Below, piece after piece: positions 1-64,000 of a DNA stretch of 64,000 nucleotides (position 1 is its first letter; each line of letters opens with the position of its first letter). Below the pieces are notes generated by a model that worked only from the letters and a program-made list of their open reading frames with translations, did not search any database and was not told where the DNA came from. Where the stretch lies: NCBI RefSeq assembly GCF_003855255.1, contig NZ_CP034072.1, forward strand, positions 1,426,001-1,490,000, given 5' to 3'. Origin of the DNA: Mycolicibacterium nivoides. GTDB taxonomy: Bacteria; Actinomycetota; Actinomycetes; Mycobacteriales; Mycobacteriaceae. A program made the position numbers and the translations under genes.

Positions 1-559
1 CGACGACGTCGCGGGCCACACCCGCGTGGTCGAGGCGATCGAAACCGGTCACGGACCGATCGACACGGCGGTGCTGGCATTCGGCGTGCTGGGGGATCAG
101 GACCGGGCCGAGGCCGACCCGGCCCACGCCGTGGCCGTCGTGCACACCGACTATGTGGCCCAGGTCAGCCTGCTGACGGTGCTGGCGCAGCGCATGCGTG
201 CCGCCGACCGGGGCCGGCTGGTGGTGTTCTCCTCGATCGCCGGAGCGCGGGCCCGCCGCGCCAACTACGTTTACGGTTCGGCCAAGGCCGGCCTCGACTC
301 GTTCGCCAGCGGCCTGACCGACGCCCTGCACGGCACCGGCGTGCAACTGCTGATCGTGCGGCCCGGATTCGTGATCGGCCGGATGACCGATGGCATGGAA
401 CCTGCGCCGTTCTCCAGCACGCCGGCCCAGGTGGCCGACGCCACGGCCAAGGCGCTGGCCCGGGGCAAGCGTGCCGTGTGGGTGCCGTGGGTGATCCGGC
501 CGATGATCTTCGTGACGCGGTTCGTGCCGCGGCCGATCTGGCGGAAGATGCCCCGGTGA
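1..559 (+). CDS. Short-chain dehydrogenase/reductase, 5' end outside window
   Basis: The reading frame is open from the first base, so the N-terminal Rossmann nucleotide-binding motif lies outside the window. The visible part shows an SDR active site: a serine in VVFSSIAG and a YGSAK segment that supplies the Tyr and Lys of the Ser-Tyr-x3-Lys set. A basic, hydrophobic C-terminus follows (VPWVIRPMIFVTRFVPRPIW). The family resembles DprE2-like ketoreductases; in M. tuberculosis an SDR (Rv2073c) also sits next to cobL, which supports orthology. The TGA stop overlaps the cobL ATG, so the two are probably translationally coupled. The substrate is not known. Confidence 0.85.
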   Translation, partial: DDVAGHTRVVEAIETGHGPIDTAVLAFGVLGDQDRAEADPAHAVAVVHTDYVAQVSLLTVLAQRMRAADRGRLVVFSSIAGARARRANYVYGSAKAGLDSFASGLTDALHGTGVQLLIVRPGFVIGRMTDGMEPAPFSSTPAQVADATAKALARGKRAVWVPWVIRPMIFVTRFVPRPIWRKMPR

Positions 560-1767
560 TGAGCGCTTGCGCGAAGAACGGACCGCCAGTGACGGGGACG
601 ATCACCGTGGTCGGCATCGGGGCCGACGGGATGGCGGGCTTGTCACGCACCTCGCGGGAGGAATTGGCGCGCGCGACCGTGGTCTACGGCTCGCCGCGGC
701 AGCTGGACCTGCTCGACGACAGCGTGACCTCGGACCGTCGAGAATGGCCGTCGCCGATGCTGCCGGCCCTGCCGGCACTGTTCAGCGACGCCGATGTGCA
801 CGTGGTGGCCAGCGGGGATCCGCTGCTGCACGGCATCGGCGCGACGCTGATCCGAGTGTTCGGCGCGCAGCGGGTGCGGGTGCTGCCCCATGTGTCGAGC
901 GTGACGCTGGCGTGTTCGCGGATGGGCTGGACGGTGCCCGACACCGAGGTGATCAGCCTGGTCACCGCGGCGCCGCACACCGCGGTGCGCCGTGGCGGGC
1001 GGGCGATCGTGCTGTCCCGGGATGCGCAGACCCCGGCCACGCTGGCGCGCCTGTTGAACGAATCCGGCCGGGGCGACTCGGAATTGACCGTGCTGGAGCA
1101 GCTGGGCGGCCCGGGGGAGCGCCGCCACGACGGCACGGCCCGGGACTGGGCGACGTCCCCGGTCGACGTGGACGACCTCAACGTGGTGGCAGTGGCCTAC
1201 CTTCCGGACGAGCGCCGGGCCCAGGCGCTGCCCGACGAGGCGTTCGCCCACGATGGACAACTCACCAAGCAGTCCATCCGGGCCGTCACGCTGGCGGCAC
1301 TGGGGCCGCGCCCCGGGGAACTGCTGTGGGATGTCGGCTCGGGCTCGGGCAGTATCGCGATCGAATGGTCGCGCAGCGCACCCGGTTGCTCGGCGGTCGC
1401 ATTCGAACGTGACGAGCAGCGCCGCGATCGGATCTTGGGCAATGTCAAGGCTTTCGGAGTTCGGGTGGAGGTCCGCGGCGGTGCCCCCGAGTCGCTCGAC
1501 GGGGCGCCCGAACCCGCGGTGATCTTCGTCGGCGGCGGTGTCACCCAACCCGGGTTGCTGCAGGCCTGTTTCGACCGCTTGCCCTCCGGTGGGCGGCTGG
1601 TGGTCAACGCGGTCACGCTGGAATCTGAATCGGTTGTGGCGCAATGGTATTCGAAGGAAGGCGGCGAGGTGCGGCGTTATCAGCACTACCGGGGCGGCGC
1701 GGTCGGTGGCTTCACCGGTTGGCGGCCGGCGCTGCCGGTGACTCAGTGGGCGGTGGTCAAGCGATGA
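559..1767 (+). CDS. cobL: CobL, precorrin-6Y C5,15-methyltransferase (decarboxylating)
   Basis: This cobalamin-pathway enzyme methylates C5 and C15 of precorrin-6Y (dihydroprecorrin-6) and removes the C12 acetate carboxyl, using SAM. It is a two-domain fusion of about 402 residues. An N-terminal CbiE-type tetrapyrrole methylase carries VVGIGADG and the SGDPLLHGIG loop. A C-terminal CbiT-type methyltransferase carries the SAM motif LLWDVGSGSGS near residue 255. The ATG at 559 overlaps the preceding TGA. A GTG at 589 would begin closer to the conserved VVGIGADG and is a real alternative. The 3' end overlaps cobM by 4 nt, and cobM overlaps cobK in the same way, so cobL-M-K is one operon. Confidence 0.95.
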   Translation: MSACAKNGPPVTGTITVVGIGADGMAGLSRTSREELARATVVYGSPRQLDLLDDSVTSDRREWPSPMLPALPALFSDADVHVVASGDPLLHGIGATLIRVFGAQRVRVLPHVSSVTLACSRMGWTVPDTEVISLVTAAPHTAVRRGGRAIVLSRDAQTPATLARLLNESGRGDSELTVLEQLGGPGERRHDGTARDWATSPVDVDDLNVVAVAYLPDERRAQALPDEAFAHDGQLTKQSIRAVTLAALGPRPGELLWDVGSGSGSIAIEWSRSAPGCSAVAFERDEQRRDRILGNVKAFGVRVEVRGGAPESLDGAPEPAVIFVGGGVTQPGLLQACFDRLPSGGRLVVNAVTLESESVVAQWYSKEGGEVRRYQHYRGGAVGGFTGWRPALPVTQWAVVKR

Positions 1768-2519
1768 CGGTGTACTTCATCGGGGCCGGCCCGGGTGCCG
1801 CCGACCTCATCACGGTGCGCGGTGCGCGACTGCTCGGCAACTGCCCGGTGTGTCTGTACGCCGGGTCGATCATGCCCGACGACCTGTTGGCGTTGTGTCC
1901 GCCCGACGCCAGGGTCGTCGACACCGGGCCGCTGAATCTGGACCAGATCATCGACGAGTTGGTCGCCGCGGATCGGGCGGGTGTCGATGTGGCCCGGCTG
2001 CATTCCGGTGATCCGTCGATCTACAGCGCGCTGGCCGAGCAGTGTCGCCGGCTCGACGAACTGGGCATCGGATACGAGATCGTGCCCGGTGTACCGGCAT
2101 TCGCCGCGGTGGCCGCCGCGCTGGGCCGGGAGCTCACCGTCCCCGGCGTCGCCCAGACGGTCACCTTGTCCCGGGTGGCCACCCTGTCCACGGCGATGCC
2201 CGAGGGGGAGGACCTGCGTACCCTGTCGGCTCCGGGGGCGACGCTGGTGCTGCACCTGGCCGCGGCTCAGATCGACAACATCGTCCCGCAGCTCCTCGAC
2301 GGTGGATACGGTCCCGAAACCCCCTGTGCGGTTGTGGCATTCGCCAGCTGGCCGGAGGAGATCGTATTGCGTGGCACGCTCGCCGACATCGCCGAGAAGA
2401 TGCACGCCGCCGCGGTGACAAAGACCGCGGTGATCGTGGTCGGCGATGTGCTTGCCGCCGAGGGGTTCTCCGACAGTTACCTGTACTCCTCAGGCCGCCG
2501 TCGCGGAGCCACGCACTGA
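1764..2519 (+). CDS. cobM: CobM, precorrin-4 C11-methyltransferase
   Basis: CobM transfers a methyl group from SAM to C11 of precorrin-4 to give precorrin-5 in the oxygen-dependent corrin pathway. The 251-residue length is normal for this single-domain tetrapyrrole methylase. The N-terminal motif YFIGAGPGAADLITVRGA, the LHSGDPSIYSA segment and EIVPGVPAFAA are the conserved SAM and precorrin-binding loops of the family. The ATG at 1764 overlaps the cobL stop codon and the TGA overlaps the cobK ATG, so it is the middle gene of a coupled cobL-M-K operon. Confidence 0.96.
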   Translation: MTVYFIGAGPGAADLITVRGARLLGNCPVCLYAGSIMPDDLLALCPPDARVVDTGPLNLDQIIDELVAADRAGVDVARLHSGDPSIYSALAEQCRRLDELGIGYEIVPGVPAFAAVAAALGRELTVPGVAQTVTLSRVATLSTAMPEGEDLRTLSAPGATLVLHLAAAQIDNIVPQLLDGGYGPETPCAVVAFASWPEEIVLRGTLADIAEKMHAAAVTKTAVIVVGDVLAAEGFSDSYLYSSGRRRGATH

Positions 2520-3250
2520 TGAAGGTCCTGCTGCTCGGTGGCACGGGTGAGGCCCGTGCTCTCGCCGCGGCCCTGCACCCGCAGGTTGAGGTGATCAGTT
2601 CGCTGGCCGGGCGGGTGCCGGATCCGGCGCTGCCGGTCGGTCCGGTACGCATCGGCGGGTTCGGCGGCGTGGACGGAATGCGCAGGTGGCTGGTCGATGA
2701 GCGCGTCGACGCCGTGGTTGACGCCACCCACCCCTTCGCCGCCACCATCACCGCGCACGCGGCGCAGGTGTGCACCGAACTCGGCCTGCCGCACCTGATC
2801 CTGGCCCGGCCGGCCTGGGCGCCGGGCACCGCGATCGTGGTGGGATCGGATCGGGAGGCCGCCGAGACCGTGGCGGGGAACGGCTATTCGCGGGTCTTTC
2901 TCACCACCGGGCGGTCCGGCACCCGGGTCTTCAAAGACGCCGACGCGTGGTTCCTCATCCGGGCGGTCACCCCGCCGGACCCCGACACGCTGCCTGCCTA
3001 TCACCAGCTGCTGCTGTCGCGCGGTCCGTATGACTACGACGGGGAGCTGGCCCTGCTGCGCGAGCACCGCATCGACGCGCTGGTGACCAAGAACAGTGGC
3101 GGCGCGATGACCGAACCCAAGCTGCGGGCCGCCGAGTCGGCGGGCGTGCCGGTGGTGATGGTGGACCGTCCGGCACTGCCGCCCGGAGTGGACTCGGTGG
3201 CCACGGTCGAGGAGGCGGTGGACTGGGTTCGGGCCGAAACCGCAGGCTGA
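2519..3250 (+). CDS. cobK: CobK, precorrin-6A (6x) reductase
   Basis: CobK reduces precorrin-6A to precorrin-6B with NADPH, the step just before CobL. The 243-residue protein starts with the dinucleotide-binding sequence VLLLGGTGEARALA and carries the family segments DATHPFAA and VTKNSGG. The ATG at 2519 overlaps the cobM TGA. It is the last gene of the cobL-M-K operon. In M. tuberculosis the corresponding genes form part of one larger cob locus; here the downstream neighbour is a cyclase fusion with its own promoter. Confidence 0.96.
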   Translation: MKVLLLGGTGEARALAAALHPQVEVISSLAGRVPDPALPVGPVRIGGFGGVDGMRRWLVDERVDAVVDATHPFAATITAHAAQVCTELGLPHLILARPAWAPGTAIVVGSDREAAETVAGNGYSRVFLTTGRSGTRVFKDADAWFLIRAVTPPDPDTLPAYHQLLLSRGPYDYDGELALLREHRIDALVTKNSGGAMTEPKLRAAESAGVPVVMVDRPALPPGVDSVATVEEAVDWVRAETAG

Positions 3251-3265
3251 GGCGCCCGGCCGCAG

Positions 3266-3271
3266 TAGGCT
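3266..3271 (+). promoter_or_regulatory. -10 box (TAGGCT) of a leaderless GTG gene
   Basis: TAGGCT ends 7 nt before the GTG at 3279. This is the spacing expected when transcription starts at or next to the start codon, and no ribosome binding site lies before the GTG. Confidence 0.5.
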
Positions 3272-3278
3272 CCACAGC

Positions 3279-4838
3279 GTGGCGGAGACGTCATACGCAC
3301 AGTGCGGCGGTCTGAGTCTCGCCTACCAGGTATTCGGAGACGGGCCCGTCGACCTTGTCTACGCCGGTTCGTTCGTCAGCCATCTCGAGCTGTTCTGGAC
3401 GATGCCCGAGTTCGAGGCGTTCATGGAGCGGATCTCGACGTTCTGCCGCGTCCTGCTGTACGACAAGGCCGGCGTCGGGCTGTCGGACCCCGTCCCGCAG
3501 GTACGCACGCTCGACGAACGGGCGGCCGAGATCGAGGCCGTGATGGATGCAGCGGGGTTCGGCCGTGCCGTTCTGTTCGGGTTGAGCGAGGGCGGGCCCG
3601 CGGCGATGCTGTTCGCGGCGACGCGGCCCGAACGCACCCAGGCCCTGATCCTCGCCGGCACCTTCGCGTACTTCGGTATCACCGAGTGGGCTGACTTCGA
3701 CCGTGACCCGTCCGAGCTGCACGCGCGGATCCTGACCGAGATGGGCGAGGACTACACGCCCTCGACCCGGCAGCTCGCCACCTTTCAGGAATTCGGCCGC
3801 GCCAGCACCTCGCAGTGGGGTACCGGCACGGCACTCAAACTCCTGCTCCCGGACGCCGGTTCGGTGCGCCAGCTCGGGATGGTCGAGCGGATGAGTGCCA
3901 GCCCGGGAATGGCCCGGGCCACGCTGGGGGCACTGTTCCGGATCGATGTGCGGTCGGTCCTGCCGACGATCACGGCGCCGACTCTGGTCATCCATGCCAC
4001 CGGCGATCTGGTCCCCATCCAGGGCGGGCGGTATATCGCCGCCCGCATACCGGGTGCGCGGATGCTTGAGGTGGACGGCACCGACCATGCACCCTGGATT
4101 GCCAACCCAGACGAGATCACCAGCGAGATCGAGGAATTCCTCACCGGCAGCCATGCCGCACCGTCGCAGTCCCACCGGGCGCTGCGCACGGTGCTGTTCA
4201 CCGACATGGTGGCCTCCACCCAACACGCCGCGGCCACAGGTGACGAGCGGTGGCGGGCGGTGCTGCATCGGATGGGGGAGATCACCGCTGACCTGACCGG
4301 TCGATTCGGTGGTGTCGTGGTGAAGAGCACCGGTGACGGACACCTCGCCACATTCGACGGTCCGACACAGGCGATCCGCTGCGCCGAGGCGCTGCGCGAT
4401 CAGACCGAAACCATGGGCATCGAGATCCGCGCGGGCATCCACACCGGCGAATGCGAGCTGCTGGACGGCGATATCGGGGGAATCGCCGTCCACATCGCGG
4501 CGCGCATCCTCGGGTTGGCCGACGCGGGGGAGATTCTGGTGTCGAGCACCGTCCGCGATCTGGTCGTGGGCTCGGGAACCGGCTTCGAGGATCGCGGCGA
4601 CGTCGAGCTGCGTGGGGTGCCGGGCATCTGGCGGCTCCTGGCGGTCGATCGACACGGTGCGCGGGCCGGAACGCCCGAAGCGGAGCTGTCCTCGGTGCCG
4701 ACGCCTGGTCCGAGGCCCACAATGCGCCGATCGGATCAGGCCATGGCGGTGATGGCACGGCGGATGCCTCGGATCGTGCGGGGGATCGCCCGGGTCACCC
4801 CGGGCACCCGCGTCACGGGACCGCCGGTCAGGCGTTGA
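3279..4838 (+). CDS. Alpha/beta hydrolase fused to class III adenylate/guanylate cyclase domain
   Basis: The 519-residue protein has two domains. Residues about 1-285 form an alpha/beta hydrolase with the nucleophile elbow GLSEGGP and a late His in DGTDHAPW. Residues about 300-460 form a class III nucleotide cyclase homology domain beginning VLFTDMVAST, with the second metal region KSTGDGHLATF and AGIHTGECE. The first cyclase metal Asp (FTDM) and the second (GDG) are present, so catalysis is plausible. Such hydrolase-cyclase fusions are a known mycobacterial architecture; the ligand of the hydrolase half is unknown. The start is a leaderless GTG. The 3' end overlaps the convergent kinase gene by 11 nt. 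Confidence 0.88.
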   Translation: MAETSYAQCGGLSLAYQVFGDGPVDLVYAGSFVSHLELFWTMPEFEAFMERISTFCRVLLYDKAGVGLSDPVPQVRTLDERAAEIEAVMDAAGFGRAVLFGLSEGGPAAMLFAATRPERTQALILAGTFAYFGITEWADFDRDPSELHARILTEMGEDYTPSTRQLATFQEFGRASTSQWGTGTALKLLLPDAGSVRQLGMVERMSASPGMARATLGALFRIDVRSVLPTITAPTLVIHATGDLVPIQGGRYIAARIPGARMLEVDGTDHAPWIANPDEITSEIEEFLTGSHAAPSQSHRALRTVLFTDMVASTQHAAATGDERWRAVLHRMGEITADLTGRFGGVVVKSTGDGHLATFDGPTQAIRCAEALRDQTETMGIEIRAGIHTGECELLDGDIGGIAVHIAARILGLADAGEILVSSTVRDLVVGSGTGFEDRGDVELRGVPGIWRLLAVDRHGARAGTPEAELSSVPTPGPRPTMRRSDQAMAVMARRMPRIVRGIARVTPGTRVTGPPVRR

Positions 4839-5901
4839 TCAGATCGAGCGTGCCGAGGTCGCGGATGGCCTGGCAACCGCGCTGCGCCATCACCACCATC
4901 ATGTCGTCCCCGCGCTCGGTGGAGCTGGCGAAGGCGGTGCCGAGCACGGTGATCAGCGGCGCCTGCAGCATGCCCAGACGGTAATCCTGCCAACAGGTTT
5001 CGCGATCATAGCCGGTGACCCCGTGTGACAGCAGCCGGTCGTGGTAGGCCGTGACCAGATCGGCTTCGGTGGCGGCCCGGACGGTGGGGTCCAGGCTGGT
5101 CGCGGTGAAATACGACAGGTCTCGCGCCGGAAGGCCCGACCCGAGCGTCTGCCAGTCCACCACGGTGATCCGGGTGCGGTCGGGGTCGAACAGCATGTTG
5201 TCCAGGCGGTAGTCGCCGTGCAGGACGGCGAACCGGTCCGGTTCGGCCAGCAGCCACGGGGTGACGACCGACATCGCCGCGCGCATGGTGTCCTGGTCCT
5301 CGGTGCTCAGTCGTGCGCCGATTTTGTCCAGAGTGATGTCGGCGGCCATCTTGGCGACGTCTCCGAATCCCTTGGCGGAGTCGGGTTCCGGCTTGGGCAT
5401 GGCGATACCGGGGAAGTTCGCCCATTGCGGGTCGGCCCAGGTCGGCCCGTGCAGATCCGCGAGTGCCCGGACTGCCAGGGTGGCCTCGGCCGGGGTGCAC
5501 CCGGCGATCTGATCACCTTGCTCGGCCGGTGCCATATCGGCCAGGAGCAACACGAAATCGGCTCCCTCGCCGGCGATTTCGCAGTGGTGACACTGCGGGA
5601 CCGGGATCCGCACGTGGCGGGCCACATTGGTGTAGAAGGCGTGCTCGGAGCGGTATCCGATGGTGACGCGGTCACGCACGGTGTCGTCCTGCGACGGCAG
5701 CTTGACCGCGAAAGTGCCCGGGAGGGCGGCGTCGTCGCGGTAGGTGACGGTGACCCGGTAGGTGGCACCGGTCTGGCCCGTGCCGATCGGTGCGGTCCGC
5801 ACCGAATCCACCTCGATACCCAGGATTTGCGACAGCCATCCGGCGGTCACCTCGGCGGGCTTGCCCGGAATGGACCTGGGGATCGACCCGGCCGCGGTCA
5901 C
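4828..5901 (-). CDS. Aminoglycoside-phosphotransferase-family kinase-like protein
   Basis: The 357-residue protein has a protein-kinase-like (APH/choline kinase) fold. The catalytic loop HGDYRLDNMLFD lies near residue 228, followed by the metal-binding VVDWQT and the SYFTATSL segment. Actinobacterial members of this family often sit beside lipid or steroid catabolism genes; the substrate here cannot be named. The GTG start at 5901 overlaps the stop of the upstream TetR gene (GTGA), so the regulator and kinase form a coupled two-gene operon. A paralogous kinase domain occurs in the gene at 24896. Confidence 0.82.
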   Translation of the reverse strand: MTAAGSIPRSIPGKPAEVTAGWLSQILGIEVDSVRTAPIGTGQTGATYRVTVTYRDDAALPGTFAVKLPSQDDTVRDRVTIGYRSEHAFYTNVARHVRIPVPQCHHCEIAGEGADFVLLLADMAPAEQGDQIAGCTPAEATLAVRALADLHGPTWADPQWANFPGIAMPKPEPDSAKGFGDVAKMAADITLDKIGARLSTEDQDTMRAAMSVVTPWLLAEPDRFAVLHGDYRLDNMLFDPDRTRITVVDWQTLGSGLPARDLSYFTATSLDPTVRAATEADLVTAYHDRLLSHGVTGYDRETCWQDYRLGMLQAPLITVLGTAFASSTERGDDMMVVMAQRGCQAIRDLGTLDLINA

Positions 5902-6536
5902 TGCACTGTTCCGTAGATCGAGCCCATCCACATCGCCTCTGCGCCCTCCAGTAGTTGTTGTCGCGACAGCGGCCCACCCAGGATGAACCGTTCCAGCAGT
6001 CGATCGTTGAACTCCATCAGCAGGCTCGCGAGTACCACCGGGTCGGCGCCCTCGGGGGCGCGGCCCGCGGCGCGCTCGGCACCGATCACCGTCGAGACGG
6101 TGGGGACGAAGGACTCCCGCGCGCCGTCCCACAGGTCGCGGACGGCGCCGCTGGATCCACGCGCCTCCAACATGGCCTGCACCAGATAGCGGTGATCCTC
6201 GGCGGTCCGCAGGACGGCCTCGATGGTGTCGTGGACACGGTCGCGGGGTGGCCGGGTGGTGTCGGCCAGGATGTTGTTGGCGGCGAACAACGCGTCGTAC
6301 ATGGGCTCGACCAGAGCTGCGACCGCCGCCGCCTTGTTCTCGAAGTAGAAGTAGAACGCCGAACGGCCCACGCCGGCCTGCCGCGCCACCTCGGCGATGT
6401 TCAGCGCGTCAAACCCGGTCTTCTGCAGGTGCTCGTTGAGCGCCGCCAAGATCGCGGTGCGCCGCTGGTCACTGCGCTGCGGTTGGCGTCGGTCTATCGG
6501 GGACCGTGCGGGTGCGCCCTGTGGTGCCGTCGGCAT
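5898..6536 (-). CDS. TetR-family transcriptional regulator
   Basis: A 212-residue TetR regulator. The N-terminal helix-turn-helix reads FDALNIAEVARQAGVGRSAF followed by YFYFENKAAAVAALV. The C-terminal helical half is divergent, as expected for a ligand-binding domain. The ATG at 6536 is chosen because GGGAGG lies about 12 nt upstream; an ATG at 6560 in frame is possible. The gene is coupled to the downstream kinase gene, which it may regulate along with itself. A palindrome at 6591-6604 is a candidate operator. Confidence 0.88.
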   Translation of the reverse strand: MPTAPQGAPARSPIDRRQPQRSDQRRTAILAALNEHLQKTGFDALNIAEVARQAGVGRSAFYFYFENKAAAVAALVEPMYDALFAANNILADTTRPPRDRVHDTIEAVLRTAEDHRYLVQAMLEARGSSGAVRDLWDGARESFVPTVSTVIGAERAAGRAPEGADPVVLASLLMEFNDRLLERFILGGPLSRQQLLEGAEAMWMGSIYGTVQ

Positions 6537-6590
6537 GCTGGCCGGCCCTCCCATTTTCAACGGGTGTGACGCCGGACACTATCGGTCATT

Positions 6591-6604
6591 TTGACAGCAG
6601 TCAA
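6591..6604. promoter_or_regulatory. Palindrome TTGAC-AGCA-GTCAA upstream of TetR/kinase operon
   Basis: A 5-bp inverted repeat with 4-nt spacer lies 55-68 nt upstream of the TetR start. It resembles the TTGACA-CC-TGTCAT element before the second kinase gene (24852-24863). It could be the operator of this TetR protein; the function is inferred. Confidence 0.35.
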
Positions 6605-6633
6605 TGAAACTCGACGCGAGTCAGTCGGTGGGT

Positions 6634-8169
6634 TCAGCCGGGGTAGTGGCGCGGAGTGAACACCCGGTCCTCGGTGGAGTCTCCGGCGGCCGAACCGGTG
6701 TACCACTGCGTCTGCGACGAGCCGATGATCAGCATGGTGCGCATGTCCACCTGGGCCGGATCCAGATCGGCCAGTCGCACTACGGTCACCCGCTCGCCGG
6801 GGCCGGGCTGCGCACCGGAGACGGCACGCGCCACGACCACCGGGGTGCTCGGATCGCGGTACTCCAACAGCAGTTCGCGCATGGCGCCGACCTGCCAGGT
6901 CCTGGTCTTGGAGGCCGGGTTGTAGATCGCCATCGCCAGGTCGGCCTTGGCCGCGGCAGTGAGACGCTGCGCGATCACGTCCCACGGCTTGAGCCGGTCG
7001 GACAGGGAGATCACCGCGTAGTCGTGGCCCAGCGGGGCACCCACGCGGCTGGCGACCGCCTGCGCCGCCGTCATCGCCGGAATCACCCGGACCTCGACGC
7101 CGGGCCACTGTTTGGCCTCTTCGAGCACTGCCGTGGCCATCGCGAACACCCCCGGATCACCGGAGGAAACGACCGCAACCGTCCGGCCCTCCTGGGCCAG
7201 CTTGCAGGCCAGCTGCGCGCGAGCGGGCTCGTCGGTGTTGTCGCTCGGGTGATGGTGCTGCCCGGCGCGGGCGCCGACGCGGTCGAGGTACGGGCCGTAG
7301 CCGATCAGGTCCGTGGCGGCGGAGAGCTCGCGGCGGCTCTGCGGGGTCATCCAGTCCGAGTCACCCGGCCCGAGGCCGACGACCACCACGCTGCCCTGCG
7401 GTGCGGTGGACCGGGACCGGCCGGGAACCATAGCCAGCGAGAAGTACGGCACCTTGACGTCGGCGCCGCCTTCGCTGCCCACCTCGCGGGCCGGGGACAC
7501 CTGCTGCCGGTCGGTGCTGGCCCGCTCGACGTAATACGCCTCATCGAGCCGTCCGGTCGCTTCCAGGGCTTCACGCACCCGGCTGTAGGACCGGCCCAGC
7601 TTGAGTACGACGGCGGCGTCGGTATCGGCCAGGCGTCGCTCCAGCTCTGCGGTGGGCAGCGTGCCGGGCAGGATCGTCAGCACGTCGTCGCCCTGCACCA
7701 GCGGCGTGCCCGTGGCGGCCGAGGCCGCGCTCACCGAGGTGACGCCGGGAACGATGACGGCTTCGAACCGCTCGGTGAGCCGGGTGTGCATGTGCATGTA
7801 GGAGCTGTAGAACAGCGGATCGCCCTCGGCGAGCAGGGCCACATCGCGGCCCGCCTCCAGGTGGGCGGCGATCCGCTCGGCGGCGGCGGCATAGAAGTCT
7901 TCCATCGCGCCGACGTATCCGCCGGGATGCGTGGTGGTTTCCGTGGTGACGGGATAGACCAGGTGTTCCTCGAGCTGGCCGTCGCGCAGGTACGGCTCGG
8001 CGATGCCCCGGGCGATGCTGTGACCGTGCTTGGCGCTGTGATAGGCCACCACGTCCGCCGCACCGATCAGCCGGGCCGCCTTGACCGTCACGAGCTCGGG
8101 GTCGCCCGGGCCCAGCCCGACGCCATAAAGAGTCCCGCGGGTTCCACGTTCTGTCGCCGTTGTACTCAC
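6634..8169 (-). CDS. cobIJ: CobIJ, precorrin-2 C20- and precorrin-3B C17-methyltransferase fusion
   Basis: A bifunctional SAM methyltransferase of 511 residues. Residues 1 to about 245 are CobI (C20 methylation of precorrin-2), with [14 protein letters not shown] and [13 protein letters not shown]. Residues about 260-511 are CobJ (C17 methylation with ring contraction), with [13 protein letters not shown] and [11 protein letters not shown]. The same fusion is known in M. tuberculosis. The GTG start at 8169 overlaps the cobH stop (GTGA), so cobG-cobH-cobIJ is a minus-strand operon with cobIJ last. Confidence 0.96.
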
Positions 8170-8798
8170 TCGTGCTCACTCGCAATCGAATTGACGGCGG
8201 CCGCGGCCATGGCGCTGCCACCGCGCCGGCCGGTCACCACCAGATAGGACATGCCACGCGGACGCTCGATCAGCTCCTGCTTGGACTGCGCCGACCCGAC
8301 GAAACCGACAGGTCCGCCCAGCACCGCCGCCGGGACGGGCGCGCCCTCGTCGATCAGTTCCAGCAGCCGGAACAGCGCCGTCGGCGCGTTGCCGATCGCC
8401 ACCACCGCGCCGCCGAGGCGGTCGGCCCACAGGTCGACGGCGGCCGCCGAGCGGGTGAATCCCAACTTCGCCGCCACCTCCGGGGCGCGGGGATCGGCCA
8501 CCAGCGAGACGACCTCGTTGTCGGCGGGCAGCCGCGATCGGGTGATCCCGGCCGCGACCATCGATGAATCGCACAGCACCGGGGCGCCGGCGGCGAGCGC
8601 GGCATGCGCCCTGGTCACGACGTCGTCGGTGTAGGACACATGATCGGCGACATCCACCTGGCCACAGGTGTGGATCAGCCGGACGACCACCCGCGACACA
8701 TCGTCGGGGAAGCGCGACAGGTTCGCCTCGGCGCGGATCGTCGCGAATGACTGCCGGTAGATCTCGGCGGCGTCACGGATGTAGTCGAGCACGCGCAT
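8166..8798 (-). CDS. cobH: CobH, precorrin-8X methylmutase
   Basis: CobH moves the methyl group from C11 to C12 of precorrin-8X to give hydrogenobyrinic acid. The 210-residue length is standard. The catalytic His is visible in [11 protein letters not shown], and [12 protein letters not shown] and [10 protein letters not shown] are family signatures. It starts 3 nt after the cobG stop and overlaps cobIJ, so it is the middle gene of the minus-strand cob operon. Confidence 0.96.
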
Positions 8799-8801
8799 AC
8801 C

Positions 8802-9959
8802 CTACGGGGGCGCGATACGCAGCCGGTATCCGTCCTCGGTGGCGATCAGGACCTCGGCGGTGGGTGGGCTGCCGCAGGCCCGCTCGCAGCCCACGAAATG
8901 CCGGTGGATCTCTCGCCGGGGACCGGCGGAGTCGGCCTGGGCGGGCGCGTTGACCGCGTCGGCGGCATCGGCACGCACATCGGTGGCGGACTTGGCGCAC
9001 CCGGGGCTGCCGGTGCAGGCGCTGACCCGCAGCCACGGCGAGTTCTCGTCGAACACCAGCCCCAGCGGTGCCAGCACGCGCAGGGACGCGTCCGCGACGC
9101 CCTCGGTGACGTCGCCCACCAGCACCGAACGCCACGGGGTGATCACCAGCGGAGCCTCGATCGCGGCGAGGAAGTGGGCGGTCCGGGCCTGCAGTACCCC
9201 CAGCGGCACGGCCGCTCCCAGCGCCACCCGTTTGTCGCGCTGCTCGATCCAGCCGACCGGCGGCGTCACCGTCGGTGGCCAGGTGGCGCCGGGCGGGGCG
9301 TCGGCGGTCAGGCCGTCCAACAGTGCCGAATGGTCATCGAGTTCGGTTATCCGCCAGGCTTTTCCGCGGATGTCGACGAAACGTCTGGCCACCGTGATCA
9401 GGGTGGCGACCGCTTCACCGGTGTCCAGGCGCACCCCGGTGTCGCGCCCGGCCAGCAGCAGCGCGCAGGTGCCGTCATCACGGGCATGCACACCGGCATC
9501 GGCGTCGATACCGGATACGTCGCCGCGCCCGTCGTCCAGGCTGAACCAGAACCTGCCGGGCAACCCGGCCAGGGCCGGGTCGGCCTGGATGGCGCGGTCG
9601 AGGTCGGTCACAAGGGGGCGGATATCGATGACGCCGCCGGAGCGTCCGGACAACGGCGAGGCCACGATGTTGCGGGCCCGCTCATGTGTCGGTGACGGCA
9701 GCAGGCCGGCGCCGGCCAGTGCCGCGGCGGCCGCGTCGGTGTCGCTCACCGCGCGGATCTGGATGTTGCCGCGGGAGGTCAGTTCCATTGCTGGAGAGCC
9801 GAACTGCTCGGCCACCTCGGCCAGTGCCGTCAATTGGGCCGCGGCGACCATCCCGCCGGGAAGCCGAATCCGCACCAGGGCACCGTCGGCGGCCTGGTGC
9901 ACCGTCAGTGCACCTGGGCAGGCGTCCTGGTCGCGGGTCCGGGTCATGTCGCCCGCCAT
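8802..9959 (-). CDS. cobG: CobG, precorrin-3B synthase (Fe-S monooxygenase)
   Basis: CobG uses O2 to form the C20-hydroxy-gamma-lactone precorrin-3B, the step that marks the aerobic cobalamin route. The protein has the nitrite/sulfite reductase-like ferredoxin fold, and its [4Fe-4S] cysteines are visible as CTGSPGC and CERAC, about residues 315-362. The ATG at 9959 is chosen. An ATG at 9947 is equally possible, and an upstream GTG at 9992 lies inside a CRP-like palindrome and is less likely. It is the first gene of the minus-strand operon cobG-cobH-cobIJ and diverges from the cobN side. Confidence 0.93.
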   Translation of the reverse strand: MAGDMTRTRDQDACPGALTVHQAADGALVRIRLPGGMVAAAQLTALAEVAEQFGSPAMELTSRGNIQIRAVSDTDAAAAALAGAGLLPSPTHERARNIVASPLSGRSGGVIDIRPLVTDLDRAIQADPALAGLPGRFWFSLDDGRGDVSGIDADAGVHARDDGTCALLLAGRDTGVRLDTGEAVATLITVARRFVDIRGKAWRITELDDHSALLDGLTADAPPGATWPPTVTPPVGWIEQRDKRVALGAAVPLGVLQARTAHFLAAIEAPLVITPWRSVLVGDVTEGVADASLRVLAPLGLVFDENSPWLRVSACTGSPGCAKSATDVRADAADAVNAPAQADSAGPRREIHRHFVGCERACGSPPTAEVLIATEDGYRLRIAPP

Positions 9960-9977
9960 CTTACTTTCAGGGATTGT

Positions 9978-9993
9978 TGTGACATCGGTCACA
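9978..9993. promoter_or_regulatory. CRP/FNR-type palindrome TGTGACATCGGTCACA
   Basis: The 16-mer matches TGTGA-N6-TCACA exactly, the consensus for CRP-family regulators including the mycobacterial cAMP receptor protein. It lies 19 nt upstream of the cobG ATG and about 290 nt upstream of cobN. A second inverted repeat (CAGGTT-N4-AACCTG) overlaps its right end at 9992-10007. Binding is inferred from sequence only. Confidence 0.55.
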
Positions 9994-10130
9994 GGTTCGG
10001 AAACCTGTTCGGTCGCTTACAGATCGGCGATTTTCGCGGCGTCGGAACGTACCGTTTATGAGGATTCCCGGGACCACCGGTACCGGGAAGTTGAAACACT
10101 TGACCAAGGCTCTGATGAAAGGAGCGATCC

Positions 10131-10238
10131 ATGCTTGCATTTGGTGCATTCGCCGCATTCGTCCTGGTGCTCGTCGTGGCCGCAGGCTCGCCGTACCGGC
10201 AGTCGTGGCACGACCGCTTCGGCGAGACCCAGCCCTGA
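10131..10238 (+). CDS. 35-residue putative membrane peptide upstream of cobN
   Basis: A short frame begins with ATG 4 nt after AAAGGAGCGATCC, a strong Shine-Dalgarno sequence with AGGAG about 6 nt from the start. It encodes 35 residues: an N-terminal hydrophobic stretch (FGAFAAFVLVLVVAAG) long enough for one membrane helix, then a polar tail containing WHDRF. It ends 45 nt before the first possible cobN start on the same strand, so it may be co-transcribed. I do not recognise a family. It could be a small membrane protein or a translated leader. Confidence 0.5.
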   Translation: MLAFGAFAAFVLVLVVAAGSPYRQSWHDRFGETQP

Positions 10239-10255
10239 CCGTTGCCGATCGCGCC

Positions 10256-10286
10256 GCACCGGCTGCCCCGACGAGGTAGCCGGTGC
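10256..10286 (+). promoter_or_regulatory. Leader hairpin over the cobN translation start region
   Basis: GCACCGGCT (10256-10264) pairs perfectly with AGCCGGTGC (10278-10286) around a 13-nt loop. The 3' arm contains the GTG at 10283 and the loop carries the GAGG that would serve it. A second short hairpin (GGGGTG-TCC-CACCCC) follows. The structure could limit cobN translation, but no consensus cobalamin riboswitch core was seen. Confidence 0.35.
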
Positions 10287-13200
10287 GGTACGAATGGGGG
10301 GTGTCCCACCCCTCTGAAGTGCCAGCGGTGACCCCTGCCACTGATGCCGCCGCTCCCACCGTCCTGTTGCTGTCGACCTCGGACACCGACCTGATCACTG
10401 CCCGCTCCAGCGGGGCCCGGTATCGCTGGGCCAACCCGTCGCGGCTGGTCACCGGTGAACTCGAGGAGCTTCTCGACGGCGCCGACATCGCGGTGATCCG
10501 CATTCTCGGCGGCTACCGGGCCTGGCAGGACGGCATCGACGCCGTGGTGGCCAGTGGCCTGCCGACGGTCGTGGTCAGCGGTGAGCAGGCACCCGACGCC
10601 GAATTGATGGGACATTCGACCGCCCCCCAGGGTGCGGCCCTGCAAACCCACATCTACCTCGCTCAGGGCGGTCTGGCGAACCTGGCGAACCTCCACTCGT
10701 TCCTGTCCGACACCCTGCTGATGACCGGCTTCGGCTTCGCGGCCCCGGTGACCACCCCGAGCTGGGGGGTCCTGGAGCGCGCCGGCGCCGCCGAGAATGA
10801 GGGTCCGACCGAGCCGGCACATGGACGGCCCGCCGTCGCCGTGCTCTACTACCGCGCCCAGCAGCTGGCAGGAAACACCGGCTACGTCGAGGCGCTGTGC
10901 GACGCCATCGAGCAGGCCGGCGGCCGCGCGTTGCCCGTGTTCTGCGCGTCTCTGCGTACTGCCGAACCCGAACTCCTCGAGCTGCTCGGCACCGCAGATG
11001 CGCTCGTGACCACGGTGCTCGCGGCCGGAGGCGCCACCCCGGCAGCGGTCGGCGCCGGAGGTAACGACGATTCGTGGAACGTCGCTCACCTTGCCGCGCT
11101 GGACATTCCGATCCTGCAGGGACTGTGCCTGACCAGTTCGAGATCGGACTGGTCCACCAATGACGACGGCATGTCGCCGCTGGACGTCGCCACCCAGGTC
11201 GCCGTTCCCGAGTTCGACGGCCGCATCATCACGGTGCCGTTCTCATTCAAGGAGATCGACTCCGAAGGGCTGATCTCGTATGTGGCCGATCCCGAGCGCT
11301 GCGCGCGGGTGGCCGGTCTGGCCGTCCGCCATGCCCGGTTGCGCGCCATTCCGGCTGCGGAAAAGCGTGTGGCCGTGGTGTTTTCGGCCTATCCCACCAA
11401 GCATGCCCGCATCGGCAATGCTGTCGGCCTGGACACCCCGGCCAGCGCGGTCGCACTGTTGCGCACCATGCGCGATGCCGGCTACGACATCGGTGAGGCC
11501 GCCGCGCCCGGTGATCTCGCCACCATCGTCGACTCAGGCGATGGGGACGCACTGATCCACTCTCTGATCGAACGCGGCGGGCAGGACCCGGACTGGCTCA
11601 CCGACGAGTCGCTGGCCGCCAATCCGATTCGGGTCCCGGCCAAGGACTACCGGGCCTGGTTCGCCACCCTGCCCGCCGAACTGGCCGATGCCGTCGTCGA
11701 GCACTGGGGCCCGCCGCCGGGTGAGCTCTTCGTCGACCGCAGCCGCGATCCCGAGGGCGAGATCGTCATCGCGGCCATCCAGGCCGGCAATGTGGTGCTG
11801 ATCGTTCAGCCACCCCGCGGCTTCGGGGAGAACCCGGTGGCGATCTACCACGACCCCGACCTGCCGCCCAGCCACCACTACCTGGCGGCCTACCGCTGGC
11901 TCGACTCTTCGTTCCCCGGTTCGTTCGGTGCCCACGCCGTGGTGCACCTGGGCAAGCACGGCAACCTGGAATGGCTGCCCGGCAAGACGCTCGGCATGAG
12001 CGCGTCATGTGGCACCGACGCCGCCCTCGGCGATCTGCCGCTCATCTATCCGTTCCTGGTCAACGATCCGGGGGAGGGCACCCAGGCCAAGCGCCGGGCG
12101 CACGCCACCCTGGTCGATCACCTCATCCCGCCGATGGCGCGCGCCGAAACCTACGGCGACATCGCCAAACTCGAGCAGCTGCTCGACGAGCACGCCAATG
12201 TCTCGGCGCTGGACCCCGGCAAGCTGCCTGCCATCCGGCAGCAGATCTGGACATTGATGCGCGCCGCCAAGATGGACCACGATCTGGGCCTGGAGGATCG
12301 CCCGGACGAGGATTCCTTCGACGACATGCTGCTGCACGTCGACGGCTGGCTGTGCGAGATCAAGGATGTCCAGATCCGCGACGGCCTGCATGTGTTGGGC
12401 CAGAAGCCGGCCGGCACAGGCGAACTCGACCTGGTGCTGGCTATCCTGCGGGCCCGGCAGCTGTTCGGCGGTGAGCAGACCGTGCCCGGGCTGCGTCAGG
12501 CGCTCGGCCTCACCGAGGACGGCAGTGACGACCGCGCGGCCGTCGACGCCGCCGAGGCCGGCGCCCGCGAGCTGGTGGCCGCGCTGCAGGAATCCGGTTG
12601 GGACGCATCTGCGGTGGAGAAGATCACCGACAACCCCGAGGTGGCTCGCATCCTGCGGTTCGCCGCCACCGAGGTGGTGCCCCGGCTGGCGGGCACCTCA
12701 GCCGAGATCGACCAGGTGCTGCGCGCCCTGGCCGGAGGCTTCATCGCCTCGGGACCGTCCGGATCACCGCTGCGCGGCCTGGTCAACGTGCTGCCCACCG
12801 GGCGCAACTTCTACTCGGTGGACCCCAAGGCGGTTCCGTCCCGGCTGGCCTGGGAAACCGGTGTGGCGATGGCCGATTCGCTGCTGGACCGCTACCGCAC
12901 CGATTACGGCCGCTGGCCGCAGTCGGTGGGTCTGTCGGTGTGGGGCACCTCGGCCATGCGCACCGCCGGTGACGACATCGCCGAAGTGCTGGCCCTGCTG
13001 GGAGTGCGGCCGGTGTGGGATGACGCCTCGCGCCGGGTGGTGAACCTGGAACCGATCGACCTCGCCGAACTCGGCCGGCCGCGAATCGACGTCACGGTGC
13101 GCATCTCCGGGTTCTTCCGTGATGCCTTCCCGCACGTGGTCACCATGCTCGACGATGCGGTGGCATTGGTGGCCGGCCTCGATGAGTCGGCCGAGGACAA

Positions 13201-13978
13201 CTATGTGCGAGCTCACTCCCAGGCCGACCTGGCCGAACACGGCGATCAAAGACGCGCCACCACTAGGATTTTCGGCTCCAAGCCGGGAACCTACGGAGCG
13301 GGTCTGCTGCAGCTGATCGACAGCCGCAACTGGCGCGACGACGCCGACCTGGCCGAGGTGTACACCGCATGGGGCGGATTCGCCTACGGCCGCGGACTTG
13401 ACGGTGCGCCCGCTGCCGATGACATGAACCGGGCCTACCGGCGAATCGCGGTGGCGGCCAAGAACACCGACACCCGCGAACACGACATCGCTGACTCCGA
13501 CGACTATTTCCAGTACCACGGCGGCATGGTCGCCACCGTGCGGGCGTTGACCGGGCAGGCCCCGGCCGCCTACATCGGTGACAACACCCGCCCCGACGCG
13601 GTGCGTACCCGCACTCTGTCGGAGGAGACCAATCGCGTCTTCCGGGCCCGGGTGGTCAACCCGCGCTGGATCAGCGCGATGCGCAGGCATGGCTACAAGG
13701 GCGCATTCGAGATGGCGGCCACCGTCGACTATCTGTTCGGCTACGACGCCACCGCACACGTGATGGCCGACTGGATGTACGAACGGCTCTCGGCCGAGTA
13801 CGTGCTCGACGACGAGAACCGCAAGTTCATGTCCGAATCCAACCCGTGGGCGCTGCACGGGATGGCAGAGCGGCTGCTGGAGGCCGCGGGCCGCGGTATG
13901 TGGGCCGAGCCCGAGCAGGCCACCCTCGACGGGCTCCGGCAGGTGCTGCTGGAAACCGAAGGTGAGCTGGAAGGGTAG
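10283..13978 (+). CDS. cobN: CobN, cobaltochelatase large subunit
   Basis: CobN is the large, substrate-binding subunit of the ATP-dependent CobNST complex that inserts cobalt into hydrogenobyrinic acid a,c-diamide. The 1231-residue frame shows the CobN/Mg-chelatase H family core, including HLGKHGNLEWLPGK, PTGRNFYSVDPKA and RIFGSKPGTYGAG. The conserved part begins near residue 26 (PTVLLLSTSDTDL). The GTG at 10283 has GAGG at good spacing; GTGs at 10301, 10319 and 10328 are alternatives, and 10328 gives an N-terminus closer to what I recall for M. tuberculosis CobN. The CobS and CobT partners are not in this window. Confidence 0.95.
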   Translation: MRYEWGVSHPSEVPAVTPATDAAAPTVLLLSTSDTDLITARSSGARYRWANPSRLVTGELEELLDGADIAVIRILGGYRAWQDGIDAVVASGLPTVVVSGEQAPDAELMGHSTAPQGAALQTHIYLAQGGLANLANLHSFLSDTLLMTGFGFAAPVTTPSWGVLERAGAAENEGPTEPAHGRPAVAVLYYRAQQLAGNTGYVEALCDAIEQAGGRALPVFCASLRTAEPELLELLGTADALVTTVLAAGGATPAAVGAGGNDDSWNVAHLAALDIPILQGLCLTSSRSDWSTNDDGMSPLDVATQVAVPEFDGRIITVPFSFKEIDSEGLISYVADPERCARVAGLAVRHARLRAIPAAEKRVAVVFSAYPTKHARIGNAVGLDTPASAVALLRTMRDAGYDIGEAAAPGDLATIVDSGDGDALIHSLIERGGQDPDWLTDESLAANPIRVPAKDYRAWFATLPAELADAVVEHWGPPPGELFVDRSRDPEGEIVIAAIQAGNVVLIVQPPRGFGENPVAIYHDPDLPPSHHYLAAYRWLDSSFPGSFGAHAVVHLGKHGNLEWLPGKTLGMSASCGTDAALGDLPLIYPFLVNDPGEGTQAKRRAHATLVDHLIPPMARAETYGDIAKLEQLLDEHANVSALDPGKLPAIRQQIWTLMRAAKMDHDLGLEDRPDEDSFDDMLLHVDGWLCEIKDVQIRDGLHVLGQKPAGTGELDLVLAILRARQLFGGEQTVPGLRQALGLTEDGSDDRAAVDAAEAGARELVAALQESGWDASAVEKITDNPEVARILRFAATEVVPRLAGTSAEIDQVLRALAGGFIASGPSGSPLRGLVNVLPTGRNFYSVDPKAVPSRLAWETGVAMADSLLDRYRTDYGRWPQSVGLSVWGTSAMRTAGDDIAEVLALLGVRPVWDDASRRVVNLEPIDLAELGRPRIDVTVRISGFFRDAFPHVVTMLDDAVALVAGLDESAEDNYVRAHSQADLAEHGDQRRATTRIFGSKPGTYGAGLLQLIDSRNWRDDADLAEVYTAWGGFAYGRGLDGAPAADDMNRAYRRIAVAAKNTDTREHDIADSDDYFQYHGGMVATVRALTGQAPAAYIGDNTRPDAVRTRTLSEETNRVFRARVVNPRWISAMRRHGYKGAFEMAATVDYLFGYDATAHVMADWMYERLSAEYVLDDENRKFMSESNPWALHGMAERLLEAAGRGMWAEPEQATLDGLRQVLLETEGELEG

Positions 13979-13986
13979 TCAAACAG

Positions 13987-13992
13987 TAGATT
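13987..13992 (+). promoter_or_regulatory. -10 box (TAGATT) of leaderless gene 13999
   Basis: TAGATT ends 6 nt before the ATG at 13999, immediately after the cobN stop. The spacing predicts a leaderless transcript independent of cobN. Confidence 0.5.
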
Positions 13993-13998
13993 TGACCC

Positions 13999-14382
13999 AT
14001 GGCTCTCACCTTCGCCGATGTCGCCAAGGCCAACTACGTTCTGCTGACCACGTTCACCAAGGACGGCAGGCCCAAGCCGACCGCGATCTGGGCTGCTCCG
14101 TCACCCGACGGGCTGGTGGTGATCACCCAGGAGTCGTCCTGGAAGGTCAAGCGGATCCGCAACACACCACGGGTCACGGTGGCGGCGTGTGACGTGCGCG
14201 GCAATCCGAAGAGCGAGGCGGTCGAGGCCGTCGCCGAGATCCTGCCCAAGTCGGCCAACGGTGCCACCTACGACGCGATCGGCAAGCGCTACGGCCTGCT
14301 GGGCAAGACGTTCAACGTGTTCTCCAAGCTGCGCGGCGGAATGCAGAACAATGTTTCGCTCCTGATCAAACCGGTGAATTGA
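13999..14382 (+). CDS. PPOX-class (F420/FMN split-barrel) protein, copy 1
   Basis: A 127-residue protein of the pyridoxamine-phosphate-oxidase-like split-barrel fold. The repeated family segment is LLTTFTKDGRPKPTAIWAA, followed by VITQESSWKVKRIRNTPRVTV. Mycobacterial members of this size usually bind F420 or FMN and are assigned as F420-dependent oxidoreductases; the substrate is unknown. A similar protein (Rv2061c) lies next to cobN in M. tuberculosis. The next gene is a paralogue that begins within 6 nt of this stop. Confidence 0.85.
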   Translation: MALTFADVAKANYVLLTTFTKDGRPKPTAIWAAPSPDGLVVITQESSWKVKRIRNTPRVTVAACDVRGNPKSEAVEAVAEILPKSANGATYDAIGKRYGLLGKTFNVFSKLRGGMQNNVSLLIKPVN

Positions 14383-14387
14383 GTCCC

Positions 14388-14816
14388 ATGGCACCTACCT
14401 TCGAGGACGTTTACCGCGAGAAGTACCTGCTGCTGACCACCTTCACCAAGGACGGCAAGCCCAAGCCGACCGCGGTCTGGGGAGTACCCGACGGTGACAA
14501 GCTGCTCATCATCACCGACGACGGATCGTGGAAGACCAAGCGCATCAACAACACCCCAAGGGTCACCGTCCAGAAATGCGGTGTGCTCGGGGCTCCGAAG
14601 GGTGATCCGGTGGAGGCGGTGGCCCGCAACCTGCCGAAGTCCGAAACCCGGCGGGTGTTCAGCGCCATCATCAAGCGGTACTGGAACCACGTCTGGTACT
14701 TCGTGCCGCGGGCCCTGCTGCGTGGCGGCATCGACAAGGTGCACAGCGCCATCGAGGTGCGTGCAGTCGACGCCCCGGCAGCCGGTCAGGAACCGAACCG
14801 CCCGCCCAACCGTTGA
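14388..14816 (+). CDS. PPOX-class (F420/FMN split-barrel) protein, copy 2
   Basis: A 142-residue paralogue of the preceding gene. It shares LLTTFTKDGKPKPTAVWGVP and DGSWKTKRINNTPRVTV almost word for word, so the pair arose by tandem duplication. It differs at the C-terminus, which has an aromatic segment (YWNHVWYFVPRALLRGG) and a Pro-rich tail. The ATG at 14388 is preferred; a TTG at 14379 overlaps the previous stop and would add three residues. The cofactor is inferred from the family. Confidence 0.83.
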   Translation: MAPTFEDVYREKYLLLTTFTKDGKPKPTAVWGVPDGDKLLIITDDGSWKTKRINNTPRVTVQKCGVLGAPKGDPVEAVARNLPKSETRRVFSAIIKRYWNHVWYFVPRALLRGGIDKVHSAIEVRAVDAPAAGQEPNRPPNR

Positions 14817-14822
14817 CCCAGC

Positions 14823-15317
14823 ATGGCTAAACGGCTGTTTCTGATCTATCTCCTCGTAGAGATGGCGGTGATGGTCGCCCTGGTGGCGACCATCGGGTTC
14901 GGCTACACCGTGCTGTTGCTGTTGGCCTCGTTCGTGATCGGGCTGGCACTGGCGGGTTCGCAGCTCAACCGGCACATCCGCCGGTTGCGCACGGGCCTGT
15001 CCGGTGGCCTGGCCAACCCGCAGAGCGCGGTCTCCGACAGCGTGCTGGTGGCGCTGGGCACCGTACTGGTGGTGATTCCCGGATTGGCCAGCTCGATCGC
15101 CGGCGCGCTGTTGTTGCTGCCGCCCACGCGGGCGGCGGCCCGGCCGGTGCTCACGGGGCTGGTCGCCCGTCGGATGCCGCTCATCGTCGCGGCGCCAGCC
15201 GGTTTCGGTGCACCCACCGGTACCGCTGGTTATCGACACGGGGCAGGCGACTACATTGACGGCGAAGTAATCGACGTCAACGACGTCGATCCGTACCGCC
15301 TGCCTCCCAAGGCCTAA
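14823..15317 (+). CDS. FxsA-family integral membrane protein
   Basis: A 164-residue membrane protein. Hydrophobic segments lie near residues 4-24, 28-47 and 75-98, and a polar C-terminal tail is rich in Asp and Tyr (DYIDGEVIDVNDVDPYRLP). The order of helices and the GTVLVVIPGLAS segment match FxsA, known in E. coli from suppression of F exclusion of phage T7; its biochemical role is undefined. It starts 6 nt after the preceding stop, so it probably shares a transcript with the two split-barrel genes. M. tuberculosis also has an FxsA gene near ppm1. Confidence 0.82.
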   Translation: MAKRLFLIYLLVEMAVMVALVATIGFGYTVLLLLASFVIGLALAGSQLNRHIRRLRTGLSGGLANPQSAVSDSVLVALGTVLVVIPGLASSIAGALLLLPPTRAAARPVLTGLVARRMPLIVAAPAGFGAPTGTAGYRHGAGDYIDGEVIDVNDVDPYRLPPKA

Positions 15318-15334
15318 CAGCCAGTCGAAACAGC

Positions 15335-16930
15335 TTGACGACACTTCTGATCAACGGGCGCATCCACAGCCCCAGCTACCCCGACGCGACCGCATTCGCC
15401 GTGCGCGACGGCGTAGTGGCGTGGCTGGGTACCGACGACGTCGGCCGGTCGCAGTTTCCCGAAGCCGAGATCGTCGACCTCGACGGCGGCTTCGTCGCCC
15501 CCGCATTCGTCGACAGCCACGTCCACCTGACCGCCACCGGGCTCAATCTGGACGGCCTGGACCTCCGCGGGGCCACCTCGCTGCGGCACTGTCTGCGCCT
15601 GGTGGACGAGTACGCGCGCCGGCATCCGGACGGCCCGGTGTGGGGACACGGCTGGGACGAATCGGGCTGGCCGGAACGCAGCGGCCCGAGCACCGGGGAC
15701 CTCGACGCGGTGCTGGGGGATCGGCCCGCCTATCTGGCCCGGGTGGACGTGCATTCGGCCTCCGCAACCACCGCACTGCGCCGGTCGGTGCCCGGGCTGG
15801 CCGAGGCCGCGGGGTTCGACCCGCAGCGCCCGCTGAGCGCTGAGGCGCATCACCTCGTGCGCGCGGCCGCGCGTGAGCAACTGACCCCGCAGCAACGGCA
15901 CGCCGCCCGCGTCGCGGCACTCGATCACGCCGCCGGGATGGGCATCGCCGCGGTCCATGAGTGCGCGGGCCCGCAGATCGGCGGTCTGCTCGACTGGCAG
16001 GAGCTGCGCGCTCTGGAGCACGGCGTGGAGGTCGTCGGTTACTGGGGTGAGCCGGCCCGCGACGCCGAGCATGCCCGACACCTGATCGCCGAGACCGGGG
16101 CCCGGGGGCTGGCCGGAGACCTGTTCGTCGACGGTGCCCTCGGCTCGCACACCGCGTGGCTGCACGCGCCGTACCACGACGCACCCGACACCTGCGGCAA
16201 CTGCTACCTCGACGTCGAGGCCATCACCAGGCACGTTCAGGCCTGCACCGAGGCCGGAATCCCGGCCGGGTTCCATGTGATCGGCGACGCCGCCGTCGCC
16301 GCCGTCGTCGAGGGCTTCGCCACTGTGGCCCAGCGACTGAGCGGCCCGGCTGTGGCCCGGTGCGGCCACCGTCTGGAACATCTGGAGATGGTCGACACCG
16401 CGCAGGCCGCCCAACTGGGGGCGTGGGGTGTGATGGCCAGCATGCAGCCCAACTTCGACGCCCTCTGGGGCGGGGAGGACGGCATGTATGCCCAGCGTCT
16501 CGGGCTTGATCGAGTTCACGGGCTCAACCCGTTCGCGCTGTTAGCATCCGAAGGCGTGCCCCTCGCCTTCGGCTCCGACACCCCGGTCACCAGCATGAAC
16601 CCCTGGCAAACCGTGCGTGCCGCGGTGTCGCATCAGAGTGCGGGCAGTGCCATTTCGGCTCGTGCCGCGTTCGCTGCGGCCACCCGCGGCGGCTGGCGCG
16701 CCGGTGGGGTGCGCGACGGCGTCACCGGAACGCTCACTCCTGGGGCCCCGGCCAGCTACGCGGTGTGGGAGGCCGACGACCTGGAGGTCAGCGCGCCGGC
16801 CAACGCCGTCCAGCGATGGTCCACCGACCCGCGCTCACGGGTGCCCGCGCTGCCGCGGCTGGCCGCTGATGCGGAGCTGCCGCGTTGTCGTCAGACCGTT
16901 CACCGGGGTGTCGTCATCCATGGGCAGTGA
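15335..16930 (+). CDS. Amidohydrolase (YtcJ-like, amidohydrolase family 3)
   Basis: A 531-residue metal-dependent hydrolase. The metal-binding [14 protein letters not shown] motif lies near residue 60, and later histidines occur in [18 protein letters not shown] and FGSDTPVT, which complete the TIM-barrel active site. Family members hydrolyse exocyclic amide or ester bonds; the substrate here is unknown. The only plausible start is the TTG at 15335. The 3' end overlaps the lnt ATG by 11 nt, so the gene probably heads the lnt-ppm1 transcript or shares it. Confidence 0.88.
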
Positions 16931-18830
16931 CCGTCCCAGAGACAAATCGGGCCGCCCGCGGCCGGTGCGCGCAGATCGTTTCGGCCGCCTGCGGCCGGCA
17001 CCGAACGAGACCACCGAAGTGATCCCCGCCATCGTGGAAGACGAGCTCGCTGAACTCGACGCACTCGACGATGAGGCCTTCGAGGAACTGGATGAGGACG
17101 TCACCGGCGATCCTGTTGCCGACATCGATCCCGACGAGGAACCCGAGGAGCGTGGGTATCGCCTGACCGCGGCGGGCACACCCGACCGCTGGTCTGTGGT
17201 GGCGGTCAGGGCGTCGCGGTTCGGCCGGGCTGTCGCTGCGCGGTGGGCGCAGTTGAGCGCGTCGGTCGGCGGCGGGCTCGCGTTGTGCCTGAGCTATCCA
17301 CCGACCGGCTGGTGGTGGGCGGCGTTCGTCGGGTTGGCGTTGATCGGCTGGGTGCTGACGCTGCGCTCCACCACCCGTGCCGGCGGCTTCGGCTACGGAT
17401 TCCTGTTCGGTCTGGCGTTCTATATTCCGTTGCTGCCGTGGATCAGCGGTCTGGTCGGGGCGGTGCCGTGGCTGGCCCTGGCCGCCATGGAAGCACTGTT
17501 CTGCGGGCTCTTCGGCCTCGCAGCGGTCGTGGTCGGGCGATTGCCCGGGTGGCCGCTGTGGTTCGCCGCGCTGTGGACCACCCAGGAATGGCTGAAATCC
17601 ACTGTCCCCTTCGGCGGATTCCCTTGGGGTGTCCTCGGATTCGGCCAGACCAACGGACCGCTACTGGCCCTTGCGCGGTGGGGTGGCGCTCCGCTGGTGT
17701 CGCTCGCGGTGGCACTGGTCGGCTTCAGCGCCACACTGCTGACCCTGGAGATCGTTCAGTGGTGGCATCACGGACACAAGCCGGGCTTCCCTGCACCCGC
17801 GGTCATGCTGCCGGGCCTGAGCATCACGGTGGTGCTGCTGTCCACCGCGGTGCTGTGGCCACAGGTCCGTCATTCCGGCACCGGCGCGGGCGACGAACAG
17901 ACCGTCACCGTGGCCGCCGTGCAGGGCAATGTGCCCAGGCTCGGTCTGGAGTTCAACGCCCAGCGCCGCGCGGTGCTCGACAACCACGTGAAAGAGACGC
18001 AGCGCCTGGCCGACGATGTGCGTGCCGGCCGGGCCCCGCAGCCCATGTTCGTGGTCTGGCCCGAGAACGCCTCCGACATCGATCCGTTGGCCAACGCCGA
18101 CGCCGCCGCACAGATCACCGCGGCGGCCGACGCCATCGGGGCACCGATCCTGGTGGGAACCGTCACCAAGGCCGACGGTTACACCGCGGACAATCCGGTG
18201 GCCACCAACACCGTGATCGTCTGGGATCCCGAACACGGGCCGGGGGAGCGACACGACAAGAAGATCGTGCAGCCGTTCGGCGAGTACCTGCCGTGGCGCG
18301 GATTCTTCAAGCACCTGTCGTCGTACGCGGACCGGGCCGGCTACTTCGTGCCGGGCGAGGGCAACGGGGTCGTGCATGCGGCCGGCGTGCCGATCGGGGT
18401 GACCACCTGCTGGGAGGTCATCTTCGACCGGGCCGCGCGGGAATCGGTGCTCAGCGGCGCCCAGGTGCTGACGGTGCCCACCAACAACGCGACCTTCGAC
18501 GAGAACATGAGCGCACAGCAGTTGGCGTTCGGCAAACTGCGGGCCGTCGAGCACGACCGTTACCTCGTGGTCGCCGGGACCACCGGCATCAGCGCGGTGA
18601 TCGCCCCGGACGGGCGTGAGCTGGCCCGCACCGACTTCTTCCAGCCCGCCTATCTGGACAGTCAGATCAGGTTGAAGTCAGACCTGACACCGGCCACCCA
18701 ATGGGGGCCGGCCCTGCAGGTGGCGCTGGTCACGCTTGGTATTGGGGCACTGGTTGCCGCAATAATGCACAATGGAGGGTTCGTGCAAAGAATGTTGAGG
18801 CGTCGCACCGGCGAAGGCCCGCGACGATGA
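16920..18830 (+). CDS. lnt: Lnt, apolipoprotein N-acyltransferase
   Basis: Lnt adds the third acyl chain to the N-terminal diacylglyceryl-cysteine of lipoproteins at the cell membrane. The 636-residue protein has an acidic, soluble N-terminal extension of about 85 residues, then a polytopic membrane part, then a nitrilase domain. The catalytic Glu382 (WPENASD), Lys447 ([11 protein letters not shown]) and Cys497 (TTCWEVIFD) are all present. The ATG at 16920 overlaps the amidohydrolase stop. In M. tuberculosis the same activity is fused to Ppm1; here ppm1 is separate and follows after 9 nt, as known for M. smegmatis. Confidence 0.94.
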
Positions 18831-18839
18831 AGGAGCCAC

Positions 18840-19646
18840 ATGACAGTCCCTGGTGACGGAGCGCAGCGGCAGGGGGAATCCAGCCCTCGCCAGGACGGTG
18901 AACGCCCGAGTCAGCGCACCCTGGTGATCATTCCGACCTACAACGAGCGGGAGAACCTGCCGCTGATCGTCGGGCGTGTCCACCACGCCAGCCCCGAGGT
19001 GCACATCCTGGTGGTCGACGACGGCAGCCCCGACGGCACCGGCCAGTTGGCCGATGAACTGGCCCTGGCCGACCCGGACCGGGTGCACGTGATGCACCGG
19101 ACCAGCAAAGCGGGCCTCGGCGCCGCCTATCTGGCCGGCTTCGCCTGGGGCCTGGGCCGCGGGTACTCGGTTCTGGTCGAGATGGACGCCGACGGCAGTC
19201 ACGCACCGGAGGAGCTGAACCGGCTCCTCGATGCGGTCGACGCCGGGGCGGATCTGGCCATCGGTTCGCGGTACGTCTCCGGCGGCACGGTGCGCAACTG
19301 GCCGGTGCGCCGCCTGGTGCTGTCGAAGACCGCCAACACCTACTCCCGGCTCCTGCTGGGCGTCGGCATCCACGACATCACCGCCGGGTACCGCGCCTAC
19401 CGGCGCGAGGTGCTGGAGAAGATCGACCTGTCCGCGGTCGATTCCAAGGGTTACTGCTTCCAGATCGACCTGACCTGGCGTGCGATCAACAACGGGTTCA
19501 AGGTCGTCGAGGTGCCCATCACGTTCACCGAACGTGAACTCGGCGTCTCCAAGATGAGTGGTTCCAACATCCGCGAGGCGATGTTCAAGGTCGCGGAGTG
19601 GGGCATCCGTGGGCGCCTGGACCGCGCCCGGGGTGTGGTGCGCTAG
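18840..19646 (+). CDS. ppm1: Ppm1, polyprenol-phosphate mannosyltransferase
   Basis: Ppm1 makes polyprenyl-phosphomannose from GDP-mannose, the donor for lipomannan, lipoarabinomannan and protein mannosylation. The 268-residue protein is a GT-A family 2 enzyme: [13 protein letters not shown] at the start of the fold, [11 protein letters not shown], the metal-binding [13 protein letters not shown] and the TAGYRAYRR segment. An AGGAG lies 6-10 nt before the ATG. In mycobacteria it interacts with the Lnt membrane domain, which fits the adjacency. A strong terminator follows. Confidence 0.95.
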
Positions 19647-19660
19647 CGCTCCGGACACAA

Positions 19661-19699
19661 AAAACCGCGATATGCCCACGAAGGGCATATCGCGGTTTT
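19661..19699. terminator. Bidirectional rho-independent terminator
   Basis: AAAACCGCGATATGCCC (19661-19677) pairs perfectly with GGGCATATCGCGGTTTT (19683-19699) around ACGAA. The stem is 17 bp and flanked by A and T runs, so it can end both ppm1 (plus) and rbpA (minus). Confidence 0.93.
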
Positions 19700-19709
19700 T
19701 TTGCGCGGT

Positions 19710-20048
19710 TCAGCTGCCGCGACGCTTGGTCTTGATCAGGTCGAGGCGCTCCTTGAGCAGTTCCTCGAGCTCCTCGACGGAACGACGCTCCAGCAGCATG
19801 TCCCAGTGGGTACGCGGCGGCTTGACCTTCTTGGGCTCCGGCACGTCACCCTCGATCAGGGTGCCCTCGAGCCCGTTACGGCACAGCCAGGTGCCGGGGA
19901 TCTCGGCGTCGTCGGCGAACGGGACGTCGAACTCTTCCCCGTTGTCGGTGCGGTACCGGGCCACCTGACGCGGCGCCAGGTCATGGTTGCGGTCGGTCTC
20001 GTAGCTCACGGCTCCGAGGCGACTGCCTCTCAGGACACGATCAGCCAT
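19710..20048 (-). CDS. rbpA: RbpA, RNA polymerase-binding protein
   Basis: RbpA binds the group 1 sigma factor and RNA polymerase in actinobacteria and stabilises the open promoter complex; it also affects rifampicin tolerance. The 112-residue sequence begins MADRVLRGSRLGAVSYETDR and contains ELEELLKERLDL in the C-terminal sigma-interacting helix; the basic linker KKVKPPR is present. The ATG at 20048 is chosen over one at 20057 because GGAG lies 8 nt upstream and it matches the known N-terminus. The gene converges on ppm1 across the terminator. Confidence 0.97.
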   Translation of the reverse strand: MADRVLRGSRLGAVSYETDRNHDLAPRQVARYRTDNGEEFDVPFADDAEIPGTWLCRNGLEGTLIEGDVPEPKKVKPPRTHWDMLLERRSVEELEELLKERLDLIKTKRRGS

Positions 20049-20172
20049 CGTCAACACTCCTTATTTGGCGTTTTAGTCCGGATGTATCAACGCTGCACGG
20101 CGTTGCCAAGTTCCCGACTCGACCATTGATGATACGCGGGTCGAGGCGTCGGGCAGTCTACAGTCGTGACCC

Positions 20173-20514
20173 ATGGCGATCGGTAACCACAGACGCGACC
20201 GTCCGCAGCCGTGTCGGTGGTGCGGACGTGAGGTCGCCGATGCGCAGATGGGTCGCCGTCGCCAGTATTGCAGGCAGTCCTGCCGGCAGCGGGCCTACGA
20301 ACAACGCGCCATGGTGAAAGGTACGTCGCTGGCCCCGGATTCGGTGGTGCTCACCGCCGACGAGGCGGCCCAGCTGTCCGATCGGGTGTACCAGGTCAGG
20401 TGTGCGGCCGAGGATGTGGCCATCGCGGTCGACGAGGGTGCCGGGACGGACGAACTGCGGCAGTTGTGTGAGGCCCTGATGGAGGCGGCCAAGGCGGCCG
20501 ACGGCTGGCGCTAG
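20173..20514 (+). CDS. Small zinc-ribbon-like protein, conserved hypothetical
   Basis: A 113-residue protein with four N-terminal cysteines, CRWC near residue 14 and CRQSC near residue 33, in a basic region (GRRRQYCRQSCRQRAYEQR). This looks like a treble-clef or zinc-ribbon. The C-terminal half is acidic and helical. M. tuberculosis encodes a small hypothetical protein (Rv2049c) beside rbpA, which may be the equivalent. A TACAGT box lies 8 nt before the ATG, compatible with a nearly leaderless start. The function is unknown; nucleic acid binding is a guess from charge. Its stop overlaps the convergent lipoprotein gene by 4 nt. Confidence 0.8.
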   Translation: MAIGNHRRDRPQPCRWCGREVADAQMGRRRQYCRQSCRQRAYEQRAMVKGTSLAPDSVVLTADEAAQLSDRVYQVRCAAEDVAIAVDEGAGTDELRQLCEALMEAAKAADGWR

Positions 20515-21227
20515 TCGGGCGGGCAGCTGAGCTGACGGCCGATGCCCACCGGCGGCGGAACCGGCTTCAGGCAGCCCAGCGGTTCGACGCCGGAGGAGTT
20601 CAGCAGCACCGCGGACTGGTGCGCATAGTTGACGCACACCAAAGAGGTGTCATCGGCCCGGCACCGGTAGTCACCGAACGCCAGTGACTTGCCCTCGGTG
20701 AGTTCGGCACCGTCGCCGTAGCCGAATCGACCCGGATCTCCGTGCAGCGAGCCGATATCCACGGTTTCCCCGGTGAAATCCACCCAGCCGGGAATCCACT
20801 GGCCCTCGACGTCGGCGGGCTTGGACGGCAGATCGTCGGCCTTGATCAGGCAGGCCAGCTGCCCCTCGACGTTCTTGTCGGTGGCACAGCGGGCGGTGCC
20901 CGAGGGTGCGACGAACGCGACATCGTCGCCCAGGCTCGTGGATTGGCCGTCGCGCGTGGCGGTGTGGAAGCCGGACGGATCGACCGGGGTGCCCGCCTCG
21001 ACCCACTTGATCACGCGGTTCATCGGGGTCCCCGCGGCCGGTGCCGTGGTGGGCAGCGGCGAGGTCGTCGTCGTGGTGGGCGTGGTGGTCTTGGTGTGTG
21101 GGGCGCCGGCCGGCATCGACATCCGGGGCTGCGAGTTCGGCTGCGACTCGTGTCCCCCTCCCGATGAGCAGGCCGCCACGAGGGCCGCCGAAAGCACAGC
21201 AGCCCCAACAGTCACAACGGTGCGCAT
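20511..21227 (-). CDS. lppI: Lipoprotein, LppI-like
   Basis: A 238-residue exported lipoprotein. The N-terminus has a short signal peptide ending in the lipobox LVAAC, then a low-complexity Thr/Pro linker (TKTTTPTTTTTSPLPTT) and a globular domain with several Cys residues (ARCATD, LACLIK, YRCRAD, LVCVNY, LGCLKP) likely to form disulfides. Divergence from lipT matches lppI (Rv2046)-lipT (Rv2045c) in M. tuberculosis, the basis for the symbol. A TAGCCT box lies 7 nt upstream of the ATG, so the mRNA is probably leaderless. The function is unknown. Confidence 0.8.
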   Translation of the reverse strand: MRTVVTVGAAVLSAALVAACSSGGGHESQPNSQPRMSMPAGAPHTKTTTPTTTTTSPLPTTAPAAGTPMNRVIKWVEAGTPVDPSGFHTATRDGQSTSLGDDVAFVAPSGTARCATDKNVEGQLACLIKADDLPSKPADVEGQWIPGWVDFTGETVDIGSLHGDPGRFGYGDGAELTEGKSLAFGDYRCRADDTSLVCVNYAHQSAVLLNSSGVEPLGCLKPVPPPVGIGRQLSCPPD

Positions 21228-21234
21228 ACCCGCA

Positions 21235-21240
21235 AGGCTA
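21235..21240 (-). promoter_or_regulatory. -10 box (TAGCCT) of the lppI-like gene
   Basis: On the minus strand TAGCCT ends 7 nt before the ATG at 21227, the spacing of a leaderless promoter. Confidence 0.5.
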
Positions 21241-21272
21241 GCGGTCGCGTGTCACGCCCACCGCGTGTCCGC

Positions 21273-21286
21273 CTACACCGGTGTAG
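21273..21286. promoter_or_regulatory. Perfect palindrome CTACACCGGTGTAG between lppI and lipT
   Basis: A 14-bp perfect palindrome lies between the two divergent leaderless promoters, 6 nt upstream of the lipT -10 box. The place fits an operator controlling both genes. No candidate regulator is adjacent. Confidence 0.45.
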
Positions 21287-21291
21287 TTCGA

Positions 21292-21297
21292 TACGGT
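21292..21297 (+). promoter_or_regulatory. -10 box (TACGGT) of lipT
   Basis: TACGGT ends 6 nt before the ATG at 21304; a leaderless start is predicted. Confidence 0.5.
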
Positions 21298-21303
21298 CGG
21301 TTC

Positions 21304-22842
21304 ATGCACGAGCGGACTGTCCGGGCAAAGATCAGTACCGGCATCGTCGAGGGGTTCACTCGCGACGGCGTACATCGTTGGCGCTCCATCCCTTACGCCA
21401 AGCCGCCGGTGGGCCGGCTGCGTCTTCGGGCACCCGAGCCGGCCGAGCCGTGGCCCGGCGTGCGCTACTGCCACGGGTTCGGTTACTGCGCGCCCCAGCA
21501 AAATCGCTACACGCTCGTCGGCCTGGGCAAGCATCAGCCGATGAGCGAGGACTGCCTGACGCTCAACGTGGTGGCGCCGGAGAAACCACCGCGCACGCGA
21601 GGCGCGGAGAAGGATGACGCCGATGGTCCGCTGCCGGTGATGTTCTTCGTGCACGGCGGCGGCTACATCATGGGCAGCTCGGCCACGCCCATCTACGACG
21701 GTGCCGCGCTGGCCCGCCGCGGCTGTGTGTTCGTCTCGGTCAACTACCGGCTCGGCATGCTCGGGTGTGTCGAGCTGTCGTCGCTGTCGACACCGGAGCA
21801 TCCGATCGAGGACAACCTGTTCCTGCGCGATCTGGTGTTGGCGCTGCGGTGGGTACGCGACAACATAGCGGTGTTCGGCGGGGACCCCGACAACGTGACG
21901 ATCTTCGGCGAGAGTGCGGGTGCGCACGCGGTCGCGACCCTGCTCGCGGTGCCCGACGCCGAAGGGCTGTTCGCCCGGGTGATCTCGGAGAGCCCGGCCA
22001 GCGGGATGGTCAGCTCGGCGGAGGCCGCCGCGCGTATCGCAGGTCAGCTCGCCGAATTGGTCGGTCCCGGTGGGGGATCGGCGGCTGCCGCGCTGATGTC
22101 TGCTCGCCCGGCGGAGCTGGGCCGGGCGCTGGAAAAGCTCATCATGCGCGGGCAGACGGATATGCCGGGCGCGTTTCCGGTCGGTCCGACTTTCGGCACC
22201 GACTACCTGCCCGTCGATCCGGTGACGGCGATGGCCGAGGGCAGCGCGCACCGGGTGCCGTTGATCGTCGGCAACAACGCCGACGAGGGCAGGCTGTTCA
22301 CCCGCTTCATGCCGCTGTTGCCGACCAATGAGCCGATGATCGAAAAGTTGTTCGCCCGTACCGATCCGGAGGAACGTCGCCGGATTGTGGCGGCGTACCC
22401 GGACTATCCGAGCAGTGCGGCCTGCGTGCGGCTGGGCGGCGATTTCGCGTTCGCTTCGGCCACCTGGCAGATCGCCGAGGCGCACAGCCGGCACGCGCCC
22501 ACCTATGTGTACCGCTACGACTACGCGCCGCGCACCCTGCACTGGGCGGGACTGGGGGCGACGCACGCGATGGAACTGCTCGCGGTATTCGACACCTACC
22601 ACACGAGTTACGGCGCGCTGCTGACGGCCGTGGGCGATCGCGCGTCGGCCCGGCGGGTCAGCCGGGACGTGCAGCGGCGATGGCGTGAGTTCAGCCGGAC
22701 CGGTGAGCCGGGCGCGGGCTGGCCGGCCTATGACAGCGACGACCGCGCGGTGTTCGTGTTCGACCGCCGGCCCCGCGTCGAATACGACCCCCGGGCGGTG
22801 CGGCGCCAGGCCTGGGAAGGGTTCACGCTCGCCGAGCACTGA
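21304..22842 (+). CDS. lipT: LipT-like type B carboxylesterase
   Basis: A 512-residue carboxylesterase of the cholinesterase-like alpha/beta hydrolase family. It shows the oxyanion hole FVHGGGYIMGS, the nucleophile elbow FGESAGAHA, the acid region NADEGRLF and the C-terminal ATHAMELL that supplies the His. The early SEDCLTLNVV segment is the usual type B signature. It has no signal peptide, so it is expected in the cytoplasm. The natural ester is unknown. The ATG at 21304 is chosen from the leaderless promoter; the frame stays open upstream, antisense to the lipoprotein gene, without support. Confidence 0.9.
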   Translation: MHERTVRAKISTGIVEGFTRDGVHRWRSIPYAKPPVGRLRLRAPEPAEPWPGVRYCHGFGYCAPQQNRYTLVGLGKHQPMSEDCLTLNVVAPEKPPRTRGAEKDDADGPLPVMFFVHGGGYIMGSSATPIYDGAALARRGCVFVSVNYRLGMLGCVELSSLSTPEHPIEDNLFLRDLVLALRWVRDNIAVFGGDPDNVTIFGESAGAHAVATLLAVPDAEGLFARVISESPASGMVSSAEAAARIAGQLAELVGPGGGSAAAALMSARPAELGRALEKLIMRGQTDMPGAFPVGPTFGTDYLPVDPVTAMAEGSAHRVPLIVGNNADEGRLFTRFMPLLPTNEPMIEKLFARTDPEERRRIVAAYPDYPSSAACVRLGGDFAFASATWQIAEAHSRHAPTYVYRYDYAPRTLHWAGLGATHAMELLAVFDTYHTSYGALLTAVGDRASARRVSRDVQRRWREFSRTGEPGAGWPAYDSDDRAVFVFDRRPRVEYDPRAVRRQAWEGFTLAEH

Positions 22843-22915
22843 GTCGCCGGAGTACGGCTGATTCACTCTGAGCGATTTGCTGCACGGAATCCTCCGGTGT
22901 GGTTGCGTATTTGGT

Positions 22916-24850
22916 GTGGACTATCCCTTGGATCCGCTGTCCGCCGACGAGTTTCGCGCGGTGGCAGCGATATTGCGTGAGCACGGGGTCGGGGAGGGCT
23001 GGCGGGTCGCCTCGGTGGAACTCGTCGAACCGTCCAAGGCCGAGTTGGCCGCCTTCGATGGCGGCGGCGCGACACCGGCCCGCCGCGCGGCCGTCATCTG
23101 CCTGGACCGGTCGGCGAACGCCACCTACAAGGGCGTGGTGTCGCTGACCGACGACCGGGTCGAGAACTTCGACCACATGCCGGGCGTCCAGGCCAACTTC
23201 ACCGTCGACGAGTTCATCGAATGCGACGAGGTGCTGCGCAGGCATCCTGACGTGATCGCCGCACTCGCCAAACGCGGTATCACCGATCTGGACAACGTGT
23301 TCATGGACACCTGGACCTACGGTGACGCGGTCGCGCCGCCCGAGTACCGCGACCGTCGGATCGGCTGGTCGGACACCTGGTACAAGCACGCCCCCGGTGC
23401 CAATCCCTACGCCCACCCGGTCAGTGGTCTGCACTGCGTGATCGACATCAACACCATGGAGGTGCTGCGCGTCGAGGATGACGGCAGTTCCGAAAAGCCC
23501 GATGTGATGGGCGAATACGTACCGCACCACATCCCCGAGCGGATCCGGTCTGCCTCGCGCCGCGAGCCGCTGAAGCCGCTGAACATCACCCAGCCCGATG
23601 GTCCGTCGTTCACGTTGGACGGCAACCTGCTGCAGTGGCAGAACTGGTCGTTGCGGGTCGGTTTCAACCACCGTGAGGGGATGACGCTGCACACCGTGCG
23701 GTACCGCGACGGCGAGGTGGATCGTTCGGTGGCCCACCGGATGTCGTTCGCCGAGATGGTGGTGCCGTATCGGGACTCCTCGGTCGACCACTACCGGCGG
23801 ACCGCGTTCGACATCGGCGAGTGGGGCCTGGGATTCATGACCACCTCGCTGGAACTCGGCTGCGACTGCCTCGGTGAGATCCGCTATCTGGACGCGGTTC
23901 TGCACGACAGCACGGGCGAGCCGTACACCATCACGAACGCGATCTGCATCCACGAGGAAGACAACGCCGTGCTGTGGAAGCACGTCGACCACGACGCCGG
24001 TGCCGAGGTGCGCCGGATGCGCAGGCTCACACTGTCATTCCATGTCACCGTCGCCAACTACGAGTACCTGGTCTACTGGCGGCTGTACCAGGACGGCAAC
24101 ATCGAGTGCGAGGTCCGCGCCACCGGGATCATGGTCACCACGCCCGTTCCGGCGGGGCAGCCGCATCCCAACGGCACCCTGGTCGACGAGCGCACCTATG
24201 CGCCGTTCCACCAGCATTTCCTGATCGCCCGGTTGGACCTGGACGTCGACGGCCCCGACAACACGGTCTACATGACGGAGTCGTACGCCGAACCGATCAG
24301 TCCCGACAATCCGTACGGTCTGTCGCTGGTGGTGCGCAATCAGGCGCTGCGCACCGAGCAGGAGGGCAAACAGGACGTCAGCTTCGCCACTCAGCGGGCG
24401 TGGAAGGTGGTCAACACCAACGTCGTCAACGGCCTCGGCACGCACCCGTCCTACAAGCTGGTGCCCACCGGGGCGATCCCCGCGATGTTCGATCCCTCGT
24501 CACCGGTGGCGCAGCGCGCCAACGTCATCACCCACACGCTGTGGGTGACTCCGAACCGGCCGGACGAACGCTGGCCCGCGGGGGAGTTCGTCAACCAGTC
24601 GGTGGCCGATACCGGGCTGGGTGAATGGACGAAGGCCGACCGGTCGATCGACAACACCGACGTGGTGCTCTGGTACGTCTTCGGCATCCACCACATCACC
24701 CGTCCGGAGGACTGGCCCGTGATGCCGGTGGACGTGGTGTCGTTCTGGCTCAAGCCTTTCGGGTTCTTCGACCGCAACCCGGCGTTGGACGTGGCACCCA
24801 CCCCGCCGGACGCCTGCGCCCACGGCCATGCCAAGGCGGCACATCATTAG
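22916..24850 (+). CDS. Copper-containing primary amine oxidase
   Basis: The enzyme oxidises primary amines to aldehydes, ammonia and H2O2, using copper and a self-made topaquinone. The 644-residue protein has the cofactor motif VTVANYEYLVYW, in which the Tyr of NYEY is the topaquinone precursor. The copper ligands are the two His in HQHF and one in GIHHITRPEDWPVMP. FDIGEWGLG supplies the catalytic-base region. The GTG at 22916 gives MDYPLDPLSADEF; a TTG at 22877 would add 13 Cys-containing residues that do not look like a family N-terminus. The physiological amine is unknown. The downstream kinase fusion has its own promoter. Confidence 0.92.
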   Translation: MDYPLDPLSADEFRAVAAILREHGVGEGWRVASVELVEPSKAELAAFDGGGATPARRAAVICLDRSANATYKGVVSLTDDRVENFDHMPGVQANFTVDEFIECDEVLRRHPDVIAALAKRGITDLDNVFMDTWTYGDAVAPPEYRDRRIGWSDTWYKHAPGANPYAHPVSGLHCVIDINTMEVLRVEDDGSSEKPDVMGEYVPHHIPERIRSASRREPLKPLNITQPDGPSFTLDGNLLQWQNWSLRVGFNHREGMTLHTVRYRDGEVDRSVAHRMSFAEMVVPYRDSSVDHYRRTAFDIGEWGLGFMTTSLELGCDCLGEIRYLDAVLHDSTGEPYTITNAICIHEEDNAVLWKHVDHDAGAEVRRMRRLTLSFHVTVANYEYLVYWRLYQDGNIECEVRATGIMVTTPVPAGQPHPNGTLVDERTYAPFHQHFLIARLDLDVDGPDNTVYMTESYAEPISPDNPYGLSLVVRNQALRTEQEGKQDVSFATQRAWKVVNTNVVNGLGTHPSYKLVPTGAIPAMFDPSSPVAQRANVITHTLWVTPNRPDERWPAGEFVNQSVADTGLGEWTKADRSIDNTDVVLWYVFGIHHITRPEDWPVMPVDVVSFWLKPFGFFDRNPALDVAPTPPDACAHGHAKAAHH

Positions 24851-24851
24851 T

Positions 24852-24863
24852 TGACACCTGTCA
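24852..24863. promoter_or_regulatory. Inverted repeat TGACA-CC-TGTCA
   Basis: This palindrome begins 1 nt after the amine oxidase stop and lies 33-44 nt upstream of the GTG at 24896. It includes a TTGACA hexamer at 24851-24856 and resembles the element at 6591-6604. An operator role is inferred. Confidence 0.35.
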
Positions 24864-24883
24864 TATGTGACGCGGAACACTGC

Positions 24884-24889
24884 TAGGTT
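24884..24889 (+). promoter_or_regulatory. -10 box (TAGGTT) of leaderless gene 24896
   Basis: TAGGTT ends 6 nt before the GTG at 24896. No Shine-Dalgarno sequence is present. Confidence 0.5.
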
Positions 24890-24895
24890 GCCTGT

Positions 24896-26917
24896 GTGCA
24901 ACCGACTCAGACAGCCGTACTCGACCGCCCCGAAGACCTGACCTGCGACTGGCTGACCGCCGCACTCGGCGCCGGACAGGTCGATGGGTTCAGTTTCGAG
25001 CGGATCGGAACGGGCCAGATGAGCGAGTGCTATCGCGTATCGCTGAGCTATGCCGCAGAGGAGGGCGGGCCGGCCTCGGTCGTGCTGAAGGTCGCCGCGA
25101 CCGACCCCAGCAGTCGCCAGACCGGACTGGCGCTCGGGCTCTACGAACGCGAGGTGCGGTTCTATACCGACATCGCGCCCGCCCTGGTGCCCGGGCCCGT
25201 GGCGCCGTGCTACCACGCCGCGATCGACACTCAGACCGGTGCGTTCGACCTGTTGCTCGGCGATGCCGTCCCCGCCCTGGTGGGCGACGAGATCCGCGGC
25301 GCCACAGCCGAACAGGCCTCTGCGGCGCTCACCGAGCTGGGCCGCATGCACGGGTCGAAGCCCGGCGCCGAGGCGCTGAACCAGGCTGAATGGCTCAACC
25401 GTGAGGCGCCGGTCAACCAGGGGTTGATCGCCGGCCTGTATGCGGCCTTCGTCGACCGGTACGCGGGCCTGATCACGCCCGAGCAGCGCCACGTGTGCGA
25501 GCGGCTCGTCGAGAGTTTCGACGCCTACCTGGCAGCCGAAGGAGCGTCCGAGCGGCCTCAGGGTCTGGTACACGGTGACTACCGGCTCGACAACATGCTG
25601 TTCGGCGACTCCGGTGCCGACCGGGCCCTGACCGTGGTCGACTGGCAGACCGTCACCAAGGGGCCTGCGTTCACCGACGTCGCGTATTTCATCGGCTGCG
25701 CCCTGCCCGTCGAGCAGCGCCGCGCGCACTACGACGAGTTACTGACGGCGTATCACCGGGCGCTCGGACCGGACTCCGCGCTGACGCTCGATCAGGTGCG
25801 CGACGGTGTGCGCCGGCAGAGCTTCTTCGGCGTGATGATGGCCATCATCTCCTCGATGCTGGTGGAGCGCACCGAACGCGGTGACCAGATGTTCATGACG
25901 ATGCTCGACCGGCACTGCAGCCATGTGCTGGACACCGAGGCCCTGGATATCCTTGCGCCACCGGCGATCCCGGAACCGCTGGTCCCCACGGACGAGGATG
26001 AGTTTGCGCATCCGCCGACCGGCGAGGAATTGTGGAACGAGAGCTGGTATCTCGACTTCGCCGATGCTGACGCGGGTTTCGGCGGTTGGGTCCGCCTGGG
26101 GCTGGTACCCAACCAGGACACCGCGTGGGTGAATGTGCTGTTCTGCGGTCCGGGGATGCCGACCGTGGCGCTCAACGACTTTCACGCCGCACCGGCCGAA
26201 CCGGCACTGATCACGGGTGAGGGTGTCGAGCTGAGCCTGCAGCCGGGCGAGCCGCTCAAGACCTACCGGGTCACCGCAGCGGGTACCGGGCAGGCCCATG
26301 ACGATCCGGCCGCGCTGCTGCGTGGTGAAACGGGCCGGCCGGTTCCGGTGACCATGGACCTGACCTGGACCACGGTGGGAACCCCGTACCAGTACCGGAT
26401 CACGCCGCGCTACGAGATTCCGTGCACGGTCTCGGGCACGGTGACCGTCGGGGAGCAGACCTTCGACGTCAACGCCGTCGCGGGCCAGCGTGACCATTCG
26501 TGGGGCGTGCGCGATTGGTGGTCGATGAACTGGGTGTGGAGTGCGATCCATCTCGACGACGGCACCCATCTGCACGGCGTGGACATCCGGATCCCCGGGA
26601 TGCCGCCGATCGGGATCGGCTATTCGCAGCGCGCGGGTGAGCCGCTCGTCGAATTGCAGTCGGTGACAGCGCAATACGCGCTCGGTGCCGATGATCTGCC
26701 GGTGTCGACGACGCTGAACCTGCAACCCGGCGACATCGAGGTCACCGTCGACATCCAGGGCCACGCGCCGGTGCTGCTGGTGGCTCCGGGAGACGACGGT
26801 GCCGGCCGGGTCAGTCAGTTCCCCCGCGCCTGGGCCAAGGTGCGCACCGCCGACGGACGCAGCGGGATCGGCTGGCTGGAGTGGAACCGCAACGTCAGCT
26901 CACCCGAAAACGCTTGA
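24896..26917 (+). CDS. APH-family kinase-like domain fused to a second uncharacterised beta-rich domain
   Basis: A 673-residue two-part protein. Residues about 1-350 are a phosphotransferase domain with HGDYRLDNMLFG near residue 226 and VVDWQTVTKG, a paralogue of the kinase-like protein at 4828-5901. Residues about 370-670 are rich in Trp and beta-type sequence (GWVRLGLVPNQDTAWVNV, QRDHSWGVRDWWSMNWVW, HLHGVDIRIPG). The QRDHSWGVRDW motif resembles DUF7064/7065 or tocopherol-cyclase-like proteins seen with lipid metabolism. The start is a leaderless GTG. The 3' end overlaps the convergent DUF167 gene by 23 nt. Substrate and reaction are unknown. Confidence 0.78.
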   Translation: MQPTQTAVLDRPEDLTCDWLTAALGAGQVDGFSFERIGTGQMSECYRVSLSYAAEEGGPASVVLKVAATDPSSRQTGLALGLYEREVRFYTDIAPALVPGPVAPCYHAAIDTQTGAFDLLLGDAVPALVGDEIRGATAEQASAALTELGRMHGSKPGAEALNQAEWLNREAPVNQGLIAGLYAAFVDRYAGLITPEQRHVCERLVESFDAYLAAEGASERPQGLVHGDYRLDNMLFGDSGADRALTVVDWQTVTKGPAFTDVAYFIGCALPVEQRRAHYDELLTAYHRALGPDSALTLDQVRDGVRRQSFFGVMMAIISSMLVERTERGDQMFMTMLDRHCSHVLDTEALDILAPPAIPEPLVPTDEDEFAHPPTGEELWNESWYLDFADADAGFGGWVRLGLVPNQDTAWVNVLFCGPGMPTVALNDFHAAPAEPALITGEGVELSLQPGEPLKTYRVTAAGTGQAHDDPAALLRGETGRPVPVTMDLTWTTVGTPYQYRITPRYEIPCTVSGTVTVGEQTFDVNAVAGQRDHSWGVRDWWSMNWVWSAIHLDDGTHLHGVDIRIPGMPPIGIGYSQRAGEPLVELQSVTAQYALGADDLPVSTTLNLQPGDIEVTVDIQGHAPVLLVAPGDDGAGRVSQFPRAWAKVRTADGRSGIGWLEWNRNVSSPENA

Positions 26918-27122
26918 GCCGCGCAGTCGCTCCGGAGATCAACTCCACGCGGCTGCGCGGCACACCCAGATGCTGGGCAAGCAGCTTGGTGACGGCGTCG
27001 TTGGCCTTGCCGTCGACGGCACGTTCCTGAACGTAGATGGTGAGCGCGCCGTCGTCAGCGACCTCGACCAGCGGGCCTTTGCGGCTGCCGGGCTTGACGC
27101 GGACGACGACGGTTTCGCTCAC
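26895..27122 (-). CDS. DUF167/YggU-family small protein
   Basis: A 75-residue protein. The segments VVVRVKPGSRKGPLVE, VQERAVDGKANDAV and PRSRVELISGATARLKRF match the YggU/UPF0235 family, a small alpha/beta fold of unknown role. The GTG at 27122 is chosen because the family begins right there; the frame upstream is antisense to the thiolase. It lies 11 nt after the thiolase stop on the same strand and is probably the last gene of the DUF35-thiolase transcript. Confidence 0.85.
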   Translation of the reverse strand: MSETVVVRVKPGSRKGPLVEVADDGALTIYVQERAVDGKANDAVTKLLAQHLGVPRSRVELISGATARLKRFRVS

Positions 27123-27133
27123 ACCGTCATTTT

Positions 27134-28336
27134 CTACCGCGCGACGATCACCGATGAGCCGTGGCCGAACAGGCCCTGGTTGGCGGTCACGCCGACCTTG
27201 GCGCCCTCGACCTGCCGGCCGATGGCCTGGCCCTTGAGCTGCCAGGTCAGCTCGCACACCTGCGCGATGGCCTGCGCCGGGATCGCCTCGCCGAAGCACG
27301 CCAGGCCGCCGGACGGGTTGACCGGGACACGGCCACCGATGGTCGTCGCGCCGGAACGCAGCAGCTGCTCACCCTCACCCTTGGCGCACAGGCCCAGGTG
27401 CTCGTACCAGTCCAGCTCGAGTGCGGTGGACAGGTCGTAGACCTCTGCCAGGCTGACGTCCTCGGGGCCGATCCCGGCCTCGGCGTATGCGGCGTCGAGG
27501 ATCTGATCCTTGAACACGCGCTCCGGTGCCGGCACCACGGCGGTGGAATCCGTTGCGATGTCCGGCAATTCGGGCAGGTGCTGCGGGTATTGCGGGGTCA
27601 CCGTCGAGATCGCGCGCACCGACGGGACGCCCTCCAGGGAGCCCAGGTGTTTCTCGGCGAACGATTTGCTCGCCACGATCAGCGCGGCGGCACCATCGGA
27701 GGTGGCGCAGATGTCGAGCTGGCGCAGTGGGTCGGACACCACCGGGCTGGCCAGCACGTCCTCGATCGAGGATTCCTTGTGGTAGCGGGCATTCGGGTTC
27801 TGCAGGCCGTGGCGGGAGTTCTTCACCTTGACCTGGGCGAAGTCCTCGGAGGTGGCCCCGTAGAGGTCCATCCGGCGCCGGGCCAGCAGGGCGAAGTACA
27901 CCGGGTTCATCGCGCCGAGCAGGTGGAAGCGCTGCCAGTCCGGATCGTTCTTGCGCTCGCCGCCGACGGGCGCGAAGGCGCCCTTGGGTGTGGTGTCGGC
28001 GCCGATCACCAACGCGACATCGCAGAACCCGGCCAGGATCTGAGCGCGGGCGCTCTGCAGTGCCTGCGAGCCCGACGCGCAGGCCGCGTAGCTCGACGAC
28101 ACCGGCACACCGTTCCAGCCCAGCTTCTGGGCGAAGGTCGATCCGGCGATGAAGCCCGGGTAGCCGTTGCGGATGGTGTCGGCCCCGGCGACCAGCTGGA
28201 TCTGGCGCCAGTCCAGGCCGGCCTCGGCCAGCGCGGCGCGGGCGGCGACGACGCCGTACTCGGTGAAGTCGCGGCCCCACTTGCCCCACGGGTGCATGCC
28301 CGCGCCGAGGATGTACAGCGGTTCGGGAGTGCTCAC
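27134..28336 (-). CDS. Thiolase-like lipid-transfer protein (SCP-x type)
   Basis: A 400-residue thiolase-fold protein. The nucleophilic Cys lies in SSYAACASGSQAL, the His/Asn region in EVYDLSTALE and NPSGGLACFGEAIP, and the C-terminal active-site loop in ANQGLFGHGSS. Proteins of this branch work with DUF35 partners in beta-oxidation or side-chain removal of sterol-like acyl-CoAs. The GTG start at 28336 overlaps the DUF35 stop. The pair upstream of polA matches Rv1627c-Rv1628c of M. tuberculosis. The exact acyl-CoA is not known. Confidence 0.88.
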   Translation of the reverse strand: MSTPEPLYILGAGMHPWGKWGRDFTEYGVVAARAALAEAGLDWRQIQLVAGADTIRNGYPGFIAGSTFAQKLGWNGVPVSSSYAACASGSQALQSARAQILAGFCDVALVIGADTTPKGAFAPVGGERKNDPDWQRFHLLGAMNPVYFALLARRRMDLYGATSEDFAQVKVKNSRHGLQNPNARYHKESSIEDVLASPVVSDPLRQLDICATSDGAAALIVASKSFAEKHLGSLEGVPSVRAISTVTPQYPQHLPELPDIATDSTAVVPAPERVFKDQILDAAYAEAGIGPEDVSLAEVYDLSTALELDWYEHLGLCAKGEGEQLLRSGATTIGGRVPVNPSGGLACFGEAIPAQAIAQVCELTWQLKGQAIGRQVEGAKVGVTANQGLFGHGSSVIVAR

Positions 28337-28770
28337 GGGATCCTCCAGGCGTGGGTGGTGCGCTCGATGCCCTCGTCGTCGGTGTAGAGCGTCATGGTGG
28401 TCAGCTCCATCTCCATGCCGACCTTGAGGTCGGCGGCGAGGGTGCCTTCGACGACCTTGCCGAGCACGATCAGACCTTCGTCGGCCAACTCCACCGCGGC
28501 GATCGCGAAGGGTTCGAACGGGTCGGTCTTCGGATACGGTGCGGGCGGGAGATACCGGTTCTCGGTGTAGCTCCACACCTTCCCGCGGCGGGACAGCGGA
28601 ACCAGGTCAAGGGTGTCGCTGTCGCAGGCCGGGTTGGGGCAGTTGTTCTCGCGCGGCGGGAACACGAAAGTGGCGCACTGAGTGCACTTGCCGCCGATCA
28701 GGTGAGTGGCACCGGCGTCGTCGGTGGCGAACCACCCTTCGATCGCGGGTTGCGAAGATGCTGCTGGCAC
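28333..28770 (-). CDS. DUF35 OB-fold protein, thiolase partner
   Basis: A 145-residue protein with a rubredoxin-like zinc ribbon (CTQC near residue 29 and CPNPAC near residue 44) followed by an OB-fold. DUF35 proteins pair with thiolase-like enzymes and help acyl-CoA binding or catalysis, as in archaeal HMG-CoA synthase complexes and mycobacterial steroid degradation. Here it overlaps the thiolase gene by 4 nt. The start is GTG, 6 nt after a TAGGCT box. It diverges from a TetR gene across a 33-bp palindrome that may control both. Confidence 0.87.
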   Translation of the reverse strand: MPAASSQPAIEGWFATDDAGATHLIGGKCTQCATFVFPPRENNCPNPACDSDTLDLVPLSRRGKVWSYTENRYLPPAPYPKTDPFEPFAIAAVELADEGLIVLGKVVEGTLAADLKVGMEMELTTMTLYTDDEGIERTTHAWRIP

Positions 28771-28776
28771 GCGGCC

Positions 28777-28782
28777 AGCCTA
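28777..28782 (-). promoter_or_regulatory. -10 box (TAGGCT) of DUF35-thiolase transcript
   Basis: On the minus strand TAGGCT ends 6 nt before the GTG at 28770, so a leaderless transcript is predicted. Confidence 0.45.
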
Positions 28783-28844
28783 AACGATCAAGACCGCAGA
28801 ACTGAAACGTGTTGCAGTTTTGCCCCGCGAACCAAGATAATGGC

Positions 28845-28877
28845 TTGAAGAGTACGAAACTGTTTCGTACTCTTCAA
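28845..28877. promoter_or_regulatory. 33-bp perfect palindrome overlapping the TetR promoter
   Basis: TTGAAGAGTACGAAAC (28845-28860), a single T, and its exact reverse complement (28862-28877) form the palindrome. The left edge is also a -35 (TTGAAG, 28845-28850) and the right part a -10 (TACTCT, 28868-28873) with a 17-nt spacer; the ATG at 28880 follows 6 nt later. The repressor site and core promoter are therefore the same DNA, and the symmetry places the mirror promoter on the other strand, facing the DUF35 gene. Confidence 0.85.
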
Positions 28878-28879
28878 AC

Positions 28880-29449
28880 ATGGTTCGAGGTATGGAGCGT
28901 GAGCAGGCCGTGCTGGCCGCGACGGCCGAGCTGCTGGTGGAACGGGGATACCAGGCACTGACGACCGACGCGGTGGCCGCCCGGGCCGGCGCCAGCAAGG
29001 CCACCATCTACCGCCGGTGGCCGAACAAGGCCCAGCTTGTCCGCGCGACCCTGGACGCCGCGGATGTCGCACGCAATGCGTCGGTACCCGACACCGGGGA
29101 GCTGCGCAGTGATCTGTTCGCCGTGATGGACGCCGTCGCGGCGAACGTGGCCGACCCGTTGACCCGGGTCACCGCGGAACTCGCAACCCTCATGCGCCAC
29201 GACGCGCAGCTGGCCGAGGCCATCCGCGAACATCTCGCCAAAGAGGAGCTCTCGCCGTTCCACGATGCGCTGCAGCGGGCCATCGCCCGCGGCGATATCG
29301 CCGCAGACACCCATGTCGAACTCATCCATGACGTGGCCGAGGCGATGATCCTCCGCCAGGTCCACCTCGACCTACCGGTCGACGCGGCGTTCAGCGCGCG
29401 GCTGATCGACGACGTCCTGTTGGTCCTGCTCGGAGGTGCCCGCGGATGA
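28880..29449 (+). CDS. TetR-family repressor
   Basis: A 189-residue TetR regulator. The DNA-binding domain includes AATAELLVERGYQALTTDAV and the recognition part ARAGASKATIYRRWPNKAQL. The ATG at 28880 is 6 nt after the -10 box inside the 33-bp palindrome, so the mRNA is leaderless and self-repression is very likely. An ATG at 28892 is an alternative. The stop overlaps the FAD hydroxylase ATG (ATGA), making that gene its co-transcribed and probable regulatory target; the divergent DUF35-thiolase genes may be controlled too. Confidence 0.93.
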   Translation: MVRGMEREQAVLAATAELLVERGYQALTTDAVAARAGASKATIYRRWPNKAQLVRATLDAADVARNASVPDTGELRSDLFAVMDAVAANVADPLTRVTAELATLMRHDAQLAEAIREHLAKEELSPFHDALQRAIARGDIAADTHVELIHDVAEAMILRQVHLDLPVDAAFSARLIDDVLLVLLGGARG

Positions 29450-30942
29450 CTGTCGTGATCGCGGGCGCCGGGCCCACCGGACTGACCCTGGCCATCGAGC
29501 TGGCCCGGCGCGGCGTGCCCTGCCGGGTGCTGGACAAAGCCGCGGCGTTGTTCCCCGGCTCCCGCGGCAAAGGGCTGCAGCCGCGCACCCTGGAGGTCTT
29601 CGACGACCTCGGCGTGATCGGCGCCGTGCTGGCCGCCGGGGAATCCTTTCCGCCCATGCGGCTCTACCGCGGCGAGGACGTGGTCTGGGAGAAGCCGATC
29701 TACGACCTGCTGGGGCTGCCCGAGCTGGAACCCACCCCGGCGGTGCCGTACCCGTACACGTGGCTGATCCCGCAGTGGCGCACCGACCAGATCCTGGCGG
29801 CGCGATTTGCCGAACTCGGCGGCACCATCGAGTTCGACACCGAGGTAACGGGTTTCACGCAGGGCGACGACGGTGTCACGGTGCATACCCGGCGAGGATC
29901 GATCCACGCCGACTACCTGGTCGGCGCCGACGGTGGCCGCAGCGCCGTCCGCAAGGCGTCCGGGGTCGACTTCCTCGGCGGTGCGCTCACCGAGGAACAG
30001 ATCATCGTCGGCGACGTGCGGGCCCGCGGCCTCGACGGCCGGTGCTGTCACCTCCTGACCCGGGACGGCGACCAGTCCACACGGTTCTCGCTGTGGAACC
30101 TGCCGGATAGTGAGCACTACCAACTGGTGGTGACGATGGCGCCCGGCGTCGAAGTTCCCGCGCTGACCCTCGAGGGCATGCAGGAAGTGCTGCAGCACCG
30201 GTCGGGCCGCCGGGACGTGACACTCTCGGATCTGCGGTGGATCTCGCTGTACCGGGTGAATCTGCTGATGGCGCAAAACTTCCGGATGGGCCGGGTGTTC
30301 CTGGCCGGAGACGCCGCCCACGTCCATTCGCCCGCCGGAGGGCAAGGCGTCAACACCGGGGTGCAGGATGCCTACAACCTCGGCTGGAAACTGGCCGCTG
30401 TGTCGGCCGGAGCGCCTGACGCCCTGTTGGACAGCTATGAGGCGGAGCGTCTGCCCGTCGCCGCCGAGGTGCTGCACCTCAGCGGCCTGTTGCACCGCCA
30501 GGGGTTCGGTGCGACGGGGCCTGCGCCCGCGGCCATCCACCAGTTGGACATCAACTACCGGGGAAGCCCGCTCGCCGTCGACACCGATCCGACCGGTGCG
30601 CTACGGGCCGGCGACCGGGCACCCGACGGACTGCTGCCAGACGGCCGCAGACTGTTCGACGTGTTCCGCGGCCCCCACTGGACTGTGCTGCAATTCGGTG
30701 CCGAGCCAGTCGATTTCGGGATCCCGCAGGTGCGACTCGCCCCCGGCGACGGCTACGACGTATCTGTCGGCTCCTACGTCCTGGTCCGGCCCGACGGTTA
30801 TGTCGGCGCGATCAGCACCCGGCCCGAAGTCATCCGCGACCAACTGCGGCAAGCGGGGGAGGAGGCCCCAGCCGCTACGTCAAGTGCCGGAGCAACTCGT
30901 CGCGGGACCACGGTGTCAGGCGAAACCGGCCGTCCCGGATGA
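29446..30942 (+). CDS. FAD-dependent aromatic hydroxylase (FAD_binding_3 type)
   Basis: A 498-residue group A flavin monooxygenase. It has the N-terminal FAD motif VVIAGAGPTGLTLAIELARR, the mid-chain YLVGADGGRSAVRK and the second FAD motif VFLAGDAAHVHSPAGGQGVN. The C-terminal thioredoxin-like region of the PheA/TfdB branch follows. The family hydroxylates phenols and polyketide-like aromatics, including rifampicin; the substrate here is not defined. The ATG overlaps the TetR stop. The last 23 residues run antisense into the neighbouring gene and look like read-through, so the frame may have lost its original stop. Confidence 0.87.
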   Translation: MTVVIAGAGPTGLTLAIELARRGVPCRVLDKAAALFPGSRGKGLQPRTLEVFDDLGVIGAVLAAGESFPPMRLYRGEDVVWEKPIYDLLGLPELEPTPAVPYPYTWLIPQWRTDQILAARFAELGGTIEFDTEVTGFTQGDDGVTVHTRRGSIHADYLVGADGGRSAVRKASGVDFLGGALTEEQIIVGDVRARGLDGRCCHLLTRDGDQSTRFSLWNLPDSEHYQLVVTMAPGVEVPALTLEGMQEVLQHRSGRRDVTLSDLRWISLYRVNLLMAQNFRMGRVFLAGDAAHVHSPAGGQGVNTGVQDAYNLGWKLAAVSAGAPDALLDSYEAERLPVAAEVLHLSGLLHRQGFGATGPAPAAIHQLDINYRGSPLAVDTDPTGALRAGDRAPDGLLPDGRRLFDVFRGPHWTVLQFGAEPVDFGIPQVRLAPGDGYDVSVGSYVLVRPDGYVGAISTRPEVIRDQLRQAGEEAPAATSSAGATRRGTTVSGETGRPG

Positions 30943-31981
30943 CCGCGACGGCCACGTCGTTCACATCGAGCCCGGAATGATCGGTGGAGGAGAAGCGGTA
31001 CTCGCCTTCAGGCGTGAGACATGTCAGTGAATCCATCGCTTGCCGGACCGCTTGAGGAGCGTCGTCGCCGGCCGCGTCGACGGCTGCCGCAATCAGCTTC
31101 GCGGCGGTGTATCCATCCACCGCGAATTGAGACGGCGGTACACCGTGCCGACGCTCGAAGGGTTCGGTCAGCGCGGCGATGGCGCTCCGGGTCGCTGAAG
31201 GTGGCAGGTCTGCTTCCACGGCTACCAGGGACGTCGCGACGATGATGCCGTCGGCGCCCGGGCCGACCTCGTCCACGAACGTGGGACTCGCGGCGCCGAG
31301 TCCCACGACCATCGGAATGTTCAGACCGGCTGACCTGAATGCCAATGCCAACCCGGTCGCCGGTGGCCCGGTGACCCACGCCATCAAGGCTTGCGCGCCG
31401 CTCGCGGCGGCCTCAGCCACTGCGGGTCCGAAATCCTCGGTGTCGACCTTGACCGAAACGACCGTGACCGCCTCGATTCCGAACTGGCTCAGCATGGTTT
31501 CCTGCGTCGTCCACGCCTCACGGTTGAACACGCTGTCGGAATCGAGGGCCACCGCAATTCTGGTCAAGCCGCGATGGCGGAAGTATCTGAGCAGCTGCGC
31601 GGCGACCACACGCCCCGTCGGCGGCGTCATGAACACGTACGGACGGACGGGATCGACCTGGGTGTGCGCGGCTCCCGTCGACACGTACACAACTCGGCGT
31701 TCATCGGTATGCGACAGGACCGCCAGACTTGCGTTGGAGAATGATGTTCCGACGACGGCAACGACGCCCCGGTCGGCCATCCGGTGGTAGGCGGCCACCG
31801 CACCCTGGGGGAGACTCTCGTCGTCCTCGACCGCCAGCTCCACCGGGCGTCCGAGCACACCACCCGCGTCGTTGAGCTGCTGTACGGCGAGCTCTGCGCC
31901 GTCCCGGTTCTCCAGGCCCATGTAATTAGAGCCGGTCAGCGATGTCACCTGGCCGATCACGATCGGGCTTGGCGACGGCAC
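30875..31981 (-). CDS. Leucine-binding-protein-like sensor or substrate-binding protein without signal peptide
   Basis: A 368-residue periplasmic-binding-protein type I fold (Peripla_BP_6). It starts directly with the mature-like sequence IVIGQVTSLTGSNYMG and contains GGVLGRPVELAVEDDES and VVAVVGTSFSNASLAV. A stop codon lies in frame 12 nt upstream of the GTG, so no signal peptide can be attached. A TAACCT box 6 nt before the GTG supports this leaderless start. No ABC permease or ATPase is nearby. AmiC-type cytoplasmic ligand sensors have the same fold, so a sensing role is possible. The 3' end overlaps the hydroxylase by 68 nt. Confidence 0.8.
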   Translation of the reverse strand: MPSPSPIVIGQVTSLTGSNYMGLENRDGAELAVQQLNDAGGVLGRPVELAVEDDESLPQGAVAAYHRMADRGVVAVVGTSFSNASLAVLSHTDERRVVYVSTGAAHTQVDPVRPYVFMTPPTGRVVAAQLLRYFRHRGLTRIAVALDSDSVFNREAWTTQETMLSQFGIEAVTVVSVKVDTEDFGPAVAEAAASGAQALMAWVTGPPATGLALAFRSAGLNIPMVVGLGAASPTFVDEVGPGADGIIVATSLVAVEADLPPSATRSAIAALTEPFERRHGVPPSQFAVDGYTAAKLIAAAVDAAGDDAPQAVRQAMDSLTCLTPEGEYRFSSTDHSGLDVNDVAVAVIRDGRFRLTPWSRDELLRHLT

Positions 31982-31987
31982 GAGGGA

Positions 31988-31993
31988 AGGTTA
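31988..31993 (-). promoter_or_regulatory. -10 box (TAACCT) of the binding-protein gene
   Basis: On the minus strand TAACCT ends 6 nt before the GTG at 31981, fixing a leaderless start. Confidence 0.5.
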
Positions 31994-32018
31994 GCGCGAC
32001 CACCGCGACGTCGACGGG

Positions 32019-32687
32019 CTACCCGCCGGCGGCGCCCAGCAGGATGCGGACCAGATCACTGTGGTTGTCGCGCATGAGGTTGTGTGCCCCGTCGAGCACG
32101 TGTGTGCGCCAGGCGGGGTCGGTGCGAACCCGCTCGAAGGTCGCGGTGAAGGGCGATTCACCCTCCCACTTGGTGGCGTAGACATAGTCGAGCCGGAAGC
32201 GGGACAGGTCGTCGCGCAGCCGGATCGGCTGCATCAACGACGCGAGTGGATGCGCCGTGGCGCGGTCGTCGAAGAACGGCAGTGGCGGTACGCCGTAGCC
32301 CGTGGCATCGACGCCGGCGTACCACGTGTGTTGTCCGTCGTCGGTCAGAGTCCACACCGAGTCGCCGTCTCGCGGCACGAACGCGTCCAGGTACACCAGC
32401 GAATCGACCTGCAGTGGAATGCGATCCGCGACGGCGGTGATCACCATGCCGCCGTAGCTGTGCCCGGCCAGTACCGCATCGGTCACGTGCTGGGCCTGCA
32501 TTTCCGCGATCACGTCGGCGATATGGGTTTCCAGGTTGACCCCGGCGTGGGCCAGGTGCGCGCGCTCGGCCACCCCGGTGAGGGTTGGTGTCAACACCCG
32601 GTGGCCCTCGGCGCGCAGTGCGGCGGCGAGATCGTCGAAGCACCAGCCGCCGTGGCACGCACCCGGTATCAGAACGTATGTGGTCAT
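32019..32687 (-). CDS. Alpha/beta hydrolase, methylesterase-like
   Basis: A 222-residue alpha/beta hydrolase of the compact EstC/methyl-salicylate-esterase type. It begins TTYVLIPGACHGGWCF (oxyanion loop) and has the nucleophile elbow LAGHSYGGMVI and a late catalytic His in VLDGAHNLMRDN. Such enzymes cleave small esters or enol-lactones. The ATG overlaps the stop of the upstream FAD monooxygenase, so the two act in one operon, probably on the same aromatic compound. The substrate is unknown. Confidence 0.87.
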   Translation of the reverse strand: MTTYVLIPGACHGGWCFDDLAAALRAEGHRVLTPTLTGVAERAHLAHAGVNLETHIADVIAEMQAQHVTDAVLAGHSYGGMVITAVADRIPLQVDSLVYLDAFVPRDGDSVWTLTDDGQHTWYAGVDATGYGVPPLPFFDDRATAHPLASLMQPIRLRDDLSRFRLDYVYATKWEGESPFTATFERVRTDPAWRTHVLDGAHNLMRDNHSDLVRILLGAAGG

Positions 32688-33814
32688 CGGGAACTCCTGT
32701 CTGCGAGTGTGTTTCGTCGATAGTCCGCGGTGACCCGGGCCAGCTCCTTGGGGTCGCCGGCATGCATCGTGCGATTGGCGTGCACCACTGCCGTGGTCTC
32801 CGGGACGCGGCGGGCCTCGTAGCCGGCGACGCCGCGGCCGGCGGCCAGCTCGTCGGCAAGGGCGCGGGCGTCGAGGACGGCCTGTGAACCGCCGTTGGCG
32901 CCGACGGGATACATCGGATGCGCGGCGTCACCCAGTAGTGTGACGCGTTGAGTACCCCAGTGGGACAACGGCTCCCGGTCGACCATCGGATACTCGAACA
33001 CCGCATCGGATCTGCCCACCAGCTCGGCCGGGTCCAGCCAGTCCAGGTGCCAGCCCGACATGCGGGCCATGACCTCCGCGGGATCGACCTGGGCGTTCCA
33101 GTTCGCGTCCCCGGGAAGCGGACCGGGCGCGGCCTCGGCGACCTGCAGCACCCAGTTCACCTGATCGCCGCCGATCGGGTACGTGACCAGCTCGACCCCG
33201 TCCTCACCCTTGACGATGGCCATCGTGCGGCCGTCCAGAAACGGCCGAACATGGCTGGCGCCGCGGAACATCCGAACCCCCGACCAGACCAGTGGGTCGA
33301 CGCCGCGATGCAACTGCCTGCGTACTTCCGAGTGCACCCCGTCGGCGCCGACGAACACGTCTGCGGTGAACTCGCCGACGCGGCTGGCCACGCGTACATG
33401 ATCGTCGGATTCCTCGAAACCGGTGACGGCTGCGCCTGTGCGCACCGCGTCGGTACCCAGCCGGGACCGGACCGCGTCGAGCAACAGCATCTGCAGCCGG
33501 CCGCGGTGCACGGAACACTGCGGGTACCCGTATCCGCCTTCGATTCCGCGGGGCTCACGGAACAGCAGCGCGCCGTCGGAGCGGTAGAAATCGATGACGG
33601 CCGGGGTCGCCGAGATGGCCAGCAGGGCCTCGCCGAGACCGAGGTCGGTCAGTTCGCGTACCGCGTGCGGCAGCAGGTTGATGCCCACGCCGAGGGCGCG
33701 GAGCTCGTGGGCGCTCTCCAGGATCGTGACGTGAAAACCTCTGGCGTGCAGGGTGAGTGCGGTGGTGAGGCCACCGATACCGGCTCCGGCGATGACGATC
33801 TGTCGTGTGGACAT
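32684..33814 (-). CDS. FAD-dependent monooxygenase, salicylate-hydroxylase-like
   Basis: A 376-residue group A flavin monooxygenase. FAD motifs are IVIAGAGIGGLTTALTLHARG at the N-terminus and VTLLGDAAHPMYPVGANGGSQAV near residue 290, and VFVGADGVHSEVRRQL lies between. The ATG at 33814 is preceded by GGAG; the frame extends upstream to 33940 but that part crosses the operator region and starts of the LysR gene. It is coupled to the esterase-like gene downstream and divergent from a LysR regulator, the usual arrangement for an inducible aromatic catabolic operon. Confidence 0.9.
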   Translation of the reverse strand: MSTRQIVIAGAGIGGLTTALTLHARGFHVTILESAHELRALGVGINLLPHAVRELTDLGLGEALLAISATPAVIDFYRSDGALLFREPRGIEGGYGYPQCSVHRGRLQMLLLDAVRSRLGTDAVRTGAAVTGFEESDDHVRVASRVGEFTADVFVGADGVHSEVRRQLHRGVDPLVWSGVRMFRGASHVRPFLDGRTMAIVKGEDGVELVTYPIGGDQVNWVLQVAEAAPGPLPGDANWNAQVDPAEVMARMSGWHLDWLDPAELVGRSDAVFEYPMVDREPLSHWGTQRVTLLGDAAHPMYPVGANGGSQAVLDARALADELAAGRGVAGYEARRVPETTAVVHANRTMHAGDPKELARVTADYRRNTLADRSSR

Positions 33815-33853
33815 GGCTCCAGCCTCGTCAGCGCCGAATGATAAGTCCAATAC

Positions 33854-33873
33854 ATAGTCTATCCATAAACTAT
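33854..33873. promoter_or_regulatory. LysR-type operator between divergent genes
   Basis: ATAGT-C-TAT-CC-ATA-A-ACTAT is symmetric except at one position per arm and the centre, and contains the T-N11-A pattern of LysR boxes. A second, wider repeat (ATAAGT at 33841-33846 with ACTTAT at 33881-33886) brackets it. It lies 11 nt before the LysR start and 40 nt before the monooxygenase start. Confidence 0.6.
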
Positions 33874-33884
33874 TGTGATTACTT

Positions 33885-34772
33885 ATGGAATTGCGGCAGC
33901 TCGAATACTTCGTGGCGGTGGCCGAAGAAGCCAACTTCACCCGCGCCGCCGAGCGGGTGCATGTCGCGCAACCGGCGGTCAGCGCCCAGATCCGGCACCT
34001 CGAGCGCGAACTCGGTCAGCAACTGTTCGATCGCAGCCGGCGTACGGTCCGGCTGACCGCCGCCGGCGAAGCCGTGTTGCCACACGCCCGGGCGGCGCTG
34101 GCCGCCGTCACCGCCGCCCGTACCGCGGTCGAGGAACTCGGCGAGTTGGTGCGGGGCTCGGTGGTGGTGGGCACCGTGACGGCCCACGACTTCGACATGG
34201 CGGGACTGCTCGCTCAGTTCCACGCGGCACACCCACTGGTCGACATCACGCTGACCACGGACGAGTCCGACGCCCTGCTGGACGGCTTGCACTCGGGGCG
34301 CCTCGATGCGGCCATCGTGTCGGTCGGTGCCGAACTGCCCGCCGGGTTGGCCGCCGAGGTGGTGACCGATCAGCGCATCGTCGCAGCGGTGGCGGGTGAC
34401 CATCCGTGGCACCGGCGACGCACGGTCGCGCTGCGCGATCTCGCAGACCACCCGGTCATCGCGTTGCCGACCGGCGCCGGTATCCGCCACCAGTTCGACC
34501 AGGCCTGCCGCGGGGCCGGGGTGGCCGCACGGGTCGCGTTCGAGGCGAGCACCCCGCACGCGCTGGCCGAGCTTGCCGAGCGCGGGCTCGGAGTCGCGGT
34601 GTTGCCGGAATCGGTGGCCGTCGCCCGGACCGCCCTGCACCCCCTGCCCATCACACCCGAGTTGCGCGGCCGGTTGGTGTTCGCGTGGCGGGCGCGGGGA
34701 CCGATGAGTCCGGCCGCCAGAGTCCTGATCGAGATGACTCGTCGCCGTCTGCGCGTCGGTGGCCCCGCATAG
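33885..34772 (+). CDS. LysR-family transcriptional regulator
   Basis: A 295-residue LysR regulator. The N-terminal helix-turn-helix is typical: MELRQLEYFVAVAEEANFTR, then AAERVHVAQPAVSAQIRHLE. The C-terminal half is a two-lobed effector-binding domain. The gene diverges from the FAD monooxygenase-esterase pair with a palindromic box in the shared promoter, so it most likely activates that pair in response to the substrate and represses itself. The stop is 10 nt before the polA start. Confidence 0.92.
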   Translation: MELRQLEYFVAVAEEANFTRAAERVHVAQPAVSAQIRHLERELGQQLFDRSRRTVRLTAAGEAVLPHARAALAAVTAARTAVEELGELVRGSVVVGTVTAHDFDMAGLLAQFHAAHPLVDITLTTDESDALLDGLHSGRLDAAIVSVGAELPAGLAAEVVTDQRIVAAVAGDHPWHRRRTVALRDLADHPVIALPTGAGIRHQFDQACRGAGVAARVAFEASTPHALAELAERGLGVAVLPESVAVARTALHPLPITPELRGRLVFAWRARGPMSPAARVLIEMTRRRLRVGGPA

Positions 34773-34782
34773 AGTGAGGGCC

Positions 34783-37548
34783 GTGAGCCCCGCGAAGACC
34801 GAGACGAAGAACGCACCGAACCCGACCGCTGACGACAAGCCCACACTGATGCTGCTCGACGGCAATTCGCTGGCTTTCCGGGCGTTTTACGCGTTGCCGG
34901 CCGAGAATTTCAAGACTCAGGGCGGGCTGACCACCAACGCGGTCTACGGGTTCACCTCGATGCTGATCAACCTGCTGCGTGACGAGCAGCCCAGCCACGT
35001 GGCCGCCGCGTTCGACGTATCGCGACAGACGTTCCGCAAGGACAAGTACCCGGAATACAAAGAGGGCCGCTCCGCGACGCCCGACGAGTTCCGCGGCCAG
35101 ATCGACATCACCAAAGAGGTGCTCGGCGCACTGGGCATCACCGCGATGGCCGAACCCGGCTTCGAGGCCGACGACATCATCGCCACCCTGGCCACCCAGG
35201 CCGAGCAGGAGGGCTACCGGGTTCTGGTTGTCACCGGCGACCGTGACTCGCTGCAGTTGGTCACCGACAACGTCACCGTGCTCTACCCGCGCAAGGGGGT
35301 CAGCGAGCTGACCCGCTTCACGCCGGACGCGGTGGTGGAGAAGTACGGGCTGACGCCGACGCAGTATCCGGATTTCGCGGCCCTGCGCGGGGACCCGAGT
35401 GACAACCTGCCCGGCATTCCCGGGGTGGGAGAGAAGACCGCGACCAAGTGGATCGTCGAGTACGGCTCACTGCAGTCGCTGGTCGACAACGTCGAGAGGG
35501 TCAAGGGGAAGGTGGGGGACTCGCTGCGGGCCAACCTGTCCAGCGTGATCCTCAACCGTGAGCTCACCGACCTGGTGCGCGATGTGCCGCTGGCCCAGAC
35601 GCCGGACACGCTGCGGATGCAACCCTGGAACCGCGACCAGATCCACCGGCTGTTCGACGACCTGGAATTCCGGGTGCTGCGCGACCGGCTGTTCGAGACG
35701 CTGGTCGCCTCCGAGCCCGAGGTCGAGCACGGGTTCGACGTGCGTGGCCGGGCATTGGAGCCCGGTGAGCTGGCCGCCTGGCTCGCCGAGCACAGCCTGG
35801 GTAACCGGTTCGGACTGGCCGTGGTCGGCACGCATCTGGCCTACGACGCCGACGCCACCGCACTGGCCATCGTGGCGGCCGACGGCGACGGGCGCTACAT
35901 CGACACCGCCACGCTGACACCCGAGGACGAGGAAGCGCTGGCGCGCTGGCTGGGCGATCCCGGTCCGCCCAAGGCACTGCACGAGGCCAAGCTGGCCATG
36001 CATGACCTGGCCGGGCGCGGCTGGACATTGCGCGGGGTCACCTCCGACACCGCGCTCGCCGCCTACCTGGTGCGGCCGGGGCAGCGCAGCTTCGCCCTCG
36101 ACGATCTGGCGGTGCGCTACCTGCGTCGCGAGCTGCGCGCCGAAACGCCTGAGCAGCAACAGCTTTCACTGCTGGATGACTCGGAGGGAGTCGACGAGCA
36201 GGCGGTGCAGACGCTGATCCTGCGGGCTTGCGCGGTCCTGGACCTCGCCGATGCGCTGGACGAGGAACTGGCCCGGATCGACTCGTCGTCCCTGCTGGGC
36301 CGGATGGAGCTGCCGGTGCAGCGGGCGCTGGCCGAGATGGAGTCGATCGGCATCGCCGTCGACCTGGGCAAACTGCAGGAACTGCAGAGCGAGTTCGCCG
36401 ACCAGATCCGTGACGCCGCCGAGGCCGCGTACGCGGTGATCGGCAAGCAGATCAACCTCGGGTCGCCCAAGCAGTTGCAGGCTGTGTTGTTCGACGAGCT
36501 CGAGATGCCCAAGACCAAGCGCACCAAGACCGGCTACACCACCGATGCCGATGCGCTGCAGTCACTGTTCGACAAGACCGGTCATCCGTTCCTGCAGCAT
36601 CTGCTGGCACATCGGGACGCGACGCGGCTCAAGGTCACCGTCGACGGCTTGCTCAACGCGGTGGCCTCCGACGGGCGGATTCACACCACGTTCAACCAGA
36701 CCATCGCGGCGACCGGCCGGCTTTCGTCGACCGAGCCGAACCTGCAGAACATCCCGATCCGCACCGAGGCGGGCCGACGCATCCGCGACGCGTTCGTGGT
36801 TGGAGGTCGCCCTCCGGGCTCCGGCGGCGGTGCGGGCTCGGACGGGCCGTATGCCGAGCTGATGACCGCCGACTACAGCCAGATCGAGATGCGGATCATG
36901 GCGCACCTGTCGCGAGATGAGGGCCTGATCGAGGCCTTCAACACCGGTGAGGACCTGCACTCGTTCGTGGCGTCGCGGGCGTTCTCGGTGCCGATCGACG
37001 AGGTGACCCCGGAGCTGCGCCGACGGGTCAAGGCGATGTCGTACGGCCTGGCCTACGGGCTGAGCGCCTATGGGTTGGCCAGCCAGCTCAAGATCTCCAC
37101 AGAAGAGGCCAAGGTGCAGATGGAGCAGTACTTCGACCGGTTCGGCGGAGTGCGTGACTATCTGCGTGACGTGGTCGACCAGGCGCGCAAGGACGGGTTC
37201 ACCTCAACAGTGCTGGGCCGTCGTCGCTACCTGCCGGAACTCGACAGCAGCAACCGCAATGTGCGCGAGGCGGCCGAGCGGGCCGCTCTCAACGCGCCGA
37301 TCCAGGGCAGTGCCGCCGACATCATCAAGGTGGCGATGATCAACGTCGACGAGGCGATCAAGGAAGCCGGGCTGAAGTCACGGATGATCCTGCAGGTGCA
37401 CGACGAGCTGTTGTTCGAGGTGGCAGACGGCGAGCGGGAGGCCTTGGAGGCTTTGGTGCGCGAGCACATGGGCAACGCCTACCCGTTGGATGTGCCGTTG
37501 GAGGTGTCGGTCGGGTACGGCCGCAGCTGGGACGCCGCCGCGCATTAG
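34783..37548 (+). CDS. polA: PolA, DNA polymerase I
   Basis: DNA polymerase I fills gaps in repair and removes Okazaki primers. The 921-residue protein has a 5'-3' nuclease domain (TLMLLDGNSLAFRAF, then the VVTGDRDSLQLV region), a degenerate 3'-5' exonuclease domain and a family A polymerase domain with GRLSSTEPNLQNIPIR, the catalytic Asp in TADYSQIEMR (Asp697), KAMSYGLAYG and VHDELLFE. The GTG at 34783 is chosen because it gives the known MSPAK start. A Gly-rich stretch around residues 673-690 (GGRPPGSGGGAGSDGP) sits just before the catalytic motif and looks like an insertion. Confidence 0.97.
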   Translation: MSPAKTETKNAPNPTADDKPTLMLLDGNSLAFRAFYALPAENFKTQGGLTTNAVYGFTSMLINLLRDEQPSHVAAAFDVSRQTFRKDKYPEYKEGRSATPDEFRGQIDITKEVLGALGITAMAEPGFEADDIIATLATQAEQEGYRVLVVTGDRDSLQLVTDNVTVLYPRKGVSELTRFTPDAVVEKYGLTPTQYPDFAALRGDPSDNLPGIPGVGEKTATKWIVEYGSLQSLVDNVERVKGKVGDSLRANLSSVILNRELTDLVRDVPLAQTPDTLRMQPWNRDQIHRLFDDLEFRVLRDRLFETLVASEPEVEHGFDVRGRALEPGELAAWLAEHSLGNRFGLAVVGTHLAYDADATALAIVAADGDGRYIDTATLTPEDEEALARWLGDPGPPKALHEAKLAMHDLAGRGWTLRGVTSDTALAAYLVRPGQRSFALDDLAVRYLRRELRAETPEQQQLSLLDDSEGVDEQAVQTLILRACAVLDLADALDEELARIDSSSLLGRMELPVQRALAEMESIGIAVDLGKLQELQSEFADQIRDAAEAAYAVIGKQINLGSPKQLQAVLFDELEMPKTKRTKTGYTTDADALQSLFDKTGHPFLQHLLAHRDATRLKVTVDGLLNAVASDGRIHTTFNQTIAATGRLSSTEPNLQNIPIRTEAGRRIRDAFVVGGRPPGSGGGAGSDGPYAELMTADYSQIEMRIMAHLSRDEGLIEAFNTGEDLHSFVASRAFSVPIDEVTPELRRRVKAMSYGLAYGLSAYGLASQLKISTEEAKVQMEQYFDRFGGVRDYLRDVVDQARKDGFTSTVLGRRRYLPELDSSNRNVREAAERAALNAPIQGSAADIIKVAMINVDEAIKEAGLKSRMILQVHDELLFEVADGEREALEALVREHMGNAYPLDVPLEVSVGYGRSWDAAAH

Positions 37549-37570
37549 CGGCGCGTCTGGCAGCGCCCGC

Positions 37571-38761
37571 TCACCAGTGGACGGGCGCCCGGTAGTGCGC
37601 CATCCAGTGCAGGATCGGAGCGGCTGACCGCGCGGCGGTCACCGCGTACACCTCTTCCTGCTGCAACGCGTACACCTGCGCGTTGCCGAAGCCACGGTCG
37701 ATGCGGTCCCGGACGAAGGCCAGCTCGACAACGGCGGCGGCGAAGGCCGCGACGGCCTTGCCCGCGGGACGACCGCCGGCCAGCGTGGCCTGCTTGATCG
37801 CGCCGTGGCGGCTCTTCAACGACCCGAGCCAGGTGGCTTCGTTGGGGGTGATCAACCCGGCGGCGACCATGCCCGGCAGTTTGGCGGCCACCACATGCTG
37901 CTCGCGGCGACGGCTGATGACCGCCACCACGATCATCGTGACGAAGATCGGCACCATCCAGACCGCGTACACGATGAAGTAGGTCCCGGCGCCCACCAGC
38001 GACGAACCGTTCCACAGTCCGTGCATGAACACCGCACCCAGGTAGCCGGCCAGGACGCAGAGCACTTTGGCGCCGGTGCTGCGCCGTTGCAGCGCGAAGT
38101 ACACCCCGATCGCGGTCATCGTGGTGAACAGCGAGTGGGCGAACGGCGCCATGATCAGGCGCATCGCCGCCGTCAGCAGCGATCCGGCCAGCGAATCGGC
38201 GCTGGAGATGTACATGATGTCTTCGAGCCAGGCGAAACCGAGACCGACGAGGCCGGCGTACACCAGGCAGTCGGTCAGGGAGTTGAGCTCGTTGCGGCGC
38301 CGCCCGGTCATCATGATCAGCAGGAACAGGCCCTTGGCGGCCTCTTCGATGAACGGCGCGCGGATCGCCACCGAGGCGAAACTGTGCGCCGATTCGGCCG
38401 AGTCGACACCGGGTGCCAGCAGCGCGTCGGTGAACAGGCTCAGCACCAGGGACAACACGATGGCGACTGCGGCGCCCCAGCCGAAGGCCAGCAGCAGCAG
38501 CCTGGGCGGTTCCGGTTCCCAGCGGTCCAGCCACAGGTAGGCGAACACCGCCCCGGTCATCACGATGCTGGACAGCGTGAACCCGATGATCGCGCCGGCC
38601 GGGTTGAGCGCGGTGAACAGCAGCACCAGCGCACCGATGACGACGCCGCAGGCGATGATCGCCGCCAGCGGGGCGCCGACTTTGCGGACCGGTCTGGGCA
38701 TCGGCGGGGTGATCGGAAACCATGGCCGATGGACCGGGCCGGGGGTCGGGGAGTACGCCAC
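37571..38761 (-). CDS. PrsW-family intramembrane metalloprotease
   Basis: A 396-residue polytopic membrane protein, about eight hydrophobic segments between residues 30 and 270 and a soluble C-terminal tail. Family motifs are FIEEAAKG (the EExxK-type active site), FAHSLFTTMTA and FMHGLWNGS, which supply the metal-binding His residues. PrsW cleaves anti-sigma factors in Bacillus; the target here is unknown. The GTG at 38761 is chosen because a TACGCT box lies 7 nt upstream. The stop is 22 nt from the convergent polA stop. Confidence 0.88.
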   Translation of the reverse strand: MAYSPTPGPVHRPWFPITPPMPRPVRKVGAPLAAIIACGVVIGALVLLFTALNPAGAIIGFTLSSIVMTGAVFAYLWLDRWEPEPPRLLLLAFGWGAAVAIVLSLVLSLFTDALLAPGVDSAESAHSFASVAIRAPFIEEAAKGLFLLIMMTGRRRNELNSLTDCLVYAGLVGLGFAWLEDIMYISSADSLAGSLLTAAMRLIMAPFAHSLFTTMTAIGVYFALQRRSTGAKVLCVLAGYLGAVFMHGLWNGSSLVGAGTYFIVYAVWMVPIFVTMIVVAVISRRREQHVVAAKLPGMVAAGLITPNEATWLGSLKSRHGAIKQATLAGGRPAGKAVAAFAAAVVELAFVRDRIDRGFGNAQVYALQQEEVYAVTAARSAAPILHWMAHYRAPVHW

Positions 38762-38768
38762 CCGCAGA

Positions 38769-38774
38769 AGCGTA
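38769..38774 (-). promoter_or_regulatory. -10 box (TACGCT) of the PrsW-like gene
   Basis: On the minus strand TACGCT ends 7 nt before the GTG at 38761; a leaderless start is predicted. Confidence 0.45.
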
Positions 38775-39000
38775 GCCGTGGGTAGGCTGCGTGCCCGGCA
38801 CAAATTCGGACGACGGTCCGGCGCGCTGCTGACACCCCCGTCGCGGGGGCGGTTTGTCCTGCGTGTGCCTGGTCGAGTACCCTCGTTACGTATCTGTGTG
38901 CACAGCTTGACACCGTCTGGTCACTGCCACGGATCAATACGAACGCATTACAGCAATACCACTGTCCCTACTAGTAAACCTGTCCGGAGCAACCCACCAC
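38775..39000 (+). promoter_or_regulatory. Promoter and leader region of rpsA
   Basis: This 226-nt gap upstream of rpsA holds no convincing gene. A TTGACA hexamer lies at 38907-38912 and GGAG (38986-38989) is 11 nt before the rpsA ATG. The exact -10 is uncertain. The long leader is usual for ribosomal protein S1, which can control its own translation. Confidence 0.4.
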
Positions 39001-40440
39001 ATGCCAAGTCCCTCCGTCACCTCGCCGCAAGTAGCCGTCAACGACATCGGCTCGGCTGAGGACTTTCTCGCCGCCATCGACAAAACCATCAAATACTTCA
39101 ACGATGGCGACATCGTCGAGGGAACCATCGTCAAGGTTGACCGTGACGAGGTCCTGCTCGACATCGGTTACAAGACCGAAGGTGTCATTCCTTCCCGCGA
39201 ACTCTCGATCAAGCACGATGTCGACCCCAACGAGGTCGTTTCCGTGGGCGACGAGGTCGAGGCCCTCGTTCTCACCAAGGAGGACAAGGAAGGCCGCCTG
39301 ATCCTGTCCAAGAAGCGCGCTCAGTACGAGCGTGCTTGGGGCACCATCGAGGAGCTCAAGGAGAAGGACGAGGCCGTCAAGGGCACCGTCATCGAGGTCG
39401 TCAAGGGCGGCCTGATCCTCGACATCGGTCTGCGTGGCTTCCTGCCCGCATCGCTGGTCGAGATGCGTCGTGTCCGCGATCTGCAGCCGTACATCGGCAA
39501 GGAGATCGAGGCCAAGATCATCGAGCTGGACAAGAACCGCAACAACGTGGTGCTGAGCCGCCGCGCCTGGCTGGAGCAGACCCAGTCCGAGGTGCGCAGC
39601 GAGTTCCTCAACCAGCTGCAGAAGGGCGCCATCCGCAAGGGTGTCGTCTCGTCGATCGTCAACTTCGGCGCCTTCGTCGATCTCGGCGGCGTCGACGGCC
39701 TGGTGCACGTCTCCGAGCTGTCCTGGAAGCACATCGATCACCCGTCCGAGGTGGTTCAGGTGGGCGACGAGGTCACCGTCGAGGTGCTCGACGTCGACAT
39801 GGATCGCGAGCGGGTTTCGCTGTCGCTCAAGGCGACTCAGGAAGACCCGTGGCGTCACTTCGCCCGCACCCACGCGATCGGTCAGATCGTGCCGGGCAAG
39901 GTCACCAAGCTGGTGCCGTTCGGCGCGTTCGTCCGCGTCGAGGAGGGCATCGAGGGCCTGGTGCACATCTCGGAGCTGTCCGAGCGCCACGTCGAGGTCC
40001 CGGACCAGGTGGTCCAGGTCGGCGACGACGCGATGGTCAAGGTCATCGACATCGACCTGGAGCGTCGCCGGATCTCGCTGAGCCTCAAGCAGGCCAACGA
40101 GGACTACACCGAGGAGTTCGACCCGTCGAAGTACGGCATGGCCGACAGCTACGACGAGCAGGGCAACTACATCTTCCCCGAGGGCTTCGACGCCGAGACC
40201 AACGAATGGCTCGAAGGCTTCGACAAGCAGCGGGAGGAGTGGGAGGCTCGCTACGCCGAGGCCGAGCGCCGGCACAAGATGCACACCACCCAGATGGAGA
40301 AGTTCGCCGCGGCCGAGGCCGAGGAAGCTGCCCGTCCGGTGTCCAACGGGTCCTCGCGGTCGGAGGAGTCCACTGGTGGCACGCTGGCCAGCGACGCACA
40401 GCTGGCTGCTCTGCGCGAGAAGCTCGCAGGCAACGCCTAA
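39001..40440 (+). CDS. rpsA: RpsA, 30S ribosomal protein S1
   Basis: S1 helps mRNA binding on the 30S subunit and takes part in trans-translation. The 479-residue protein carries four S1 RNA-binding repeats, about residues 36-105, 122-190, 208-276 and 293-362, each with the G-x-V/FGAFV type core (for example SSIVNFGAFVDLGG and TKLVPFGAFVRVEE). The C-terminal tail is charged and ends in LREKLAGNA. Four repeats rather than six is normal for actinobacteria. A GC-rich terminator follows. Confidence 0.97.
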   Translation: MPSPSVTSPQVAVNDIGSAEDFLAAIDKTIKYFNDGDIVEGTIVKVDRDEVLLDIGYKTEGVIPSRELSIKHDVDPNEVVSVGDEVEALVLTKEDKEGRLILSKKRAQYERAWGTIEELKEKDEAVKGTVIEVVKGGLILDIGLRGFLPASLVEMRRVRDLQPYIGKEIEAKIIELDKNRNNVVLSRRAWLEQTQSEVRSEFLNQLQKGAIRKGVVSSIVNFGAFVDLGGVDGLVHVSELSWKHIDHPSEVVQVGDEVTVEVLDVDMDRERVSLSLKATQEDPWRHFARTHAIGQIVPGKVTKLVPFGAFVRVEEGIEGLVHISELSERHVEVPDQVVQVGDDAMVKVIDIDLERRRISLSLKQANEDYTEEFDPSKYGMADSYDEQGNYIFPEGFDAETNEWLEGFDKQREEWEARYAEAERRHKMHTTQMEKFAAAEAEEAARPVSNGSSRSEESTGGTLASDAQLAALREKLAGNA

Positions 40441-40451
40441 GAAGTAAGACA

Positions 40452-40486
40452 ACGAACGCCCCGGCCCATTGGGTCGGGGCGTTCGT
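40452..40486 (+). terminator. Terminator hairpin after rpsA
   Basis: ACGAACGCCCCG (40452-40463) pairs with CGGGGCGTTCGT (40475-40486), extended by CCC-ATT-GGG inside. There is no U-run, a common mycobacterial form. Confidence 0.75.
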
Positions 40487-40515
40487 CGTTCCGGGGGCCT
40501 GACAGACTGTTGGGC

Positions 40516-41679
40516 GTGCTTCGCATCGGGTTAACCGGCGGTATCGGCGCCGGGAAGTCAACAGTGTCGGCCACATTCAGTGATCTGGGCGGCATCATCG
40601 TCGACGGTGATGTCATCGCACGTGAGGTGGTCGAGCCGGGTACCGAGGGGCTGGCCAAGCTGGTCGAGGCGTTCGGGGACGGGATCCTGCTGCCCGAGGG
40701 CGCGCTGAACCGTCCAGCCTTGGCGGCTGTCGCCTTCAGCGACGACGAGAAGCGTGCCACCCTGAACGGCATCGTGCATCCGCTGGTGGCGCACCGCCGA
40801 TCGGAGCTCATCGCCGCGGCCCACGAAGATGCGGTGATCGTCGAGGACATCCCGCTGTTGGTGGAATCCCAGATGGCGCCGATGTTCCCGTTGGTCATCG
40901 TGGTCAACGCCGACCCGGAACTACGCGTCAAGCGGCTGATCGAGTACCGCGGATTCACCGAGGAGGACGCCCGCGCCCGCATCGCGGCGCAGGCCACCGA
41001 GGAGCAGCGCCGCGCCGTCGCCGATGTCTGGCTGGACAACTCGGGCAGCCCCGGCGCCGTCGTCGAACAGGCCCGCACCCTATGGCACGAGCGGATCCTG
41101 CCTTTCGCGCACAACCTGAAGATCGAGCAGCCGGCCCGTCGCGACGCCGCGGTGGTGCCCTATGACCCGACCTGGCCGGATCAGGCCCGCCGGATCGTGG
41201 CCCGGCTGAACACCGCATGCGGACACCGCGCCGTGCGCATCGACCACATCGGTTCGACCGCGGTGCCGGGGATGGATGCCAAGGACGTCATCGATGTGCA
41301 GGTGACGGTCAAGTCCCTCGCAGTCGCCGACGAATTGGCCGACGCGCTGTTGACGGCAGGTTATCCGGTGGTGCCGGGTGTCACCGCCGATACTCCGCAC
41401 GATGATGATCCGGCGTTGTGGCGCAAGCGTTTCCACGCCTCGGCGGACCCGGGCCGGCCGACCAACGTGCACATCCGGGTGGACGGCAGGCCCAACCAGC
41501 GGTTCGCCCTGATGTTTGTCGACTGGCTGCGGGCCAACCCGAACGTGCAGGCCGACTATCTGGCCGCCAAGCGTGCCGCACTGACCGCACCCGACTACGT
41601 CGCGGCCAAGGAGCCGTGGTTCCTCGATGCCTACCACCGCGCCTGGAAGTGGGCGGACGCGACGGACTGGCGGCCCTAG
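40516..41679 (+). CDS. coaE: CoaE, dephospho-CoA kinase with C-terminal GrpB/UPF0157 domain
   Basis: CoaE phosphorylates dephospho-CoA, the last step of CoA synthesis. Residues about 1-195 are the P-loop kinase with LRIGLTGGIGAGKST and VVDGDVIAREVV-like and EDIPLLVES segments. Residues about 205-387 form a GrpB/UPF0157 nucleotidyltransferase-like domain (IDHIGSTAVPGMDAKDVIDVQV). This fusion is known in mycobacteria. The GTG at 40516 gives the known MLRIGL start; a TTG at 40510 is less likely. The stop lies in the loop of a very long hairpin shared with the convergent monooxygenase. Confidence 0.94.
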   Translation: MLRIGLTGGIGAGKSTVSATFSDLGGIIVDGDVIAREVVEPGTEGLAKLVEAFGDGILLPEGALNRPALAAVAFSDDEKRATLNGIVHPLVAHRRSELIAAAHEDAVIVEDIPLLVESQMAPMFPLVIVVNADPELRVKRLIEYRGFTEEDARARIAAQATEEQRRAVADVWLDNSGSPGAVVEQARTLWHERILPFAHNLKIEQPARRDAAVVPYDPTWPDQARRIVARLNTACGHRAVRIDHIGSTAVPGMDAKDVIDVQVTVKSLAVADELADALLTAGYPVVPGVTADTPHDDDPALWRKRFHASADPGRPTNVHIRVDGRPNQRFALMFVDWLRANPNVQADYLAAKRAALTAPDYVAAKEPWFLDAYHRAWKWADATDWRP

Positions 41680-41702
41680 CTCGGCCAGTCCGTCGCGTCC
41701 GC
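41653..41702. terminator. 18-bp perfect hairpin between coaE and the monooxygenase
   Basis: GCGGACGCGACGGACTGG (41653-41670, the last codons of coaE) pairs perfectly with CCAGTCCGTCGCGTCCGC (41685-41702). The loop contains the coaE TAG. It can end transcription from both sides. Confidence 0.8.
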
Positions 41703-41705
41703 TGG

Positions 41706-43169
41706 TCAGGACAGCCGGACCGCGATGCGGCGTAGCAGTTTGGTGGCCATGATGTATGCGGTGGCCCCGAACGGCCATTGCGAGACGATCCGTCCGCTGC
41801 CGGCCTGGAAGTAGTTGTTCACCTGCGCCCACACCGTTTTCGACAGCCGGTCCTGGATCCACTCGTTGTAGAGGGCGAATGCGGAGCGGCGGACCTCGAT
41901 GGTGCTGGCGCCGGTGCTGGCTGCCCGTGCGATCAGGCTGGCGGTGAAGGCGGCCTGCGCCTCGTAGAAGGACACCAGAGGGATCGAGTTGGTGTTGGGT
42001 CCGTACATGATGAAGAAGTTGGGGAACTTCGGCACCATCATGCCGAGGAAGGCCTCGGGCTCACCTTGCCACTGTTCGTGCAGCTCCGCACCGCCGCGGC
42101 CGTGGACACGGTAGTTGCCGAGGTAGTTCGCGGCATCGAATCCCGTTGCCAGCACGATGATGTCGAGGTCGTGCTCGTCGCCGTTGGCGTCGACCGCTCC
42201 GGTCTTGGTGAGTCCTTTGACGGCATGCGGGACGAGGGTGACTTTCGGGTTGCGCAGCGACGCGTAGTAGGTGTCGCTGACGACGGTGCGCCGGCCCTCG
42301 AACGGGAACTTCGGGGTGGCCAGCTCGAGTAGGTCCCGTCGGTCGCCGAGCTCTCTGTTGAGGAACTCCACCGCGGCCTTGTGTTTGCGGCGGTTGGTGC
42401 GGCCGGTGGACTTGGCATGGCTGGAGCCGTATTGCCGGACGTCGTAGCCGAGGTACAGCTTCAGCCGCCGCCAGGCGTAGACCGGCGCCAACCGGTTGAG
42501 TTGGCGCTGCAGCGGGGTGAAGTCGTGGCTGTTCTTCGGCAGCAGCCAGTTCGGCTCGATCTGGAAGATCTTGACCTCGGTTCCGACCCGTTCCGCCTCG
42601 GTGACGACCTGCACCGCCGACGATCCGGTGCCGACGACGCCGATCGCCTTGCCCGTCATGTCCAAGCCGTCGATCCAGCGCGACGTGTGGCAGATCGCAC
42701 CGTCGAAATCGCCTTGTTCGCGGGCGAACGGCGGGATCAGGGGGATGTTGAGGAAGCCGACGGCGCTGATCACCGCGGTGAATATGCCGTGGTCCGTGCC
42801 GGAGTCGGTGCTGATCGTGTAGGTGTGGTCGGTATCGGACCAGGTGACGTCGTTGACCTTCTCGTTGAACCGGATGCGGCGGGGCAGGTCCCACTTGGTG
42901 GCGACGTGGTCGAGGTAGGCGCCGAGTTCACGCCAGCCCGCGTGCGTTCGGGTCCAGTCGTAGCGTTCGTAGGAGAACGAGTAGATGTGGGATTCCAGAT
43001 CGACCTCGGCGCCGGGGTAGCGGTTGTGGAACCAGGTACCGCCGAGCGCCGGGGCCTGCTCGAAGATGACGAAATCCTCGATGCCCTTCTTGCGCAAGGC
43101 GATCGCCGCGGCGATGCCGCTGAAGCCGGATCCGATTATTGCGACGCGCGGTTTTGCTGGCCGGCCCAT
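41706..43169 (-). CDS. Baeyer-Villiger-type flavin monooxygenase
   Basis: A 487-residue class B flavoprotein monooxygenase. It has FAD motif VAIIGSGFSGIAAAIALRKK, NADPH motif AIGVVGTGSSAVQVV and, between them near residue 154, FDGAICHTSRWID, which fits the FxGxxxHTxxW fingerprint of Baeyer-Villiger enzymes but with Ile instead of Pro/Asp after Trp. These enzymes turn ketones into esters or lactones. The gene has its own promoter with a copy of the operator found elsewhere in this block, so it likely belongs to the GntR regulon. The substrate is unknown. Confidence 0.9.
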   Translation of the reverse strand: MGRPAKPRVAIIGSGFSGIAAAIALRKKGIEDFVIFEQAPALGGTWFHNRYPGAEVDLESHIYSFSYERYDWTRTHAGWRELGAYLDHVATKWDLPRRIRFNEKVNDVTWSDTDHTYTISTDSGTDHGIFTAVISAVGFLNIPLIPPFAREQGDFDGAICHTSRWIDGLDMTGKAIGVVGTGSSAVQVVTEAERVGTEVKIFQIEPNWLLPKNSHDFTPLQRQLNRLAPVYAWRRLKLYLGYDVRQYGSSHAKSTGRTNRRKHKAAVEFLNRELGDRRDLLELATPKFPFEGRRTVVSDTYYASLRNPKVTLVPHAVKGLTKTGAVDANGDEHDLDIIVLATGFDAANYLGNYRVHGRGGAELHEQWQGEPEAFLGMMVPKFPNFFIMYGPNTNSIPLVSFYEAQAAFTASLIARAASTGASTIEVRRSAFALYNEWIQDRLSKTVWAQVNNYFQAGSGRIVSQWPFGATAYIMATKLLRRIAVRLS

Positions 43170-43179
43170 CGTGTCTCCC

Positions 43180-43216
43180 GTCTAAAGAACTATAGGTCCA
43201 GTATTTAGACCATTAA
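43180..43216. promoter_or_regulatory. Candidate GntR operator upstream of the monooxygenase
   Basis: TATAGGTC (43191-43198), nine bases, then GACC (43208-43211). It is nested in a longer inverted repeat GTCTAAA (43180-43186) / TTTAGAC (43204-43210). Over 26 positions it matches the site at 51532-51557 at about 20. It lies 11-47 nt upstream of the monooxygenase start. Confidence 0.6.
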
Positions 43217-43260
43217 TGAGGATGTCAATCCCCCAAGGTCAGTTGGGGAAGTGGGTTTGG

Positions 43261-43989
43261 TTACTTGATCTGTGCGGTCCATCCGCCGTCGACGACGAGG
43301 TCGGTGGCAGTGACGAACGATGCGTCCTCGGACAGCAGAAATGCTATGGCGCCGGCGATTTCGGCAGGCATGCCGAGCCGTCCCAACGGTGTCCGGCTCT
43401 CCATGTCGGCACGGCGGCCGGGATTGTCGACGTAGAGGTAGTCGATCATCGGGGTGAGGATCGCGCCGGGGCACACGGTGTTGGCCCGGATCCCTTCCGG
43501 GGCGAGCTGCAGCGCCAGGGCTCTGGTCAGCGAGACCACCGCCGCTTTGCTCACCTGATAGGCATCCAGCGGGGAGTCCATCCCCCGGATACCGGCGGTA
43601 CTCGCGACGTTGACGATGCTCTTGCCGGAGCCGCGTCGCAGATGCTCGACGGCGGCCGTGGTGACCTTGCGCAGACCGTGCAGATTCACCCCGAGCGTGA
43701 CGTCCCAGACGGACTCGTCGATGTCGAGTGTGGAGCCGTCCCGGTCGAACAAGGCCACTCCGGCGGCATTCACCAGATAGTCCAGCCCCTTGCCGCCCAG
43801 CCGATCGAACAGCTCGGCCGGATCGCCGCCCCGTAGGTCGAACGCGACGTAGTCGGCCTCGGGCGGCAGCGCAGCCGCCCGCTCACCGAGATCGGTGGCG
43901 ATGACGTGGACACCGTCGGCGACCAGGCGGGCCACCGTGGCCGAGCCGATGCCGCCACCGGCGCCGGTGACCAGTGCGGTGCGTGTCAT
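43261..43989 (-). CDS. Short-chain dehydrogenase/reductase
   Basis: A 242-residue classical SDR. It has the NAD(P) motif ALVTGAGGGIGSATV, NAAG in the middle, the catalytic Ser in VNVASTAGI, YQVSK for Tyr and Lys, and the closing VVDGGWTAQ. The acidic residue after the second beta strand (IATDLGE) suggests NAD rather than NADP. The start overlaps the stop of the upstream esterase gene, so this is the last gene of the minus-strand operon that begins at 51470. Probably it oxidises an alcohol intermediate; the substrate is unknown. Confidence 0.9.
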   Translation of the reverse strand: MTRTALVTGAGGGIGSATVARLVADGVHVIATDLGERAAALPPEADYVAFDLRGGDPAELFDRLGGKGLDYLVNAAGVALFDRDGSTLDIDESVWDVTLGVNLHGLRKVTTAAVEHLRRGSGKSIVNVASTAGIRGMDSPLDAYQVSKAAVVSLTRALALQLAPEGIRANTVCPGAILTPMIDYLYVDNPGRRADMESRTPLGRLGMPAEIAGAIAFLLSEDASFVTATDLVVDGGWTAQIK

Positions 43990-44930
43990 CGGGCCGGCTG
44001 CTCGGTCAGTGCCAGGGCATCGGCCAGCCGCCGGCCGGCGAAGGTCATGGCGTCAGTGGCGGTGGGGAACACCTCGTCGAGGCCGAAGAACCCGTGCACC
44101 ATGCCCGGGGTCTGGTGGCTGCGCACCGTGACACCGGCCGCGCGCAGCGCAGTCTCGTAGAGCTCACCCTGCGGGCGGATCGGATCGCATTCGGCCAGGA
44201 TGATCGTCGCCTCCGGCAGCCCGGCCAGGTTGGCGTCGAGGACGTTGACCCTCGGGTCCGACGCGACGTCGGGGCCGGGCAGGTAGTTGTCCTGATGCCA
44301 TTGCAGCTCATCGCGTTCCAGCATCACGCCGTCGTACTCGGAGTCCATGCCGCGGACCAGGTCGGTGGTGGTGACGGGGTAGACCAGCAGTTGATGGCGC
44401 AGCACCGGGTCCCCAGCGTCGCGGTAGTGCAGCGCGACGGCCGCCGCGAGATTGCCACCGGCGCTGTCGCCGGCCACCGCGATCCGGCGGGCATCGACGC
44501 CGAGTCCGGATTGCGGGTTGCGGGCCCACTCGACGGCGTCGATCGCGTCGTTGACGGCGGTGGGGAAGCGGGCTTCGGGGCCGCGGCGGTATCCGACGGA
44601 GAGCACGGCACTGCCCGACGCGTTGGCCAGCAGCCGGGTGGCGGCATCGTGGGAGTCAACGCTGCCCAGCAGCCAGCCGCCGCCGTGGTAGTACACCGTC
44701 AGGGGCAGGTCGGCGGCATCTGTGGGCAGGTAGAGCCGGCCGGGGATGCCTTCGCCGTCACGGGTCCCGATGGTGAGATCCACGACGCGGTGCACCGCGG
44801 GTTTGGCCAGTGCGGCGAAGGTGTTCTCGAAGTTTTCCCGGGCGGTGGGCACCGGCAGCAGGTGGGCGTTGGGACGGTCCGAAGCCTTGGAGTCGTCGAG
44901 CATCTTCTTGGCGATGGGGTCGATCGGCAT
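43986..44930 (-). CDS. Esterase of the hormone-sensitive-lipase family
   Basis: A 314-residue alpha/beta hydrolase. The oxyanion motif YYHGGGWLLGS and nucleophile elbow VAGDSAGGNLA define the HSL branch; the acid and His are expected in ECDPIRPQGE and PGMVHGFFG, which are present. It could cleave an ester made by the nearby Baeyer-Villiger-type enzyme, but this is inference. It overlaps the downstream SDR by 4 nt and follows the glutamine-synthetase-like genes after a 30-nt gap. Confidence 0.9.
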   Translation of the reverse strand: MPIDPIAKKMLDDSKASDRPNAHLLPVPTARENFENTFAALAKPAVHRVVDLTIGTRDGEGIPGRLYLPTDAADLPLTVYYHGGGWLLGSVDSHDAATRLLANASGSAVLSVGYRRGPEARFPTAVNDAIDAVEWARNPQSGLGVDARRIAVAGDSAGGNLAAAVALHYRDAGDPVLRHQLLVYPVTTTDLVRGMDSEYDGVMLERDELQWHQDNYLPGPDVASDPRVNVLDANLAGLPEATIILAECDPIRPQGELYETALRAAGVTVRSHQTPGMVHGFFGLDEVFPTATDAMTFAGRRLADALALTEQPAR

Positions 44931-44960
44931 GGTTCTCCTGTGTGTCGGTGGGTTGGCGTG

Positions 44961-46340
44961 CTAGACGCGTTCGTAGTAGCGGCGGGACTCCCAGTCGGTC
45001 ACGGTGTGGGAGTCGAAGGCCTCCAATTCGCTTTGGGCGGAGGCCAAGAGGTGGTCGAAGACCTCGTCGCCGAAGGCCGCGCGGGCCATCTTGCTCTCGG
45101 CGAACAGGTCGATGGAGCGGTGCAACGACGTGGGCACGGTGGTGATGTCATCGCCGGTCCAGGCATTCCCGCTGAAGATCTCGGGGATCGCCATCTCGTG
45201 ATCCAGCCCGTCGAGGCCCGCCGCGATGGTGGCGGCGTAGGCGTAGTAGGGGTTGACGTCGGCGCCGGGGATCCGGTTCTCCACCCGGTACGACGGACCG
45301 GAGCCGACCAACCGGAACGCGCACGAACGATTGTCTTCGCCGAGGGCGATGGCGGTGCCGGCGAACTGGTCGGGCTGGAATCGCTTGTAGGAGTTGATGG
45401 TCGGCGCGAACATCAAACTGATCTCGGCGGCGTGATGCAACTGGCCCGCGACGAACGAGCCGAACCGTCGAGACATCCCGTGCCGGTCGTCGGCCCAGCA
45501 CAGCGGCTCTGCACCGTCGGCCGACCACAGGCTGACGTGCAGGTGACACGACGATCCGACCTCGTCGATCTTGGGCTTGGCCATGAAGGTGACCGTCAGA
45601 TCCGCCGCGTGGGCCAGTTGCTTGACGCCGTACTTGAACAGCACGTGGCGATCGGCCATCGCCAACGAATCGCAGTAGTCCAGGGTGACCTCCTGCTGAC
45701 CCAAACCCCACTCGGGTTTCGAGGACTCCACGGACACACCGAATTCGGGCATCTGGTTGCGGATCCGCTCGATGAACCAGTCGTCGCGCGCGGACTGGAT
45801 CATCTGATAGTCCGAGCGGTAGTCCGACATCATCTTCAGGTTCTGGTAGCCCAGTTCCCAGGCCTGCCGTGGTGGTGTCGCGGCCAGATAGAACTCGAGC
45901 TCGGAGGCGAACTTGAACGACAGTCCCCGTTCCCGGGCCCGGGCCAATTGGGTGCGCAGGATGGTGCGGGGCGCCACGGCCAGCAGCTCGTCGGAGTCCA
46001 TGGGATAGGCGTCGCAGATCACCAGTGCGGCCGACGGCTCCCACGGAACTCTGCGCAGCGTCGCCAGATCCGGAACGAGCCGGATGTCCACCCAGCCGTT
46101 GTCGGCATTGGACACCGGGAGGTCCAGCGGATTCATCTCCAGATCGACCCCGAAGATGAAGCTGCTGGCATTGACCCCGGAGCCCTGCAGGCCCAGGCTG
46201 CGGAAGGCCGGAATCGTCAACCGTTTACCGACCAGGCGCCCGTAGGGATCGGGCGCGGCGCAGATCACGGTGGTGATCTCGCCCGCGGCGGCCAGCTCCT
46301 CGAATCGGTCGAGGTTCAGCACAGGTGGCGTGGTGCTCAT
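44961..46340 (-). CDS. Glutamine-synthetase-like ligase, copy 1 (gamma-glutamylation type)
   Basis: A 459-residue type I glutamine synthetase fold. Catalytic features are kept: metal Glu residues in FASELEFYL, SKPEWGLGQQE with the two later Glu, the His in GSSCHLHVSLW, NSYKRF and RVENRIPGADVNPYYAYAA. Sequence and context set it apart from housekeeping GlnA: it lacks the adenylylation-loop context and is next to a second GS-like gene. Related enzymes (PuuA, IpuC, AtdA1) attach glutamate to amines. The ATG at 46340 overlaps the neighbouring GS stop. The amine substrate is unknown. Confidence 0.88.
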   Translation of the reverse strand: MSTTPPVLNLDRFEELAAAGEITTVICAAPDPYGRLVGKRLTIPAFRSLGLQGSGVNASSFIFGVDLEMNPLDLPVSNADNGWVDIRLVPDLATLRRVPWEPSAALVICDAYPMDSDELLAVAPRTILRTQLARARERGLSFKFASELEFYLAATPPRQAWELGYQNLKMMSDYRSDYQMIQSARDDWFIERIRNQMPEFGVSVESSKPEWGLGQQEVTLDYCDSLAMADRHVLFKYGVKQLAHAADLTVTFMAKPKIDEVGSSCHLHVSLWSADGAEPLCWADDRHGMSRRFGSFVAGQLHHAAEISLMFAPTINSYKRFQPDQFAGTAIALGEDNRSCAFRLVGSGPSYRVENRIPGADVNPYYAYAATIAAGLDGLDHEMAIPEIFSGNAWTGDDITTVPTSLHRSIDLFAESKMARAAFGDEVFDHLLASAQSELEAFDSHTVTDWESRRYYERV

Positions 46341-47626
46341 TGGTGCTCCAGGTGTCGATGCAGTTCCCAGGTGGTGATCGTGGTGCGCAACCACTGGTCA
46401 TAGCGTTCCATTTCGGCTCGCCGGGTGGCGGCGAAGGAGGTGCAGAAGGTCTTGCCCAGCAGGTCGGCGGTCCAGGCCGAGTTCTCGAACCGCGCCAGTG
46501 CGCTACCGAGGTCGCCCGGCAGCTCGGCGGGTTCTGCGTCGCGGGCCGGCACCGGGAGCTCATCGAGCAGGCCGTGCAGACCGGCGGCCAGCAGGGCCGC
46601 CCCGACGATGTAGGGGTTGGCGTCGGCTCCGGGTCTGCGATGCTCGACCCGGGCCGATCTTCGGTTGGGCAGCAGAACGCGGGCCGCGGTGCTGCGGTCG
46701 TCGTAGCCCCAGGTCGCGGCGGTGGGGGTGAACATCTCCGGGTCGATGCGCTTGTAGGAGTTGATGTTCGGGTTGAGCATCAGCACGGTGTCGGCCATTC
46801 CGTCCAGCAGCCCGGCGAGGTAGTGGCTGCCTTCGGTGGACAGCGCCCCCGACGCGTCGGCGAAGACGTTGACCCCGTCCCGGTTCAGGCTGGAATGCAC
46901 GTGTCCGCCGGCCCCTGACTTGTCGGCGAAGGGCTTGGCCATGAAGCTCGCGTGCATGCCCCGCTCTGCGCACAGGTCACGGAGATACTGCCGGGCCCGG
47001 ACCGCGTTGTCGGCGGCCCGGACGGCGGGCGCCGGGGCCAGGGTGAACTCGAAGAACCCGGGACCGAGTTCGGTGTGGAACATCTCGACCTCGATGCCGA
47101 CCTGGTCCATCCGATTGATGAACTCGGTTGCCAGGCTGTGTATCTCGGCACCTCGGGTGAGGCTGTAGGCGTTCTCGGTACGGCCCCGGGGCGTGAACCC
47201 GGGCAGCACTGCCGCCGGGGAGGCGCCGGCCTCGAAGATCCACATCTCATACTCGAAGCCCAGCACCGGGTCCAGGTCCAGGTCGCCGTACCGGTCGACG
47301 AGACCACCCAGCACGGCTCGTGGCGACAGTTCCAGCGGTTTTCGGTCGGCATCGACCAGCTCGGCGATGACGGCGTCGGTCCCGGGCCGCCAGGGCAGTG
47401 CGATGCGGGTGGATTCATCAGGAATCAGCAGGGCATCTGGGTAGCCGTTGGCCGCGCTGCTGAACGGAGTGTCGGTGACGTCGTCGGTGAGGGACAGACC
47501 GTAGACGATGGTGCAGAACGCCAGGTCCGACGACCCGTGGGTCTTGCTCGAGCGGATCAGCTTGCCGCGTAGGCCCAGGTCGTAGTCGGCGACCTCGAGC
47601 TGCGTCGTTGCCACGGTGTCAGTCAT
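46337..47626 (-). CDS. Glutamine-synthetase-like ligase, copy 2
   Basis: A 429-residue GS-fold protein, only distantly similar to its neighbour. It has GFEYEMWIFE for the metal Glu, HTELGPGFFEFT where most GS have an ExxxGQxE pattern, GAGGHVHSSLN for the His, NSYKRIDPEMF, and RVEHRRPGADANPY. Loss of the GQ residues suggests an altered substrate pocket. It overlaps the copy 1 start by 4 nt, and its own start overlaps the end of the Cys-cluster gene by 8 nt. The two may act as different ligases or as one hetero-oligomer. Confidence 0.86.
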   Translation of the reverse strand: MTDTVATTQLEVADYDLGLRGKLIRSSKTHGSSDLAFCTIVYGLSLTDDVTDTPFSSAANGYPDALLIPDESTRIALPWRPGTDAVIAELVDADRKPLELSPRAVLGGLVDRYGDLDLDPVLGFEYEMWIFEAGASPAAVLPGFTPRGRTENAYSLTRGAEIHSLATEFINRMDQVGIEVEMFHTELGPGFFEFTLAPAPAVRAADNAVRARQYLRDLCAERGMHASFMAKPFADKSGAGGHVHSSLNRDGVNVFADASGALSTEGSHYLAGLLDGMADTVLMLNPNINSYKRIDPEMFTPTAATWGYDDRSTAARVLLPNRRSARVEHRRPGADANPYIVGAALLAAGLHGLLDELPVPARDAEPAELPGDLGSALARFENSAWTADLLGKTFCTSFAATRRAEMERYDQWLRTTITTWELHRHLEHQ

Positions 47627-48698
47627 GCTGCGTACTCCTGATACTCGTTGTCGGGCTCGGTCGCACCGCCGGGTCGCGGCCGACCCGGCGGTAGACGTGG
47701 TCGGGTACGTCGGCGGGGTCGTGGTAGACCCACCACGTGCACGAGGTCGCCGGGCTGTCGGGCGTCCAGGTGGGCGGGTCGATCACCCGGGTCGGATAGC
47801 CCAGCCGGTCGATCGGCATGACCTCGTTGAGCTGGCAGCAGTGCACGCAGTACGAGCAGATGCCGACCGTGTTCCAGGCCCAGTCGTGCGCCTCGGTGGT
47901 GACAGCGAACTCGAACGGGGCGCCGGACCGCGGGGCGTCGTCGGTGACCCGGGCGTCCAGGGACCGGCCTCCCGATCCGCAGGGGGCGAAGCGGAAACCG
48001 GTCCGGCCGGGTTCCTCGATCAGCTCGATGTCCCCTTGACGGCCGATTCCGGTCAGGTGCGCGTGGAACCCGTCGACGATCGCCACCATCAGCTGGTGGG
48101 CCGATTCGGTCCACGGCTGATTGTCCAATGAGTAACGGCGGGTGTGGATTTCGTACCAGTCGCTCATCAGGAAGTCCCACAGCTCGCCGAGCGAGGATTC
48201 ACCCACCAGCTTGACCGCGATGTCGACCATGCCGGCCACCCGGTCGACCGCTCGGTCGTGGATCTGCTGCCATACCTGTCGCGCGGACTCGATCAGTTCG
48301 GCCGCCGCGGGATCCTGATCCCGGCAGCCGCGCGCGGCCTGGGCGACTGCGTCGGTGTAGTCCGGCCACTCGGCCCCGATCCCGGCCATTGCCCGACCGC
48401 CGACCAGCCCGGTGAGCCGGGCCACCGCGGCGTCGAGATCGGCCTCGGCGACCTGGTGGTCGAGGATCCACCGCGACGTGGCTTCGGGCCACCGGTCGTA
48501 GACGTCGCGCAGTTCGTCGGCTTCGGTAACCGATATCTCGACGAGTTGCGCTGCGGCCTCCCAATCCCGGCGCCGCACATGCTCGATCGCGGTGCGGAAG
48601 GTGCAGCGGGCCAATTCGGCCCAGCTTCCGGCGCGCGCATTGCGATGAAGGGAGGGTTCGTAGACTACGACCGCCGGTTTCGGGGATGGGGCGCTCAT
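47619..48698 (-). CDS. Unrecognised Cys-cluster protein of the amine/glutamylation operon
   Basis: A 359-residue protein I cannot place in a family. It is soluble. The N-terminal half is helical with many Trp and acidic residues (AELARCTFRTAIEHVRRRDW, PEATSRWILDHQVAEADL). The C-terminal half contains a cysteine cluster GICSYCVHCCQLNEVMP followed by RLGYPTRVIDPP and SCTWWVYHD. The C-x2-C-x2-CC arrangement plus a later Cys could bind Zn or an Fe-S centre. Overlaps with the SDR upstream (ATGA) and the GS-like gene downstream make it a core operon member. The function is open. Confidence 0.85.
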   Translation of the reverse strand: MSAPSPKPAVVVYEPSLHRNARAGSWAELARCTFRTAIEHVRRRDWEAAAQLVEISVTEADELRDVYDRWPEATSRWILDHQVAEADLDAAVARLTGLVGGRAMAGIGAEWPDYTDAVAQAARGCRDQDPAAAELIESARQVWQQIHDRAVDRVAGMVDIAVKLVGESSLGELWDFLMSDWYEIHTRRYSLDNQPWTESAHQLMVAIVDGFHAHLTGIGRQGDIELIEEPGRTGFRFAPCGSGGRSLDARVTDDAPRSGAPFEFAVTTEAHDWAWNTVGICSYCVHCCQLNEVMPIDRLGYPTRVIDPPTWTPDSPATSCTWWVYHDPADVPDHVYRRVGRDPAVRPSPTTSIRSTQHD

Positions 48699-49465
48699 GT
48701 CAGTTCGAATCCGCCGTCGACCCGCAGGTCGGACCCGGTGATGTAGGCGGCCTGGTCGCTGAGCAGAAACGCTGCGGCCGAGGCGATCTCGTCCGGCCTC
48801 GCGAATCGGCCGGCCGGTACCCGTGGTGCCAGTGTGGGCGGCAGGCTGTTCGTGTCGCCGTGGGTGGCGGCCATCGGCGTCGCCACGAAACCGGGGGAGA
48901 TGCTGTTGACCCGGACTCCGTCGGCGGCCAGGGCGCGGGCACTGGTCTGGGTGAGCATGCGCAATCCGGCCTTGGACGCGGCGTACTGCGGGGTGGGGTC
49001 CGGATCGGACAGCGCGATTACCCGGTGTGCTTCGATCGAGGTGATGTTGACGATGGCACCGGCCTTCGCGGCCCGCAGTGACGGGGTCAGGGCGTCGATC
49101 AGGTTGTAGGCACCGATCAGGTTGATCTCCAGGCAGCGGGCCCACTGCTCGCGGCTCACCCCGGCGAAGCCGGTGTTGTCGATGATGCCCGCGCAGTTGA
49201 CCAGGTAGCTGATGGTGCCGACGTTCGCCCCGTGCGCCTGCAGCACCGCCACCAGGTTGGTATCGCGGACGTCGGCCGCACAGCACACCTGTAGCTCGGG
49301 TCCATAGTTCGGATCCGGGTCGGGTTGGCGGATGTCCAGCCGGATGGTCCGGATCCCGGCGGACATGAGGGTGGCCGCGGTGGCGGCGCCGATGCCTGAT
49401 GCGGCACCCGTCACCACCGCGTCACCGCCGCTGAACGACAGCGCGAAAGATCTTCCGGCCGTCAC
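48695..49465 (-). CDS. Short-chain dehydrogenase/reductase
   Basis: A 256-residue classical SDR with VVTGAASGIGAATAATL, NCAG, the Ser in VNITSIEAH, YAASK and the end motif RVDGGFELT. RLDIRQ after the second strand suggests NAD use. The GTG start overlaps the DUF1116 stop and the TGA overlaps the Cys-cluster gene start, so it is translated with both. It is one of three SDRs in the operon, which implies successive alcohol/ketone oxidations. The substrate is unknown. Confidence 0.9.
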   Translation of the reverse strand: MTAGRSFALSFSGGDAVVTGAASGIGAATAATLMSAGIRTIRLDIRQPDPDPNYGPELQVCCAADVRDTNLVAVLQAHGANVGTISYLVNCAGIIDNTGFAGVSREQWARCLEINLIGAYNLIDALTPSLRAAKAGAIVNITSIEAHRVIALSDPDPTPQYAASKAGLRMLTQTSARALAADGVRVNSISPGFVATPMAATHGDTNSLPPTLAPRVPAGRFARPDEIASAAAFLLSDQAAYITGSDLRVDGGFELT

Positions 49466-50742
49466 CGGTCGCCGAACCTACGTGTGTGCTCGGCCATGGC
49501 GTTGGCGAAGCACTCCCGTGGTGCCCGGATCACCCCGGCGCCGATCTGGCCGCCGTCGCGCCCGGCCAGCCCGACGTCCATGACCGGCAGTACCCCGGTA
49601 TCGAGCACCTTGCGCGCGTCGATCCCGGTCGGGGTGCCCCGGAAGGAGAAGAGCGGTATCCGGTAGGTGCTGTTCTCGCCGTGGGTGATGGCGTACATCT
49701 CTTGGTTGCGCTCGATCATCACCTCGGGTGCGCCGCCCTGGTACTCCTGCAGTGACAGTGCACAGGCCTGGGCGAAGCCGCCGAGTCCGACGGTCTCGGT
49801 GATCGGTGATTCCCCGCCCATCCAGGTGATCTCGTCTTCGGTGTGGCCGTCGAACAACTTGCCCTGGTGGATCGGCGGCGGGCCCTCGAACCAGGTGTCG
49901 CCCAGCCCGGCCAGCTTGATCGCGAAACCGCGGCAGGAAAAGGCCATCGCCGAGACCAGGGTGGAGCCGGCAACGGTCATGGCGTCGGCGGAAGCCTTGG
50001 CTGCCGCCATGGACAACCGCAGGAAGAAGTAGTCGTTCTCGGCCAGGTGCAGCATGGTCTCGCGCACCCCGGCGATGTTCTGGCCGGCCATGTCCAGCAC
50101 CGCGGGCAGGATTTCCCGGTTGAACAGGATCGAGGCGGCCGCATTGCGGCTGTGCACCTCATCGCCCATCCGCAATGCGCGGGCGATCAGTGGCTTGAGA
50201 GCGACGCCGCCCTGGCGGCGGATCGCGTCACCGACCACGGGGGCCAGCACCTCGTTGACATGACGCAGTCGGTCGCGCACTCCGTCGTCGTAGCAGCCGT
50301 AGTTGAGCCGTCTCGGCTCCTTGCCCTCGTAGAAGTTGCAGAATCCGAGATTGCCGTGGGCCCGGTTCACCACGACGAACACCGGCATGGATGCGGTGTA
50401 GATGCCGGCCAGCGAGCCCACCGCGGCGTAGTCGTGGCAGCCGCCCACCTCGATCACGCCGCTGTCGAACTTGGCGATGGCGTCGTCGCGGTCGGTGGCC
50501 AGCCCTTCGAACAGGGCGCCACCGATGAGGGCTTCACGCTGACCGCCGCTGTATGCCGGCCAGGGCATGGGTGCACCCGAGGTCAGCACCAGGTTGTCAC
50601 GGAAGCCGGGCAGTACCTCGCGCGCGGGCGCCACGTCTATCACCCAGGGATCGGCAGCATCCAGACGGGCGAAGGCCTCGGCATTGGCCGCGTCGATATC
50701 GATCGTGGCCGCATCGGTGTCGGTGCTGATCTGGGTGCTCAC
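49462..50742 (-). CDS. DUF1116 protein, YlbE-like (oxamate carbamoyltransferase subunit family)
   Basis: A 426-residue protein matching the DUF1116 family along its length. Family segments seen are MPWPAYSGGQREA, ALRMGDEVHSRNAA, SPITETVGLGGFAQA and GGQIGAGVIRAPRECFANAM, which align with E. coli YlbE as I recall it. YlbE is encoded with FdrA and YlbF and was reported as part of an oxamate carbamoyltransferase. Neither partner is visible here, so the enzyme must work alone or with another neighbour. It overlaps SDR genes on both sides by 4 nt. The reaction is inferred only. Confidence 0.86.
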   Translation of the reverse strand: MSTQISTDTDAATIDIDAANAEAFARLDAADPWVIDVAPAREVLPGFRDNLVLTSGAPMPWPAYSGGQREALIGGALFEGLATDRDDAIAKFDSGVIEVGGCHDYAAVGSLAGIYTASMPVFVVVNRAHGNLGFCNFYEGKEPRRLNYGCYDDGVRDRLRHVNEVLAPVVGDAIRRQGGVALKPLIARALRMGDEVHSRNAAASILFNREILPAVLDMAGQNIAGVRETMLHLAENDYFFLRLSMAAAKASADAMTVAGSTLVSAMAFSCRGFAIKLAGLGDTWFEGPPPIHQGKLFDGHTEDEITWMGGESPITETVGLGGFAQACALSLQEYQGGAPEVMIERNQEMYAITHGENSTYRIPLFSFRGTPTGIDARKVLDTGVLPVMDVGLAGRDGGQIGAGVIRAPRECFANAMAEHTRRFGDR

Positions 50743-51470
50743 CAGGCCACCACGCCGCCGTCGACCAGCAGGGTCTGTGCGGTGATGAAGGAAGCTCGCG
50801 GGGACAGCATGAACTCCACCGCCTCTGCCACCTCCTCAGGTTCCCCGATGCGCTTGAGCATCGCGTATCCGGCGCTGACCTCTTCACCGCCGGACACCCG
50901 GGCCATCGACGGGCTCATGGGGGCGCGGATGACCCCGGGCGCGATGTTGTTGACCCGGATTCCTCTCGGCGCCAATTCCTCGGCCAGGTAGCGGGTATAG
51001 GACGCGATACCGGCTTTGGTGGCGCCGTACACCGAAGCGCCGCGGAACCGGCCGAAATGGCCGGTCAAGCTGCCGATGTTGACGATCGCGCTGCCCTGGG
51101 TCAGCAGCGGGGCCACCACGTCGGTCACCCGGGCCATACCGGCGATGTTCACCTGGAACATCAACTCCAGCTTTGCCTCGTCAAGTTCACCGAGGAACGA
51201 ATCACGCAGGACACCAGCACAATTCACCAGACCGGCTACCGTCTCGCCGTCGGCGACGGCCAACCCCACCGCCTCGGCGATGCTGCCGCGGTCGGAGACA
51301 TCCATCGCCACGGTGAGCGCACCCTGCAGGCCGTCCCGTTCCAGGTCGAGTTCGTCGACGGCAGGCTTGAGATCGGCTGCCACAGGTACGTAGTCGCTCT
51401 GCAGCAGGCGGCGGCAGATGGCCTGTCCGATCACGCCGGCACCGCCCGTCACGATCACTTTGTTAGTCAA
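50739..51470 (-). CDS. Short-chain dehydrogenase/reductase, first gene of the operon
   Basis: A 243-residue SDR with VIVTGGAGVIGQAICRRL, NCAG, Ser in VNIGSLTGH, YGATK and LVDGGVVAW. The second position of the usual GxGIG motif is varied (GGAGVIG), still compatible with nucleotide binding. The start is TTG at 51470, with no ATG or GTG nearby. It heads the minus-strand run that continues to 43261 and diverges from the GntR gene; the operator at 51532-51557 lies between them. The substrate is unknown. Confidence 0.88.
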   Translation of the reverse strand: MTNKVIVTGGAGVIGQAICRRLLQSDYVPVAADLKPAVDELDLERDGLQGALTVAMDVSDRGSIAEAVGLAVADGETVAGLVNCAGVLRDSFLGELDEAKLELMFQVNIAGMARVTDVVAPLLTQGSAIVNIGSLTGHFGRFRGASVYGATKAGIASYTRYLAEELAPRGIRVNNIAPGVIRAPMSPSMARVSGGEEVSAGYAMLKRIGEPEEVAEAVEFMLSPRASFITAQTLLVDGGVVAW

Positions 51471-51531
51471 TCCACGATCCCTTCGAATGGTCAGCTTCCC
51501 TGGACTGCACCAAGTTTCGTGCGATAAGGGC

Positions 51532-51557
51532 TAAAGGTCAAGTTTTTAGGACTTTAA
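51532..51557. promoter_or_regulatory. Candidate GntR operator between operon and regulator
   Basis: TAAAGGTC (51532-51539), nine bases, then GGAC (51549-51552) in place of GACC, followed by TTTAA. It matches the monooxygenase operator at about 20 of 26 positions and lies about 62 nt upstream of the SDR TTG and 84 nt upstream of the GntR ATG, so it can control both directions. Confidence 0.6.
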
Positions 51558-51640
51558 ACTTCTATGGCCGATTGGGCAACGCAAACGCATTCCTCTGCCA
51601 GGCGGTGCGGTAGCGTTGGGGCCATCCGAAGGGGGGTAGT

Positions 51641-52375
51641 ATGTCGACAGCCAAGCCGGCATTGGTTCCGGTCCGCCAGATTCCCGCCCATGAGCTGGTC
51701 GTTGACCAGATGCGCAGGGCCCTGGAACTCGGCCAGTTCCGTCCCGGCGACAGGTTGCCCACCGAACGCGAACTCTCCGACATGCTCGACGTGTCTCGCA
51801 CCACCGTGCGCACCGCCGTCGGATTCCTGGAACGGGAGGGGCTGATCGCGGTGCGGCGCGGCCGTGGCGGTGGATTCACCGTCCAGGCGCCGGAGTACGA
51901 CCCGGTCGAGATGCGCCGGGAGATGCGCCGCAACAAACGCGAGGTCCGAGACGCATTCGACTACCGCATCATCGTCGAGACGGGTGCCACCCGCCTGGCT
52001 GCCGAGCGTCGCCGTGCCATCGATCTGACCGGCCTGCACAAGCTGCTCAACGGTATGGACACCGCGTTGCAGACCGCTATGGAAGACCAGTCGGCTCAGC
52101 ACACCACCGACTTTCAGACCCTGGACTCCGCGTTTCACCTCGGTATCGCCCAGGCCGCGCAGAATGACCGCCTGCTGGACGCGGTCGCGGACGCTCGCCG
52201 GAGGATGTGGCTGCCGGTCGGTGCGATCTTCGGACGCCTGGAGCCCAACGCCAACGACTACCACGAGTCGATCCTCGAAGCGATCGAGAACCGGGACCCC
52301 GAGTTGGCCGCCGCGCGGATGGAGGCCCACATCAACGACACCCGGCATACCGTCGAGTCGTGGCTCAAGCGCTGA
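51641..52375 (+). CDS. GntR-family (FCD) transcriptional regulator
   Basis: A 244-residue GntR regulator. The winged helix is FRPGDRLPTERELSDMLDVS followed by RTTVRTAVGFLEREGLI, and the C-terminal half is an all-helical FCD effector domain whose metal-binding pattern (DSAFHLGIAQAA, then HINDTRH near the end) is present. FCD regulators sense carboxylates or amino-acid-like ligands. AAGGGGGG precedes the ATG by about 6 nt. It faces away from the operon and is the obvious candidate for binding the shared operator. Confidence 0.92.
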   Translation: MSTAKPALVPVRQIPAHELVVDQMRRALELGQFRPGDRLPTERELSDMLDVSRTTVRTAVGFLEREGLIAVRRGRGGGFTVQAPEYDPVEMRREMRRNKREVRDAFDYRIIVETGATRLAAERRRAIDLTGLHKLLNGMDTALQTAMEDQSAQHTTDFQTLDSAFHLGIAQAAQNDRLLDAVADARRRMWLPVGAIFGRLEPNANDYHESILEAIENRDPELAAARMEAHINDTRHTVESWLKR

Positions 52376-52440
52376 CGCACCCCTGAGGAAATGGGTGCGC
52401 TCGGTGCGACCCCGGTGGGGGTGGTGGGATCGCACCGAGC
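52376..52440. terminator. Two hairpins between convergent GntR and permease genes
   Basis: CGCACCC (52376-52382) pairs with GGGTGCG (52393-52399); GCTCGGTGCGA (52399-52409) pairs perfectly with TCGCACCGAGC (52430-52440). The 11-bp second stem probably stops transcription from both sides. Confidence 0.65.
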
Positions 52441-52451
52441 GCTCGTCCGCC

Positions 52452-53999
52452 TCACCGGCCTGCGGGGGATTCCGGTTCGGGGACGGGTTCGTGATCATCG
52501 AAGATCGTGCTGCCGATGCGCTCGTACAATTCTGGACGGGCTTTGCGCAGGTACAGGGCCACGGTCATCGACCCGGCGAACAGCCCCACCACGAGATACG
52601 GAATGGCCTTGAAGAACAAGGTATCCGAGGCCGCGCCCGCAGCGGCTTGCATGTTCGACGCCATCAGGTAGATCACGTAGACCATGCCGAGGCCGCCGAT
52701 GATCGGGGCCAGCAGCGTCCGCCACCAGCTCGCGGTCTCGGGGTGCTGCTTCTTGACGTGGAAGTAGATCACGGTCGCCACGGAGCACATGGTCTGCACA
52801 ATCAGGAGCAGCAACGTGGCCAGGATCGCCACCAGTACGAAAAGGTCCGCATAGGGGTCTGATCCGGTGAGCGAACAGATGGCGACCAGCGCCGCGGCGA
52901 ATACGCTCTGGGTCAGCGAGGCCACCCACGGGGAGGCATGTTTGGGATGCGCCTCGCCGAGCCGACGCCAGAACAGGCCGTCGCGACCGAATGCGAACAG
53001 GTAGCGGGCGGCGGAGTTGTGGATAGCCAAGGCGCAGGCGAACGATCCGCCCACCACGAGCCATTCGAAGACCGTTACCGCCCAAGGGCCGAGGTACTGG
53101 GCGGTGGGTACGTAGAGAAGATCGAACGGGGTTGGCCCGGATGCGAGTTCGACCGCTTTGGCCGGGCCGTTGCCGACCACGACGCCCCAGGAGATGAACG
53201 TGTAGAACACCCCGATACCGATCACGGCGATCATGGTGGCCCTCGGGACGATGCGCTTCGGGTCCTTGGACTCTTCTCCGTAGATCGCGGTCGATTCGAA
53301 TCCGACCCACGACCAGAATGCCATCAGCAGACCGAGCCCGACCACACCGCCGGCCACTCCGTTGGTATTCAGCGCGGTCAGCGGGCTGAGCGAGGTGAAG
53401 CTCATGCCGTCGGGATGGTGGGCCAGGCCGGCGACCGCGGTGAGGCTCAGCATGCCGATCTCGCACACCAGCACGACGCCGAGAACCTTTGCGGCTACTG
53501 AGATGTCAAAATGTGACAGGGCTGCGATGGCGACCAGGCCGACTACGGCGTAGATCTCCCACGGCAGGTCGAGTCCGAACTGGGTGGTGAAGGCCTGATC
53601 GGCGAAAGCCGAGAAGATTCCGACCAGCCCGGCTTCCATCGTCATGTAGGTGACCATCGGCATGACGCCGGCGGCGAGCCCGGGAACCTTGGACCAGGCC
53701 CTGGACACAAAGGTATAGAACGCGCCGGCCGCGGTGATGTGGCGGGCCAGGGCGACGAACCCGACGCTGAAGATCGACAGGACGATCGTAGCGATGACAA
53801 ACCCGCCCGGTGCGCCCAGTCCGTTACCGAAACCCACTGCGACAGGAAGGTTTCCGGTCATCGCGGTGATCGGTGCCGAGAATGCGACCACCATGAACAC
53901 CACACCGGCCAGTCCGATCGCTCCACGTTTCAGCGTGGCCGGCCCTTGCCCGGGCGCCGAATCTGATGCTCCGGTTCCCTGGTCGTAGCTGACTGCCAT
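52452..53999 (-). CDS. APC-superfamily amino acid/amine permease
   Basis: A 515-residue transporter with about 12 membrane helices. The N-terminal ALKRGAIG-like start and VVFMVVAFSAPITAMTGNLP form the APC helix 1 region, and FWSWVGFESTAIYGEESKDP is the typical loop. It should import an amino acid or amine by ion coupling. The ATG at 53999 is preferred over a GTG at 54005. Its promoter region contains a copy of the GntR operator and is shared with the divergent glutaminase gene, so uptake and first processing are probably co-induced. Confidence 0.9.
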   Translation of the reverse strand: MAVSYDQGTGASDSAPGQGPATLKRGAIGLAGVVFMVVAFSAPITAMTGNLPVAVGFGNGLGAPGGFVIATIVLSIFSVGFVALARHITAAGAFYTFVSRAWSKVPGLAAGVMPMVTYMTMEAGLVGIFSAFADQAFTTQFGLDLPWEIYAVVGLVAIAALSHFDISVAAKVLGVVLVCEIGMLSLTAVAGLAHHPDGMSFTSLSPLTALNTNGVAGGVVGLGLLMAFWSWVGFESTAIYGEESKDPKRIVPRATMIAVIGIGVFYTFISWGVVVGNGPAKAVELASGPTPFDLLYVPTAQYLGPWAVTVFEWLVVGGSFACALAIHNSAARYLFAFGRDGLFWRRLGEAHPKHASPWVASLTQSVFAAALVAICSLTGSDPYADLFVLVAILATLLLLIVQTMCSVATVIYFHVKKQHPETASWWRTLLAPIIGGLGMVYVIYLMASNMQAAAGAASDTLFFKAIPYLVVGLFAGSMTVALYLRKARPELYERIGSTIFDDHEPVPEPESPAGR

Positions 54000-54043
54000 C
54001 ACCACCTGCCTTTCGATTGGTTGTCGGGAGCCTATGAGCGTAA

Positions 54044-54070
54044 AGGTCTAAAGACAAGACCCATAGACCT
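54044..54070. promoter_or_regulatory. Candidate GntR operator upstream of the permease
   Basis: TAAAGGTC (54041-54048), nine bases, GACC (54058-54061) repeats the operator pattern exactly. A wider inverted repeat AGGTCTA (54044-54050) / TAGACCT (54064-54070) overlaps it. It lies 42-71 nt upstream of the permease ATG. Confidence 0.6.
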
Positions 54071-54127
54071 AAAGTGTTGACGCGTGACATAACGTTTACG
54101 CGAGCATATTTCGGCGCGGGCCGTTTT

Positions 54128-54140
54128 GGTCTAAAAAGTA
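54128..54140. promoter_or_regulatory. Operator half-site upstream of the glutaminase
   Basis: GGTCTAAAAAGTA carries one arm (GGTC) followed by an A/T-rich run like the permease site, but the second arm is not kept. It is about 50 nt before the glutaminase ATG. Confidence 0.35.
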
Positions 54141-54188
54141 GTGATTTAACTGATCGTCATCCGGCAGGTCCGGGACAGGAGGTGGTAG

Positions 54189-55112
54189 ATGCCCGCGACG
54201 CGTTTGTTCCAGACTTCAGAACAGTCGTTGCGTGAGTACCTGCGTGCGGCCCAGGTGCGGGCGTGTCGCGCCGCGGCGGCCGGAAAGGTCAGCGCTCAGG
54301 TGCCGGCCCTGGCCGAGGTTGACCCGACGAGGTTCGCGATGGCCGTCGCCACCGTCGATGGTGCCGAGGCCCATATCGGCGAATCCGATGCCCGGTTCTC
54401 CATTCAGAGCCTGTCCAAGCTGTTCGCTTTGTGCGCACTGCTGCGGCATGAACCGGACGCCTGGTCGGCGGTGGGTTGGGGTCCGTCGGATGCGGGCTAC
54501 GGCTCGGTGGCCGATCTCGAGCACAACCAGTGGCGGCCGCGAAACCCTTTCGTGAACTCCGGGGCGCTGGTGGTCACCGACCGGCTGCTGATGCACAGCG
54601 GCGACACGGTCGCCGCGACGGTTGAGCTGCTGGGCGGTCGAACTGTTGCGGCGTCGGACGCCCGGGTCGCGCAGTCCGAGACCGCGACCGACCACCGAAA
54701 TTCGGCGATCGCCCATGTCCTGGCCGAGCACGGCCGATTGATCAACCCGATCGACGTGTTGCTGCCGCAGTATTTCGCACAATGCGCGATCACCGCGTCG
54801 GTGCGGACGCTGGCCCGTGCCGCACTGTTCCTCGCCGACAAGGACGGAGACCGGGCGGTGCTGGATCCGGAGACTGTTCGTCGCGTGAACGCGGTGCTGC
54901 TGATGTCCGGGATGTATGGGGCGGCAGGAGATATCGCCTACCGAATCGGACTGCCGGCCAAGAGCGGCATCGGCGGCGGGGTGCTGGCCGTCATGCCTGG
55001 CCGTGGCACGGTATGCGTGTGGAGCCCACCGCTGGACAGCGCCGGAAACTCGGCGGGCGGGGTCGCCGCGATCGAGGAATTCGCCCGCCGCGCGGGCTGG
55101 TCGGTCTTCTAG
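54189..55112 (+). CDS. glsA: GlsA-type glutaminase
   Basis: Glutaminase hydrolyses glutamine to glutamate and ammonia. The 307-residue protein has the beta-lactamase-like serine fold with the Ser-x-x-Lys motif in FSIQSLSKLF, NPFVNSGAL, and GMYGAAGDIAYRIGLPAKSGIGGG near the C-terminus. AGGAGG lies 7-8 nt before the ATG. In this block it may recycle glutamine or release glutamate for, or from, the gamma-glutamyl ligases; this is inference from context. The stop overlaps the convergent exported-protein gene by 4 nt. Confidence 0.93.
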   Translation: MPATRLFQTSEQSLREYLRAAQVRACRAAAAGKVSAQVPALAEVDPTRFAMAVATVDGAEAHIGESDARFSIQSLSKLFALCALLRHEPDAWSAVGWGPSDAGYGSVADLEHNQWRPRNPFVNSGALVVTDRLLMHSGDTVAATVELLGGRTVAASDARVAQSETATDHRNSAIAHVLAEHGRLINPIDVLLPQYFAQCAITASVRTLARAALFLADKDGDRAVLDPETVRRVNAVLLMSGMYGAAGDIAYRIGLPAKSGIGGGVLAVMPGRGTVCVWSPPLDSAGNSAGGVAAIEEFARRAGWSVF

Positions 55113-55684
55113 GTGGCCGGTGGCGCGGGTGCCGCGGGTGGCGGGACTGCCGGGTCGGCCGCCGGCGGCATCGCGGCATCGGTTCCGGCCGGGGCAGTGT
55201 CGATGACATTGCCCGGCACCGCGTTGTTCAGCGGGGCGCCACAAGGCAGGCTGCCGTAGTTCGGATCATCCTTGGGCCGGGTCAGCCGGGGGCCGACAAA
55301 GGTGTCGGCCTGGGCGACGACCTGGTCGTCCACCAGGATCTCGCAGTGCAGGTTCGCCGAGTACGGCCAGTCGATGCGCACCGCCATCCCGGCGGTCTCC
55401 GGATTGGTCACCACACCGGTGGCTTCGAAGACCCGGCCCGGCAGCATGGACGGGTCGGCGGTGTTGATGTTGGCGTCGTCGATCTTGTAGGCGATGGTCG
55501 CGTTGCGCGACACCCCGTCGATCCTGGCGCGGTAGGTGACGTTGTGTAGCTGCTGGTCGGGCAGCGGTTCCACCTGAGGCGGCGCTTCTGGGTCGGCCTG
55601 TGCCGCAGCGGGGATCAACAGCGCGCCGGTGAGGAGTCCTGCCAGCGCGGGGAGGACTCCCCAGGCGTACTTAGCTGAGCTCAT
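55109..55684 (-). CDS. Secreted protein with Pro/Ala-rich tail, hypothetical
   Basis: A 191-residue protein. The signal peptide (residues about 1-30, YAWGVLPALAGLLTGALLIPAAAQA) ends in an AxA cleavage site. The mature part (about 130 residues) is beta-rich with two Cys (LHCEIL and LPCGAP) and ends in a low-complexity Pro/Ala tail. The ATG at 55684 is chosen because it starts the signal peptide. The next gene on the same strand starts upstream within 12 nt of this ATG. I do not recognise the family. Confidence 0.8.
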   Translation of the reverse strand: MSSAKYAWGVLPALAGLLTGALLIPAAAQADPEAPPQVEPLPDQQLHNVTYRARIDGVSRNATIAYKIDDANINTADPSMLPGRVFEATGVVTNPETAGMAVRIDWPYSANLHCEILVDDQVVAQADTFVGPRLTRPKDDPNYGSLPCGAPLNNAVPGNVIDTAPAGTDAAMPPAADPAVPPPAAPAPPAT

Positions 55685-55695
55685 GAATCCCGACC

Positions 55696-56202
55696 TTACG
55701 CTCCCCGCCACGTCAGGGCCATTCCGTTGCCGGACAGCCACTGATCAAGCTGATAGCCGCAGCTCGCCAGGCCCTCGATGGCGGTGGCCGCGGTTTGCAC
55801 CGCCTGCTCGCCTACCTCTGGGCTCAGTAGACCGTGCCGAACAGCGGTCAGCAACTCGTCGACATCGCACAGTTCGACGCCGCGCCCGGAGCGGATCACC
55901 AGATCGAGGTAATGGTCCTCGGAATGCCAGGCGGTCGGGCCGGCGGTATAGCTGCCGACGTCGAGGTAGAAGTCCTGGTCCCGCTCGTGGCCGGGGCTGA
56001 AATGGAACACGCTGGCCCGCAGTCCGAGCGACGGGAGCAGCCACGATTCCAGGTAATGGAACTGGGCGCGGCCGGGCGTCGGGCGGGCCATGTAGAGGCC
56101 CCACGGCTCGACCGTGTAGACGTCGACGGCCCGCACGATGCCCTTTGGGTCGGTGTTCGTGCGGGCCACCAGGTCGAATGTCTCGTGCTTGGGCGGGTGG
56201 AT
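55696..56202 (-). CDS. DUF402 protein with a possible ATC start codon
   Basis: A DUF402-family protein of 157 residues from the GTG at 56169 or 168 from an ATC at 56200-56202. Family core segments are [32 protein letters not shown] and ELCDVDELL. The conserved N-terminus seen in homologues ([10 protein letters not shown]) continues upstream of the GTG in frame to an ATC codon at the place where homologues have ATG; a TAG in frame lies just beyond. In M. tuberculosis the homologue (Rv1632c) lies between coaE and uvrB, as here apart from the inserted block. DUF402 proteins include nucleotide phosphatases; the function here is unknown. Confidence 0.8.
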
Positions 56203-56256
56203 GGGCCAAGCCTACGCGGGGAGCGAACGCAGGCGGAAGTTGTCGGTGCACAGTTC

Positions 56257-56262
56257 TACGCT
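56257..56262 (+). promoter_or_regulatory. -10 box (TACGCT) of uvrB
   Basis: TACGCT ends 7 nt before the ATG at 56270; this supports both the start and a leaderless mRNA. Confidence 0.5.
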
Positions 56263-56269
56263 GGTGAGC

Positions 56270-58429
56270 ATGGCCTTTGCGACCGAACACCCCGTGCTCG
56301 CGCATTCGGAGTACCGGGCTGTCGATGAGATCGTCCGCACCGGTGCCCGGTTCGAGGTGGTCAGTGAGTACGACCCTGCCGGTGACCAGCCGGCCGCCAT
56401 CGACGAGCTGGAGCGCCGGATCAAGGCGGGCGAGCGTGACGTCGTGCTGCTCGGTGCGACGGGTACCGGAAAGTCGGCCACCACGGCGTGGCTGATCGAG
56501 CGGCTGCAGCGGCCCACCCTGGTGATGGCGCCGAACAAGACGCTGGCTGCGCAGCTGGCCAATGAACTGCGGGAGATGTTGCCGCACAACGCTGTCGAGT
56601 ACTTCGTCTCGTACTACGACTACTACCAGCCCGAGGCGTACATCGCCCAGACCGACACCTACATCGAGAAGGACAGCTCGATCAACGACGATGTCGAGCG
56701 GTTGCGGCACTCGGCGACCTCGAGCCTGCTGTCGCGGCGCGATGTGGTGGTGGTGGCATCGGTGTCGTGCATCTATGGCCTGGGCACGCCGCAGTCCTAC
56801 CTCGACCGTTCGGTGGAGCTGGAGGTCGGTCAGGAGGTGCCGCGCGACGGGCTGCTGCGGTTGTTGGTGGATGTCCAGTACAACCGCAACGACATGGCGT
56901 TCACGCGGGGCACGTTCCGGGTCCGCGGCGACACCGTCGAGATCATCCCGTCCTACGAGGAACTGGCGGTGCGCATCGAGTTCTTCGGCGACGAGATCGA
57001 GGCGCTGTACTACCTGCACCCGCTGACCGGTGACATCGTCCGTCAGGTCGACTCGCTGCGGATCTTCCCGGCCACCCACTATGTGGCGGGGCCGGAGCGG
57101 ATGGAGCACGCGATCTCGACCATCGAGGCCGAGCTCGAGGCGCGGCTCGCCGAGTTGGAGGGGCAGGGCAAGTTGCTGGAGGCTCAGCGGCTGCGGATGC
57201 GCACCAATTACGACGTCGAGATGATGAAGCAGGTCGGGTTCTGCTCGGGCATCGAGAACTACTCGCGCCACATCGACGGTCGTCCGGCCGGTTCGGCCCC
57301 CGCCACGCTGCTGGACTATTTCCCCGAGGACTTCCTGCTCGTCATCGACGAATCCCACGTCACGGTGCCGCAGATCGGCGGCATGTACGAGGGGGACATG
57401 TCGCGCAAGCGCAACCTGGTGGACTTCGGTTTCCGGCTGCCCTCGGCGGTCGACAACCGGCCGCTGACCTGGGAGGAGTTCGCCGACCGGATCGGCCAGA
57501 CGGTGTACCTGTCGGCGACTCCGGGCGCGTACGAGATCAGCCAGGCCGGCGGCGAGTTCGTCGAACAGGTGATCCGCCCGACCGGTCTGGTCGACCCCCA
57601 GGTGGTGGTGAAGCCGACGAAGGGCCAGATCGACGATCTGATCGGCGAGATCCGGGCCCGCACCGAGCGCGACGAGCGCGTACTGGTCACCACGCTCACC
57701 AAGAAGATGGCCGAGGACCTCACCGACTACCTGCTGGAGCTCGGCATCAAGGTCCGGTACCTGCACTCCGAGGTCGACACCCTGCGGCGGGTCGAGCTGC
57801 TGCGGCAGCTGCGCCTCGGCGAGTACGACGTGCTGGTCGGCATCAACCTGCTGCGTGAGGGTCTGGATCTTCCCGAGGTGTCGTTGGTGGCGATTCTCGA
57901 CGCCGACAAGGAGGGCTTCCTGCGTTCCACGCGCAGCCTGATCCAGACCATCGGTCGTGCGGCGCGCAACGTGTCCGGCGAAGTACACATGTACGCCGAC
58001 AAGATCACCGACTCGATGCGGGAGGCGATCGACGAGACCGAACGCCGCCGCGCCAAGCAGGTCGCCTACAACGAGGCCAACGGGATCGACCCGCAGCCGC
58101 TGCGCAAGAAGATCGCCGACATCCTCGATCAGGTGTACCGCGAGGCCGACGATACAGAGTCGGTCGAGATCGGTGGCTCGGGACGCAACGCCTCGCGGGG
58201 CCGGCGTGCCCAGGGCGAACCCGGGCGGTCGGTCAGTGCCGGCATCGTGGAGGGCCGCGACACCACCAACATGCCGCGCGCCGAATTGGCCGATCTGATC
58301 AAGGATCTGACCGAGCAGATGATGACCGCCGCACGGGATCTGCAATTCGAGCTCGCGGCGCGGATCCGGGACGAGATCCAGGACCTGAAGAAGGAGTTGC
58401 GGGGGATGGACGCGGCCGGCCTGAAATGA
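56270..58429 (+). CDS. uvrB: UvrB, excinuclease ABC subunit B
   Basis: UvrB verifies DNA damage after UvrA loading and positions UvrC for incision. The 719-residue protein has the Walker A motif GATGTGKS near residue 62, the beta-hairpin region [20 protein letters not shown], the DEAD-like VIDESH, the helicase segment [17 protein letters not shown] and QTIGRAARN, and the C-terminal UVR domain ([20 protein letters not shown]). The start at 56270 adds about 20 N-terminal residues compared with the M. tuberculosis annotation and is supported by the -10 box. Confidence 0.97.
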
Positions 58430-58436
58430 GCCGGTG

Positions 58437-58467
58437 TTGACCTCAACGGCGGTTCAGCTTCTAGCGT
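58437..58467 (+). promoter_or_regulatory. Promoter of the MFS gene
   Basis: TTGACC (58437-58442), 19-nt spacer, TAGCGT (58462-58467), then 7 nt to the GTG at 58475. Both hexamers are close to consensus and the start is leaderless. Confidence 0.6.
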
Positions 58468-58474
58468 CATCGAT

Positions 58475-59869
58475 GTGACCGATACCGTGACGCCCGACAT
58501 TGGCACCTGGCGGCAGTTGTTGGGCGCCAGGCATCTGGGCGCGTCCACCGTTTTGGCCGGCGGCGTACTGCTGTATGCCACCAACGAGTTCCTCACCATC
58601 AGCCTGCTTCCCAGTGCGGTGGTCGACATCGGCGGGCAGCGGTTCTACGCCTGGGTGACGACGGTGTACCTGGTTGCCTCGGTGATCGCTGCCACCACGG
58701 TCCATTCGACGCTGATGCGGTTGGGCCCGCGGCGGGCATATCTGTTGGGGCTCACGGTGTTCGGTGCCGGAAGCCTGGGCTGCGCGCTGGCGCCGAGCAT
58801 GGAGGTGCTGCTCGCCGGGCGTACCGTGCAGGGCTTCGCCGGCGGACTGCTTGCCGGGCTCGGGTACGCGGTGATCAACACCGCGCTGCCGAATACGTTG
58901 TGGACCAAGGCCTCTGCGCTGGTGTCGGCGATGTGGGGGGTCGGCACCGTGATCGGCCCGGCGGCGGGTGGGCTGTTCGCGCAGTTCGGGCACTGGCGGT
59001 GGGCCTTCGGCGTGCTCGTTGTGCTGACGGTCGCGATGGCCGTGCTGGTGCCGGTCGCACTGCCCGGCCGCACTGGCGGTGCATCGGCTCCTACACCCGG
59101 CATCCCGGTGCGGTCGCTGACCGTGCTGGGCGCGGCGGCCATGGCGGTGAGCGTTGCCGGTATTCCCCATGATTGGCGGGCCACCGCAGCACTGCTCGCC
59201 CTCGGGGTGGCGCTGGTGGCCGTGTTCCTGTTCGTCGACCGTCGCGCCGGGGCATCGGTCCTGCCGCCCAGCGCATTCGGTCCGGGTCCGCTCAAATGGA
59301 TCTACCTGAGCCTCGGCGTGCTGATGGCCGCCACCATGGTCGACATGTATGTGCCGCTGTTCGGGCAACGGCTGGCGCATCTGACGCCCGTGATGGCCGG
59401 ATTCTTCGCTGCTGTGTTGTCGGTGGGGTGGACCGCGGGGGAGATCGTCAGTGCATCGCTGCAGAACCGGCGGGTGATCGTACGCACGGTGGCGTTCGCC
59501 CCCGTCGTGATGGCGGTCGGCCTGGCGGCCGGGGCGGTGTTGATCCGGGACGGCATGGCACCGTGGCTGGTGCTCATGTGGGCGGTGGCGCTCGCGGTCA
59601 CCGGCGCCGGGATCGGTATCGCCTGGCCCCACCTGTCCGCCTGGGCGATGAGCGGCGTGGACGATCCGGCTGAGGGGCCCGCCGCCGCGGCGGCGATCAA
59701 TACGGTGCAGCTGATCTGCGGTGCGTTCGGAGCGGGCCTGGCCGGCGTGGTCGTCAACCTCCGCGACACCGGAGATGCGGCCGCGGCGCGCTGGCTGTTC
59801 GCCACATTCGCGGTCCTCGCCGCGTTCGGCGCGGTCGCCTCGTTCCGGTCCGGTCGCCGGGTCGACTAG
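58475..59869 (+). CDS. MFS drug/solute exporter
   Basis: A 464-residue major facilitator with about 14 hydrophobic segments, as in the DHA2-type exporters. Loop motifs RLGPRRAYLLG and AGRTVQGFAGG match the family, and GVGTVIGPAAGG is the antiporter motif C. It follows uvrB as Rv1634 does in M. tuberculosis. The transported compound is unknown. The GTG start is leaderless. Confidence 0.9.
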   Translation: MTDTVTPDIGTWRQLLGARHLGASTVLAGGVLLYATNEFLTISLLPSAVVDIGGQRFYAWVTTVYLVASVIAATTVHSTLMRLGPRRAYLLGLTVFGAGSLGCALAPSMEVLLAGRTVQGFAGGLLAGLGYAVINTALPNTLWTKASALVSAMWGVGTVIGPAAGGLFAQFGHWRWAFGVLVVLTVAMAVLVPVALPGRTGGASAPTPGIPVRSLTVLGAAAMAVSVAGIPHDWRATAALLALGVALVAVFLFVDRRAGASVLPPSAFGPGPLKWIYLSLGVLMAATMVDMYVPLFGQRLAHLTPVMAGFFAAVLSVGWTAGEIVSASLQNRRVIVRTVAFAPVVMAVGLAAGAVLIRDGMAPWLVLMWAVALAVTGAGIGIAWPHLSAWAMSGVDDPAEGPAAAAAINTVQLICGAFGAGLAGVVVNLRDTGDAAAARWLFATFAVLAAFGAVASFRSGRRVD

Positions 59870-59930
59870 GCCCCGCAAGTTGCCCCGCGAGGCGTCGCAG
59901 CGCACCTGGTCGCCCCGCACCTAGCCCCGC

Positions 59931-59990
59931 GAGCGACCGTGTCTGTACCGCGACACGCCGTGAATCGGCGACCATTTGCGGTCGCTCGTG
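59931..59990. repeat. Palindromic intergenic repeat
   Basis: GAGCGACCG (59931-59939) pairs with CGGTCGCTC (59979-59987), and GTGTC/GACAC form an inner stem. The size and sequence resemble dispersed palindromic repeats of fast-growing mycobacteria. The upstream part (59869-59930) has four copies of GCCCCGC. The whole gap 59870-60063 holds no gene. Confidence 0.55.
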
Positions 59991-60063
59991 CTCCCTACCC
60001 AGCGATGAGTTTTGCCGGCGGCGTGAGTCTCACTCGTATAGGACCGACACGAGGAGTGATTCG

Positions 60064-60831
60064 ATGCCGCTGACACTCAATGCCTACCCAGATGTCGCCA
60101 CTCGGGACGAGTGGCTCGAGGCACGCAAGAAACTGCTGGCCGCCGAACGCGAGGTGACGCACCTGCGCGACGCGGTCAACGCCCAACGGCGCCGCCTGCC
60201 GATGGTGAAAGTGGACAAGGACTACACGTTCGAGGGGCCGAACGGCGAAGTGCGACTGGTGGACTTGTTCGAGGGTCGCAGCCAGCTCTACATCCACCAC
60301 TTCATGTGGATCGACGCGATCGATCGGGGTTGCCCGAGTTGCACGGCTGCGGCCGATCTGACCTTCACCGAACAGGATCGAGACCTGTTGTACGGCAAGG
60401 ATGTCACGTTCGCCTGTGTGTCTCGGGCTCCGTACGCCAGCATCGCGGCGTACCGGGACGCGCACGGTTGGACGTTCCCGTGGTACTCGTCGCGCGACGG
60501 CGACTTCACCTACGACTACCACGTGACGCTCGATCCGGCCCGTGCCCCAATCGAATACAACTACAAGTCCGCCGACGAGCTGAGAGCCGACGGCTTCAGC
60601 GATGACGACCTCCGGGGCGACTGGCCGGGGGCCAGCGTCTTCCTGCGTCGCGGCGACGACGTCTTCCACACCTACTCGACCTTCGCCCGCGGCCTCGATC
60701 ACACCGCGGTGGGGTACCCGTTCCTCGACCTCACCCCGTACGGGCGGCAGGAACCGTGGGAGGACTCGCCGGCCGGGTGGCCGCAGGGCGGACCAGTGGT
60801 CGGCAGGCCGGTAGGGGACTGCGACGGTTAG
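60064..60831 (+). CDS. DUF899 thioredoxin-fold protein
   Basis: A 255-residue DUF899 protein. The family lines HHFMWIDAIDRGCPSCTAAAD, FACVSRAPYASIAAYRDAHG and RRGDDVFHTYSTFARGLD are present; DUF899 proteins adopt a thioredoxin fold, and CPSC is the redox-like Cys pair. GGAG is 7-10 nt before the ATG. The role is unknown; members are often stress-related. The next feature is a tRNA. Confidence 0.87.
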   Translation: MPLTLNAYPDVATRDEWLEARKKLLAAEREVTHLRDAVNAQRRRLPMVKVDKDYTFEGPNGEVRLVDLFEGRSQLYIHHFMWIDAIDRGCPSCTAAADLTFTEQDRDLLYGKDVTFACVSRAPYASIAAYRDAHGWTFPWYSSRDGDFTYDYHVTLDPARAPIEYNYKSADELRADGFSDDDLRGDWPGASVFLRRGDDVFHTYSTFARGLDHTAVGYPFLDLTPYGRQEPWEDSPAGWPQGGPVVGRPVGDCDG

Positions 60832-60892
60832 TGATCATTGAGATCGAAACCATTGGCGGGCGCCGGAGTGGCTGGCAGAGTAGCCAACCGAT

Positions 60893-60963
60893 GCGGGTGT
60901 GTCTGAGTGGCTAGGAACCGGCCTGCAAAGCCGTTTACACGGGTTCGAATCCCGTCACTCGCT
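60893..60963 (+). tRNA. tRNA-Cys (anticodon GCA)
   Basis: A 71-nt cloverleaf: acceptor GCGGGTG/CACTCGC with one G-U pair, a 3-bp D stem, anticodon loop CTGCAAA and T arm ACGGG-TTCGAAT-CCCGT. The first anticodon stem pair is C-T mismatched. CCA is not encoded. The last base is the discriminator T. Confidence 0.85.
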
Positions 60964-60971
60964 CGGATGAG

Positions 60972-60999
60972 AGCCCCCGCCCGCTAACGGGCGGGGGCT
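60972..60999 (+). terminator. Terminator of tRNA-Cys
   Basis: AGCCCCCGCCCG (60972-60983) and CGGGCGGGGGCT (60988-60999) form a perfect 12-bp stem with loop CTAA, 8 nt after the tRNA. Confidence 0.8.
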
Positions 61000-61017
61000 G
61001 CATCGAATAATGCTGCG

Positions 61018-61869
61018 GTGCCCATGCTGCCTCTTGCCGACATCCTGTCCACGCTCGACCTGGTGGAGTCGGGCGACGGCATTTTCGTCGCAGAGCAGCG
61101 GGACAACCCCAGCCATCACATCGTGGGCGGGCATATCGCTGCCCAGGCGCTGATGGCGGCCAGCCGCACCGTCCCCGGCCGACTGCCGCATAGCCTGCAC
61201 GTTTACCTGCTGCGGGCCGGGGACGCCCGGTATCCGGTGCAGATGGAAGTGAACAACCTGCGAGACGGCGGCTCGCTGTCCACCCGTCGGGTCATCGGCC
61301 GCCAAGGCGACGAGGTGTTGCTGGAAGCGCTCGTCTCGTTCAGCGTCCCCATGGACGCCGCGGATTACCAGCAACCCCGGCCCGCGGTGCCCGATCCCGA
61401 AACCCTGCCCCCGGTCGAGGAGCAGCTGCAGGCGTTCGCCGATGAGGCCGACGGGTTCTGGGTGCGCCCGCAGTGGATCGAGCGGCGCTACATCGACCCG
61501 CCACCACGGCTGGCGATCGATCTGCCGGAACCGCCGGAACGCACCCGGATGTGGTGGCGCGTGGGCGAGCCGGTCACCGACGATCCGATCGTCAACAGCT
61601 GCCTGCTGACATACTTCTCGGGCACCGCGGTGCTGGATTCCACCCTGTCGATGCGGCGCGGCACCCACGTGACCACGTTCTCTGCACTGATCGACCTCGC
61701 CGTCTGGTTCCACCGCGCCGCCGATCTGACCGATTGGCTGTTGTCCGACCAGGTTTCACCTAGCGGCATCAACGGGCGTGGCCTGGCCAGCGCTACCGTC
61801 TACAACCGGGCCGGCCAACTCGTGTGCTCGTCAACCCAGGAGATGTACTTCGGCCGTCGCCGCGACTGA
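61018..61869 (+). CDS. tesB: Acyl-CoA thioesterase II
   Basis: TesB hydrolyses acyl-CoA to free acid and CoA. The 283-residue protein shows two hot-dog domains: N-terminal HHIVGGHIAAQALMAA with HVYLLRAGD, and C-terminal STLSMRRGTHVTTFSALID with SPSGINGRGLASATVYNRAG. The catalytic Asp of the family is expected in the second domain. The start is GTG at 61018; an ATG two codons downstream (61024) is equally possible. It ends 1 nt before the convergent glycosyltransferase gene. Confidence 0.9.
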   Translation: MPMLPLADILSTLDLVESGDGIFVAEQRDNPSHHIVGGHIAAQALMAASRTVPGRLPHSLHVYLLRAGDARYPVQMEVNNLRDGGSLSTRRVIGRQGDEVLLEALVSFSVPMDAADYQQPRPAVPDPETLPPVEEQLQAFADEADGFWVRPQWIERRYIDPPPRLAIDLPEPPERTRMWWRVGEPVTDDPIVNSCLLTYFSGTAVLDSTLSMRRGTHVTTFSALIDLAVWFHRAADLTDWLLSDQVSPSGINGRGLASATVYNRAGQLVCSSTQEMYFGRRRD

Positions 61870-61870
61870 C

Positions 61871-63406
61871 TCAGCGGGTGGACTTGACCACCTGGGCGAA
61901 GTTGAACTGCCAGCGTTCGACGATGTGGAAACCCATGCTTTCGGGTACCTGATAGGCCGGGGCGCGGTCCAGTCGGGGTCCGGGCTGAAGCCGTTGTCCG
62001 CTCTGTCGGCTGGGCACCGAAGGGTCGCGTTCGGACACGGTCCACAAGACCGTGCACCGGCGCACCTCGTCGGCGACGCCCCAGATCCCGAGATGGGCAT
62101 CCCACAACCGATTTCGTTGCCAGGCCGGCTTACCCCGACCCGGGTCGACGAGGTTGGCGTACGCAGCCGGCCGGGCCGCGGTGATGGGCCGGATCGGCCC
62201 CGGCTTCCATGATGTGGTGTTGTCGAAGATCACGCAGTCGCCGGGGGATGAGTTCGCCGCGATGACGTCGGCGACCTGGCTGAAATCCATGCCCTCTTTG
62301 GCGTACGGGCCGCGTTGCCCGGTGATGTAGTTCGGCGTCGCGGCCAGCGCGAACACCGCCAGGATCGCGGTGATCCATTCCCTGCTGCGGGCCACCGCCA
62401 CCACACACACGGCGAGCAGCAGAGCCATCGCCGGTGTCGTGAAACACAGATAGCGCGGGTAGTAAAGCGGTTGGGCAGCAGCCGAATAGACCAGGAGCGC
62501 CGCGGTCGGGGCGATCACCCACACGGCTGCGATGGCGACCAGTCGCCGGGTATCGTCATCGGTGGGCCGCAGCCGTGGGACCAGCAGTGGCGCGCTCAGC
62601 GCGGCGGCAGCGAGCAGCGCGAAAGCCACGCTGTGGTCGAAATACTGCTCCAAGACGACTTCAGTGACCGTGCGCAGACCCGGCGGTGAGATCCAGCCGA
62701 CCTGGAAGCTCTGCGAACGGCACCACACGAAGAAGGGGGCCACGACCAACACCCCAGCCGTGGTGACCGCTGCCCACCTGGCTCGGGCCCGGCGGTCGCC
62801 GAGCATGATCACGGCAACTGCGTGCGGAACCACCATCAGCACCGCGAAGATGTTCAGTACCGTCGAAACCGCCAGCAGCGCAACGTATGACACCCACAGC
62901 GCAGCGCGGTCACGCCGGATGGCGGAGATGAGCAGAACCGTCAGCCATACCGCCGCCAGCGTCGACCACGAATAGGAACGGGCCTCGATACCAGCCCAGG
63001 TGATCCTGGGCAGCATCGCGAAAAGCACTCCCGCACAGACCGATAGCGTCCGGTTGCCGAACTGCCGGCCGAGAACCACCACTCCGGCCGTGGCGCCACC
63101 GACGGCCAGGCAGCTGGAGAACCGGGACCAGAACTCGGTTGCCGGGAAAACGGTGAACCAGCCGTGCATGCCCAGGTAATAGAGCCCGTGCACGGCATCG
63201 ATGTGGCCGATCAGCTCCCACAGCTGCGACACCGATCGGGTGGCCGCCGATATGGTGGCGGCCTCGTCGAACCACAGCGAGGGCCGGGCTGCCCCCGCCG
63301 CCGACAGCACGATGGCGAATGCGGCCACCGCCAGGGCGTCGAATCGGGCTTCTCGATCGACCCGCCGGTCCGCGCCATCGGCACGCTCATTCAGCGATAG
63401 ATCCAC
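61871..63406 (-). CDS. GT-C mannosyltransferase-like membrane protein (Rv1635c/CapA position)
   Basis: A 511-residue polytopic membrane protein, about 10-11 helices and a soluble C-terminal part. RPSLWFDEAATISA in the first loop has the Asp-Glu pair of GT-C glycosyltransferases that use polyprenyl-phosphate sugars. Place (after the Rv1634-like MFS gene, before the universal stress protein) and the LWFDEAATIS motif match Rv1635c, the mannosyltransferase that starts mannose caps on lipoarabinomannan. Orthology is inferred from position and motif. Donor would come from Ppm1, also in the window. Confidence 0.78.
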   Translation of the reverse strand: MDLSLNERADGADRRVDREARFDALAVAAFAIVLSAAGAARPSLWFDEAATISAATRSVSQLWELIGHIDAVHGLYYLGMHGWFTVFPATEFWSRFSSCLAVGGATAGVVVLGRQFGNRTLSVCAGVLFAMLPRITWAGIEARSYSWSTLAAVWLTVLLISAIRRDRAALWVSYVALLAVSTVLNIFAVLMVVPHAVAVIMLGDRRARARWAAVTTAGVLVVAPFFVWCRSQSFQVGWISPPGLRTVTEVVLEQYFDHSVAFALLAAAALSAPLLVPRLRPTDDDTRRLVAIAAVWVIAPTAALLVYSAAAQPLYYPRYLCFTTPAMALLLAVCVVAVARSREWITAILAVFALAATPNYITGQRGPYAKEGMDFSQVADVIAANSSPGDCVIFDNTTSWKPGPIRPITAARPAAYANLVDPGRGKPAWQRNRLWDAHLGIWGVADEVRRCTVLWTVSERDPSVPSRQSGQRLQPGPRLDRAPAYQVPESMGFHIVERWQFNFAQVVKSTR

Positions 63407-63762
63407 GTCAGCGACCGTGTCACCCCCTCAACCGATGGCAAAGGTTAACCTGAGGCACCCGACTCGCTCTCTCCGACAGTGCTATTGCCGACCATGGTGA
63501 CCGGTTGCAGGCGGATGAGCTGGATCACTACCGCGGTGAATCGTCCTGGCGACAACCCGGATTCGAACGACGTCGACTACGTCACGGTCAGCACCGATTT
63601 TTCGGTTCCGAGGGTTAACATCAGTGCCGATTCGCCGTTCCGGGACCGAATAGTGGGTCCAGTTGTCGGTTGGCCGTGTGGGTGTCGTGATTCGCACCCC
63701 TGGTCAGTGGGCAACGGGTTACTGTCTCGGGTGGCGTTGCAACTGACAGTGGGAGGGTATTG
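63407..63762. other. Intergenic region between divergent glycosyltransferase and stress-protein genes
   Basis: This 356-nt gap has no convincing gene. It holds a perfect palindrome AGGTTAACCT (63442-63451), a small hairpin ACCGA-TTTT-TCGGT (63593-63606) and an inverted repeat GGACC (63643-63647) / GGTCC (63656-63660). GGGAGGG, about 7 nt before the ATG at 63763, is a good ribosome binding site. Confidence 0.4.
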
Positions 63763-64000
63763 ATGAGCGCGTATCGAACCGTGGTGGTCGGCACGGACGG
63801 ATCTGATTCGTCGTTGCGTGCTGTCGACCGCGCCGGTCAGATTGCCGCCGGCTCGAATGCCAAGCTGATCGTGGCAACCGCCTACTTCCCGCAGAGCGAA
63901 GACCAGCGTGCCGCCGATGTGCTCAAGGACGAGGGTTACAAGATGGCCGGCAATGCGCCGATCTACGCCATCCTCCGCGAGGCGACCGACCGTGCGAAGG
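63763..64000 (+). CDS. Universal stress protein, truncated by window end
   Basis: The first 79 residues of a small universal stress protein (UspA family): YRTVVVGTDGSDSSLRAVDRA at the start, with the conserved Asp of VGTDGS, and KLIVATAYFP in the second strand. The position matches Rv1636 (TB15.3), an abundant cAMP-binding protein in M. tuberculosis. The ATP/cAMP-binding G-x2-G-x9-G-S/T motif lies beyond the window. A strong ribosome binding site precedes the ATG. Confidence 0.9.
   Translation, partial: MSAYRTVVVGTDGSDSSLRAVDRAGQIAAGSNAKLIVATAYFPQSEDQRAADVLKDEGYKMAGNAPIYAILREATDRAK

Follow-up and report, generated by a model that had tools for sequence, protein, structure and literature searches.

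A twelve-gene block in Mycolicibacterium nivoides (positions 41706..55112 of the window, the 64,000-nucleotide stretch of DNA that was analyzed) combines catabolic genes with a GntR-family regulator, a permease and a glutaminase, and we propose with moderate confidence that it is an accessory regulon that lets the organism grow on an amine taken up from outside, most probably a 1,2-amino alcohol or an α-amino ketone, which would be degraded by glutamylation, oxidation and cleavage. The earlier note had read the block as a GntR-controlled, inducible pathway for an imported nitrogen compound, with glutamylation and oxidation among its steps; the conserved gene order and a common operator-like site make such a reading, with an amine as the compound, firmer. 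Its remark that no pathway with this enzyme set has been described agrees with searches of openly licensed papers, which listed none. Dehydrogenases and ligases that stood side by side as a mere list can now be treated as a regulon with defined limits and a legible operator-like site, which makes inducer and substrate directly screenable.

Layout and Genomic Setting

Domain and profile searches recovered every member of the gene set named in the earlier note at its given place:

41706..43169, minus: BVMO, FAD monooxygenase of the Baeyer–Villiger type (FMO-like/Pyr_redox_3; nearest PDB entries are steroid and cyclohexanone monooxygenases; fingerprint)
43193..43213, minus: operator-like site upstream of BVMO (motif scan)
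43261..43989, minus: SDR1, short-chain dehydrogenase (domain match; YxxxK at 144)
43986..44930, minus: EST, HSL-type α/β hydrolase, esterase (Abhydrolase_3; HGGG and GDSAG; PDB esterases)
44961..46340, minus: GS1, GS-like glutamate-amine ligase (Gln-synt_C; Phe at the Glu327 column; ATG start 46340)
46337..47626, minus: GS2, second GS-like ligase (Gln-synt_C; Phe at the Glu327 column)
47619..48698, minus: CYS, Cys/Trp-rich protein without family assignment (539 homologues)
48695..49465, minus: SDR2, short-chain dehydrogenase (domain match)
49462..50742, minus: AllG/DUF1116 protein of a GS-linked clade (PF06545, 243.8 bits; tree and neighbours)
50739..51470, minus: SDR3, which opens the eight-gene operon (domain match)
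51534..51554, minus: operator-like site between SDR3 and GntR (motif scan)
51641..52375, plus: GntR-family (FCD) regulator (domain match)
52452..54005, minus: APC-family permease (domain/profile match)
54043..54063, plus: operator-like site between APC and glutaminase (motif scan)
54189..55112, plus: glutaminase (PF04960; TIGR03814, 288.6 bits, cut-off 255.4)

Eight genes form a single operon in the order SDR3-AllG-SDR2-CYS-GS2-GS1-EST-SDR1: Successive genes overlap by 4, 4, 4, 8 and 4 nt, followed by a 30-nt gap between GS1 and EST and a 4-nt overlap of EST with SDR1. The tight coupling of minus-strand genes noticed earlier is thereby confirmed, their number corrected from seven to eight. For GS1, the ATG at 46340 is preferred over a GTG at 46394. 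BVMO lies 91 nt beyond SDR1 behind its own operator-like site and, like the APC permease and the glutaminase, has a separate start outside the operon. CYS has no match in Pfam or NCBIfam profile searches; its homologues were counted at E ≤ 0.001, and its structure model has a pLDDT of 91.6.

The placement of the block between coaE and DUF402-uvrB was correctly recognized in the earlier note. From the end of coaE to DUF402 the distance is about 14 kb here versus 19–3941 bp in genus relatives (19 of the 20 fetched, in which both genes were measurable). Because CYS is present in just 7 of 301 genomes of the family, the block is accessory; it is movable and partly plasmid-borne.

Conservation across Related Loci

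Thirty-three related loci were gathered with a CYS alignment, and in 20 of them the nine genes from SDR3 to BVMO are complete, in identical order and strand; three Rhodococcus plasmids also carry the complete order. In Rhodococcus opacus 1CP the cluster (L157) lies on pR1CP1. Contig ends cut the block in L017, L023, L029 and L040, while L016 has a shortened SDR3 and no visible AllG, L033 is rearranged, and L038 contains an extra AMP-binding gene and no SDR2 match. The MAG loci L041 and L042 hold a distant BVMO in place of the orthologous one. L044, L045, L047 and L048 are divergent alphaproteobacterial loci, and no AllG match was found in the alphaproteobacterial relatives. A chance neighbourhood is ruled out by the conserved nine-gene order together with the genome-wide restriction of the motif described below.

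A C26-type γ-glutamyl hydrolase lies near the block in 17/33 loci and a glutaminase in 14/33. None of the C26 type occurs in the window block, and the four homologues of the cluster-type enzyme elsewhere in the genome are just 36–41% identical, which makes the completeness that the earlier note saw in the pathway doubtful for this genome. An acetate-CoA ligase follows BVMO in all four intact Rhodococcus clusters (930 bits, cut-off 725); the window block lacks this ligase, and the non-Rhodococcus loci yield a single 26% match.

A Common Operator-Like Motif

All three promoter regions of the block (SDR3/GntR, APC/glutaminase and BVMO) contain the motif GGTC-N9-GACC, and its only three exact matches in the 6.9-Mb genome lie inside the block. 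With a weight matrix the site was also found in the relatives, upstream of SDR3 (28/30), APC (27/27), glutaminase (15/16) and BVMO (28/29), counts that are partly circular since the matrix was derived from the very promoters scored. At the internal starts of EST (0/30) and CYS (0/33) the same matrix gave no site. The short core GGTCTAAA is by itself a weak marker (SDR3 7/30, APC 7/28, glutaminase 5/16, BVMO 15/29 upstream stretches), and with one mismatch its frequency in the window is not above chance. No site scoring at least 15 was found near L014, L015, L162, L163, L164 or L106, and none scoring at least 8 in L232, L233 or L235, so the solitary GntR genes of the latter three loci keep no such site. 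We read the block as one regulon, probably repressed by its own GntR-FCD protein, which would bind the predicted operator.

Active-Site Signatures of the Ligases and the Monooxygenase

Both ligases have lost the flap glutamate of the ammonia-type enzymes (Glu327): GS1, GS2 and the ligase from L014, an ethanolamine-type cluster of this genome, carry Phe in this column, an aligned GlnA-type protein carries Glu, and GS1 is 43% identical to the L014 ligase. According to the available part of the source, GlnA4 likewise has Phe at this position (PMC6529630); adjacent GS-like genes, MSMEG_3827/3828, are named in a portion of PMC7816997. An importer and a regulator, APC and GntR, accompany the ligases under the common motif, as in γ-glutamylation-type catabolism. 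BVMO contains FxGxxxHxxxW as FDGAICHTSRWI at residue 155, with Ile in the last position instead of the Pro or Asp of FxGxxxHxxxW(P/D), which we take to be the fingerprint of type I Baeyer–Villiger monooxygenases.

A Separate AllG Branch

The AllG protein of the block falls into a separate clade with support of 100/100. GS-like neighbours accompany all 35 entries of this clade, AllF none, and neither of the partners sought, FdrA/AllF and carbamate kinase, was matched within 7 kb of them; FdrA is found near 32 of the 38 AllG entries outside the clade. The carbamoyl transfer suggested in the earlier note is accordingly not supported, and a role of AllG as transcarbamylase is disfavoured by the separate clade and this gene context. 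The GS-linked clade looks like a so far unrecognized branch of a family known from purine breakdown. Since tree and gene context split the family in two, the name "oxamate carbamoyltransferase" is unsuitable for this branch. We propose that AllG takes part in the same pathway as CYS; its task may be an acyl-N/acyl-phosphate exchange, in which a GS-like ligase perhaps cooperates. A more specific suggestion, tentative and rather unlikely, makes GS-linked AllG a new type of enzyme, perhaps a subunit that partners the ligase, which exchanges or cleaves the γ-glutamyl-N bond. It would belong to a new route in which glutamylated α-amino ketones are cut by Baeyer–Villiger oxidation and hydrolysis, with free glutamine, an aldehyde and a short acid as products.

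Proposed Route and Its Alternatives

The gene set, its conservation, the common motif, the AllG clade and the missing flap Glu of the two ligases are directly established; the individual reactions, their order, the substrate, and the binding of GntR with its sign are inferred. The amine would be imported by APC and converted with ATP to its γ-glutamyl amide by GS1 and/or GS2, and thereby protected. The SDRs would then oxidize the carbinol to the ketone, and BVMO would insert oxygen between the carbonyl and the amide-bearing carbon. EST would split the resulting ester into a short acid and a carbinolamide, which would decay to an aldehyde and glutamine. The short acid would be acetate if the substrate ended in CH3-CHOH or CH3-CO, as the acetate-CoA ligase of the Rhodococcus clusters suggests. 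Glutamate would be returned by the glutaminase, or by the C26 γ-glutamyl hydrolase in other lineages; the glutaminase need not act on the pathway product, since both enzymes occur in several loci. If this scheme holds, the C–C bond next to the nitrogen is cut while the nitrogen goes straight to glutamine. With its three SDRs and two ligases as well as AllG and CYS, the block contains more proteins than the minimal route needs. Also against it stand the two MAG loci without orthologous BVMO, the alphaproteobacterial relatives without AllG match and the missing acetate-CoA ligase of the window block.

The same route could serve simply 1-amino-2-propanol or aminoacetone, with paired enzymes for two enantiomers. 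These are the smallest compounds that would give acetate, and the kinship of GS1 with the ethanolamine-type ligase fits them; however, the genome has a microcompartment locus whose SDR scores 484–488 bits to PDB 6ci8/6ci9, which we take to be the aminopropanol dehydrogenase of the RMM compartment, and we regard so narrow a substrate as distinctly unlikely. For an RMM-type microcompartment, the part of PMC8156839 available proposes use of aminoacetone. If the substrate were instead alicyclic or heterocyclic, an amine or an amino ketone, BVMO would make a lactone for EST to open, the SDRs would process the products and glutamylation would protect the amine. The steroid and cyclohexanone monooxygenases nearest to BVMO and the several SDRs speak for a ring, but the Rhodococcus acetate-CoA ligase points to a released acetyl unit and the block shows no enzyme specific to rings, so that we consider a cyclic substrate unlikely.

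A role in detoxifying an antibiotic or xenobiotic that bears an amine would agree with the accessory, partly plasmid-borne distribution and with the 277 bits of EST to a chloramphenicol hydrolase model, a score under the cut-off of 500. Importer, glutaminase and acetate-CoA ligase suit use as food instead, which makes detoxification very unlikely. Highly improbable is a ureide- or oxamate-type pathway in which the ureido compound is prepared by the other enzymes and AllG serves as carbamoyltransferase: The Pfam name (oxamate carbamoyltransferase subunit AllG) speaks for it, but the E. coli activity requires AllF, AllG and AllH jointly, as stated in the accessible text of PMC11326118, and the clade lacks FdrA and carbamate kinase within 7 kb.

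Comparison with Known Systems

Among the closest systems is the GlnA4/EpuRI ethanolamine pathway of Streptomyces coelicolor, which, as described in passages of PMC6529630, shares with the block a Phe-at-Glu327 GS-like ligase, a permease, an SDR, an amidotransferase-type hydrolase and a regulator. M. nivoides has a cluster of this composition, too (L014). The window block differs in having two ligases and in lacking an aldehyde dehydrogenase; BVMO, esterase, AllG, CYS and glutaminase are additional to it. The Puu putrescine route likewise activates the amine as a γ-glutamyl amide and then oxidizes it. In the GoaS aromatic-amine route, too, a γ-glutamyl amide is formed before oxidation, as far as the consulted part of PMC11335346 describes it. 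Compared with both, the block would oxidize by SDRs and BVMO, not by an aldehyde dehydrogenase or a ring dioxygenase. It would work like γ-glutamylation-type catabolism, but we do not call it a Puu/GlnA4 pathway because it contains a glutaminase instead of a γ-glutamyl hydrolase.

A microcompartment (BMC) locus is present in the M. nivoides genome. To our knowledge, RMM microcompartments have shell proteins and neither glutamylation nor a BVMO in the manner of the window block. The RMM aminoacetone compartment shares with the block the amino-alcohol catabolism proposed here and the occurrence in the same genera, according to the excerpted text of PMC8156839. With E. coli oxamic transcarbamylase AllFGH (PMC11326118, seen in part) the block shares a PF06545 protein, whereas its own lies in a separate clade, with GS-like neighbours and with neither AllF nor carbamate kinase matched in its vicinity. 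In ketone degradation by BVMO and esterase, the ketone is converted to an ester and the ester to acid and alcohol; the block would couple such a cleavage to glutamylation and nitrogen recovery.

Gene Layout and Distribution of the Block

For the stretch at 41706–55112, the earlier note had listed an APC permease, a glutaminase, two GS-like ligases (GS1 and GS2), three short-chain dehydrogenases (SDR1–3), a DUF1116 protein (here AllG, PF06545), a Cys-cluster protein (CYS), an esterase (EST), a Baeyer–Villiger-type monooxygenase (BVMO), and a GntR regulator, and this gene list was borne out, with all genes present as named. Eight of them form a minus-strand run (SDR3, AllG, SDR2, CYS, GS2, GS1, EST, and SDR1), in which successive overlaps of 4, 4, 4, 8, and 4 nt are followed by a 30-nt gap ahead of EST and a 4-nt overlap between EST and SDR1; the preferred start codon of GS1 is ATG 46340. 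The BVMO lies 91 nt downstream of the run, and two gene pairs are divergent: GntR and SDR3 as well as APC and glutaminase.

Two peptide patterns taken from the CYS alignment were used to scan species genomes and yielded 33 loci, four of them alphaproteobacterial and the others from Mycobacteriaceae, Rhodococcus, Gordonia, Nocardioidaceae, and further actinobacteria. Twenty of the 33 have all nine genes from SDR3 to BVMO in the same order; the remaining 13 loci are incomplete, divergent, or rearranged. The alphaproteobacterial loci have GS2, GS1, and CYS (of which L048 shows only a fragment, at a contig end) in common as well as some SDRs, and no AllG match was found in them. Moreover, the whole set is carried by three Rhodococcus plasmids, and we regard the block as conserved and movable. 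Within the family, CYS is found in 7 of 301 sampled genomes, one of these hits being partial and lying on a contig of 332,361 bases, and GS1 orthologues (E up to 1e-170) in six of the 301, namely the CYS-positive ones minus the partial match. On two Rhodococcus plasmids (L157, 173–4239; L160, 182–4247), flavin reductase, SDR, and N,N-dimethylformamidase beta-like genes lie 5' of the block. A 29% CYS homologue on RHA1 pRHL3 (L159, 11872–12639) stands in another context, with keto-acid dehydrogenase and acyl-CoA genes adjoining, and a record titled Bifidobacterium breve MAG (L040), possibly a mis-binned contig, has the cluster form of two actinobacterial MAGs.

The block adjoins coaE in four of the 33 loci (L016, L017, L018, L020), and the coaE–DUF402 distance in genus relatives is 19–3941 bp (19 of 20 fetched were measurable). 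The relatives with the most similar DUF402, L232 and L233, keep only the GntR gene of the block (84% and 83% identical), as if the other block genes had been lost around it; this lone gene lies between coaE and a secreted-protein gene, the position that the full block occupies in the window.

A Shared Operator-like Motif

A 21-bp motif with the core GGTC-N9-GACC occurs at three places: upstream of BVMO, in the SDR3–GntR gap, and in the APC–glutaminase gap. The exact pattern GKYCTAAANNNNNGACC has three matches in the 6.9-Mb genome, all within the block, and with up to one mismatch the genome holds 22 matches in total versus 68 for a control pattern. With a weight matrix trained on cluster promoters, which makes the positive counts partly circular, sites scoring at least 9 were found upstream of SDR3 (28/30), APC (27/27), BVMO (28/29), and glutaminase (15/16, 12 of which owe their score to the site common with APC), and at none of 30 EST and 33 CYS starts; of 600 random 270-bp stretches, 27 reached this score. 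Sites scoring at least 15 mark the same three places in most intact clusters; weaker additional sites, one or two per locus, occur near glutaminase or GntR in some loci. The motif suggests that the block is one regulon with an operator-like site at three promoter regions, which GntR would bind to repress transcription.

AllG Clade, Ligases, and CYS

E. coli AllG functions together with AllF and AllH (PMC11326118). The AllG comparison took in 73 rows, namely the window protein, those of 25 among the 33 CYS loci and of three plasmids, 37 of 38 other match rows (including the genome's own paralogue L015; L089 failed the length/stop filter), and seven loci chosen from 84 rows; the L017 fragment was dropped, and L016, L029, L033, L044, L045, L047, and L048 lacked a usable AllG. 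The 35 rows at least 47% identical to the window AllG form a single clade (support 100/100, in a tree with a long-branch warning that flags L163 among other rows). A GS-like gene lies within 7 kb in all 35, and FdrA, the AllF-type partner, in none; the 38 rows below 46% identity comprise 32 with FdrA, six with neither, and none with a GS-like gene. Window-type clusters account for 29 of the 35 clade rows, and L015, L162, L163 (which includes a glutaminase), L164, and L106 provide independent contexts. L015 (G000:C1:1962000–1979000) is the genome's second AllG–GS cluster, with an NCS1 permease, a C26 gamma-glutamyl hydrolase, and a LacI-type regulator. L106 combines two AllG genes of this clade with three GS-like genes in a single locus. 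Outside the tree, L235 from another species (G956, about 4959–10208) has an AllG (46%), an NCS1 permease, a GS-like ligase, and a glutaminase upstream of rpsA.

In the alignment, GS1, GS2, and the ligase of a further cluster of this genome (L014), which is 43% identical to GS1, have Phe at the Glu327 column, as is likewise reported for GlnA4 (PMC6529630). A C26 hydrolase lies near the block in at least 17 of the 33 loci (at only 35% identity in L041 and L042) and a glutaminase in at least 14, both lower bounds owing to contig ends.

CYS had no Pfam or NCBIfam match in profile searches and no weighty PDB match by sequence. Its structure is predicted confidently (pLDDT 91.6); for the C-terminal part modelled separately (pLDDT 83.2), the best structural alignments are to TRAPP Bet3/TPC6 and V4R aromatic-sensor domains, though these are not strong enough to assign a fold. 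Invariant residues across 24 sequences include C240, C281, C284, H286, C287, C288, and C320, and our guess is a metal-holding protein that binds a small molecule.

Proposed Reaction Scheme and Substrate

In PDB comparison, the BVMO is closest to steroid and cyclohexanone monooxygenases. An acetate–CoA ligase gene follows it in all four intact Rhodococcus clusters, those of R. koreensis, R. opacus 1CP, R. pyridinivorans SB3094, and strain JS3073 (whose copy aligns as two pieces); none was seen in the rearranged cluster of R. wratislaviensis. The simplest scheme, whose reactions are all inferred, would begin with glutamylation of an amine and oxidation of the product to a ketone. Baeyer–Villiger oxygen insertion and ester hydrolysis would then yield acetate and an N-hydroxyalkyl glutamine, which would fall apart into an aldehyde and glutamine: Free glutamine as a product would account for the glutaminase in the block.

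The smallest compound that fits is 1-amino-2-propanol, but the genome already has bacterial microcompartment (BMC) shell genes at 6.27 Mb together with an SDR scoring 484–488 bits to PDB 6ci8/6ci9:

G000:C1:6263000–6279000, BMC locus L201, shell genes and an SDR close to PDB 6ci8/6ci9

We take these structures to be the aminopropanol dehydrogenase of the aminoacetone-type (RMM) compartment. RMM has been proposed to act on aminoacetone (PMC8156839, in a passage crediting Mallette and Kimber 2018). For the block, a larger amino alcohol or amino ketone is no less likely a substrate than 1-amino-2-propanol.

Comparison with Known Pathways

Among the matches listed, no paper described this gene set, and judging by these searches neither the enzyme set nor the AllG branch has been described. 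The kind of pathway is already known. The L014 cluster (G000:C1:538000–557000), in which the GS-like ligase is accompanied by a permease, a C26 hydrolase, an aldehyde dehydrogenase, an SDR, and a GntR regulator, has the gene set reported for ethanolamine use (PMC6529630).
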